38,415 nucleotides of DNA from a virus. Below are positions 1 through 38,415 of the stretch, piece after piece (within the stretch, counting starts at the first letter, position 1; the number at the start of each line of letters is the position of its first letter). The DNA lies in the IMG/VR virus record IMGVR_UViG_3300030117_007434, positions 1-38,415 of that record, one strand, 5' to 3'. The notes beneath the pieces are model-generated. The model did not search any database, was not told the origin of the DNA, and saw only the letters and a program-made list of their open reading frames with translations. The position numbers and the translations under genes were made by a program.

Positions 1-1506
1 GTCTGCATCATACACAACGGGCGGCGATTCTGCCCTTATTGGTACTGGCTGAGGGTCTCCGTTAATATTTGCTAACTGATCGTATGCGGGGTGTTTTTCA
101 GAGGCTAGTCGTGCAGGTATTCCACCGCCGCCGGCAAAACCATAATCATGGTCACGGATTTTATCAACCAATCCAAGAATGGTACCAATTAGACTGCCTC
201 CGGCAAGTCCTCCCTCAGTAGATGGTTCACGATCATCAAAAGGTGGCTGGAACTTAAAGAAAGACCCCTCTCCAAATTCTTCAAAGTATTCCTCATCTGG
301 CTGAAATACTTCTGCGACTGCTGGGTCTAGTCTTAACAAATTTGCAAAAGGAGATCTGTCATCAAAACCAAAGATTTGTGGTATTCCATCTTGGTTGTCT
401 CCAGTATCGGGATCGATAGGAAAATCTATAATCCCACGAAGCTCTAGAACTGAATTATTATCACCAGCCCCTAAATCATTCATGTCTTTAAAATCTTCAA
501 AGTAGTCTTTTAACGCTGCTAACTTGTCTAACTCATCAACAAGATTGATACCCCCTAAATCAACAGGATCAATAGGCGGATCATTTTCATCCAAAACTTC
601 AATGTAATATTCTAAAACTGTGGCAGCGTTATCGGCACCAGTTGATACAATCTGGTTGTTTAGAAACACTTGAAAATCTAGGTTTCTTTTAATTGCTTCT
701 GGTACGTCATCCCTTTGTGTGGGGGACAAATCGTTTTCGTCTGTAGATGTACCTCTCTTCTCCTCTTCTTCTAACTCAAGCTCCGCTAAAAGCTCATTGG
801 TTTGATCATCCAATTCCTTTAGTTCGGCTTTTTCAATTTCTTCACCAAGAGCTTCACCAACTGCTGCTAGACCCTCTTTAAGCTTATCCACAAAAGCCTG
901 TATTGATGTACCCTCAGTATTAATTGAACCATCTTCATTAGTTGGTGCATCGAGTATTTTTGTTTTTCGTTTTTCAAGAGGTGCCGACGATACTTTTACT
1001 GTGAAATCAGTAATTAACTTATCTAACTCTTCTGCCTTAATTTTAATAAAGGCATAAAAGGGAGAGGCTTGTCCAAAACCAAGTGATTTTTTGGGTGCTC
1101 TTACAGTAACATCTGAGCATTTGTGCCAAAGTGTCCCAAACCGTGACACACCTTTTGCTGGAACATTTCCTGGGTGTTTTGCTCTGTTATATGGTCCTGT
1201 CTCTACCGGTCCAAACCTAAAATATTTTAATCCATCAATCTTAGAAATTACCCTAACTAACTCAGCTTTCATGTATGTCTTATCTCTAAGAGACAAGTCA
1301 CTTATTTTCTTATCTTGTTTTTGTTTATTTGGCTGGAATACAGCGACGATCTCATCATTGTGTGCGTAAAGTATACCAAGTCTTTTTTTGGTCTTACTTG
1401 CTATGTTGTTACAAGCCTCTTCAGGTGAACCTGGGGACCTTGGGTTCTGTATAACTATACCCTTTGTGTTTTTTAATGCTTTACTTACTTTGGCGCTTAT
1501 AGTCAT
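1..1506 (-). CDS. Large uncharacterised (probably structural) protein, C-terminus cut by window edge
   Basis: An open frame runs from an ATG at 1504-1506 without a stop to base 1, giving 502 residues and continuing outside the window. The start follows the stop of the upstream gene by one base (TGATATG), which supports it, although no strong Shine-Dalgarno is visible. The N-terminal half (MTISAKVSKALKN onward) looks globular. The middle, about residues 210-270, is Glu/Lys-rich and probably helical. The rest is acidic and rich in Asp, Pro and Gly, with a Gly-rich stretch (FAGGGGIPARL) near the visible end. I recognise no enzyme motif. It lies directly downstream of two baseplate-like genes, so a virion or baseplate role is inferred from position only. 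Confidence 0.75.
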   Translation of the reverse strand, partial: MTISAKVSKALKNTKGIVIQNPRSPGSPEEACNNIASKTKKRLGILYAHNDEIVAVFQPNKQKQDKKISDLSLRDKTYMKAELVRVISKIDGLKYFRFGPVETGPYNRAKHPGNVPAKGVSRFGTLWHKCSDVTVRAPKKSLGFGQASPFYAFIKIKAEELDKLITDFTVKVSSAPLEKRKTKILDAPTNEDGSINTEGTSIQAFVDKLKEGLAAVGEALGEEIEKAELKELDDQTNELLAELELEEEEKRGTSTDENDLSPTQRDDVPEAIKRNLDFQVFLNNQIVSTGADNAATVLEYYIEVLDENDPPIDPVDLGGINLVDELDKLAALKDYFEDFKDMNDLGAGDNNSVLELRGIIDFPIDPDTGDNQDGIPQIFGFDDRSPFANLLRLDPAVAEVFQPDEEYFEEFGEGSFFKFQPPFDDREPSTEGGLAGGSLIGTILGLVDKIRDHDYGFAGGGGIPARLASEKHPAYDQLANINGDPQPVPIRAESPPVVYDAD

Positions 1507-1507
1507 A

Positions 1508-2473
1508 TCAATTAGTATAGTTGTATTGGCTTAAAAATGATTGTAATTCTAAGTCCATTTCCTTAATCCCGGCATTAACTTGTTGGGTGGTTGTGGTCAA
1601 GGTTGCAAGTGTTCCGGCACTAGCTAGCGCAGCACCTGCGGGTGCAGTAAATGGAATAACAGCTAAATTTCCACCTGCGACAATTAATGCTTGAGCGATT
1701 TGTCCAACTGCACTATTGAGTTCACTCAAGTTTCGTACCATCTCTTGAAGAAACTCAACCAAGGGCTCTCCCTTTACGAGCTTATACATCTCACTGTCAG
1801 GCACATTACCAGCATTTAGCGAAATACCAACCCTTGTTCCAGCGACTTCTTTTCCTTGTGAATTGATAGCGTCAGTTCCACCAGCGATTAATTTGATTCC
1901 TGCGTCTCTGGAAATAATCCTAACTGCATCAGCCTTTACAGCGATGGCAGATCTGGTACTAAAGTTACCTAGTTGGCTTGACTTTAGTTTAAAGTTTCTA
2001 TCAACATCTGTTCTAGCAGACATGTAAATCTTTGCGGCATCAGCAAAAACATTACCATCCGTATAAACCATCTCTTCATTGTCGTCTGGTGAGTCATACT
2101 GAGATCCATCTCTAGTCTGGTCTTTGAGGATCACCTCTTTTGCTTCCATCCCAGACATGCCTGCCACAAGTTCGATGCGAGCACAGTGCGTATCGCCTGC
2201 TCCACCATAGCCACTGGTTTGACCAGCAGGTCTATCCCTTCCTAAAATAATGAACTGGTTATTATCCCCCTCGATGACCTTTTCGCAAGGGGCAACATTA
2301 TAATTTGGGTGAGGTTCATTAAGTTTTGAATTGTCTACACCAAGTTTGCGGCTGTCAGTTGGAGATTGGGCTCGAAACTTTTTATTGCTCATACCAGCAA
2401 AACTGCGGGCTTTTACACGACCGGCTCTTCGCTTTCCTGTATCATCGTCTCTTTCCAATGGTCCACGAACCAT
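1508..2473 (-). CDS. Putative baseplate/virion structural protein
   Basis: A 321-residue protein starting at an ATG with a good Shine-Dalgarno (GGAGG, 9 bases before the start). The centre has a phage-type beta motif (DAVRIISRDAGIKLIAGG, about residues 183-200); similar D-VRI--R-GIKL strings occur in tail and baseplate proteins. The C-terminal quarter is Ala/Gly/Thr-rich and mildly hydrophobic, and predicts helix. There is no signal peptide or catalytic motif. It sits between the M15-peptidase baseplate gene and the partial gene at the window edge, with short gaps, so it is probably cotranscribed with them. The structural role is inference from the motif and neighbours; the exact function is not recognised. 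Confidence 0.7.
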   Translation of the reverse strand: MVRGPLERDDDTGKRRAGRVKARSFAGMSNKKFRAQSPTDSRKLGVDNSKLNEPHPNYNVAPCEKVIEGDNNQFIILGRDRPAGQTSGYGGAGDTHCARIELVAGMSGMEAKEVILKDQTRDGSQYDSPDDNEEMVYTDGNVFADAAKIYMSARTDVDRNFKLKSSQLGNFSTRSAIAVKADAVRIISRDAGIKLIAGGTDAINSQGKEVAGTRVGISLNAGNVPDSEMYKLVKGEPLVEFLQEMVRNLSELNSAVGQIAQALIVAGGNLAVIPFTAPAGAALASAGTLATLTTTTQQVNAGIKEMDLELQSFLSQYNYTN

Positions 2474-2491
2474 TTTAATAACCCTCCATTA

Positions 2492-4798
2492 CTATTTACT
2501 TGATTTCAAAAGTTCTTTGTTTTCCTTGTAGTAGCCACCACCAGTAAAATTAGCTTGTGCGTTAATTTGTTCGGTCGTTGGGTTTTTAATACCGCCCTCA
2601 CGAAGTCTTCCATACTGATCAACGCTATATCCTGCTGGAACGGGGGCACCTCTTCCAATATTTCCTGACTTGAGTTGGTCTTCAGCCCTTTGGCGGACCT
2701 TTATAATCTCTACCGTAATTTTCGCTCTTTCTCTCGCCACTAATTGAGCATGGTATGCGCCTGGACTAAACGCTAAGAAGCCCCCTCTCTCATCTTCGCC
2801 AATGTTAAAAGTACTGGGAATTGAAACTGGAGGATACGAGGTGATGGGCACATCTGTCCAATTATATCCGTTCTCGACGGCTCCATATGTGTTGGCTCCA
2901 TTTCCGCTTCTTCGTCTTGAACCTAATGGGTCTCTTCCAAACTTGTGCCATTTACTGTTACTTTTAGGAACAAAGGCAAACCTAGTTTTATCTGCCCACT
3001 CTGGAAACCCTGGAACATCTTGACCAAACCGACCGATCATTGATCTTGGCGGACCTTTGTAACCCGGTTTTCCGTAATTTTCAGGATGATACAAAGTAAA
3101 CCTTGGATACTCTTTAGCAAGAATATTTTCCCAGTGCCACTCTTCAGTATCAACTGTTCTCACAAAGCCATAAAAAATAGCGTTACGACACATCCACCTA
3201 TACATTTGTCTGCCGGCTTCGTTATTTTGGGGTCCATGCCCTTTTTTTCCGGGTTTGTTTTTACCAACCTTAAAACCATTAAAGTCGATAGCAGCGCCCG
3301 TTTGGTGAGCACCGTGACCTGGCGGTCCAGCGAAGGGATCAAACATAGTACTACCCGCATTCATAATAAAGTCAAACATAGATTCAAATCTTTTTGTTTG
3401 CCCACCGAGTGTCGCAGCAAGCTTTGCCTGTGGGCTGTCAGGGTTTTCTCGAATAAGCTTTTTCTCGTGAGGATTTAACTTTCTAGTTGGACCAGAAATT
3501 TGACCAGCTTTACAAGCTTTTGCTAGTTCAGCAGCCCACTCTTTAATAGGCACATTTTTAGGTCTTTTTTGTCCATTAAGTTTTGCAAATTGGACTCTGA
3601 TAAATGCTTGTTGTGGTCTGGTCCTAAATGCACTGTTTATACAACCAGCCGTAAAACCTGCTCTTCTATTTCTCTTTGCACTAATGCCGTTTGAAGGATA
3701 GGGGATACCAGGGTAGTCCCCAGCACCAGGTTTGATGGGGAGTTTTGAATAGTCGTAATGGTGCATATTCTTTTTTATATACGATTCTCGAACATCGTGA
3801 GTTCTTGGATACCAAAAATCAGCATACATATCATCCAACATCTGCTTTACCTGTGGCCATCTTGATTTGGGCATTACAATGCCATAACCTTTAGTCGCAT
3901 ACGGTTCTGGTATTTCAATCATTTCAACTTTACCTCGCCTACGACCTCGATAGTAAAGCGAGTGCATCCCTGCCTTAAGCCTGGGTGGCGCTTTTCCTTG
4001 GATGGCTGAAATCAAAATATCAAATTCTTCTTTGTCTTCTCCAGTTTCGGCTCCCGGCGGAACACCAAAAACACTTTCAAACAACTCAGGACCACACGAA
4101 ACTGGAGGTGGTTCAAAATCGATACCAAGGTGTTTAGCTTCAGGGTCATTTGCCCCCGGTGCTGCATTCAAATCTTCATTAGCAGGACATGGGTCTGGAC
4201 TGGTAGATGCGGCAGGTTGATTCTGCGGCACTCTACCGGGCTGTGTATTGGGTGTCGCTTCTTCGCCTGGTGGACACGAGCCATATAAATCTACTCTTTC
4301 CGAGTCTTTTCCACCCTTAAAAATGCCATAGATTACCGGGTTTGTCCTTAGTCTAACATCTTCAAACCCAACACGAATAATATCTCCCGCATCCAAACTT
4401 CTAGCTTCGGGAATCTCATCAATCGTACAGCCAAACTTTGGATACAAGTCAATCGTAGCATGATCATCAGCATTTTTTGGTTTAGGGAGATGTCCAAACA
4501 TCTCTGGAATGGTTGCGGTTACAAAAACCTGCCTTGAACTAAAGACCCCAAATGCAACAAATGCAGCCTGGTTACGACTGTTTGCGCTTAAGTTTTTCAT
4601 TGTATCGTTACGAAGAACTAAGGCTCTAAACTCGTTCTTGTTGCTTAATTTCGTAGGCTTGAACTGGTCTCTTGTTTCTTTCCTAACAGTAGAAAGAAAA
4701 TTAGTCTTGTCTGTATTTAGTGTTTTTGGATTCTTGTCCCGCATATCATTGAGGACACCGTGAGAATCCATTAAATCTAATTTGTTTTGCTCTGCCAC
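2492..4798 (-). CDS. Baseplate hub/spike-like protein with embedded M15 (VanY-like) peptidase domain
   Basis: A 768-residue protein that probably cuts peptidoglycan peptides during DNA entry. Around residues 490-560 it carries the zinc-peptidase signature of the M15/VanY D-Ala-D-Ala carboxypeptidase family: a GAHQTGAAIDF motif (H-x-x-G-x-A-x-D) near residue 496 and a downstream EEWHWEN motif near residue 553, supplying the usual His/Asp/His ligands and catalytic Glu. The N-terminal 170 residues look like a beta-rich domain, possibly of the gp5 OB type. A Pro/Asn-rich linker follows. About 200 residues follow the peptidase domain. The start is GTG, placed just after the upstream TAA (TAATGTG), with AAGG upstream. 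A lytic domain within a large structural protein recalls the T4 gp5 tail lysozyme, with a peptidase in place of the glycosidase; that analogy is inference. Confidence 0.8.
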   Translation of the reverse strand: MAEQNKLDLMDSHGVLNDMRDKNPKTLNTDKTNFLSTVRKETRDQFKPTKLSNKNEFRALVLRNDTMKNLSANSRNQAAFVAFGVFSSRQVFVTATIPEMFGHLPKPKNADDHATIDLYPKFGCTIDEIPEARSLDAGDIIRVGFEDVRLRTNPVIYGIFKGGKDSERVDLYGSCPPGEEATPNTQPGRVPQNQPAASTSPDPCPANEDLNAAPGANDPEAKHLGIDFEPPPVSCGPELFESVFGVPPGAETGEDKEEFDILISAIQGKAPPRLKAGMHSLYYRGRRRGKVEMIEIPEPYATKGYGIVMPKSRWPQVKQMLDDMYADFWYPRTHDVRESYIKKNMHHYDYSKLPIKPGAGDYPGIPYPSNGISAKRNRRAGFTAGCINSAFRTRPQQAFIRVQFAKLNGQKRPKNVPIKEWAAELAKACKAGQISGPTRKLNPHEKKLIRENPDSPQAKLAATLGGQTKRFESMFDFIMNAGSTMFDPFAGPPGHGAHQTGAAIDFNGFKVGKNKPGKKGHGPQNNEAGRQMYRWMCRNAIFYGFVRTVDTEEWHWENILAKEYPRFTLYHPENYGKPGYKGPPRSMIGRFGQDVPGFPEWADKTRFAFVPKSNSKWHKFGRDPLGSRRRSGNGANTYGAVENGYNWTDVPITSYPPVSIPSTFNIGEDERGGFLAFSPGAYHAQLVARERAKITVEIIKVRQRAEDQLKSGNIGRGAPVPAGYSVDQYGRLREGGIKNPTTEQINAQANFTGGGYYKENKELLKSSK

Positions 4799-4799
4799 A

Positions 4800-5096
4800 T
4801 TAGTCCACCTTCTTAATCAAATCAAACAAACTATCTTTATCATCTTCTGATAAAGCGGTGGAACCATTCACTGTTTCTTTTTTATGCACTAAGGCTGCTA
4901 ACTTAACAATTTGCTCGTTTGATCGCTGTAATGTTTCAACAAATTTGGCAGCAGTATTTCCTACTTCAGCATATCGACTATCGTTAGCCTTAAGATAACA
5001 CTGGAGATCATTTAACATTTCCTCTGTAACTTGTCTATCGTGCTCAATATTATCTAAAGCCTGTCCGATAAGTTCTTCCAGTGATTTTTTAGCCAC
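4800..5096 (-). CDS. Small helical protein of unknown function
   Basis: A 98-residue protein with a GTG start, which follows the sigma-factor stop by one base. A purine-rich GCGAGG element lies about 9 bases upstream. Heptad-like Leu/Ile spacing and high charge predict an almost entirely helical, coiled-coil-prone protein. No conserved motif or family is recognised. It lies between the sigma-factor gene and the peptidase-bearing baseplate gene, with one-base gaps on both sides, so it is very probably a real member of that transcription unit. It could be a small assembly chaperone or adaptor, but nothing in the sequence settles this. Confidence 0.7.
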   Translation of the reverse strand: MAKKSLEELIGQALDNIEHDRQVTEEMLNDLQCYLKANDSRYAEVGNTAAKFVETLQRSNEQIVKLAALVHKKETVNGSTALSEDDKDSLFDLIKKVD

Positions 5097-5097
5097 A

Positions 5098-5793
5098 CTA
5101 ATTTACCTCGCCGTTATTCCACTTCCTTTTGAAAGTGCGAAACCTCTCACGCAAACGATTGAGATTACTAACTATCTGCTTTGTATTCAAGCCAGTGATC
5201 TCCCTCATATATAAGTAAATAGCCTTTTTGTTAAAAATATCGATGTCTTCAATGCTGGTTAGCAAAATTTCAACTGCGTTCAAAACTTTTCTTTCGTTCT
5301 CTTTTAGGTTTAGATCTTTCCAACTATCAATCTCTTTAAGTAGAAAAAGCCAAAACTCCCGATCCTCCCGGTCATCCTCAAATGATACATGGTTTTGTGA
5401 TGTTACAGCTTCCACTTCTCGTATCATAGAATCATAATGAATCTCACGTTTGTTTTGTTTTGCTTGTTTTTTTGCTTTGTGTGTAAACCAGTTTTTTGTA
5501 ACAACAGAAAAATAAGAGAAAGCCTTTGTTCCTCTATCTGGATTATATTTGTCTAAAATAGTTGTCAACCAGATTTTGCAATCTTCTTTGAGCGGGTTGA
5601 TATTTTGTAGACTTGTGTATTTGTAAGTATAGACAATTTTATCTACCAGTTCGTTAAACGCTGGCTGGATGTGCTCAACATAAAGTTTTGTCCTAATACC
5701 AATATCCTCTGTCCTAGCATATGCGACAATAGCATCCTCAGTATCTTGAGTAAAGTAGTGATTACTTTTACTCTTCTTCTTCCGTTTGGCCAA
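5098..5793 (-). CDS. gp55-like late-transcription RNA polymerase sigma factor
   Basis: A 231-residue protein expected to direct host RNA polymerase to phage late promoters. The signature is YNPDRGTKAFSYFSVVTKNWF (near residues 83-104), which matches the sigma region 2 block of T4 gp55-type factors (an FDP-KGT-AF-YF-like string followed by a basic K-rich helix). The N-terminus is a short Lys-rich tail. The C-terminal third could form a helix-turn-helix-like bundle, but the usual region 4 is not clear, as in gp55. The start is TTG at 5791-5793, supported by a strong Shine-Dalgarno (GGAGGG at 5799-5804). It overlaps the upstream membrane-protein gene by 26 bases. Identification rests on the region 2 motif and length; it would fit the candidate late promoters at 33319 and 34547. 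Confidence 0.8.
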   Translation of the reverse strand: MAKRKKKSKSNHYFTQDTEDAIVAYARTEDIGIRTKLYVEHIQPAFNELVDKIVYTYKYTSLQNINPLKEDCKIWLTTILDKYNPDRGTKAFSYFSVVTKNWFTHKAKKQAKQNKREIHYDSMIREVEAVTSQNHVSFEDDREDREFWLFLLKEIDSWKDLNLKENERKVLNAVEILLTSIEDIDIFNKKAIYLYMREITGLNTKQIVSNLNRLRERFRTFKRKWNNGEVN

Positions 5794-6070
5794 CTAGACC
5801 CTCCTCTTCTAAAGAGAATATTTCTAGGTATTCTGCCACAACACCCGTAACATCTCTAGAGTGCTCTAGTAGCCCTTGGATAGTAGGGTCACCAAAGTAA
5901 ACTTCCATTTGGTTTACTTTCTCAAGATGCTCTGTATATTCTTGTAAGTTTGTAAAAAGTTCAGTAGTGTTTTCTGAATAGAATTTAAACCTGACTAGTA
6001 ATTCTCTTACATACCATACAGCGAATATATTAAGGGCTACGCTTAAGATTAATAAAATTTCAACCATCAT
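5768..6070 (-). CDS. Small single-span membrane protein
   Basis: A 100-residue protein with an N-terminal hydrophobic segment (about residues 3-24, VEILLILSVALNIFAVWYV), followed by a charged, Glu-rich helical domain probably in the cytoplasm, ending EEEGLVGQTEEEE. The start overlaps the end of the zinc-ribbon gene (GATGATGG); the second ATG at 6067 is equally possible. Proteins of this shape, with one N-terminal anchor and a soluble tail, are common in T4-like marine phages, where their role is mostly unknown. No family is recognised beyond that. Confidence 0.75.
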   Translation of the reverse strand: MMVEILLILSVALNIFAVWYVRELLVRFKFYSENTTELFTNLQEYTEHLEKVNQMEVYFGDPTIQGLLEHSRDVTGVVAEYLEIFSLEEEGLVGQTEEEE

Positions 6071-6329
6071 CTTTTGTTTCCCTGCTTTTCAACTCTTCCT
6101 TGTGAGCTTCAATTTCTTCCCTGGTTGACATGATGGCATCATTAACCACCGTGCCAGTTTTAGTGCTTTTCTGCACACGTTTGTAAGACAAGTTTACCGG
6201 TGTGTTTAGTAGTTTACCTAGAGTATCTACACCTCCACAATCAGGACAATCTGTCAACACTTCTTTGTAAGAATGTGCCTTTGTAAATGTGTGCCCGCAA
6301 GCACTACAAAGGTATTCATACTTTGGCAT
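6060..6329 (-). CDS. FmdB-type zinc-ribbon protein
   Basis: An 89-residue protein beginning MPKYEYLCSACGH, the typical opening of FmdB-family small zinc ribbons. Two Cys pairs (C8/C11 and C28/C31) should bind one zinc. A charged helical tail follows. The start is the ATG at 6327-6329, one base after the TAA of the upstream gene. A longer reading to 6398 adds 23 residues that overlap the upstream gene and break the family N-terminus, so it is not used. FmdB proteins are regulatory or of unknown function; a nucleic-acid or protein-binding role is plausible here but not shown. Confidence 0.82.
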   Translation of the reverse strand: MPKYEYLCSACGHTFTKAHSYKEVLTDCPDCGGVDTLGKLLNTPVNLSYKRVQKSTKTGTVVNDAIMSTREEIEAHKEELKSRETKDDG

Positions 6330-6330
6330 A

Positions 6331-6510
6331 TTATGCGGTTTCGCTTTCAGTTTCTGGTACTGTAAAAGTAGGCGGGTTGATAACCACAACCTCATCATTT
6401 TCGACTTTTAGTTCCCAGCTTTCTAACAGCGGAACAATATCTGTTTCTTCCAGCAAACATTTTTGCAAAGTCATTAGTAAAGCGCCAACGGCTTGATTTG
6501 ATAGTTTCAT
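6331..6510 (-). CDS. Small conserved-looking phage protein, function unknown
   Basis: A 59-residue protein starting MKLSNQAVGALL and ending at a TAA one base before the zinc-ribbon start. The ATG at 6508-6510 forms an ATGA overlap with the stop of the HAD gene and has GGAGG eight bases upstream. A TTG start at 6525 would place the Shine-Dalgarno inside the gene and is rejected. The sequence has an N-terminal helix, a short beta segment (WELKVENDEVVVINPP) and a Thr/Glu-rich tail. No family is recognised. Confidence 0.75.
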   Translation of the reverse strand: MKLSNQAVGALLMTLQKCLLEETDIVPLLESWELKVENDEVVVINPPTFTVPETESETA

Positions 6511-6824
6511 AGCGGATGCCTCCAATCCTTAGTGTTAATATTTCTATCATCTATAAACCAATCATAAAATGGTTTATCTAATTTAAGTTCATGTCTTTTC
6601 GCACCCCACTCATCTAACTGAGCTTCAGTTAGTTCTCTATGGTCAATGCCTGTGGTCGCACCCCTGGCGGTCCAGTAAACAACTGTATGACCAGCATCAT
6701 AAAGTGCGTTTGCTTTTCTAATATTTCCAACTATCGGTTTTGCCAAAGAATAATCTCTCGGCTTATCTTTGTCCCCTTCTGGGTGGGTGCAGATAGTTTC
6801 ATCAATGTCAATGTAAACAATCAC
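6507..6824 (-). CDS. HAD-superfamily sugar/capsule phosphatase-like protein
   Basis: A 105-residue protein with the HAD nucleophile motif DIDET (D6, D8, T10), an AGHTVVYWTARG block near residue 45, and a C-terminal acidic FIDDRNIN motif. This arrangement matches the small capsule-biosynthesis phosphatases and polynucleotide-kinase-type HADs that lack a large cap domain. It starts with GTG in a GTGA overlap with the FkbM gene and is the last gene of the sugar island in transcription order, so removal of phosphate from a sugar or sugar-acid intermediate is a reasonable inference. It could supply the phosphatase step if the NeuB product is made as a 9-phosphate, but that is speculative. Confidence 0.8.
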   Translation of the reverse strand: MIVYIDIDETICTHPEGDKDKPRDYSLAKPIVGNIRKANALYDAGHTVVYWTARGATTGIDHRELTEAQLDEWGAKRHELKLDKPFYDWFIDDRNINTKDWRHPL

Positions 6825-7465
6825 GGATTGAACCCCTCAATAACGTAACCTTTTTTGATCCAGTTTGGGTACATTACTTTTACCATATATTCTTCGTCCA
6901 GAATGTTTTCTTTGAAACTCATATCTTCGTCATCTGCTGCTGACCAAGCATAGATATCCAAACCGTGCTTTTTAAAACTACGAATCAACTTCATATCGTC
7001 CTCGTAGCCCTTGCCACACTTTGGACCGTGAATCTCACCATGGATTTCAGAAATATACTCGATTGATCCATCCCTGTCCATTTTTTCAACCAAATCGTAC
7101 TCCGCACCTTCGATATCCAGTTTTAGCACGATATGATCATCTTTGTTAAAGTTTTCTATAATCCAACTACTAAGATCTATCGTTGGTACCTTAACTAAAG
7201 CTTGTACATTTTTATTTTGTGCTTTTACTTTTTCTTCAAGAAGTGTTGATGAAGCCATACCTGTAACATAAAAATCCATTTCACCGTTCTCAACCCAAAC
7301 AGCGTCTGGGTGATACTTGACTGGGAGATCTTGAAAGAATCTTTTAAATCCTGGGTGTGGCTCAAAGCAGTGAACTTCATATTGTCTCCAGTCAGGATAA
7401 TATTCCTTAAACGCTCGAAATGAGCATCCGTTATTAGCTCCACAATCTAAAAATACTTTCTTCAT
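6821..7465 (-). CDS. FkbM-family SAM-dependent methyltransferase
   Basis: A 214-residue protein with the FkbM fold signatures: a glycine-rich SAM loop (FLDCGANNG, residues 5-13), an acidic residue ending the next strand (HCFEPHP, about residue 35), and the family block KLDIEGAEYDLVEKM near residue 139. FkbM proteins usually O-methylate sugars or polyketides. Start and stop overlap the neighbours by four bases (ATGA upstream, GTGA downstream), tying it to the sugar island. It probably methylates a sugar of the glycan built by the neighbouring enzymes; the exact substrate cannot be read from sequence. Confidence 0.88.
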   Translation of the reverse strand: MKKVFLDCGANNGCSFRAFKEYYPDWRQYEVHCFEPHPGFKRFFQDLPVKYHPDAVWVENGEMDFYVTGMASSTLLEEKVKAQNKNVQALVKVPTIDLSSWIIENFNKDDHIVLKLDIEGAEYDLVEKMDRDGSIEYISEIHGEIHGPKCGKGYEDDMKLIRSFKKHGLDIYAWSAADDEDMSFKENILDEEYMVKVMYPNWIKKGYVIEGFNP

Positions 7466-8523
7466 TGTTGCTCCAAAAAATCTTGCCCCAAACTATAGTT
7501 TCGAGCGTCAGTTGTAGTTAGGGGAAAAGGGTTAACCCTGAACTGGATTTGAACTGTTAATCTTTGAGTGCCTGGTTCCACCACCTCATGTCTCTTGTGA
7601 AATCCTTTTGTTGTAGCTAATACAAGTGTATTTTTCTTACCAGTGCATAAAATTGGCTCATCGTATCCAAGTCTTTTAAGCTCTGCATTTTCACCTTCAC
7701 CTTTTTCATGATCTGCAATACGATATGACCCTGGCATAACCCAGGTGTCACGTCGTTCTGTTCTTTTCTTGTAAAGCGGGTGCGAAGGGTCATAAGCTAG
7801 TTTACTATTTTCGTAGTCCCAACTAACTCTTTGTTGTGTATTTCTGTGCGAACCCTTGACATAGGCAAACGGACCTTGGTGCTCAGCAACATCATCAATA
7901 TAAAGCCACCCCTTAACTGTGTTGTGAAAGGTGTCTGTATGTAAAGATTTTTGTACATCTCCGTCGTAATCTTTATGTATTAAATTATCGATATCCACCC
8001 TGGGGTATCCATTTCTTAGGTCGTCATAAAATTCTGTAACACCCCAAACCATCTTAAGGTATGTTAACATCTTTTGATTAAGGCTATAAAACTTCTCAGG
8101 ATTATGGATTGGAGCACGACCACCCTCGGGCATTTGCATAGAAACAAATTGCTGAACCTTTGACTCCAACCACTCAAAGTTTTCCTCGGGTAAAAAATCC
8201 TCTAGAACAAGAAAACCGTCTTGCATTAACGTTTGATATTCTTTTAGTTCATGGTAGCCAGATTTTTTTGCTCTTGCGGACAGTACCTTATCTGCAAGAA
8301 GTGATCTATAAACCTGTAAACCACTTTCGTTTAGTTGTGGTTTATTTATTGATTTTACCCCCGTAAAAATATCACAAAAAGTACGAGTATCTAACTCGGA
8401 TATTAGTGACATCAAGGTATCAAACTTACAGGAGGTCACTTCTTCGAGTAAATGACGATCGTCATTATCAAAGTATTTATTATAAACCTCTAAAATATTC
8501 CTCATCGCACTTGCATTGTTCAT
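7462..8523 (-). CDS. PhyH-like Fe(II)/2-oxoglutarate-dependent dioxygenase
   Basis: A 353-residue protein. After a helical N-terminal extension of about 105 residues comes LVLEDFLPEENFEWL, the typical entry to phytanoyl-CoA dioxygenase-like domains. The iron-binding HTD lies near residues 194-196 in SLHTDTFHN. It is followed by GPFAYVKGSHR, a distal His in KGFHKRHE (about residue 308) and a likely 2-oxoglutarate-binding Arg soon after. The facial triad therefore appears complete. Four-base ATGA overlaps join it to both neighbours. Within the sugar island it could hydroxylate or oxidise a sugar or its acyl group; it could also act on another phage or host molecule. Confidence 0.85.
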   Translation of the reverse strand: MNNASAMRNILEVYNKYFDNDDRHLLEEVTSCKFDTLMSLISELDTRTFCDIFTGVKSINKPQLNESGLQVYRSLLADKVLSARAKKSGYHELKEYQTLMQDGFLVLEDFLPEENFEWLESKVQQFVSMQMPEGGRAPIHNPEKFYSLNQKMLTYLKMVWGVTEFYDDLRNGYPRVDIDNLIHKDYDGDVQKSLHTDTFHNTVKGWLYIDDVAEHQGPFAYVKGSHRNTQQRVSWDYENSKLAYDPSHPLYKKRTERRDTWVMPGSYRIADHEKGEGENAELKRLGYDEPILCTGKKNTLVLATTKGFHKRHEVVEPGTQRLTVQIQFRVNPFPLTTTDARNYSLGQDFLEQQ

Positions 8524-9335
8524 CTTACAATTTGGTAATCTTTTCGTTCATTTATGACGTGAACAATTTCAATACCATTCCTTTCTAAGTGTGTTCTCAA
8601 TTGAGACTCAACATGTTCTCCCCATTGACTGTGATACTCATCGTATTCTTCTAAATGAGGGTACGGCTCTTCTTGCTCATATAAACTCGTATATACGTCC
8701 ATAACCTCTGGCGTGCCGAATGCAAAGCCATCACAAAGAAATTCCTTCATAAAAACATTTGGCGGAGTACAGGGAAACCCACCAACGCCAAATAACTTAT
8801 TACTAATGTTATCATATTGTGACACTATTTGTTCAACATTAACCTTCTTGGCTAATGCGATGTCAAACCTAGCCCTGATAACGATATCATACTTAACATT
8901 ATTTTCTTGTTCGTATAAGCGTAACATATTGTTACATTCATACATCTTATTCAATTGTCTTTTTCTCATCCAGTCCCACTTACTCGGGAGCTTGATATCA
9001 TTTACACTTTCTTTAGCACACTCGTCTAGTATTTTTAGTTTCTTTAATTTGTCTTTGTAGGTAGCGCCGACCAGATAGTTCAATGCCCTTTCGTCAGTAT
9101 TGTATATAATACCATATGGTCTGGGATAAGATTTGTACCATCTTACGTTTGGCAAGTATTCGTACACCGGAGTTGATGGAGGGTAATGAAGACTCATGTT
9201 AACTCTTTGAGAAACAGCATTTGATGTCAGAGCGAAAACATCACACTGATTCTCATCCAAGAACATTTGGCGCTGGTTATTATAAGTTCTTCTGAAAGAT
9301 CCTAATTGTCCAGATAGGCACGCTGCTATTTTCAT
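8520..9335 (-). CDS. Putative glycosyltransferase (CLSGQ-type, GT-A-like)
   Basis: A 271-residue protein opening MKIAACLSGQLGSFRRTY, a start shared by a poorly characterised group of phage and bacterial glycosyltransferase-like proteins. A central YDIVIRARFDIAL motif (about residue 150) resembles their R-R-D signature, which may bind a sugar nucleotide. No signal peptide or membrane span is seen. It overlaps both neighbours through ATGA junctions and lies directly after the cytidylyltransferase gene, so use of an activated sugar from the island is plausible. The family call is from motif pattern only. Confidence 0.65.
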   Translation of the reverse strand: MKIAACLSGQLGSFRRTYNNQRQMFLDENQCDVFALTSNAVSQRVNMSLHYPPSTPVYEYLPNVRWYKSYPRPYGIIYNTDERALNYLVGATYKDKLKKLKILDECAKESVNDIKLPSKWDWMRKRQLNKMYECNNMLRLYEQENNVKYDIVIRARFDIALAKKVNVEQIVSQYDNISNKLFGVGGFPCTPPNVFMKEFLCDGFAFGTPEVMDVYTSLYEQEEPYPHLEEYDEYHSQWGEHVESQLRTHLERNGIEIVHVINERKDYQIVR

Positions 9336-10027
9336 CTGTAGCCAGATCCATATAATGCTTCACACATTTTAAACTGCCATTCATAATCTACATCTAGAAT
9401 TTCAAACTCATTATCCATTGAGTATAACTCTATATCACCGGGCACATCAAACCTTCCCATCCAAATACCTTTACCAATATCAGAAAGTTTACCAGCATAC
9501 AAACAATGGGCTGCCTCCTTGGTAACACCAACAACTTTTGTATTCATTACATCCTGACCATCTGGCCAAGGCGTTACCATTGCACCAGTCTCATCCCAGT
9601 AATAGTTCTTTTTATTAACAACCCCAAACATACCGTTGGCGTCTGACTTTAAATAATCAGACGTAAACCTTTCGATACTATCAACTGTCAAGAACGGACA
9701 ACAAGCATTGATAAACACACAATACTCATGGGGCAGTTTATCCCACCACTCATACATTTCAGTGACTGGGGTGCCTTCTGAGTTTGCCGATGCCTCGCTT
9801 CTGTGAAATATGTTTAGATCATACTTGTTGCCAATATCTTTTAGTTCTTTTTCGTGAACAGATAAGAACACATTCTTGTTTGGGATAATCGGCGATTTGT
9901 TCGTAAGCTTATCTAACATAATGTCTAAAAGGGTTGTGTCAGCAAAAGGTCTAATCATCTTTTGTGGCACCCTTTGAGAACCAAGCCTAGCTTGGACGAT
10001 GAATGCAACTTGGTCTATCTTTTTCAT
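9332..10027 (-). CDS. CMP-nonulosonate (sialic acid-like) cytidylyltransferase
   Basis: A 231-residue enzyme expected to join CTP and a nonulosonic acid to give the CMP-sugar donor. The nucleotide-binding motif QARLGSQRVPQKM (R14, G16, S17, R19, K23) matches the R-x-G-S-x-R-x-x-x-K signature of NeuA/PseF/LegF-type and KdsB-type transferases. A FINACCPFLTVDSI block (about residue 108) and a late NEFEILDVDYEWQF block also fit, the Asp probably binding metal. Length is normal for a single-domain enzyme. With two NeuB-family genes nearby, a nonulosonate is a better substrate guess than Kdo. ATGA overlaps at both ends indicate tight coupling. Confidence 0.85.
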   Translation of the reverse strand: MKKIDQVAFIVQARLGSQRVPQKMIRPFADTTLLDIMLDKLTNKSPIIPNKNVFLSVHEKELKDIGNKYDLNIFHRSEASANSEGTPVTEMYEWWDKLPHEYCVFINACCPFLTVDSIERFTSDYLKSDANGMFGVVNKKNYYWDETGAMVTPWPDGQDVMNTKVVGVTKEAAHCLYAGKLSDIGKGIWMGRFDVPGDIELYSMDNEFEILDVDYEWQFKMCEALYGSGYR

Positions 10028-11052
10028 TGTTCTCTCTCAAGAGGAAATTCTTTTCTAGAAATGTCAGTAGATTGATTAGCGGAGAATCCCTCTCCTAAAT
10101 TTTGAAATTTTATTTGCCTCTCTTTATCTAAAACATTTAAGATGTAGTCCCATAACATAACATAGTGTCTTTTGTAAAGGTGATAATCTACTGTACCATT
10201 CCATTTCTTATCTATTTGGAACGCATGTTCACAAGCACTACCACCAGCTTCATCAGGTCTTAGCCCATCCATACCTACAAAATCAACACTCTTTGGTTTC
10301 ATCATAGTTGCTAAACATAACAATCTTGGCACAGCACCATTCCTTGCATTAAATCTTAGATGGGCATAAAATGATGGATAGTTCTCAAAGATTGTCTTTT
10401 TATCTGAAAATCTTTTTGGTAGGTGATGATCGTCATTGTTGTCAAAACAACAGATGGTGTTACTTCTATTGATATGGTCATGAAGCTTTTTGTTATCAAC
10501 AGATAAATCTACCTCACCCCCCAGTGTTGCCAAGTCTATCCTTACATCCTTTAATAGTTCACTTTCAAAATAGTGGTTACAAGACCAAATATAATCATAA
10601 TCATCAGGGTTCCAGCTTTGCCGTGTAGCAGTTGGTCCAGCGCCCACGATGAGGATCTTTGAATTTTTAAACTTCTTGCAGTCGCTGATATCTTGAATGA
10701 TCGCCTCTGTTCCGATATTGGCGTCTGCACCAAAATTGCTAGCCAATTGATCTTTAACAAAACTTAAATCTTTGCTTAGGAAAGTTTCCGGGCAAGACCG
10801 CATAACCGGTGCTATCTGGGTTCTTCCTCTTCTTGTGTGAACAGTTGAGGTCTTAGAAAAGAATCTTTCTTTTGTAAAATCTAAACCAAAACAAAAATCT
10901 TTCTCGGTGTCGTACCATACATTATACTCTGGTTTTTTCTTGCCTATAAGTTGGTAATAAAACATAAACGCTTGTCGTATGTCTTGCATCATGGCATCGT
11001 CTATAAAACTACCATTGCTGTAAACTAATATACACTCGTTCCACTTAATCAC
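10024..11052 (-). CDS. DUF115/Maf-like Rossmann protein, paralogue 1
   Basis: A protein of about 342 residues. After a non-conserved N-terminal part of about 135 residues comes a Rossmann-like domain with KILIVGAGPTATRQSW, then DYDYIWSCNHYFESELLKD, a basic NARNGAVPRLLCLA helix and KSVDFVGMDG. The same order recurs in the gene at 15832-16797, so the two are paralogues. The pattern resembles DUF115 (MptE-like) domains found in Maf flagellin glycosyltransferases, which use nonulosonic acids; that assignment is by motif, not by a search. The GTG at 11050-11052 has GGGGG six bases upstream and is preferred to the GTG at 11058. It sits next to the cytidylyltransferase, which fits a transferase using the CMP-sugar. 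Confidence 0.65.
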   Translation of the reverse strand: MIKWNECILVYSNGSFIDDAMMQDIRQAFMFYYQLIGKKKPEYNVWYDTEKDFCFGLDFTKERFFSKTSTVHTRRGRTQIAPVMRSCPETFLSKDLSFVKDQLASNFGADANIGTEAIIQDISDCKKFKNSKILIVGAGPTATRQSWNPDDYDYIWSCNHYFESELLKDVRIDLATLGGEVDLSVDNKKLHDHINRSNTICCFDNNDDHHLPKRFSDKKTIFENYPSFYAHLRFNARNGAVPRLLCLATMMKPKSVDFVGMDGLRPDEAGGSACEHAFQIDKKWNGTVDYHLYKRHYVMLWDYILNVLDKERQIKFQNLGEGFSANQSTDISRKEFPLEREQ

Positions 11053-11707
11053 TGTCACCCCCTATCGAGGCTTCTTTTATGAGAATTCTTTTGCCATCCG
11101 CAGCCTTGATATATGCGTATGGGTACGGATCTCCAAGCATCCTAATCTTGTTGTAAATGTACTGACTGTCCTCGCTTAGTATTTCTCGAATAGTAATTTC
11201 GTTGTCTCTCTTGTTTCTTCTATTATAAAAGGTGGCTTCGCTTTCATTTTGCTTAACCCTAATAAAGTCACCAGAAATAATCCTTTTCGTTAATCTAGTT
11301 CCGATTCTAGTAATTTTTTTAAGGATCGCACTTATGTCGCCATCAAGGGCAAACTTCTCTTGGGCTAAAATATCTCCTGCGTCTAAGTCACTAGTCATCT
11401 CGATAATAGTTACTGCTGAAGAAGTCTCACCATTGATAATTTGATTTTGGATCGGAGAGCCACCTCTATATTTTGGCAAGGGCGACGGGTGCAACATTAA
11501 GCATTGATACTTATCAATAACCGCTTCTTGTATCTTCCAACTCCACCCATAAAACAAAACCAAGTCAGGGTTCTCTTGGTCAAGTAAGTCTTCTGAATAT
11601 GTCTCTTTATCTACAAGAACAATATCATGCCTGTTGCCATAAAAGAGTCTTAGACGCTGGTATATCTCCATCGCCCATTCTCTATAGCCGACACAAACAA
11701 TCTTCAC
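11045..11707 (-). CDS. Formyltransferase-fold protein with altered catalytic Asn
   Basis: A 220-residue protein related to methionyl-tRNA formyltransferase and the sugar N-formyltransferases (ArnA/VioF type), which move formyl from N10-formyl-THF to an amine. The core block is LMLHPSPLPKYRGGSPIQ near residues 70-87, then EMTSDLDAGDILAQ (D109). Family members normally read N-x-H before the SLLP/SPLP loop. Here the position of the Asn is Met71, while His73 and the Asp are kept. The short C-terminal part is not the tRNA-binding domain of Fmt, so an amino-sugar substrate is more likely. The start is GTG in a GTGA overlap with the PIG-L gene. Activity is uncertain because of the substitution. Confidence 0.8.
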   Translation of the reverse strand: MKIVCVGYREWAMEIYQRLRLFYGNRHDIVLVDKETYSEDLLDQENPDLVLFYGWSWKIQEAVIDKYQCLMLHPSPLPKYRGGSPIQNQIINGETSSAVTIIEMTSDLDAGDILAQEKFALDGDISAILKKITRIGTRLTKRIISGDFIRVKQNESEATFYNRRNKRDNEITIREILSEDSQYIYNKIRMLGDPYPYAYIKAADGKRILIKEASIGGDSD

Positions 11708-12405
11708 CTAACCAGACCCCTAATCAACGAGAAGGCTTCAGCATTCTTAACACCAATTTGTGAACCTCTTGTGCTGCACGTCATACGGATCATATCTTCG
11801 CACCTAGGAAATGGTAATGGTTTCACTTCTGTGTCATAATATGACATAGCTTTAACCTTGTTGTCAACATCTTTTTTTGATATTTCAATAAAAAAGTTTG
11901 GTGCAAAAGGTTCAGAAAAATTCCATTCTGAGGATGACAATACCTCATATGAGAACACAACGTCCACTGCGTTTTTAGCGCCCGGTCTAGTTGCCTGCAA
12001 GGTCGCCTGATATACTATTTGGTGATCAACATTAACATCCTTTTTTGAGTGCGTGAAGATAGTGTCCGGCTCGAACTTTTTTATTTCTTGCTCAATAATT
12101 TTTCCGATACTTATAACAGGCTCTTGATCGAGTTTACCACATGGCAAATTATAAAAAACATAGTTATCAACACCGAGTGCCTGTAAAGCCTTTGTGCCAC
12201 ATTTGTTCCTGTAGTCAATCTTTTCTTTTATTACCCTTTGGTCGAAGTTTTCTGGATGCAGGTACCTACAGGTTGTCCCTTCAGCAATAAATACAACTCT
12301 AATATCTACGCCTTGGCGAGCTAATTTACTAATCGTGCCGCCACAACCTAAAACATCATCGTCAGGGTGTGCTGCTATCACCATCACTTTCTTGAAGTTC
12401 TTCAT
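11704..12405 (-). CDS. PIG-L/LmbE-family N-acetyl-sugar deacetylase
   Basis: A 233-residue protein with the family signature VIAAHPDDDVLGCGGTI near residues 10-26 (AHPDD supplying a metal-binding His and the catalytic Asp) and a second metal His in the NVDHQ block near residue 122. PIG-L enzymes remove acetyl from N-acetylglucosamine-type groups on glycolipids, mycothiol precursors and sugar nucleotides. The ATG at 12403-12405 is preferred because AAGGA lies five bases upstream; the ATG three bases earlier is too close. The 5' end overlaps the GNAT gene by 44 bases. Next to a formyltransferase, deacetylation followed by formylation of an amino sugar is an attractive but unproved pairing. Confidence 0.85.
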   Translation of the reverse strand: MKNFKKVMVIAAHPDDDVLGCGGTISKLARQGVDIRVVFIAEGTTCRYLHPENFDQRVIKEKIDYRNKCGTKALQALGVDNYVFYNLPCGKLDQEPVISIGKIIEQEIKKFEPDTIFTHSKKDVNVDHQIVYQATLQATRPGAKNAVDVVFSYEVLSSSEWNFSEPFAPNFFIEISKKDVDNKVKAMSYYDTEVKPLPFPRCEDMIRMTCSTRGSQIGVKNAEAFSLIRGLVR

Positions 12406-12940
12406 CATATTCCTTTTTTAACATCGACAAAATGTGAGAATCATAATACTGACCCTGGTAATAGTAGTGCTCTCTCAGACTAGCGTCTACGTTGAAACCA
12501 CGCTGCATAAAAAACTTAAGTTTAAGACTGTCGATTTGATATATCTCCGCCCAAAGCTTGTTTAGATTCATAGTATTAAAACCATAATCTAAAATAATCT
12601 CAAATGCTACGGGAGCTATCGTCTTGTCTATCCACTCACCATTTTTACCAATATAAAAATGAACGTCGCCATGGCGATTAACCCAATCAACGTAAGTAAT
12701 ACCAGCCACACCAAGCATCGTAGCCTTCTTAGAAAACATTTTGTCCTGGCTTTCTATAACAAACATCTGAAAGCGGTCATCAAAAATCATTTGATCATAC
12801 CACTTCTCTTTCTGTGTTAGTGAAAAGTCTCGCCACTCTCGAAAATACTTTCTTAGATTTTCGTCATTTCTCCAAGTTTGTAAAACTGGTAAGTCTTCTT
12901 TTTCTATGGCACGCAATGTGATACCATCTTTTTCTAGCAT
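12362..12940 (-). CDS. GNAT-family N-acetyltransferase (RimJ/PseH-like)
   Basis: A 192-residue protein with a typical GNAT opening (ITLRAIEKEDLPVLQTWRNDE), a central beta segment (GVAGITYVDW, then DVHFYIG), and the late NKLWAEIYQIDSLKLKFFMQRGF block, which corresponds to the C-terminal acetyl-CoA-contact half in RimJ/PseH-like proteins. The start is ATG with AAGGA seven bases upstream and overlaps the NeuB stop by seven bases (GGATGCTAG). In nonulosonate pathways such an enzyme (PseH, LegH) acetylates the 4-amino group of the precursor. That role is inferred from context. The C-terminal 15 residues are polar and may be flexible. Confidence 0.82.
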   Translation of the reverse strand: MLEKDGITLRAIEKEDLPVLQTWRNDENLRKYFREWRDFSLTQKEKWYDQMIFDDRFQMFVIESQDKMFSKKATMLGVAGITYVDWVNRHGDVHFYIGKNGEWIDKTIAPVAFEIILDYGFNTMNLNKLWAEIYQIDSLKLKFFMQRGFNVDASLREHYYYQGQYYDSHILSMLKKEYDEELQESDGDSSTP

Positions 12941-14016
12941 CCATTTTTCCTTGGCAAGTGTTCAACCGTCAAATGTTCCCCTTGTTGTATTGCTCGCATA
13001 AGAGGCTTGCCCACAACTTCATGAACCAAGTTTGGACTAAGAGAGCCCGGCGGTGCCGGTCTTTGAAACTCAATATCCTCTTCTGAAATAGTGTCTCTAT
13101 ACTTGATATTTTTGTTGACTCGAATGCACCTCCTTTGGAGAACAATAGTTTCTTTCTCGTTTTCTTGAACTTCCTTCTTCTCTGATCCAAGAGATTGCTC
13201 CAACAATCTTGTCAAGTCCACCATCTCTTTCCAGGCTTTGGGGTCCATAGAAAACGGATGGTCTGGTCCACTTCTAGTGGTGTCATCTGTAAAGTGCTTT
13301 TCAATGGCTCGTGCGCCTAGGGCAACAGCACCAAGGACAGTCACATGTCCCGGCGTATGATCACTTAACCCTAAAACAACATTTGGAAAATACTTTTTAT
13401 ACGTCTTTAAAACATTCAAATTAATATACTTAAAGTTTTCCATATCACCAGTGTAATTGGTGTTGCACTGCATTAAGCAGATCCCTGGTAAATTATGATA
13501 GTCTAGAACCTCCATCGTTCTAAAGACTTCATTCATACTTGCTGCGCCAGTGGCAATAAATACAGGCTTAGCCTTGCGGGATACCTTCTCCACCATAGCT
13601 TCCCAAGCAACATCGCCTGAGCCAATTTTAAATGCTGGTACATATGGGTCTAATTTATCAACCATATTCAAATCATATGGAGTTGTAAAAAACGTAATAC
13701 CAAGCTCATCGCAATAATCCTTTAAAACATCTGTCCACTGCAATGGAACTTCAGCGTCTTTATAGACCTCATAAATTGTTTTGTTCCACTTAGTTTGGTG
13801 ACTCATCTTTGATCCAAGATTTTTAAATCCGTAATCACTAACATATTTTGAACAGTCGTGGTGTTGAAATTTTACAGCGTCTGCACCTGCCTCATGAGCT
13901 AACTTGATAAGCTTAAGTGCCCTATCCAGATCTCCGTCATGGTTAGCAGCAATGTCTGCAATAAAATAAGTTGGACTGTCAGGTCCAATCTTTTTTCCAT
14001 CTACAGAAAAATACAT
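12934..14016 (-). CDS. NeuB-family nonulosonate synthase with SAF domain
   Basis: A 360-residue enzyme expected to condense phosphoenolpyruvate with a six-carbon amino sugar to make a nine-carbon nonulosonic acid. The TIM-barrel part shows ADIAANHDG near the N-terminus, KFQHH, FFTTPYD, KIGSGD, the metal His in LSDHTPG and the Glu/His pair in IEKHFTDD. The usual Glu of the A-E-I/L-x-x-N-H motif is Asp here. A SAF (antifreeze-like) domain closes the protein from about residue 295 (LQRRCIRVNKNIKYRDTIS to the end). The ATG at 14014-14016 has AAGGAG seven bases upstream and follows the upstream stop by one base, so a TTG extension to 14040 is rejected. Whether the product is a sialic, legionaminic or pseudaminic type cannot be decided here. 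Confidence 0.88.
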   Translation of the reverse strand: MYFSVDGKKIGPDSPTYFIADIAANHDGDLDRALKLIKLAHEAGADAVKFQHHDCSKYVSDYGFKNLGSKMSHQTKWNKTIYEVYKDAEVPLQWTDVLKDYCDELGITFFTTPYDLNMVDKLDPYVPAFKIGSGDVAWEAMVEKVSRKAKPVFIATGAASMNEVFRTMEVLDYHNLPGICLMQCNTNYTGDMENFKYINLNVLKTYKKYFPNVVLGLSDHTPGHVTVLGAVALGARAIEKHFTDDTTRSGPDHPFSMDPKAWKEMVDLTRLLEQSLGSEKKEVQENEKETIVLQRRCIRVNKNIKYRDTISEEDIEFQRPAPPGSLSPNLVHEVVGKPLMRAIQQGEHLTVEHLPRKNGC

Positions 14017-14017
14017 C

Positions 14018-14860
14018 TTAGTTCTCCTTGTACTCTTCAAATAATTTATCTAAGCCATCATTCAAACAAAAAGAGTAGCCAAGCTCTTTTGATACATAAT
14101 CAGTCTGTAAGCAAGTGTATCTTGGTCTCTTTATGTCTATCTTAGATTCAGTGTAGGTCTTGGGCTTAATCATATCCGTATCCATATTAAACCTATTGTA
14201 CAATATTTTTAAGAACTCATATTTACTAAGACAAGTATCACCAGCAAAGTTAACAACACCTGTAACATTGTGGTTGATCATTCCTCTAATCGCTGCCGCT
14301 AAATGTCCAACGTATACTGGGTTAAACTTAACATTGACAAACCCATTTATCTCTTTATTATCCTTGTTTGATTGGAGTGCCCAATCAGCTAGCATTCCAG
14401 GCTTGCTGCCAAAAATATTTGTTCGGATGATTAAGGAATTCTTGTTGTTGTTTTTTGCAATAGCCTCGCCCAAAAGTTTTGTTCTAGCATAAGCATTCAA
14501 GGGATTTGTATTAGAATCCTCACCATAAGGGACACAAGATAATCCATCAAAAACTGAGTCAGTTGAAACATATATCATACGGTTACAGGATTGTGCAAGT
14601 ATTTTTGTTAAGTCAGCATGTAAAATCTTAGCCTTGCTAGGGTCCTCTTCGCACTTTTTTAATGATGTCATAGCAGCCAAATGAATAACAACATCAGGAT
14701 TTTGATCTTTTACAAACCTCTCTGCAAGCTCAAGATCTGTTAAATCCAAAATCGAACTTGGTCCAGATTCTATTGTTTCGTAAAAAAGATTAAACTTTTT
14801 TAAATCTCTCACAACAACAGAACCCAACATACCTGAAGTTCCAGTAACTAATACTCTCAT
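14018..14860 (-). CDS. RmlD-like NAD(P)-dependent sugar reductase/epimerase
   Basis: A 280-residue short-chain dehydrogenase of the extended type. It has the G-x-x-G-x-x-G nucleotide loop (VTGTSGMLGSVV), VIHLAAMTS, YVSTDSVFDG and the catalytic YARTK (Tyr about residue 123, Lys four later), in the arrangement of RmlD-type dTDP-4-keto-rhamnose reductases. It follows the 4,6-dehydratase gene by a one-base overlap, so the natural inference is that it reduces or remodels the 4-keto-6-deoxy sugar. It has no membrane segment. A role in a 6-deoxy sugar branch separate from the nonulosonate is also possible. Confidence 0.83.
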   Translation of the reverse strand: MRVLVTGTSGMLGSVVVRDLKKFNLFYETIESGPSSILDLTDLELAERFVKDQNPDVVIHLAAMTSLKKCEEDPSKAKILHADLTKILAQSCNRMIYVSTDSVFDGLSCVPYGEDSNTNPLNAYARTKLLGEAIAKNNNKNSLIIRTNIFGSKPGMLADWALQSNKDNKEINGFVNVKFNPVYVGHLAAAIRGMINHNVTGVVNFAGDTCLSKYEFLKILYNRFNMDTDMIKPKTYTESKIDIKRPRYTCLQTDYVSKELGYSFCLNDGLDKLFEEYKEN

Positions 14861-15831
14861 TATTTATCCTTGGTCCCTTCCTTAATCAACTCTGCCAATT
14901 CTAAAGAATCCTGACTAAGATGCAGCGAAGAATTAAAATGTGGTCCTTGATATTTGATACTATATGTGTGAGACTTTCTAGTGTATTGAGGTGTTACCAC
15001 CAATAGTTTATCGCTAGCTTCATAGGTAAAGTCCAACTCTGTCATAGCCAACATGTCTTCATGTATCTTTTCACCGGGTCTCATATTAACAATAGTGTAT
15101 TTAATATCTTCTGTTTTACACAATACTTTTAACGAATCCAAAACTGTCTGTAAATCATATGATTTGATCTTTGGAATAAATACTTCTCCACCCTGTGCCA
15201 AATCAAGTGCCCCTAATACCGTATCCACAGCGTCATCTAGAGTAAACAAAAATCGGGAACATTCTAGGTCTGTTACTGGAACTACTTTGCTGGACTTAAT
15301 CAGGTCCATCCAGAGAGGAATAAAAGATCCCCTACTAGCGATCACGTTTCCGTATCTTACGCTTGAGAAAATAGTGTTGTCAGAATAGTAATCAAAGTTC
15401 GTAAAGACTCTTTCTGCAATAAACTTACTAGACCCATATACGTTTACTGGTAAACAAGCTTTGTCAGTTGATATAAGAATACATTTTTCAACGTCTGTTT
15501 TTAGTGCCGCAGTGGCAACATTCTGAGAGCCAATGACATTTGTCTTTACACACTCATCAGGATGAAACTCCATGTCGTCCACTCTTTTTAAAGCGGCGGC
15601 GTGAATAACGTAATCGGGTCTGTGGATGCGAAACGTAGTAGAAAGCTTATCAAGATCTCTTACATCTCCTACAACTCTAATTATGTCTTTGTCTTGCCCA
15701 AAGTATAATGCTTGTTTGCCCTCATCTCGACTGTAAACGATTATTTGCCAGCCAAGACACTTTATTCTTTTTATAAGAGCCCTACCCAGGGAGCCTGTGC
15801 CACCTGTAATGAGAACTTTTTTGGCACTCAT
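14860..15831 (-). CDS. UDP-GlcNAc 4,6-dehydratase-like enzyme (PseB/FlaA1/CapD type)
   Basis: A 323-residue soluble extended SDR with VLITGGTGSLGRALI (nucleotide loop), VIHAAALKRVDDMEFHP, ISTDKACLPVNVYGSSK (catalytic region near residues 119-135), and SVRYGNVIASRGSFIPLW. The AALKRV--ME--P-E and YGNV--SRGSVIP strings are hallmarks of PseB/FlaA1-type dehydratases, which convert UDP-GlcNAc to UDP-4-keto-6-deoxy sugars, the first step to pseudaminic and related acids. The start has GAGGG four bases upstream. It lacks the membrane region of full-length CapD/WbpM. Which 5-epimer it makes cannot be told from sequence alone. Confidence 0.87.
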   Translation of the reverse strand: MSAKKVLITGGTGSLGRALIKRIKCLGWQIIVYSRDEGKQALYFGQDKDIIRVVGDVRDLDKLSTTFRIHRPDYVIHAAALKRVDDMEFHPDECVKTNVIGSQNVATAALKTDVEKCILISTDKACLPVNVYGSSKFIAERVFTNFDYYSDNTIFSSVRYGNVIASRGSFIPLWMDLIKSSKVVPVTDLECSRFLFTLDDAVDTVLGALDLAQGGEVFIPKIKSYDLQTVLDSLKVLCKTEDIKYTIVNMRPGEKIHEDMLAMTELDFTYEASDKLLVVTPQYTRKSHTYSIKYQGPHFNSSLHLSQDSLELAELIKEGTKDK

Positions 15832-16797
15832 TTATCCCTCTACCTCGTTCTTCACATATTCCTTGACACCATTATACACATTATATTCGCTGTTTTCAGA
15901 TAGAACACTAGTTTCGGTTTCAAAGGTTGAAGTAAGGTAATCCCAGAAAACTACGGCAGCCTCTTCATACTTTATGGTGTTGTAGTACTCAGGTAAGCTC
16001 TTTGTTTTTTCAAACCCATGTTTATCTTCTTTCTTTTGTCGATGCCCATCAAAACCAATAACATCAACACTCTTTGCGCCTAGACAGTTTGCTAGCACTA
16101 CGGCTCTAGAAGCAAAACCTAGTCTTGAAAAATACCTAGTTAAATATAGGAAAGTGTTTGTGTCATTTGTCTTAGTAAACTCATCGATAATTTGGATAGT
16201 TAACTTATGTGAATGTTCAAAACCAATAAGAGTTTCATCTCTTTTAATTCTTTGAACAAGCTCTGGGTCTGCAAGGTCTGTACCCTGACCTACTAAGGCA
16301 ATGTCAACTTTTACATCTTTTAATTTTTCGCTCTTGAAATAAGAGTTGCAACTAATGACAATATCATAATCTTTTACTTTATCAAGATCTAGATCGTCTA
16401 AAGTAGGACCGCCACCAAGGACTAAGACACTTGCGTTTTTAACTTTAGCTAAAACATCATTTTCGGTGTAAACGATTTCTTCATCAACTTTGATGTCGCC
16501 ATAATCTAAAGACCTGTTGCCAAAATAATTGTTAAAAAAAGTGTTGGCAAAATAGTCTTGCCAAACTGCCCTTGTATGGTTGAAGTTGTACCAGCCGCCA
16601 GACCATGGGCTCGATGCCCATTGTGGATCAAACCGAATGGTGTGCCCAAAAAACTCACCTGTCTCATTGTTTTGCCAAATACTTGTATGATCAGTATGAG
16701 TGCTTTTGTAATGAAATAGCTTATTAAGATCATCGATTGAGGAAACGTTTTCCTCTTGGTTAACGTCTCTATAAACACAGTTATACTTTTCCCACAT
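15832..16797 (-). CDS. DUF115/Maf-like Rossmann protein, paralogue 2
   Basis: A 321-residue protein with the same core order as the gene at 10024: VLVLGGGPTLDDLDL, YDIVISCNSYFKSEKLKDVKVDIALVG, then SRAVVLANCLGAKSVDVIGFDG and a late FWDYL. The N-terminal 120 residues are Trp/Asn/Phe-rich and differ from paralogue 1 apart from scattered aromatic positions. The GGGPTL loop and the C-N-x-Y-F motif resemble DUF115/MptE-like domains. It lies between the 4,6-dehydratase and the second NeuB gene, with an ATG following GAGG by seven bases. A glycosyltransferase role with a nonulosonate donor is inferred from context; a kinase-like MptE role is the alternative. Confidence 0.65.
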   Translation of the reverse strand: MWEKYNCVYRDVNQEENVSSIDDLNKLFHYKSTHTDHTSIWQNNETGEFFGHTIRFDPQWASSPWSGGWYNFNHTRAVWQDYFANTFFNNYFGNRSLDYGDIKVDEEIVYTENDVLAKVKNASVLVLGGGPTLDDLDLDKVKDYDIVISCNSYFKSEKLKDVKVDIALVGQGTDLADPELVQRIKRDETLIGFEHSHKLTIQIIDEFTKTNDTNTFLYLTRYFSRLGFASRAVVLANCLGAKSVDVIGFDGHRQKKEDKHGFEKTKSLPEYYNTIKYEEAAVVFWDYLTSTFETETSVLSENSEYNVYNGVKEYVKNEVEG

Positions 16798-17631
16798 TTA
16801 ACAACCTCTCAATTTCTTTCTGATTGGAAGCTCGCCCTCGGTTACTCTTTTTCTTCCGTCACCATACGCTGACTCTAGTTCACGAACTCCTCTGACAAGT
16901 TTGATTAGACCTTGTGGCTCAACAGAAGCCAGGTGGTCAGACCCCCACATAGTTCTATCTAGTGTGATGTGTCGCTCAAGAATACTAGCACCTAAATAGA
17001 CTGCTGCTACAGTGGTCCCAAGTCTAAACTCATGCCCGCTATATCCAACCTCACATTGGTACTTCTCTTTTAGCACTGGGATGCAAGATAGATTCAAGTC
17101 CTCCAAAGGTGCTGGGTATGTCGAATTACAGTGCAACAAAGAGAAAGGAGTATTTGTTTCATTCATCCATTGAACTGCTTGATCGATCTCTTCTAAGGTG
17201 CTCATCCCAGTTGAGAAAATAATCTTCTTACCTGTTGCAGCCGAAGCTTTCATAAGCTCTTCGTTTGTGATCATAGCCGAAGGGATTTTGATAAAGGGAA
17301 TATCATACCCCATCAAAAAGTTCAAGCTATCTAAATCCCAAGGGGAGGCAGACCAAGCGATATTTTTATCCCGACAATATTGGTCGATAATATCATATTC
17401 TCTTTTTTCAAACTCTACCTTGTATTTGTAATCTAGATAAGTCATCTTACCCCAAGGCGTATCTCGCATCACCGATTTTTGATGCTCGGGAACGCAAACG
17501 TCCGGGTTTCTTTTTTGAAACTTCACAGCATCACACCCTGCTACTGCTGCTACGTCAATAAGTTTTTTTGCTGTTTCTAGACTACCGTTGTGGTTAATGC
17601 CGATCTCGGCGATAATATATGTTGGCTTCAT
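16798..17631 (-). CDS. NeuB-family nonulosonate synthase lacking the SAF domain
   Basis: A 277-residue NeuB-type TIM-barrel protein: YIIAEIGINHNG at the start (with the usual Glu), DAVKFQKRNPD, the FIKIPSAM block, LLHCNSTYP, a metal His in GYSGHEF and the LERHITLD Glu/His pair. It ends soon after the barrel, so the C-terminal SAF domain present in the gene at 12934 and in typical synthases (about 340-350 residues) is absent. The ATG has GAGG five bases upstream. It may act alone, with another partner, or form a mixed dimer in which the other NeuB supplies the SAF cap; the last is a guess. All main metal-binding motifs are kept, so it does not look degraded. Confidence 0.87.
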   Translation of the reverse strand: MKPTYIIAEIGINHNGSLETAKKLIDVAAVAGCDAVKFQKRNPDVCVPEHQKSVMRDTPWGKMTYLDYKYKVEFEKREYDIIDQYCRDKNIAWSASPWDLDSLNFLMGYDIPFIKIPSAMITNEELMKASAATGKKIIFSTGMSTLEEIDQAVQWMNETNTPFSLLHCNSTYPAPLEDLNLSCIPVLKEKYQCEVGYSGHEFRLGTTVAAVYLGASILERHITLDRTMWGSDHLASVEPQGLIKLVRGVRELESAYGDGRKRVTEGELPIRKKLRGC

Positions 17632-17640
17632 ACTTTCCTC

Positions 17641-19719
17641 TTATGCTAAGATTTTTCTAGGGATATCATTGTGTACATGAGATCCTTCACTACCAATATA
17701 CAGGTTAACTCCTTTTTCTTTAAGCCATTTATATGCGTCTCTACTGGCTTCAATGTTTTTTACAATCTCATCCTTCTTCATTGGGTCTGGCTTCCTAAGA
17801 ACCTTGTCGCTGTCCTCATAGAAATGATGTGATGTTGTGGTGCCAGGATTTTCCATATCCCACCCGATCGTATAAATATTTTGCACACCTAGGTGCAGAG
17901 CAGTGTGCAGGACAGTTTCATACATCATGCCCGGTCCCCAGGGTCTGTAGATTGTCTTATCCAAAGTATAGTCATCAAAGTTTCTAGAGTTACACAATGC
18001 GTTCATATAATTCTTGTCGTCTGGGATAAAGAAAAAGATGTCAAATTCTTGTTTTACAGTCCACAGACCACGAGATGTTGCAGCGATATTCTCTGCCGAT
18101 GAGCCGATTACCAGAGGTCTACTCTTCGTATACTCATAGGCTTGCACATTGTTAGAGTTGAACATATGAATGTCAACTACTTCTGGAGCATAGTTATATG
18201 CCTGTTTTAATGCAATGACTAATTTATCTTTTAGTTTTTCTCTTAGAAACTCTGGGGTGTAATTTTTCAAAGATGGACCACACCCCAGAATATAACAATC
18301 CTCACCAGCAAACTGTCCAGTTAGTTTTCCAACTTTACTAGCGATAATATCTTTTGTTGCAACCTCAGCGGGAGCTATAGATGATAGGTTCCATTTTAAA
18401 GATGCAATCTTCTCTTTAAACACAGACTCTGACTTGTTGGGGAACATGTCTTGAGCCACTGGCTGTAACTCCTTACACTCTTCCAGCAAGATGCTATAAA
18501 AATCTTTTCCAACTTTTTCTTCGCTAAAACCACAACTATTAAGCCAGTCCTGTGCTTCTTGTCCGAATTGAGATAGCTTGCCTTTTTTCCATAGATTATA
18601 TGCTTTTCTAAGTTGAAGCCTAGCACTATTAACAGAGGGCTCAAACCAGTCCAAATCAGAGTGAAGTTCTGGTGATGAATGGCAAGGTTCCCAAAAACCA
18701 TCAACGTAAAACGAGCTTTCCTCATTTGTAAAGTCAAGATACGCACTGGCTTTAGGCACCATCACTGGTTTCTTCTTATCGATAGCCTCCGCAACAGTCA
18801 ACCCAAAGCCCTCTCCCCTTGTCATTAACGCAAAAAGATCAGCCTGGTCGTATAGCCAAGAAATATTTTCGCTTGGTAAAAGGTCACAGATCAATGCTAT
18901 TTTTGCTTTTGACTCTTTAGTCTCTGGTAAAAATACCTTGCTTTTAATTTGAGAAATCTGAGACCCAATGTGTTGAGCTTGCTTTTCAAGGGGGATTTGC
19001 TCTAGGAAATCATGCATTACGTTCAGATAAGTTTTGATAACTAAAACAGTATCCTCTTGTTTTCCAAACTCCATATTATAGGCTTCTACCAATTTGTCAA
19101 AACCTTTTCTTGGAATCCACTGTGACATCGAAAATACCACGAACTTATCTTTTAGTACTTGTTCAATATTTTTAATTGGGGTAGGTTTTACATTTTTAAA
19201 ATCAACAACGTGTGGCAATTTGTATGTTTTAATTTGTGACGCTTCCTCTAGCGACCACTTGTTAAAATTACAAGGCATTATCACTGCATCTGTTTTAAGC
19301 ATGTCATACATTTTCAACCACGCCTCTGGTGGTTGCTTTGTTTCCCAAACAGTCAAATTGATATTTTTTGATGCCCCTTTAAGAACCTTTGTAAAGGTTT
19401 TCCAACAATGATCCGCTGGATAAAGACCAGACAGGGTGTACATTGGAGCCGGTAAATGCCAGACCACAACATATGGTTCAGAGCAATATTTCTCTATGTC
19501 AAGTTCTGATTCAAACTCATATTTTGAAATAATAGATTCCTCGTTGTGAGCTAGTCTTTTTACAGATGTATTCTCTGCATTAATATTGTAAACTTTTAAA
19601 TCAAAACTGTCCGGGTTGTTTTGGAGATAATTTTCCATTGCCCTCAAATAACCTCTGGCAGCAACAGCGTAACCACAAGCATCCCTAAATTGAGAGACAT
19701 ATACCACCCTAGGTTTCAT
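17641..19719 (-). CDS. Fusion of GT4 glycosyltransferase and DUF115-like Rossmann domain
   Basis: A 692-residue two-domain protein. Residues 1 to about 420 form a GT-B glycosyltransferase of the GT4 kind: VYVSQFRDACGYAVAARGY, then VFSMSQWIPRKGFDKLVEAY and the donor-site motif GEGFGLTVAEA near residue 300. After a linker, residues from about 465 onward carry EDCYILGCGPSLKNY and, later, NIYTIGWDMENPG, resembling the DUF115-like paralogues in this island but diverged. The ATG at 19717-19719 forms an ATGA overlap with the upstream GT4 gene; a TTG three bases earlier is possible. The fusion suggests one protein adding two sugars in succession, or linking sugar transfer to a scaffold; both are inference. 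Confidence 0.8.
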   Translation of the reverse strand: MKPRVVYVSQFRDACGYAVAARGYLRAMENYLQNNPDSFDLKVYNINAENTSVKRLAHNEESIISKYEFESELDIEKYCSEPYVVVWHLPAPMYTLSGLYPADHCWKTFTKVLKGASKNINLTVWETKQPPEAWLKMYDMLKTDAVIMPCNFNKWSLEEASQIKTYKLPHVVDFKNVKPTPIKNIEQVLKDKFVVFSMSQWIPRKGFDKLVEAYNMEFGKQEDTVLVIKTYLNVMHDFLEQIPLEKQAQHIGSQISQIKSKVFLPETKESKAKIALICDLLPSENISWLYDQADLFALMTRGEGFGLTVAEAIDKKKPVMVPKASAYLDFTNEESSFYVDGFWEPCHSSPELHSDLDWFEPSVNSARLQLRKAYNLWKKGKLSQFGQEAQDWLNSCGFSEEKVGKDFYSILLEECKELQPVAQDMFPNKSESVFKEKIASLKWNLSSIAPAEVATKDIIASKVGKLTGQFAGEDCYILGCGPSLKNYTPEFLREKLKDKLVIALKQAYNYAPEVVDIHMFNSNNVQAYEYTKSRPLVIGSSAENIAATSRGLWTVKQEFDIFFFIPDDKNYMNALCNSRNFDDYTLDKTIYRPWGPGMMYETVLHTALHLGVQNIYTIGWDMENPGTTTSHHFYEDSDKVLRKPDPMKKDEIVKNIEASRDAYKWLKEKGVNLYIGSEGSHVHNDIPRKILA

Positions 19720-20990
19720 CAAAGCACCATAACCTTATCGGTATCTACAGTATCTTGGGTTTGTTCACCTGTTGTCGAGAATTTCTCTACAGCAGCAACC
19801 ATGTCGGAATACTTATCTTCCATCTTAAAAGCATCCTTAATATGAGACTGTAGCTGTGTTGCCAGTTTCTCTTTGGCGGGGTAAGCCTCATAAACACTTC
19901 GCATTGCTTTTTGAAATTTATCTTTCTTAGGGAAGCACCAGTTTGAATCCGAACTAATAACCCCATCCCAGTGAGCCTCCTTGGGCACTGGCTTAATGTC
20001 AAATGCAACCTTCTCAAACAAAGGTTTGATAGTGGTCTTTTTACTCTTTGCATTTACGACTGGCGCATACAAGAAATCAACGTGACCTGACCAAGCAGGT
20101 GCAACGACCGGGAGACCTGAGTAGGCTGCCTCAAAGATTGGCAAACCAAAACCCTCGCCGTGAGTTGCGGTTACATATGCCTTAACCTTTGGATCGGTAT
20201 AAAGTGCGTGAACTTCATCATCAGACATATTGCCGTGGATCATATGCACCTTACACTTTCTGTCTTCCCCGAAAGGTTTTAAAACAGACTCAATCGAGTT
20301 TCTGAGTTTTACTCTGTCAATCTGAGAGTTGTTGGCAATATTTGCTTTTACAACAAACCCAACTTCATCATTGTGAAATTCTTCTGCAAACCATTTAATC
20401 ATCGGGGCTAGATTTTTTCTTGGACCCATCTGTGCTACTGTCAAGAAATTAAAGTCATATTTTAACTTTAAATCAATGTTCGCAGGATTAACATTTTTTA
20501 CACCATAATGGACGACTTCTACAGGCGTATTGCAAACCAACTTTTGAACAGCTTGACCAGTTTCATCTTGAAGTGTGTAGGCACTCCCAACAAAACCTGA
20601 TCTGGCATGGTTCGAGGTTACAATCACACCATCCATCTCATTAGCTTTTTGTAACCAAATCGGCGCAACACGATCTGTTTCAATGCCGGCACAAACACCA
20701 ATGTTAACTTTCCCCACTTGTTTCCACTCATTAGGGATGGTTACCTGCATACACACATCGTACTTATAATCAGGTTGGTTTTGTTGCATTACTGCAAACT
20801 TCTGAATCAGGGAGTCAATATACTTCCTATAATCTGTGTCTTCAAAGATCCAGTTAGTATGTCCCCAATTTAGTGGCTCAACATATACATCATACTCCGG
20901 GTTTGAGGTTAGAGCATTTAGAACAAATCTAGCGTGCTCCCCATAACCACTACGAGTTAACACAGGTGCTCTTAATAAAATCTTTTTCAT
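19719..20990 (-). CDS. GT4-like glycosyltransferase
   Basis: A 423-residue GT-B-fold protein with the N-terminal RAPVLTRSGYGEHARFV segment, an interdomain FLTVAQMGPRKNL block, and the E-x7-E type donor-site motif HGEGFGLPIFEAAYSGLPVV (about residues 275-294). It has no signal peptide or membrane span, so it acts in the cytoplasm on a nucleotide-activated sugar. It overlaps both neighbouring GT genes by four bases or fewer. The DFNFLTVAQ-GPRKN wording is typical of phage-type GT4 proteins. The last 20 residues are Thr/Asp-rich and probably flexible. The acceptor is unknown. Confidence 0.85.
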   Translation of the reverse strand: MKKILLRAPVLTRSGYGEHARFVLNALTSNPEYDVYVEPLNWGHTNWIFEDTDYRKYIDSLIQKFAVMQQNQPDYKYDVCMQVTIPNEWKQVGKVNIGVCAGIETDRVAPIWLQKANEMDGVIVTSNHARSGFVGSAYTLQDETGQAVQKLVCNTPVEVVHYGVKNVNPANIDLKLKYDFNFLTVAQMGPRKNLAPMIKWFAEEFHNDEVGFVVKANIANNSQIDRVKLRNSIESVLKPFGEDRKCKVHMIHGNMSDDEVHALYTDPKVKAYVTATHGEGFGLPIFEAAYSGLPVVAPAWSGHVDFLYAPVVNAKSKKTTIKPLFEKVAFDIKPVPKEAHWDGVISSDSNWCFPKKDKFQKAMRSVYEAYPAKEKLATQLQSHIKDAFKMEDKYSDMVAAVEKFSTTGEQTQDTVDTDKVMVL

Positions 20991-22258
20991 AGTTCAATGC
21001 TCTCCCAAGAGTTGTAACCTTTTCTGTTTTCCCAAGATCCACACTCTTCGTGAATCTCTGTCATAACATCAACCCAGGTTTTCCTAAAGTTGTCAAAGTT
21101 ATAATTTTTCATAACGTGTTCACGACCTTTTTTACCAAGCTTTGCCCGGTCTTTTGGGTCCATCTCATACATTTTTACCAAGGCATCTACAAAGTCGTCT
21201 TCATTGATTCGGTCCTCGTAGATATAAGGAACAGTCAACGAACCAATAACAGCTTTAGAGCTAGGTTCGATTCCGATACCAAACCAATCTTTTCCGTCTG
21301 TAACTTGCTCTTGTAACCCACCTGTCATATTAACAATAATAGGGGTTTCGCAAGACAAAGACTCAAGAGTAGCCAATCCAAAACCCTCAGCATCTGCAAT
21401 ATTCAGTGTGCAATCTGCCATATTGTAAAAAGCAGCAAGATCTGATGGGCTCACTTTCTTTTCGTTAAATTGGACTTGACCTTTATTTAACCCAAGTTGA
21501 TCACATAGAAACTGCAATGGTTGCCCATGGTGATCATTAATATCAGTGTGCATCAACAGCGTGGCATTTTCGTGCCCCACTCGGTCTAGAAAGTTCTTCC
21601 ACCAAAACAACAAGGTTCCACTTTGCTTTCTTCTAGCATTACGGTTATTCCAGAAACAGACAAATTTATCTTTCATACCGTTCTGTTCTCTGATGTTTTT
21701 TATGTTTGCAAGAAGTTCTGCGTCTTTAAACTTAGTAAATACACTAGAGTCAACGGCGTGTGGGATATACTTTTCTTTAACATTAGATGTGACACCTTGC
21801 ACGATTTTACTCGTCACCTTTGAGATACTAGCGATATAATCATTTGACTCATAGAATGGTTTGTTAAACTTTGGTAGTGGGAAATTATCCCAGACATGAT
21901 AATAAATCATTGGGACAAGGGGGCGAACCTCATCCTCCATTTTCCAAAGCCATTCATAAAAACGAGGATCTGTCATAAAATACAGAATATCAGGTCTTTC
22001 CTGTCGGATTACTGATCTAACAATTTCAGCATCGCCGTAATCCTTTACTGGCAGGATTCGCCATTTATCTTTATATTCTTCAGTTCTTTGCTCACGGTAA
22101 TCAGCGTGCTGGATCGCACCAGCCAAACTAATTACCTCAAAGTTACCAGTATCTAACAAAGCCCGAATAACATACTGGGTTTGGGTTCCAACCCCCGAGG
22201 GCAATAGTGGATGATCACTAATTGTTAGAACCTTGATTCTCTTTTTTTCTTCTGTCAA
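20987..22258 (-). CDS. GT4-like glycosyltransferase, first gene of the sugar island
   Basis: A 423-residue GT-B protein with VLTISDHPLLPSGVGTQTQYV near the N-terminus, FVCFWNNRNARRKQSG at the interdomain region and DAEGFGLATLESLSCETP near residue 288 as the donor-site motif. The start is TTG, clearly chosen by a near-perfect Shine-Dalgarno (AGGAGG at 22267-22272, eight bases upstream). It is the first glycan gene after the nuclease gene in transcription order and overlaps the next GT by four bases. It probably transfers a hexose or similar sugar in the cytoplasm; the substrate is not readable from sequence. Confidence 0.85.
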   Translation of the reverse strand: MTEEKKRIKVLTISDHPLLPSGVGTQTQYVIRALLDTGNFEVISLAGAIQHADYREQRTEEYKDKWRILPVKDYGDAEIVRSVIRQERPDILYFMTDPRFYEWLWKMEDEVRPLVPMIYYHVWDNFPLPKFNKPFYESNDYIASISKVTSKIVQGVTSNVKEKYIPHAVDSSVFTKFKDAELLANIKNIREQNGMKDKFVCFWNNRNARRKQSGTLLFWWKNFLDRVGHENATLLMHTDINDHHGQPLQFLCDQLGLNKGQVQFNEKKVSPSDLAAFYNMADCTLNIADAEGFGLATLESLSCETPIIVNMTGGLQEQVTDGKDWFGIGIEPSSKAVIGSLTVPYIYEDRINEDDFVDALVKMYEMDPKDRAKLGKKGREHVMKNYNFDNFRKTWVDVMTEIHEECGSWENRKGYNSWESIEL

Positions 22259-22270
22259 AATTTTATCCTC

Positions 22271-23095
22271 CTAAGAACAATACTCCGTTTGATAGAATTC
22301 GCAAGTACCAAAACGGTCCTTGCAGCTTCTGCAATTTAGTTTGTTCTTTGTATATCTCTTGTTAGTGATGTTATACACCGCTGTGTTAAGGGTGTTAAGT
22401 GCATTTTCAATTCTTTTTGGTCCAGTTGTAACTCTGATAAACTCAACCTTGTTTCCAACCTTTGCGGTTCTTTTAAGAAGAGCAAAATGAGCTTCGACAT
22501 CTTTTGGATCTAAGCCATGTTTTTTAGCATAGAAATATTTGTAAAAAACTAACTGATATGCTAATGTACTATCAGATTTCTTTCTGCTGTTCCATCCCCA
22601 AGAGGTTGTCTTCCAGTCAATCAGGTGAATCTTTTCATCACTGGTTGCAATAACTAAGTCAATAAACCCTTTGAACTTAAAGTCATATTCATCTAGTGGA
22701 ACCATCAGTAGCTCTTCTGCTGTCAGAACCCACCAGTCTTTGCCAATCTCACCAAATTTATGCAGAAGTGCATCATACATTTCTTCAATGATTTCATAAC
22801 CTTGTTCTCTCCATTTGCCAAGATTATGATTAGAAGCAGCGTCTTCCTTTGCTTCTTCAGGCAGCTTTTTTAACTCTTGAACAAGCTTTGTTCTAAACAG
22901 TTCTTTTTGTGCTTCTAGGCTGGAATATCTTTTTGGCTTAGTAAGCCTATATTCACAGACCTCGTGAAGAGCAGTCCCAAAAGCAGTATAAATATTACCC
23001 TCGAATCCACCGATCTTATCGATGTAAGTCAGCTTGTGATAATGAGGACAAATGTTCCAAGTCTTCCATTCTGAATATGAAATATGCTTTTTCAA
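22271..23095 (-). CDS. Cas4/RecB-like PD-(D/E)XK nuclease with Fe-S cysteines
   Basis: A 274-residue protein. The nuclease core has FGTALHEVCEY (His near 45), FKGFIDLVIA (Asp near 143) and HLIDWKTT (Asp-x-Lys near 157-159), the H/D/(D)xK order of RecB-type nucleases. Cys16 near the N-terminus and Cys255, Cys258 and Cys265 (with Cys273) at the C-terminus match the split arrangement that holds a 4Fe-4S cluster in Cas4 and AddB. The start is TTG with AAGG four bases upstream. Phage proteins of this family are usually assigned to recombination or end processing. No CRISPR array or Cas1/Cas2 lies in the window, so a Cas4 role in spacer capture is not supported. Confidence 0.85.
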   Translation of the reverse strand: MKKHISYSEWKTWNICPHYHKLTYIDKIGGFEGNIYTAFGTALHEVCEYRLTKPKRYSSLEAQKELFRTKLVQELKKLPEEAKEDAASNHNLGKWREQGYEIIEEMYDALLHKFGEIGKDWWVLTAEELLMVPLDEYDFKFKGFIDLVIATSDEKIHLIDWKTTSWGWNSRKKSDSTLAYQLVFYKYFYAKKHGLDPKDVEAHFALLKRTAKVGNKVEFIRVTTGPKRIENALNTLNTAVYNITNKRYTKNKLNCRSCKDRFGTCEFYQTEYCS

Positions 23096-23114
23096 GTAAC
23101 CTTCTTTCTGTTGT

Positions 23115-23798
23115 TTAATTAGAGTACTTTGAATGTAGTTCGTCTATTTTTTCGTATACTACCGGACAACGATCATAAAGTCTTTCTCTGTTGCCCAAAT
23201 AGTACTCCTGAAAAGCGCAAGCAAAATATTCTCTCAAAGAGGTAGCTCCATAGGGGCGCACAAAATCGTATTGCATCAAATAGGTTATGGTTTTGTACCC
23301 TACTCTTTTGTGTAAAAAATCATCAAATGCTTTATCATACTTCAGTTTGTCAAAGTCATAATCTTTGACATCATAACCTTCAGTAGCTAACTCGTACTTT
23401 AACTCTCTTCTTTTCTTGCGAAATTCATTAATGATCTTCTGATCTTCGTAAAGTTCTGATAATGCCACAACCTCTAAATGGTGCGCTGTCTCATGGATAA
23501 TGTCGTCGATCATATCCTCCTCATTGTCTTGATCAGGGGATACATATAACGTCCCATCCTGATACATAGCGTTGAACTCCTTGTTAGCAAACTTAGGATG
23601 ATCATCCACCTGTATCTTAGTTATACCACGATAGTAGTTCCTTGGCAAGAGCCCACTTATCATATGTAAAACTTTTGCAAGCGATACATCATCGGGTAGT
23701 GGCTTTACTATTTGAACCTCAACATTGCCAAAAGCGATCACTTCTTCTCGCTCTATATTGCTGGTTTCTAAAATGTATTTACGCACACCATCAGTCAT
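23115..23798 (-). CDS. Zincin-like metallopeptidase-related protein
   Basis: A 227-residue protein with an HExxHH motif (IIHETAHHLEV, H102, E103, H106, H107) after an NGTLYVSPDQ-like strand, and a downstream helix (REYFACAFQEYYLG, about residue 195) whose Glu could be the third zinc ligand. This is the layout of gluzincin-type metallopeptidases. No signal peptide is seen, so it should act inside the cell. The ATG has GGAG five bases upstream and overlaps the PhoH stop by four bases. The target is unknown: prohead or virion protein maturation and attack on host proteins are both possible. The fold call rests on the motif and helix positions. Confidence 0.7.
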   Translation of the reverse strand: MTDGVRKYILETSNIEREEVIAFGNVEVQIVKPLPDDVSLAKVLHMISGLLPRNYYRGITKIQVDDHPKFANKEFNAMYQDGTLYVSPDQDNEEDMIDDIIHETAHHLEVVALSELYEDQKIINEFRKKRRELKYELATEGYDVKDYDFDKLKYDKAFDDFLHKRVGYKTITYLMQYDFVRPYGATSLREYFACAFQEYYLGNRERLYDRCPVVYEKIDELHSKYSN

Positions 23799-25087
23799 AA
23801 TATCTCCGCAGCCAAGGATGCTAGTTTAGATCTCTCACCTTTAGTTAGTGTCACATGTCCGGCAATCTCATAATCTTTAAATTTTTCTACTGCGTGAGTT
23901 AGTCCATTGGATTCTGCGTCAACATACGAATTATCGATTTGTTGAATATCGCCTGTTAGAATCAATTTAGTACCGTGCCCCACTCTTGTTATTATAGTCT
24001 TTAATTCGTGGGCTGTTAAGTTCTGTGCTTCGTCCACGATCATAAAAGCGTTTGAAATCGAACGACCACGGATAAATGTCATAGCCTCTATTTCTATTTC
24101 GCCTTGATCCATATGCATGTCCAAAGCCATTTTATCACCAAATAGAAATTCTAAATTGTCTCTAAGCGGAGCAATCCACGGCATCATCTTCTCTTCTAAC
24201 GAACCCGGCAGGAAACCAATATCCCTACCCATTGGCTGTACTGGTCTTGTTATAATTAACTTATCATAGTTTGAACTATTGATAACTTGCTCTAATCCAC
24301 AAGCAGCAGCCAGTAATGTTTTCCCAGTGCCAGCTTTGCCAGTGAGGGATACTATTTGAACTGAATCATCAAAAAGCAAATCCATCGCAAACTGCTGCTC
24401 TTTGTTTTTTGCCATCAGCCCCCATATTTTTTCTTGTTTATATATTTTCTTAAGAGGCTTATCATCTGCCACAAATCTACACAAAGCAGAGTTCTTACTG
24501 TTTGTTGTGGATTTAAGAATCAGAAACTGATTGGGATACTGTTTTTTACTTTGTTCTGGTAAGTAAATCTCGTCACCATCATAAAATGCTTGTAGTACAT
24601 CCTCTGGCACTTCTATCACATCAATCCCATCAAACAATTTATCTACTGACTTGACAGCTTTGTTAGGTTGGTAATCCTCACACTTAAGCCCAAAAGAATC
24701 ACACTTGACTCTCATGTTTAAATCACGAGACACAACAATTACGTCGTTACCCTCCCTCATTAATTTTATGGCGCAGGCTAAGATTTTATTATCTGTTTCT
24801 GTTTCCTTAAGCCCAGGTGGCAAGTATTCACTACTATAATGGGTGACAAATATCTTACCTTTACCTCGCCCAAGTCCGACCCCTTTGAGGAGCGAGCCTT
24901 TAGTTCTGAGTTTGTCTAACACCCTGTTTGTTGATCTTGCATTTAGACCAGCAGTGTCCTGCCTGTGTTTATGTTTATCGATCTCATCCAATACCATTGA
25001 CGGTATAGCAATTGATGCCTTTCCGTAATTGTAAATTGAAGAAACTTCAGTTAAGTAAACATTTGTATCTAGTAAATATACTTTCAT
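23795..25087 (-). CDS. PIN-PhoH fusion (PhoH2/YlaK type)
   Basis: A 430-residue protein that likely couples an RNase to an ATP-driven RNA helicase. Residues 1-140 are a PIN domain (YLLDTNVYL at the start, MVLDEIDKHK, the ETETDNKILA acidic block and VVSRDLNMR). A PhoH ATPase follows, with Walker A TGKAGTGKT near residue 250 and Walker B FMIVDEAQN near 347. This two-domain layout is that of PhoH2/YlaK proteins. The ATG at 25085-25087 is used because the family starts M-x-x-YLLDTN and AAGGG lies just upstream; a longer reading to 25111 has no Shine-Dalgarno. It follows the tmRNA terminator, so it probably has its own promoter. PhoH genes are frequent in marine phages; their role there is unsettled. 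Confidence 0.88.
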   Translation of the reverse strand: MKVYLLDTNVYLTEVSSIYNYGKASIAIPSMVLDEIDKHKHRQDTAGLNARSTNRVLDKLRTKGSLLKGVGLGRGKGKIFVTHYSSEYLPPGLKETETDNKILACAIKLMREGNDVIVVSRDLNMRVKCDSFGLKCEDYQPNKAVKSVDKLFDGIDVIEVPEDVLQAFYDGDEIYLPEQSKKQYPNQFLILKSTTNSKNSALCRFVADDKPLKKIYKQEKIWGLMAKNKEQQFAMDLLFDDSVQIVSLTGKAGTGKTLLAAACGLEQVINSSNYDKLIITRPVQPMGRDIGFLPGSLEEKMMPWIAPLRDNLEFLFGDKMALDMHMDQGEIEIEAMTFIRGRSISNAFMIVDEAQNLTAHELKTIITRVGHGTKLILTGDIQQIDNSYVDAESNGLTHAVEKFKDYEIAGHVTLTKGERSKLASLAAEIL

Positions 25088-25116
25088 ATTTTCCCTTGTC
25101 TTAGGGGTCATGATAA

Positions 25117-25128
25117 GTAGTTTACTAC
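25117..25128. promoter_or_regulatory. Palindrome in the PhoH leader
   Basis: The 12 bases GTAGTTTACTAC form 5-base arms around TT. They lie between the tmRNA terminator and the PhoH start, where a promoter or operator for PhoH would be expected. On the minus strand they contain TAGTAAAC, which also occurs upstream of the tmRNA. A regulatory role is inferred from position and palindromy only. Confidence 0.35.
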
Positions 25129-25156
25129 AAAAAATAAAGCCGCCCGAAGGCGGCTT
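25127..25156 (-). terminator. Rho-independent terminator after tmRNA
   Basis: On the minus strand AAGCCGCC and GGCGGCTT pair as an 8-base GC-rich stem around a TTCG tetraloop. It is followed by TTTATTTTTT, a good U-tract. It begins six bases after the tmRNA CCA end and should stop the tmRNA transcript. Confidence 0.92.
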
Positions 25157-25161
25157 ATTAT

Positions 25162-25485
25162 TGGTGGAGGTAGGGAGAATCGAACTCCCGTCTTGCCCAG
25201 TTCCATAGAGAGGTCGTTCACAAGGTTAGGTCTGTTTTTATCGTCAGACAGCCCACTTGACTAGAGAGTTTTATTATGGTCAAAACAATCAAAAACACAT
25301 AAGGGACAAATATACGGCTTTCTGTTTTTTGGCTGCCGCCGCCTCAAGTCAAGTCAGGTTATTAAGCTGCTTGTGCTAATTGAAAATCGTCGTTTGCGAT
25401 TAGAAGTTAAGCGTTTTTAGTGAGCCACGCTTCCCTCACCCTTGCACCTTTTCTACTTTCCTATCAATCGATACCGTTTACCCCC
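25162..25485 (-). ncRNA. ssrA: Transfer-messenger RNA (tmRNA)
   Basis: A complete one-piece tmRNA of 324 bases. The 5' end GGGGGTA pairs with TACCTCC at the 3' end (seven pairs, one G-U), followed by A and an encoded CCA. The T arm is GGGAG-TTCGATT-CTCCC. After the 5' GTAAACGG tRNA-like part comes the reading frame at 25397-25362: GCA AAC GAC GAT TTT CAA TTA GCA CAA GCA GCT TAA, giving the tag ANDDFQLAQAA. Pseudoknot-forming segments (CGGCGGCAGCC and others) follow. It rescues stalled ribosomes with SmpB, and no smpB is seen here, so the host would supply it. It is single-copy, lies between the acidic virion-associated gene and phoH, and is closed by its own terminator. Confidence 0.95.
25362..25397 (-). 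other. tmRNA tag reading frame (ANDDFQLAQAA)
   Basis: The resume codon is GCA at 25395-25397 and the stop is TAA at 25362-25364. The tag keeps the AND start and AA end of common bacterial tags, but the third residue from the end is Gln where Leu is usual (LAA). Leu at that position is part of the ClpX recognition signal in E. coli. Confidence 0.88.
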
Positions 25486-25504
25486 TTAAATTACTACCGT
25501 TTAC
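25472..25504. repeat. Direct repeat TACCGTTTAC around the tmRNA 5' end
   Basis: The 10-mer TACCGTTTAC occurs at 25472-25481, inside the tmRNA 5' end, and again at 25495-25504, just upstream of it, 23 bases apart. A 10-base palindrome TACTATAGTA follows at 25502-25511. The second copy may be a relic of duplication or a binding site. Confidence 0.6.
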
Positions 25505-25600
25505 TATAGTAGTTCTAATTTACTATCGGTTTCTTTTTTTTCTTTCGTAGGCTTAGTATAATTGTAATTTAAATTAAGTAAAGTAAAAAATGAATTTATT
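25486..25600 (-). promoter_or_regulatory. A+T-rich leader/promoter region of the tmRNA
   Basis: These 115 bases hold no gene. They carry the tmRNA leader and presumably its promoter. TAGTAAA occurs twice on the minus strand here and again as TAGTAAAC in the PhoH leader. I cannot name clear -10 and -35 boxes, so the exact promoter is not called. No strong hairpin for terminating the upstream gene is visible. Confidence 0.5.
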
Positions 25601-26437
25601 TTATAGCCCTAAAGCATCTAAGGCTTCTTCACCACCTTCTTCGCCTTCTTCTGCTGGTTCTTCTTCTGCTGCTTCTTCGCCACCTTCATCTTCGGCAGCC
25701 TCTTCGCCTTCTTCGCCCTCTTCCGCTTTTGCCTCTTCATATTCTGGGGTGGTGGTTTGAGGTAAGGTCTCTTGTAGCTCATCTTCAAACTTATCAAAAT
25801 ACAACATTAGATTAGTTAGCAGATAATCGTAGAATTGCTTCTTATCCTCATCATTGCCTAACATGGTGTAAGCATCAACAATTTGTTTTTCAATCCGATC
25901 AAAATCACTGGATGCAAAGTTTCTACCGGTTTCGTCTTTACCTTCTAAACCAAACTCTTCACCCTCTGCTGCTTCATCACCCTCGATATCGATAAACTCA
26001 CCTTCTACCTCTTCCTCTTCACCTTCTTCATCTCCAATATTAATTGCAATCTTTTCCAAAAGCACACGATCATAAAAATATTCCATGCTCTCTTTTTTAG
26101 CTGCATCCTCTTGTGCGTCCACTGGTGCAATGGTGCGCTTAACTGCATTGACAATATGGGCTCGGTAAGAGTCTCTTTGTTCCTTGTCTGTCGTTAGGTT
26201 TTTATAGCCATCCTCTAAGGTTGGTACAATCTTTTTTAACAAATCAGCTAAAACATTAATTCCGGTAGACTCAGCAGGAACCTCATCGGTAGCTTCAGCT
26301 TCAATCAGAAGCTTACGAATCGCTTTGCGAAATTGCTGTTCCTCAATTACTCTTTGTGTATCCTTAGTAATCAGTCTCTTGCGGATATACTCACGCAAAA
26401 GCTGTTCTTGTAGAAATTGATCTCTGTTAATACTCAT
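25601..26437 (-). CDS. Acidic protein of the structural block, function unknown
   Basis: A 278-residue, very acidic protein. The N-terminal 50 residues are basic and helical (QLLREYIRKRLIT, then FRKAIRKLLIEAEA). The middle is a mixed helical domain with an acidic insert (about residues 135-160). The last 50 residues are nearly all Glu, Ala and Gly. It starts eight bases after the ligase-like gene stop and ends before the tmRNA leader. A basic head with an acidic tail could suit a scaffold, internal head protein or assembly factor, but no family is recognised and the role is open. Confidence 0.75.
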   Translation of the reverse strand: MSINRDQFLQEQLLREYIRKRLITKDTQRVIEEQQFRKAIRKLLIEAEATDEVPAESTGINVLADLLKKIVPTLEDGYKNLTTDKEQRDSYRAHIVNAVKRTIAPVDAQEDAAKKESMEYFYDRVLLEKIAINIGDEEGEEEEVEGEFIDIEGDEAAEGEEFGLEGKDETGRNFASSDFDRIEKQIVDAYTMLGNDEDKKQFYDYLLTNLMLYFDKFEDELQETLPQTTTPEYEEAKAEEGEEGEEAAEDEGGEEAAEEEPAEEGEEGGEEALDALGL

Positions 26438-26445
26438 ATCTTTAA

Positions 26446-28497
26446 TTATCTCCGCCTTTGCCTTTTAGCTCTTTTAACTTTTGGTTTTTTTGTTCGCCGG
26501 TATGGGTTAAATTTATTAGGACGCCCAAAGCCACCAGCATAGCCTGCTACAGCACCACCTGCCATTGAGCTAATTTCATCAATCATATCATCTAGTGGTC
26601 TGTTAATATTATCATTTATAGTGGTAACGATTTCGTAAGCTTGATCTTTTTCCTCAGCGGATAGTTTTCTGGGTAAGTTTTTCTTAAACTCTTTTTCACC
26701 CTCTTCACCTTGAACAAGATATTGCCTCATCTGGGTTCCACTAACACCACCAGCAAACAAAGGAGTAATCACAGGCTCTACTTTTACTCCTGGGTTCTTC
26801 CTCTCTGCATAGGATTGTGCTCTATCAAACCGTGCATCGTCCGCATCTTTTTCACTCTTACCTAAAAGAGCGGTGTCACCTTCTTTAAATACAGCATTAT
26901 CAGCAATTAACTCGTACACATCTCCAACTGGTGAAGGGGTTGTACCTGCCATTATTTTAACATTTGGCATATCTTTGGTATAAAGCTCCCACAACTTAAC
27001 CGACATGTCAACAGTAACGGGAGGTCTTTCTTTTGTAGATACAATAACATAAACTTCATCAACATCTTTTTTGTCTGCGAAGTATTTAGCTAATTGAAAG
27101 TGACCAGCATGGGGTGGCTTAAAACCACCGGGTATTAGGGCGATTCTTTTTCCCTCTTTTTCTGTAAGAACTTTGGGGTCACTAACGTCTTCAATAAGTA
27201 AATCTAGGTCTCTTTTAGAGAGAACTGATTCGTTAGTGATATCTCTTTGTCCGGCGGCTTCTCTTTGTTTGCCGTAAGTAAGGATTCCTAAGATTTGATT
27301 TATTGGTGCAAACTGACCAGTGAACTTGTAGGTTCTACCATTGTAGTCAAACACAACCCCTTCAATGCTTGAAGTAATACGATCAACTTCTTTGATTTTA
27401 TTTAACTCTCTTCTCATTTTATCCATATCTTGTGCGGATAAAACCCCATCGGTTGCCAGCCTTGTAATTTCGGTGGTTGTATCTTTTACAGTTTGTTGCA
27501 GCCTTCTCACTTCGTCTTCTGGGTTTGCGACAAAGAGGCTCTGCACCGCCTTTAGCATTTCAACAGCAAAATCGTGAATAATCATCTCTAAAGGTTCAAT
27601 CGCTTTTTTTAACAACATAGCTGTAGCGACTCTATCGGTAACTGCTTTTATTTCATCCAGAACATCTTTAGACACACCTTGTTTAATGGCTCTTAAATCT
27701 GCGGCACCTTCTAACTTGAGAGCACGAGCAGTAATATCGTCTTTAATCTTATCTGGTACAGGTAAGGTTTCAATGGGTTGAGAGTTTCTAATTCTTGCCT
27801 TAAGATAATCAAGCACCGTTGAATTAGAGTCTAATCCAGCTTGTGAAATAACAGCATCAATCTTTCTCTTAGTCTCTTCTAAAAACTGTCCTGACTCTAG
27901 CCCTTGAAGTTCGATGACTGCTGATCTGACAAAATTAAAATCTTCCTTTGACAGCTTATTTTGCATATTCTCAAGGTTGTCATCTAGAATATTTAGGTTG
28001 TCAGAAACATCCGCTGGCTCCGGTCTTCCAGTCTCAGGATCTTTTACTTTATGACCAGAATCATGAATCTTAAGGCTCTTGGTATCATACTGAATAACGT
28101 TTGGACTTGATGGGCTCATCACCTCAGAGTTATACCAAATGTTTGCAGACTCACCAAAAATCTGTTTTTTCTGCGAGGATGAAAGTGCCTCAACAGCTTT
28201 TTCAAAAGTTTTAAATGCACCAGAAAAAGCCTCTGTCAATCCTCCACGACCAGCAAACTTATTGGCTAAGGCTGCGGCATCCATACCACCTTTTTTAATA
28301 TTTCCAATATTTCTAGCAGCAACTGCCCTAGGTGGGGTTGCAGATAGATCATAAGAGAGAAAGATGTTTTGTCCATCTACTTTTTCTTCATACGAAAGAT
28401 TGCCCTCACTAGCAGCAGAAAGGATTTCTTTCATGCCAGTAAAAGTTAGATCACGATCATCGTAAAGGTGGTCCATATGACCAGCGACACCACCCAT
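26446..28497 (-). CDS. Ligase-like nucleotidyltransferase fused to HIGH-type nucleotidyltransferase
   Basis: A 683-residue protein with two nucleotide-handling domains. The N-terminal part has EEKVDGQN (K39, D41, G42, N44), the motif I pattern of DNA/RNA ligases and capping enzymes in which Lys takes the AMP. It also has a possible SEVM-type motif III near residue 125 and SIEGVVFDYNG-YKFTG near residues 376-395, which fits motifs IV and V. The C-terminal part has LIPGGFKPPHAGHF near residue 455 (the H-x-G-H motif of CoaD/NadR-type adenylyl or cytidylyl transferases) and GVSGTQMRQYL near residue 585. A basic Arg/Lys tail ends the protein. The start has GAGGTG six bases upstream. RNA or nicotinamide-nucleotide repair is plausible; the substrate is unknown. 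Confidence 0.75.
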   Translation of the reverse strand: MGGVAGHMDHLYDDRDLTFTGMKEILSAASEGNLSYEEKVDGQNIFLSYDLSATPPRAVAARNIGNIKKGGMDAAALANKFAGRGGLTEAFSGAFKTFEKAVEALSSSQKKQIFGESANIWYNSEVMSPSSPNVIQYDTKSLKIHDSGHKVKDPETGRPEPADVSDNLNILDDNLENMQNKLSKEDFNFVRSAVIELQGLESGQFLEETKRKIDAVISQAGLDSNSTVLDYLKARIRNSQPIETLPVPDKIKDDITARALKLEGAADLRAIKQGVSKDVLDEIKAVTDRVATAMLLKKAIEPLEMIIHDFAVEMLKAVQSLFVANPEDEVRRLQQTVKDTTTEITRLATDGVLSAQDMDKMRRELNKIKEVDRITSSIEGVVFDYNGRTYKFTGQFAPINQILGILTYGKQREAAGQRDITNESVLSKRDLDLLIEDVSDPKVLTEKEGKRIALIPGGFKPPHAGHFQLAKYFADKKDVDEVYVIVSTKERPPVTVDMSVKLWELYTKDMPNVKIMAGTTPSPVGDVYELIADNAVFKEGDTALLGKSEKDADDARFDRAQSYAERKNPGVKVEPVITPLFAGGVSGTQMRQYLVQGEEGEKEFKKNLPRKLSAEEKDQAYEIVTTINDNINRPLDDMIDEISSMAGGAVAGYAGGFGRPNKFNPYRRTKKPKVKRAKRQRRR

Positions 28498-28758
28498 TTA
28501 CTTCACCTCTTTCTTTTCTTCTTCCAAAACAGTTAGGCGCTCTTGAAGTTCTTGTAACTGTCTGTTAACTCTTCTGTAATGACCCTTAATATTATACAAT
28601 TGCTCTCTAGCTAGGTCAAGTCTATTTTTCTCTCTTTTCGTTCTTGGACGCCAGTTAGAAATGATTTCATCCAAGGCTTGCACAGATGCCTTAAAGTCAG
28701 GCTTGTACCCCTCATTGAGTAAGAACTTTCTTGTTAGTTTGTTTAAAATATCTTTCAT
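28498..28758 (-). CDS. Small coiled-coil protein
   Basis: An 86-residue basic protein. The N-terminus has a short amphipathic helix (LTRKFLLNEG), and residues 45-86 form a clear coiled coil (RRVNRQLQELQERLTVLEEEKKEV). It starts six bases after the tail-fibre gene and ends immediately before the ligase-like gene. The LxRKxLLxE string resembles IRKLLIEA in the acidic protein at 25601. It may be a small virion or assembly protein; the function is not recognised. Confidence 0.75.
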   Translation of the reverse strand: MKDILNKLTRKFLLNEGYKPDFKASVQALDEIISNWRPRTKREKNRLDLAREQLYNIKGHYRRVNRQLQELQERLTVLEEEKKEVK

Positions 28759-28764
28759 TTTTTC

Positions 28765-31700
28765 CTACCAAATAAACCAGTTAGCACCGTCCGAAACACA
28801 GTTTACAGATGCGAACGGCGATTGAATTGTATAAGTAGTTGAACCATCGATTGTATCCCCAGCGGTCGCAGATAAAGTAATCGTATCCGCCGTTGGACCA
28901 AAGTGTGCGTTGCCTGCTTTGAACACAAACCAAGTTCCGGCAGGATGGTTACCCGGCAGCTTCACTGTGGTGGTACCAGATAAGATATAAAACTGAGGTG
29001 CCTTATAAGAATCTAGAGTATCCGTATTAACAGTCACTGCTGTCGAGGATGATAGACCCAACCGAACGTTACCACTCACCTTAAGCATCGCCTCGATATT
29101 AGCATCATGGGCTTTTAGATCCCTTTGACTGTGGATAGAGGTCGATCCTGAAAAGATTGTACCCTTAACTTCTACACCAGCGGTGATTGCTTCACTGCTG
29201 TTTGTGGTGGTGAACTTGAGATAAGAGTTGCCAGCTTCAGTGATATTGAGAGCATCTGCCAAGTTGTCTGTCAGGGTCATCTTGTTTTTAGTAGTATTAC
29301 CTTCAAACTGAATATCAAGTCCCGTAGCTGCTGCATCAGGCTGTATGACATCGGCAGAAATAGTTCCTACATTTTCAATATCGTTATCACCCAAATCAAG
29401 CTTATAACCAAGAACGATTTCTTCCGATCCATCAGTAGAAACAATCTTGACGATCTCATTACTACCTTCTTTGACAGTAAGAGCAGCAGCTAGGTCATCT
29501 GCAATGGTAATCAATCCTGTACCAGTATTGGCACCACTAAAGTCAATGTTTAATCCATTAGCAGCATCTGCTACGCTAACACTGTCAGCGTCAATATCTC
29601 CAACATTAGCAATGTTGCCATCGTTAACGTCAACACTACCAACCGATATACTAGCACCGTTGATAGCACCAGATACATGAAGTGTTTCACCAACTCTTGC
29701 TTGACCTGCTACCTGCAAGTTTTCTGAACCTGAAATAGCCCCCGCAACAGTTAAGGCGTGTGTCGGTACAACATTAATGCCGACAGAACCTGATCGGCTA
29801 ATATGGAAAATATTATCTAGATCACCATAGTCAACTCTCATCATTGGTGCATTTGCGGATGATCCTTGGTCATCTCCACCGCCACTGATATGCAAGAGTG
29901 CCACTGGGTTAATCGTACCATTGAAATCTTGACCAAGACCAACAAGCCCATCGTCGGTGATGGTCATCTTAACTCTGTTATTTGTTACAAGCTGCAATGG
30001 AGACCCAGCAGTTCGGGCACCCACAATCATGGCGTTAGAGGCAGCGTTTGCTAAGAAGACACCAGCGGGATCAGCAGCAGCGTTCCCGTTAAGACCAACA
30101 AGACCCCTTGTCGCACCACCATCTTGTGTCATAAATAAATAAGCGTTATGGGTTTCAGTGGCATTATCTGTGTCTGCTTCCAATCTAATCGCTGCGTCAT
30201 CGGCAGATCTAATGTGTAAGTGCGAACCTGTGGTACCAAGAGTGGTGCCTGCAATATCGCCAATACCAACCGACGAACTGACTACTAGAGTTTCGCCTAC
30301 ACGCATTTCATTACTTGTTTGAATTGGGAAAGAACTGGAAAAGTCTGCCGTTAGTCGTATGGGCGCTTGACTAATAATCGTTCCGTTTGCAATAAACATC
30401 GTGCTATTAGCGCCATTGGAAATATTAAAATACATGGCATAACTCGTCTGTGGAGCCATATTCCAAGATTGAAACGATCGCCCATTAGCATCTTGCACAA
30501 GATTGTAAGATGGTTGTTGACCGTTGTTGTCTTTCGCAGTGGAAAACTGTACAAGTGTTGCTGCACCTTCATCAGCACCTGAAACTGCTAGGTATGTAGA
30601 TGCACTGTGGGCTGCAATAGCGGCGATATTACCAATATGGACCCCGCCGGAACCGCTTGATGCAATAAGCCCAGTGGTAGTAATCTTCTTGCTTACTTGA
30701 ATTTCTTCCCCACTATTTGTGGTTACAAACTTAATATATGAGTTGCTACCTTCAGTAATGTCTAGGGCACTAGCTAAATTATCTTTTAGTGTAAGTTTAT
30801 TTGTGCCGGTATTACCGTCAAAGTTTATGTTTAGTCCGGCTGCATCCGCATCTGACTGAACTGTATCAACCTCTAGAGTTCCAACATTGGTAACATCTCC
30901 ATCGTTAACATTAAGACTATTCAGAGAGAGTGTACCTGAGACTAATAAATCCCCGCCAACCCGAACATCAGCGGCAGCCTGAATATTAGTAGACGCCGAT
31001 AAATCACCAACAATAGAAAGTGAAGCCGCTGGTGAAGAAGTTCCAATACCCACTTGTCCTGTACCGGAGACGTATAAGACATTATCAAGATCTTCTCCAT
31101 CACATCGGAGGATTTCTTTTTCACCAGTATTAGCTACAACGTGCAAGCGTGCAGCAGGACTACCAGTGTTGATACCTACGTTACTATTAGAAGCACCGGC
31201 TATAACAAGAGCGTTTGAATTGGCGACTCTTAAACTAACATCCTGTCCAGCCTTAGCGTTTACGACAGTTGTACCATTAGCTCGCTGCTGAAGGGCGAAG
31301 TCGGTCGTATTAGCATTATCTCTGTGGGCGAAGACGGCGTAATCTGAGGTTGTGCCATCATAGCCAATATGAGCACGACCGATTCGTGCGGACACATCTG
31401 AGTTATCACCAACATCAAGTGCTTCTTGGGGAGTCTCTGTTAAAATACCAACCCGCCCAGAGCCTGTAACAAGCATGATGGTTCCGGTATTATTAGTAAG
31501 AGATCCACTTATCATAGCCTCGGCGTGGTCAATTCTGAGCATCACGGCACCGCCTGTGTCAATACCCTTTGTTGAAGAAGAAATGTGAAGACTAGCTTTC
31601 TTTTTGTTGTTCGCCATGTGAGCAGCGTTTGAGCTACCAATGTTAACACCATCGGCACCAGCGTGGAACTGGACCGCTCGACTACCGCCATACGATGTAC

Positions 31701-33297
31701 CTTCAAAGTTGTATACATTATGGTTACTATCATAATAAAAAGTAGCTTTTCTGTTACTGGTATTAGTACCCCAAGTAAGTTGACCAGCCTTTTGGTTTGG
31801 AAACAAGAACTGAATACCAACGTGGTCGTTGTTTTCTAGCGTCAGTGTAGTATTAATAACAGGGTCTATCCCATTGTCTGACCCCGCTCCGCCACCAAGA
31901 ATGTGAAGAGCATTAGTGTTAGCTGAATCTGATCTTGGATCGTCTGTGCCGATACCTACAATACCACTACCTGTCACAAAGAGGACGGGCACACTACCAG
32001 TTAAGTTATGATGATCAATTCTAAGCAGTGGGTATGACGATCCACTTGCAACCGAAGAGGAAATAAACAAGGACCCACTAATGCTTACATCATTAATAAA
32101 GTTTGCATCGCCCGAGAACGAGGCGTTAAGAATATTACCTGAAACGGATAAGTCCTCACCAACTCGTAATTCATTAGATGTTTGGATAGGTGCAGAAGAG
32201 GATAAGAGTCCTGCAAGAGTTACTGAACCAGTCTGTTTTAAAATACCCCTGTTGACTAATACTTCATCTACAGTTAAACCTCTAGCAACATTTACTTGTT
32301 GCATACTGCCTGTGCCTAACGTAAAGGCACCCGATACGGTTAGACCGCCTGCAATATGTATATCTTTGGCTGCTTCAATATCACCACCAGCAGTTAATGC
32401 GCCGGAGACTTTTACAGTCGATTTGTTTACGACTCCACCGAGAAAAACAGAGTCACCAGATGCAGACAAGTGCCCTCTACTGCCACCTAAAAGCTGAAGT
32501 TCCTCAGCCCTTAAATATGTACCCGATACAGTTACGGAGCCACCTACATGAATATCTCTGTTGTAGTCTGAGTCAGACTGAAATGTCATTTTGTTGCCGC
32601 CAGGGGCAAAAGTAAATGTGTTCGCCCTAACAGATCCTGATACGTCTAAGTTTTCGCCAACTCTCATATCACCGGCTGTTTGAAAATGTGTCGATCCTGA
32701 TAAAACGCCACCGGCAAACAAAGCACCCGAAACATGAAGCGTTTCGCCTACACGCATTTGATCACTTGTTTGAATTGGTGCTGAAGATGAGAAAAGCCCA
32801 ACCTGAAGACTGCCAGAAACTGTTAGTCCTCCTACAACGTGTACATCTTTAGCCGCTTGAACATCCCCATTGGCGTTTAATGTGGTGGCTAGTGTCGTTG
32901 CTCCCGAGACGTTTAACGTATCTTTTAATATTGTTGATCCCGAAGCCACTATAGTAGATGCTGATAAAACACCGCCAAAAGTAGATGATCCACTTAATAA
33001 AAGATTACCTTTTATTTGTGCCTGATTTGTTACTACCAGTGGACCCGAGGATGACAACTCGCCTTCAACTTTAAGATTTGTTGCTGAATCTACAGTAACA
33101 GTGGTGCCCTTAACTAAAAGATCACCAGTAATTTCAGCGTTACCAGTTACTCTTAATCCGGGTCCTGTTGCTGGACCCATAACTTCTAAAACAGCGCCTG
33201 GGTGATTGCCTGCGCCTGATACTTGTAGGTTTCCTGTAACTTCGGCTGACCCACTAAATGGAAATACGCCTACGTTACCAATAACAAATCTTGTCAT
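28765..33297 (-). CDS. Giant repeat-built tail fibre / receptor-binding protein
   Basis: A 1510-residue Ser/Thr/Gly-rich protein made of short beta repeats. Variants of RVGETLHVSG, QTSNEMRVGE and VSGSLQV recur through the first 430 residues and again later, as expected for triple beta-helix fibres. Four copies of an LRIDH-x-n-VTGSG-VGIGT type module fill the middle. Three copies of a 77-78-residue module lie in the last half, and the C-terminal tip ends TIDGSTTYTIQSPFASVNCVSDGANWFIW, a typical fibre-tip ending. GAGG lies nine bases before the ATG, and the candidate late promoter at 33319 lies just upstream. It should bind the host surface. Its Ser/Thr content makes it a possible acceptor for the phage's own glycosylation genes, an untested idea. 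Confidence 0.88.
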   Translation of the reverse strand: MTRFVIGNVGVFPFSGSAEVTGNLQVSGAGNHPGAVLEVMGPATGPGLRVTGNAEITGDLLVKGTTVTVDSATNLKVEGELSSSGPLVVTNQAQIKGNLLLSGSSTFGGVLSASTIVASGSTILKDTLNVSGATTLATTLNANGDVQAAKDVHVVGGLTVSGSLQVGLFSSSAPIQTSDQMRVGETLHVSGALFAGGVLSGSTHFQTAGDMRVGENLDVSGSVRANTFTFAPGGNKMTFQSDSDYNRDIHVGGSVTVSGTYLRAEELQLLGGSRGHLSASGDSVFLGGVVNKSTVKVSGALTAGGDIEAAKDIHIAGGLTVSGAFTLGTGSMQQVNVARGLTVDEVLVNRGILKQTGSVTLAGLLSSSAPIQTSNELRVGEDLSVSGNILNASFSGDANFINDVSISGSLFISSSVASGSSYPLLRIDHHNLTGSVPVLFVTGSGIVGIGTDDPRSDSANTNALHILGGGAGSDNGIDPVINTTLTLENNDHVGIQFLFPNQKAGQLTWGTNTSNRKATFYYDSNHNVYNFEGTSYGGSRAVQFHAGADGVNIGSSNAAHMANNKKKASLHISSSTKGIDTGGAVMLRIDHAEAMISGSLTNNTGTIMLVTGSGRVGILTETPQEALDVGDNSDVSARIGRAHIGYDGTTSDYAVFAHRDNANTTDFALQQRANGTTVVNAKAGQDVSLRVANSNALVIAGASNSNVGINTGSPAARLHVVANTGEKEILRCDGEDLDNVLYVSGTGQVGIGTSSPAASLSIVGDLSASTNIQAAADVRVGGDLLVSGTLSLNSLNVNDGDVTNVGTLEVDTVQSDADAAGLNINFDGNTGTNKLTLKDNLASALDITEGSNSYIKFVTTNSGEEIQVSKKITTTGLIASSGSGGVHIGNIAAIAAHSASTYLAVSGADEGAATLVQFSTAKDNNGQQPSYNLVQDANGRSFQSWNMAPQTSYAMYFNISNGANSTMFIANGTIISQAPIRLTADFSSSFPIQTSNEMRVGETLVVSSSVGIGDIAGTTLGTTGSHLHIRSADDAAIRLEADTDNATETHNAYLFMTQDGGATRGLVGLNGNAAADPAGVFLANAASNAMIVGARTAGSPLQLVTNNRVKMTITDDGLVGLGQDFNGTINPVALLHISGGGDDQGSSANAPMMRVDYGDLDNIFHISRSGSVGINVVPTHALTVAGAISGSENLQVAGQARVGETLHVSGAINGASISVGSVDVNDGNIANVGDIDADSVSVADAANGLNIDFSGANTGTGLITIADDLAAALTVKEGSNEIVKIVSTDGSEEIVLGYKLDLGDNDIENVGTISADVIQPDAAATGLDIQFEGNTTKNKMTLTDNLADALNITEAGNSYLKFTTTNSSEAITAGVEVKGTIFSGSTSIHSQRDLKAHDANIEAMLKVSGNVRLGLSSSTAVTVNTDTLDSYKAPQFYILSGTTTVKLPGNHPAGTWFVFKAGNAHFGPTADTITLSATAGDTIDGSTTYTIQSPFASVNCVSDGANWFIW
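29167..29631 (-). repeat. Tandem pair of the tail-fibre module
   Basis: Two adjacent copies of a 77-78-codon module: 29398-29631 (DVNDGNIANVGD to EIVLGYKL) and 29167-29397 (DLGDNDIENVGT to ITAGVEV). Each has the order D-N-V-G, D-L-A-x-AL, EGSN or EAGN and SEE/SEA. A third copy lies at 30682-30912. Confidence 0.85.
30682..30912 (-). repeat. Separate copy of the tail-fibre module
   Basis: A 77-codon copy (NVNDGDVTNVG to EEIQVSKKI) of the module repeated at 29167-29631. About 1050 bases of other fibre sequence separate them, so the triplication is not a simple tandem array. Confidence 0.82.
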
Positions 33298-33318
33298 GAA
33301 TTATATCCTCGGATTCTT

Positions 33319-33328
33319 AATAAATAGA
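33319..33328 (-). promoter_or_regulatory. Candidate late promoter element before the tail fibre
   Basis: On the minus strand TCTATTTATT lies 21 bases before the tail-fibre ATG, with the Shine-Dalgarno GAGG between them. The same 10-mer lies before the LamG-like gene. T4 late promoters carry a single A/T octamer (TATAAATA) recognised by gp55; this could be the matching element here. Confidence 0.45.
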
Positions 33329-33362
33329 GTGATGTATAACTAATAAACCTTTCTAAAAACAT

Positions 33363-34523
33363 TTACGATGCGCCGTCCGTAATAGATGAAGAAATCTTTG
33401 ATCTAAGCACTGGGAAATATTTCCTTCTTAAGGACTCTAATACTTTATCCATTTGCCGATCGCTGTGAGGCTGTGAACCACTAAAAATCATTAGTTCAAA
33501 TAGGTCTACACTTTTCAAATCTCTACCACCCGTTGGGGTAAAAGCATCAATGAAAAAATCAGGATGACCACCCTCCGCACCAGAAATATTAATATGCCTA
33601 CCAACGTCACTGCCGGATGGGCTAGGCATAGACCCGGTGATAAAGTTCACAATACCATCTCTATTTGCTGCCCTAAAAGCCATCGGTGCATTAGCGTAGT
33701 TTCTCATACCGACCACAAAAATGTCATTAAACTTTTCAACATTACCTGTCACATTAGTGCCGCCAATATTTCCTGGCATTCTGTGGTTATAACTAGCACC
33801 AGATGGGACACCTCCTTCTGAATCAAATTCGTCTGAACCTTCCTCGGCTCTTGCAACAATGTAGAGCATTCTATTTGCCATAGTTCCTAAATCATGACTG
33901 TCTGATATATCATCGATGACAAAAAACTTTCTTCTGTCAGTCACCGTCGGATTCATATTAAAATGAATAGAACCCTTTTCAAGAATATCTTCTGCCCCAA
34001 GATTATCGTGAGAGTGATAAAAAACATCATCAAACGTTGGTCTAGTGCCGCTTATTGTTGGGTGCGGAAATACATCATTGCCTTGACCGCTTTTATCGGA
34101 CCAGGCTCCAGTGATTTGACTACCTGATCCATAAAGGTCATACAAGTCGTCAGCTACAAGATGTAGAATTAAAGTTGTCGAGCCTGTTAAGCCAACATCT
34201 ACATCAAATATTTTACCACCAAGAATTCTTCTAGCTCTGTTTGGTTTTCTTTCATTTTTTCCAGTGCCCACATCCTTGCCCTGAAAGAGTGCCTCTGCAT
34301 TTGTATTGCTAGCCTGAACTCCTGTTTTGGATGGTTGTTGGGATAAATTCCCAGCGATATTAGCACCAACCTTAAAAGGCACTGGTATACCAAAATCACC
34401 ATCTCCGTATTCTTTCTTAGAACCGCTGATGTGAGTATATTTATTGTCTCTTTTAACATGTCTAAATTGTCTAGGGACACTACCCCTGCCAATTAAATTT
34501 TCGATATCCTCTTTTATGCCCAA
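33363..34523 (-). CDS. LamG/concanavalin-like structural protein
   Basis: A 386-residue protein. The first 120 residues are Lys/Asn/Gly-rich and probably extended. The rest looks like a LamG or concanavalin-type beta sandwich: ILHLVADDLYDLYG, then WSDKSGQGNDV, and the closing block VDLFELMIFSG--PHSDRQMDKVLESLRRKYFPVL, the usual end of such domains. The start is TTG at 34521-34523, supported by GGAGG at 34532-34536 with an 8-base spacer. A TCTATTTATT element lies 23 bases upstream. It probably sits on the virion as a fibre, adhesin or decoration protein and may bind carbohydrate. Confidence 0.8.
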   Translation of the reverse strand: MGIKEDIENLIGRGSVPRQFRHVKRDNKYTHISGSKKEYGDGDFGIPVPFKVGANIAGNLSQQPSKTGVQASNTNAEALFQGKDVGTGKNERKPNRARRILGGKIFDVDVGLTGSTTLILHLVADDLYDLYGSGSQITGAWSDKSGQGNDVFPHPTISGTRPTFDDVFYHSHDNLGAEDILEKGSIHFNMNPTVTDRRKFFVIDDISDSHDLGTMANRMLYIVARAEEGSDEFDSEGGVPSGASYNHRMPGNIGGTNVTGNVEKFNDIFVVGMRNYANAPMAFRAANRDGIVNFITGSMPSPSGSDVGRHINISGAEGGHPDFFIDAFTPTGGRDLKSVDLFELMIFSGSQPHSDRQMDKVLESLRRKYFPVLRSKISSSITDGAS

Positions 34524-34546
34524 TTAAAAAGCCTCCGACGGTGCAG

Positions 34547-34556
34547 AATAAATAGA
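34547..34556 (-). promoter_or_regulatory. Candidate late promoter element before the LamG-like gene
   Basis: A second exact copy of TCTATTTATT (minus strand), 23 bases before the TTG start. It lies in the 53-base gap after the serine-protease gene, where a new transcription start for the structural genes would make sense. Confidence 0.45.
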
Positions 34557-34576
34557 CTTCGGATAAGGTAATTTAC

Positions 34577-35425
34577 TTATTTAGGGGTTTCAGTTGTGGT
34601 CTCTGTGGTGTCAGCATTCATATTATACATCTTCCACAAATTTAGTTCGCCTCTAGCATATGCTTTAGACACGAAAACTGAGATAGATCCAAACACCGGT
34701 GATAAGCCAACTTTTTCAACTGAAGGGAAGCCTGCAAAAATGACTCCGACAATTTCGCCCTCACTGTTCAGTATAGCTGATCCACTGCTCCCCGGTTTAG
34801 TGGTAATAGTATAGGTGTCATACCCAGCCATAAAGTTACCCGAATAATAACCATCAAATGTTAAAACCATTTCGCTACCGAATAAACCATGGGGTGCTGC
34901 TAGATTATAATATTTAACCCCTCTCTTAGGAGCCTCTTTTGCGATTGGTACAGCTTTGATATTTCTTGACACACCTTTTACCTGCAACAAACATAAATCC
35001 CACCTTTTATTAATTGCCATAACTACTGCCTGATGCCGGCGACCGTGGTAGCTTATTACTTCATAAGATGTTCCGATTTTTTGAATCTCAACTCCATCAA
35101 TAATTCGTTTAGCAAACTTTCTTTCTTCGCAAGAGTGCCCTGCGGTTAAAACGTATGACACGTCTGTTGTTATTTCGCTGTGCAACACGACCATACCAGA
35201 AGAGGTTGCCGTCCACCTAGCTTTATTACATTCCTCTTTTTCGCCTTTATCGTTTGGGAGGATACAACCCTGCAAGATCATTGAATTCTTCACCAGCATG
35301 AAGGATTGTCGTGGTAGTTTTTCGACTACAGAGAGTTGCGGTCCCCCGTGAGCACAGGAGCCACATCCGATAATAAATGCCGTAAAAGTACATAACAGCA
35401 GGCGATTGACGTATTTTCCCTTCAT
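34577..35425 (-). CDS. Trypsin-like serine protease lipoprotein
   Basis: A 282-residue protein with a lipoprotein signal peptide: a hydrophobic stretch ending FIIGC, with Cys21 as the lipid site. The S1-type triad is His97 (VLTAGHSCEE), Asp143 (RWDLCLLQV) and Ser214 (TTKPGSSGSAIL), all in proper context, followed by GEIVGVIFAG. It should be anchored in the periplasm or outer membrane, where it could degrade host surface or other proteins, or act in superinfection exclusion or lysis. It is transcribed away from the plus-strand gene at 35496. No clear Shine-Dalgarno precedes the ATG. Extracytoplasmic proteases are unusual in phage genomes. Confidence 0.85.
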   Translation of the reverse strand: MKGKYVNRLLLCTFTAFIIGCGSCAHGGPQLSVVEKLPRQSFMLVKNSMILQGCILPNDKGEKEECNKARWTATSSGMVVLHSEITTDVSYVLTAGHSCEERKFAKRIIDGVEIQKIGTSYEVISYHGRRHQAVVMAINKRWDLCLLQVKGVSRNIKAVPIAKEAPKRGVKYYNLAAPHGLFGSEMVLTFDGYYSGNFMAGYDTYTITTKPGSSGSAILNSEGEIVGVIFAGFPSVEKVGLSPVFGSISVFVSKAYARGELNLWKMYNMNADTTETTTETPK

Positions 35426-35495
35426 TATAGTAACTATTAGGTAATAACTAAAAAAAGAGCACTAGTTATAACAGTTTCTAAGGAGTTATAGAAAT
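35426..35495. promoter_or_regulatory. Divergent intergenic region
   Basis: These 70 bases separate two divergent genes, so promoters for both must lie here or overlap the gene starts. The region is A+T-rich. AAGGAG precedes the plus-strand gene by ten bases. No sigma-70 boxes and no TCTATTTATT motif are evident, so these genes may be expressed by a different phase-specific mechanism. Confidence 0.5.
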
Positions 35496-35753
35496 ATGAA
35501 GACTTTAGTCGCTATTTTAACGATTGGTTTGTGTTTGTTGGTTCCCACTAATGGTATCGCTAATCCCCCGGAACCTAATGTAAAAATTGAAAACGTTTGG
35601 GTAAAGATAAAGGGTCAATGGGATCACAGCAACAATTCTGTTGTCCTAAAGAAACAAATTCTTTTTGCTTTTGAAGATACGGCGGAAGCCAGGTTAAAAA
35701 AGGCTCTAAAAAAACTACCTTTTCTAACCACGACGGAAATTAAAGACAACTAG
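35496..35753 (+). CDS. Small secreted (periplasmic) protein
   Basis: An 85-residue protein with a clear Sec signal peptide (MKTLVAILTIGLCLLVPTNG, probable cut after GIA at about residue 23). The mature part is about 60 residues, has a short beta region (VKIENVWVKIKGQW) and a basic helical C-terminus, and lacks Cys. The start has AAGGAG ten bases upstream. It is the first plus-strand gene and faces the serine-protease lipoprotein. No family is recognised; a partner or inhibitor of the neighbouring protease is a pure guess from position. Confidence 0.75.
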   Translation: MKTLVAILTIGLCLLVPTNGIANPPEPNVKIENVWVKIKGQWDHSNNSVVLKKQILFAFEDTAEARLKKALKKLPFLTTTEIKDN

Positions 35754-35767
35754 CTCATACTTACCAT

Positions 35768-36259
35768 GTGAGAAAGTTCTTTAAAGTTAGTAGAAATAGG
35801 ATAGTTACACTTTTGGCACTGCTAGGGCTGTGTCTTGGTGTCGGACTATATCTCGATCGAGAAGTAGAACACCAAGTTATATTTGAAAAAAACTCAGTAT
35901 ATCACATAAAAGGTAAAAACAATAACTGTCTTTGGGTTATCAATGTTAAAGACAAGGTAACAACTAGACCAGGGGATACATCAGTTGCCTTTATTGGTGT
36001 CCCTTCTGCACAAAGGCGTGGATCACTAACTGTGCTGATTCAAATAACCCGTGGTAGTGTATTGTTAGCTTTCAACTTGCCGAGCAACTCGCAAAATTAT
36101 CAATTACCACCAGTTGTTCTAACCAGTGATATCGACAAATTAAAATACCCGGTAGAATATATGAAGCTTAGTTGGATGCGTAGTGATGCGTTTAGAATGA
36201 AGCTTTTCAAAGACCTTAATAGCTGCGTCAAAGATGGGGCAAGTAAGGATGCACCATAG
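35768..36259 (+). CDS. Membrane-anchored protein of unknown function
   Basis: A 163-residue protein with a basic N-terminus and one hydrophobic span (IVTLLALLGLCLGVGLYL, about residues 12-29), followed by a beta-rich domain, probably in the periplasm. The GTG at 35768-35770 is the only start that keeps the anchor; it lacks a good Shine-Dalgarno, so it may be read by coupling to the upstream gene 14 bases away. The two Cys (in NNNCLWV and LNSCVKD) could form a disulfide. Its end overlaps the next gene by 26 bases. No family is recognised. Confidence 0.68.
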   Translation: MRKFFKVSRNRIVTLLALLGLCLGVGLYLDREVEHQVIFEKNSVYHIKGKNNNCLWVINVKDKVTTRPGDTSVAFIGVPSAQRRGSLTVLIQITRGSVLLAFNLPSNSQNYQLPPVVLTSDIDKLKYPVEYMKLSWMRSDAFRMKLFKDLNSCVKDGASKDAP

Positions 36260-37511
36260 ATTATTATTTATCTTTTGTGTGTTGACATCCCTAGGGTGTT
36301 CCACTTGTTTAGATGATGATATGCTTGTGCCCCTTGAATGTCGCCCAGGTGAAAGACAGTTATGTGATCATGATGGTGCTATTTTAACATCTTTAAATCC
36401 AGATGACCCACCTAAGAAAGCAGGCGTATGCACATACGGTATGAGAAGTTGCACCTTCGATGGTTGGTCAGAATGCGTTGGTGCTGTTGGACCTTCTGAA
36501 GAACTCTGTGATGGTTTGGATAACAACTGCAACGGAGCTATAGACGATACTTTCCCAGAACAACATCAATTGTGTGGCTTTGTCGAGGAAGCCGATTATG
36601 GTGTAGGCATCTGCACGCCAGGTGTAATGAAGTGTGACAATGGTAGTTTATATTGTGATGGTCATGTCGGACCATCCGAGGAGATCTGCGATGGTCTTGA
36701 TAATAATTGTGATGGCTCTGTAGATGAAGGGGTTGCCAACACCACGGCAATTGTTTGTTATGAAGGACCTGATGGTACGATGGCAGTTGGCGAGTGCCGA
36801 GCAGGTGTTCGATATTGTCAGGATGGTGGTTTTGATGGACCTTGTGATGGTCAGATTTTACCAGTGCAAGAAATCTGTGACAACCTTGATAATGATTGTA
36901 ACGGAGAAGTTGACGAGGGCTTTGATACTCGTGGTGTAGATATAGTTTTTATAATTGATATATCAGGATCGTTTGAGGATGAGATCACATCAATGATACA
37001 AGGTATCACTCCGCTTTTAGACGACCCGATTACGAGCAATTTTCGATTTGGATTGGTTGTCATAGGTAAGCAGGACGGTGGAGCTTATGCGCCACCAATT
37101 AGCCGCCATTCTGAGATGGTAACTAACTTTGTACCTGCTGATGAATTTTTACAATATTTAGAAGCGACACAACTTATGCCTGATGGCGGTATTGAGCCAT
37201 CTATTGATGCGGTATTGTGGTCTATGGATGGCAACTATCCTTTTGCTTGGACACCTGGCAGCCAAAAAGTAATAATCTTAATGACTGACGAGCAGGCACA
37301 AACCACCACATCCCAAAATACGGCACTAGTCAACGCCTATGCCACCGACCAAGGTTTTGAAATATTTGTTTTTGCTCTACAAGAGCACCATAACTCGTTT
37401 CTTGCAATGGTGCGAGGGGAGCAAGACAGACTATACACGCCTATCGCTAACTCTGAAACAGTGTTTCAACAGATTAGACAGATATTTAACGATCTTTGTA
37501 TTCCGGGTTAA
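36234..37511 (+). CDS. MopE-repeat/vWA-domain lipoprotein
   Basis: A 425-residue surface or periplasmic lipoprotein. After the signal region (HHRLLFIFCVLTSLGC, probable lipid Cys) come three MopE-type repeats with the core CDGLDNNCNG-IDD (the last CDNLDNDCNG), rich in Cys and Asp and known as putative metal-binding motifs. From about residue 235 a von Willebrand A domain follows, with the MIDAS signature DISGS in VDIVFIIDISGS and a TDEQ motif later. The ATG at 36249 would give a cleaner signal peptide and is also possible. Such MopE/vWA proteins are typical of myxobacteria and related bacteria; in a phage genome the gene was probably acquired from a host and may alter the infected-cell surface. 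Confidence 0.82.
   Translation: MGQVRMHHRLLFIFCVLTSLGCSTCLDDDMLVPLECRPGERQLCDHDGAILTSLNPDDPPKKAGVCTYGMRSCTFDGWSECVGAVGPSEELCDGLDNNCNGAIDDTFPEQHQLCGFVEEADYGVGICTPGVMKCDNGSLYCDGHVGPSEEICDGLDNNCDGSVDEGVANTTAIVCYEGPDGTMAVGECRAGVRYCQDGGFDGPCDGQILPVQEICDNLDNDCNGEVDEGFDTRGVDIVFIIDISGSFEDEITSMIQGITPLLDDPITSNFRFGLVVIGKQDGGAYAPPISRHSEMVTNFVPADEFLQYLEATQLMPDGGIEPSIDAVLWSMDGNYPFAWTPGSQKVIILMTDEQAQTTTSQNTALVNAYATDQGFEIFVFALQEHHNSFLAMVRGEQDRLYTPIANSETVFQQIRQIFNDLCIPG
36501..36920 (+). repeat. Three MopE-type metal-binding repeats
   Basis: Repeat starts fall near 36501, 36681 and 36871 (180 and 190 bases apart). Each encodes an E-x-C-D-x-L-D-N-x-C-x-G core followed by acidic residues. The DNA copies are diverged, so the duplication is not recent. 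Confidence 0.8.
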
Positions 37512-37626
37512 CCGGCTCATCCTTGGGATAACCAAAGAAAGCAGCAGCGATAACAAAAGTAAATCCTACGCTGATGACCGTATAGAGAAGAAAGGCACTA
37601 ATAACATTAATCGCTTGCTCGTACAT
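37486..37626 (-). CDS. 46-residue membrane protein overlapping two genes
   Basis: A small protein, MYEQAINVISAFLL onward, with a single hydrophobic span (about residues 9-32, ending AAAFFGYP) and a polar C-terminus (KDEPVNPEYKDR). The ATG at 37624-37626 lies inside the last codons of the methyltransferase gene and has GAGG upstream with a 7-base spacer. The 3' end overlaps the converging vWA gene by 26 bases. Size and shape suit a small membrane-active or holin-like protein, but no family is recognised. Confidence 0.7.
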   Translation of the reverse strand: MYEQAINVISAFLLYTVISVGFTFVIAAAFFGYPKDEPVNPEYKDR

Positions 37627-38415
37627 GATTAATCCTCATGATGGTTTTTTCAAAATATTCTTTGTCCAACTCACAACCGATAAAGTCACGCTTCGTATTC
37701 ATTGCTGCGACTGCGGTTGTGCCTGAACCCAAGAAACAATCAAGAACAGTATCACCCTCGTTTGAGTGCTTTTTAATTAGTTCCTCAAATAGTTTTGTAT
37801 TCTTTTGGGTTGGGTGAAAGCGATCCTTGCCACCTTGGATTGGATATTCATACACACCCTTATCGTAAGAGCTATTGAAGGTTGGCTTTGATTTCTTAAT
37901 ACCGAGCAAAGCAATCTCACGACAGTTTGTTAGATAGTTTACTTTGCTATTGATTGGTTGCGGATTAGTCTTAAGCCATTCAATAAATCTAATCTGTTTA
38001 AACTTGGCTGACTCTAGTTGTTCTTTAAGCGGAGTAATCTTCCATAGATCAAAGAATACAATACAAGTCCCGCCTGGCTTTAAGATTCTATAAAAGTGAT
38101 TGATGAAAAGCTGTAGGTCTTCCATAGTAAACTCGGAGTCCCACTTGCCGTAGTCGGTTCTCACTGCGTATTTCTTGCCGTAGATGCTTCCGTATTTGAG
38201 ATAGTTTTCTTTTAGTTTCTTGATATTTCTTTTCTTATCACCAAAAAAGTTATCCCAATCCATACCTGCACTAAACTTTTCCCAAGCTTGTTCCGATTTA
38301 AGATTAGTGCCTGCTGCATCTTGCTTGGCAACATGGTCAACCCACTTATCCATACCAGATTTTCTAGAAGTGATATAAGGTGGATCTGTTAAAACAAGAT
38401 CTACAGACTCGTCCG
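37607..38415 (-). CDS. Beta-class DNA methyltransferase (amino-MTase), 5' end cut
   Basis: The reading frame continues upstream to the window end, past an internal Met at 38353, so the N-terminus lies outside. At 38375-38386 it reads TDPPYITS, the catalytic DPPY motif (IV) of N6-adenine or N4-cytosine methyltransferases. The SAM-binding motif (I) comes late, as VLDCFLGSGTTAVAA (about residue 210 counted from that Met). Motif IV before motif I is the beta-class order. RFHPTQKN and DFIGCELDKEYF are also typical. It probably methylates phage or host DNA, for instance against restriction. No partner restriction gene is visible. The target sequence is not readable. Confidence 0.87.
   Translation of the reverse strand, partial: DESVDLVLTDPPYITSRKSGMDKWVDHVAKQDAAGTNLKSEQAWEKFSAGMDWDNFFGDKKRNIKKLKENYLKYGSIYGKKYAVRTDYGKWDSEFTMEDLQLFINHFYRILKPGGTCIVFFDLWKITPLKEQLESAKFKQIRFIEWLKTNPQPINSKVNYLTNCREIALLGIKKSKPTFNSSYDKGVYEYPIQGGKDRFHPTQKNTKLFEELIKKHSNEGDTVLDCFLGSGTTAVAAMNTKRDFIGCELDKEYFEKTIMRINHVRASD

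Follow-up and report, generated by a model that had tools for sequence, protein, structure and literature searches.

The window, by which we refer to the whole stretch of viral DNA analyzed (38,415 nt), encodes on its minus strand a complete one-piece tmRNA, on which ARAGORN and Rfam agree (Table 1). The original prediction, made by a model from the sequence, had claimed such a gene, with a paired acceptor, an encoded CCA and a T arm, and had proposed a covariance-model search for it. All of these parts were read in the sequence and are kept in relatives, and the search matched RF00023 to the tmRNA bases from end to end (model positions 1–374; 85 bits versus a gathering cut-off of 47; E 9e-32), a full-length match that places the gene in this family. 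According to both programs, the order of the parts is standard, not circularly permuted. The tRNA-like domain is composed of a 7-bp acceptor stem (GGGGGUA/UACCUCC) with G3.U as its third pair, the discriminator A, the encoded CCA and the T arm (GACGGGAGUUCGAUUCUCCC); the 5' and 3' ends of the RNA are GGGGGUAAACGGUAUCGAUUG and UACCUCCACCA, respectively. A G.U third acceptor pair is an established identity element for alanine. In pseudoknot 1, both helices (GUGAG/CUCAC and AAGCGU/ACGCUU) pair without a mismatch. The tag frame possesses a resume codon, a stop and small hydrophobic residues at its end (GCA AAC GAC GAU UUU CAA UUA GCA CAA GCA GCU, then UAA UAA), and ARAGORN called its product as ANDDFQLAQAA followed by two stops, exactly the tag, ending in QAA, that had been predicted; the predicted coordinates were likewise confirmed to the base.

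Table 1. Features of the tmRNA locus (positions in the window).
Feature	Position	Strand	Evidence
tmRNA (ssrA) gene, one-piece, 324 nt	25162..25485	-	ARAGORN; Rfam RF00023, 85 bits
Acceptor 5' strand GGGGGUA, G3 paired with U	25479..25485	-	Sequence; GU in 28/28 relatives
Acceptor 3' strand UACCUCC, discriminator A, CCA	25162..25172	-	Sequence
T arm	25173..25189	-	Alignment A1, columns 309-325; 5/5 pairs kept in 28/28
Pseudoknot 1	25409..25439	-	At least 99% of cells paired, 28 sequences
Tag frame ANDDFQLAQAA	25365..25397	-	ARAGORN, coding part 89-127
Tandem stops UAA UAA	25359..25364	-	Sequence
CAA codon for the antepenultimate Gln of the tag; relatives have Leu or Met here	25371..25373	-	
Helix 5, last tag codons paired with 3' flank	25350..25373	-	Structure alignment of relatives
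Tag cassette, 69 nt, exchanged as a unit among related phages	25340..25408	-	Comparison of L043, L147 and L155
phoH (PIN + PhoH ATPase, PhoH2 type), adjoins tmRNA	23795..25111	-	PF02562, PF13638; synteny
Upstream neighbor, 278 aa, function unassigned	25601..26437	-	tblastn in relatives, 48-56% identity, position kept
Intrinsic terminator 3' of tmRNA	25137..25156	-	Scan; hairpin kept in most relatives
TATAGT, possible -10 element (weak), 18 nt before mature 5' end	25503..25508	-	Sequence only

The gene had also been credited with its own terminator, and a scan located one directly after it, consisting of AAGCCGCCUUCGGGCGGCUU with a UUCG loop and a T run; two terminator-like sites were returned (shuffled mean, 0.9), the second being the plus-strand mirror of the first. 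A TTGACA-type promoter ends 7–15 nt upstream of the tmRNA in 32 of 46 relatives, as compared with a background rate of 0.5% in random 70-mers from the same contigs. This promoter is absent from the window and from its relative L043, where only the possible TATAGT element occurs. Of the neighboring genes, phoH has NCBIfam PhoH2 as its best match, but below the cut-off of that model, and its start is probably, as judged by its homologs, an internal ATG (MKVYLLDTN) at 25087, 24 nt downstream of the listed 25111. After phoH, both here (23115–23798) and in relatives (30–47% identity), lies a zinc-metallopeptidase-like gene with an HETAHH motif, whose Pfam match is below the cut-off.

In the remainder of the window, translations of genes at 6507–22258 were read as glycosyltransferase, sialic-acid-synthase-like, formyltransferase and sugar-nucleotide proteins, a block that suggests synthesis or modification of surface sugars, and the translation of 28765–33297 as a repetitive protein of 1510 aa, likely a tail-fiber or adhesin-like structural component. 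Two lipoproteins, one predicted to carry MopE metal-binding motifs and vWA (36234–37511) and the other trypsin-like (34577–35425), have counterparts in a 190-kb relative, G015; both resemble host proteins and may point to the kind of host, which, to judge from a vWA lipoprotein with MopE motifs, might be of the Myxococcota/Bdellovibrionota type. No terminase was found within the 38-kb window, nor was a close cultured relative of its phage. The phage had been described as T4-like, which may hold in a broad sense only: by terminase, the cultured phages nearest to G015 are Flavobacterium phage immuto, at 45% identity, and Microcystis phage Mel-JY01, at 44%, and T4-like cyanophages reach 33%. Neither immuto nor Mel-JY01 contains a convincing tmRNA. 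G015 also encodes a membrane metalloprotease resembling RseP (L167 6403–7206; above the cut-off of TIGR00054) and a protein with weak similarity to FtsZ/tubulin (L158 7243–8376).

The survey of related loci was seeded from the neighboring PhoH protein, not from the tag. In all 23 viral loci with a phoH identity of at least 63%, a tmRNA is located directly upstream of phoH (16 detected by ARAGORN and a further 7 by Rfam), and in most of them phoH has diverged to 63–73%. Among 57 more distant loci (phoH at most 58%; 38 checked with Rfam, the others with ARAGORN only), a tmRNA was nearby in two, with the tags ANDNVEFEYAVAA and ANDNVEFDYALAA. The gene order kept in relatives is the 278-aa gene, tmRNA, phoH, the metalloprotease-like gene and an exonuclease. 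Pattern scans of viral contigs yielded ∼40 related tmRNAs; the rest of the clade is mostly 90–93% identical to the window tmRNA, and CCTCCACCA, which supports the acceptor 3' strand, occurs in every complete relative of the main clade. Searched by blastn against 50,697 phage records, the gene gave no match at E 1e-5, and at E 10 short partial matches only, mostly to the T arm.

The conservation of structure was evaluated in 28 distinct related tmRNAs, aligned on 70 pairs (alignment A1), with one helix resolved in each of pseudoknots 3 and 4. In this alignment, 98.0% of the helix cells are paired (shuffled mean, 94.9) and in 16 pairs both partners have changed, versus a shuffled mean of 7.4; none of the 500 shuffles and none of the slid controls attained the observed covariation score. 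Kinship of sequences may alone beat shuffles without any structure, but the slid controls, which preserve relatedness, fell far below (1–5 double-change pairs). Covariation is apparent in helix 2, helix 5 and the pseudoknots; pseudoknot 1 and one helix of pseudoknot 2 are almost invariant and hence uninformative in this respect, and the outer two pairs of helix 5 are often broken in relatives. The G3.U pair is invariant, and the encoded CCA is kept. The minimum free energy of the window tmRNA as a single sequence was no better than that of shuffles (z −0.56), as expected for an RNA with pseudoknots, and was therefore kept out of the evidence; chance is excluded by the covariance score, together with the conservation and covariation in the 28 relatives.

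The tag ending varies within the same scaffold and gene position, where LAQAA, LALAA and MEMAA occur. Among 35 non-redundant phages, the antepenultimate residue is Gln in 14, Met in 13 and Leu in 7, and one phage, L197, encodes Ala-Ala alone; the resume site of its tmRNA (L197 2101–2427) reads GCA GCU UAA, followed downstream by a longer, vestigial frame that ends in a second GCAGCUUAA. The long tag is thus dispensable in at least one phage of the clade. The type of tag is almost unlinked from the neighboring gene. On the phoH tree (35 tips), 13 residue changes are needed, versus a shuffled mean of 15.6 (21 of 200 shuffles needed no more than 13), and on a tree of the tmRNA without its cassette likewise 13, versus 15.3; parts of both trees have weak support, but the starred branches alone force several changes.

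The closest relative of the window beyond its own near-identical record is L043, whose PhoH is 98.4% identical, yet which carries LAA where the window has Gln; the differences between the two tmRNAs amount to 11 of 69 positions in the cassette and 10 of 255 in the remaining RNA (Fisher p 0.001, uncorrected, for a pair picked after inspection). In L043, L147 and L155, the 69-nt cassette shows 0 differences, versus 28–41 of ∼255 positions (11–16%) outside it (p 0.001 to 5e-5, with the same reservation). Whole tmRNA genes also move between phages: the window and L136 are 98.5% identical in the tmRNA, 47% in the 60 nt upstream and 69% in phoH. The variable tag codon is part of helix 5, where its third base and the facing base change together (A-U in 15, G-C in 10 and C-G in 3 sequences), so that a new ending calls for a compensating change on the 3' side of the frame; if the whole cassette is exchanged, the codon and its partner would be swapped in one step. 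A divergent scaffold with a GGGGCCG acceptor (58–63% identity) was observed upstream of phoH in L142 (1282–1600) and L151 (6518–6836), where the tag is nevertheless ANDDFNMEMAA, as in other relatives, and is encoded by nearly identical DNA, suggesting transfer of a cassette across scaffolds. No report of tag-cassette exchange among phages was found in the largely open-access literature searched. Host matching, avoidance of a host factor and near-neutral recombination are candidate reasons for the exchange.

In our view, the gene is probably a functional ssrA of a clade of large, broadly T4-like phages, serving host-dependent trans-translation with an Ala-Ala degron, the ending of which is exchanged by recombination. 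The gene would be inherited within the clade and transcribed on its own; host RNase P would trim the RNA, AlaRS of the host would recognize the G3.U pair and attach alanine, and host SmpB would bind the product. During infection, ribosomes stalled on cut or non-stop messages would then be rescued with the addition of A+ANDDFQLAQAA, the antepenultimate Gln presumably representing one of several endings that circulate by recombination of the short tag cassette. The swapped endings among relatives lend more interest to the suggestion, made at the outset, that the tag may suit a host protease. A bolder and rather unlikely reading is that the ending is exchanged rapidly, phages with one tmRNA scaffold swapping cassettes under selection for different or rare endings by host proteases, adaptors or defenses; the tmRNA would then be a module that decides what becomes of proteins released from stalled ribosomes, perhaps in concert with a ClpP-like peptidase encoded by relatives.

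A more specific purpose, compatible with this functional ssrA, would be the release, by the phage tmRNA, of ribosomes left on the ends of mRNAs that the PIN-PhoH ribonuclease/helicase has cleaved in the infected cell. PIN-PhoH proteins have been reported as RNA helicase/RNases (PMC7824862), and the PIN acidic residues are invariant in 12 homologs; moreover, the tmRNA adjoins phoH across the clade and also in L142 and L151, although phoH there is 50% identical. A terminator separates the tmRNA from phoH, however, and the 278-aa, metalloprotease-like and exonuclease genes are equally conserved, such that adjacency may be plain synteny. A link specific to phoH is weakened by the synteny of all the neighbors, and we consider the coupling doubtful.

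In the original prediction, which argued from the part that Leu plays in the ClpX signal of E. coli, QAA in place of LAA was suggested as a way for tagged proteins to escape rapid degradation. On this reading, the degron is weakened, and tagged phage or host proteins would leave the ribosome without fast degradation by ClpXP. Gln is indeed polar, unlike the L, V, I, M or Y of most tags found, the endings of close relatives differ in a way suggestive of tuned degradability, and a change of the antepenultimate Leu raises KM modestly (Flynn 2001, as cited in PMC7652416). The main ClpX determinant, however, is Ala-Ala-COO- (Fei et al. 2020, PMC7652416), and no tag read in the relatives lacks the terminal Ala-Ala, while the phage with a 98% identical PhoH has LAA. 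In the cellular tags found, the antepenultimate residue is Y, I, V, M or L, and endings such as YAA, IAA and MAA occur. The idea that Gln at this place is foreign to cells was rejected, since AQAA ends the true alphaproteobacterial tags ANDNYAPVAQAA and ANDNFAPVAQAA (ARAGORN; Rfam alpha_tmRNA, ∼300 bits). QAA, although unusual, is therefore not without parallel in cells, and tagged proteins would by default be expected to be degraded. With its Ala-Ala carboxyl end kept, the window tag most likely still directs degradation, and a weakened degron appears unlikely.

As for the proteolytic machinery, no phage SspB or Clp ATPase C-domain was found. A ClpP-like protein (PF00574) was detected in 11 of 15 phage records searched, and in 11 of the 12 larger than 75 kb; among PDB entries it is closest to ClpP, and its Ser and His lie in corresponding motifs. 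Since PHROGs prefers a head maturation protease for this protein, its action in tag degradation is considered a possibility only. In G015, a stand-alone ClpP-like peptidase gene (L161 13253–13855) is located not far from a GroEL gene (L161 7798–9384).

SmpB was not found in 42 related contigs, which are uncultured fragments, and must therefore be supplied by the host. The same finding would agree with an RNA acting as a decoy or inhibitor by sequestering SmpB or EF-Tu of the host, for which the TLD-only RNA of mycobacteriophage DS6A (PMC4131195) provides a precedent. The DS6A-type RNA lacks a tag region, whereas that of the window is complete and conserved, with the tag frame, stops, helix 5 and pseudoknots kept and covarying in relatives; a decoy is accordingly quite improbable.

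Cells were sampled in one species-level collection, searched by pattern, and in 398 Pseudomonadota genomes, and neither a close homolog nor an identical tag was found there. The ANDDFxLAxAA frame had no match in the contigs of 84,980 species, and the nearest cellular tags found, ANDD[VLIT]ELAYAA from many Pseudomonadota genomes, belong to RNAs 45–49% identical to that of the window. A looser tag pattern, which required GCA or GCT for the second-last Ala and was blind to MEMAA tags with GCG, led to L156, without a tmRNA at the match, and to L157 (ANDDFFGSNVVAA), which is unrelated. A host tmRNA with an identical ending had been named beforehand as the sign of simple capture; cellular tags ending in AQAA do exist, which agrees with this sign in part, but not from demonstrated hosts. 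Although other phages are thought to have acquired tmRNA from their hosts (PMC9004378) and L197 has lost most of its tag, a recently captured passenger gene or a decaying copy is the least credible reading, in view of a location that is the same in all 23 relatives, even though phoH has diverged to 63–73% in most, and of the covariation and the cellular searches, by which the window tmRNA appears to be no recent host capture.

For a functional phage ssrA, the clade offers a natural experiment, in which close relatives with 98% identical PhoH have tmRNAs that differ mainly in the 69-nt tag cassette. Since the position contacted by ClpX is occupied by Q, L or M, and one phage has a two-residue tag, the need for rescue, for a tag or for a particular ending becomes testable. 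The clade thereby bears on the purpose of phage tmRNAs.

The window gene adds to the phage ssrA genes already documented. These were said to be rare, in keeping with their presence in 402 of 18,146 phage genomes, two-piece ones of marine myophages included (PMC9004378). Earlier descriptions concern mycobacteriophages (Bxz1 and Wildcat among them) as well as Bacillus phage G (PMC4131195), to which Bradyrhizobium phages have lately been added (PMC12656738). Tags made up of Ala-Ala alone have a precedent in 25 sequences (PMC11915505). The genes of the mycobacteriophages and phage G are likewise tmRNA genes carried by phages, but of other phages and hosts, whereas that of the window clade is fixed beside phoH; no report of tag cassette exchange was found for them. 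The ssrA genes of OM43 phage Melnitz and pelagiphages also represent marine myophage tmRNAs thought to be active in infection, but are two-piece and permuted, of the alphaproteobacterial type, with a glutamine riboswitch (PMC9004378), in contrast to the one-piece tmRNA of the window, which has a terminator to itself and, in relatives, a promoter as well. Among cellular tags, ANDD[VLIT]ELAYAA is nearest in sequence and length, despite the divergence of the RNA bodies, while ANDN[FY]APVAQAA (alpha_tmRNA) shares the last four residues, AQAA, but belongs to a two-piece permuted RNA. The window tmRNA most resembles the one-piece bacterial type (RF00023), with which it shares the G3.U/CCA acceptor, the T arm, pseudoknot 1, the Ala-Ala end and a helix 5 overlapping the last codons; it differs in its compactness (324 nt, versus ∼350–374 in the cells sampled), its low score (85 bits), its tag ending in LAQAA and its distance from any cellular relative sampled.
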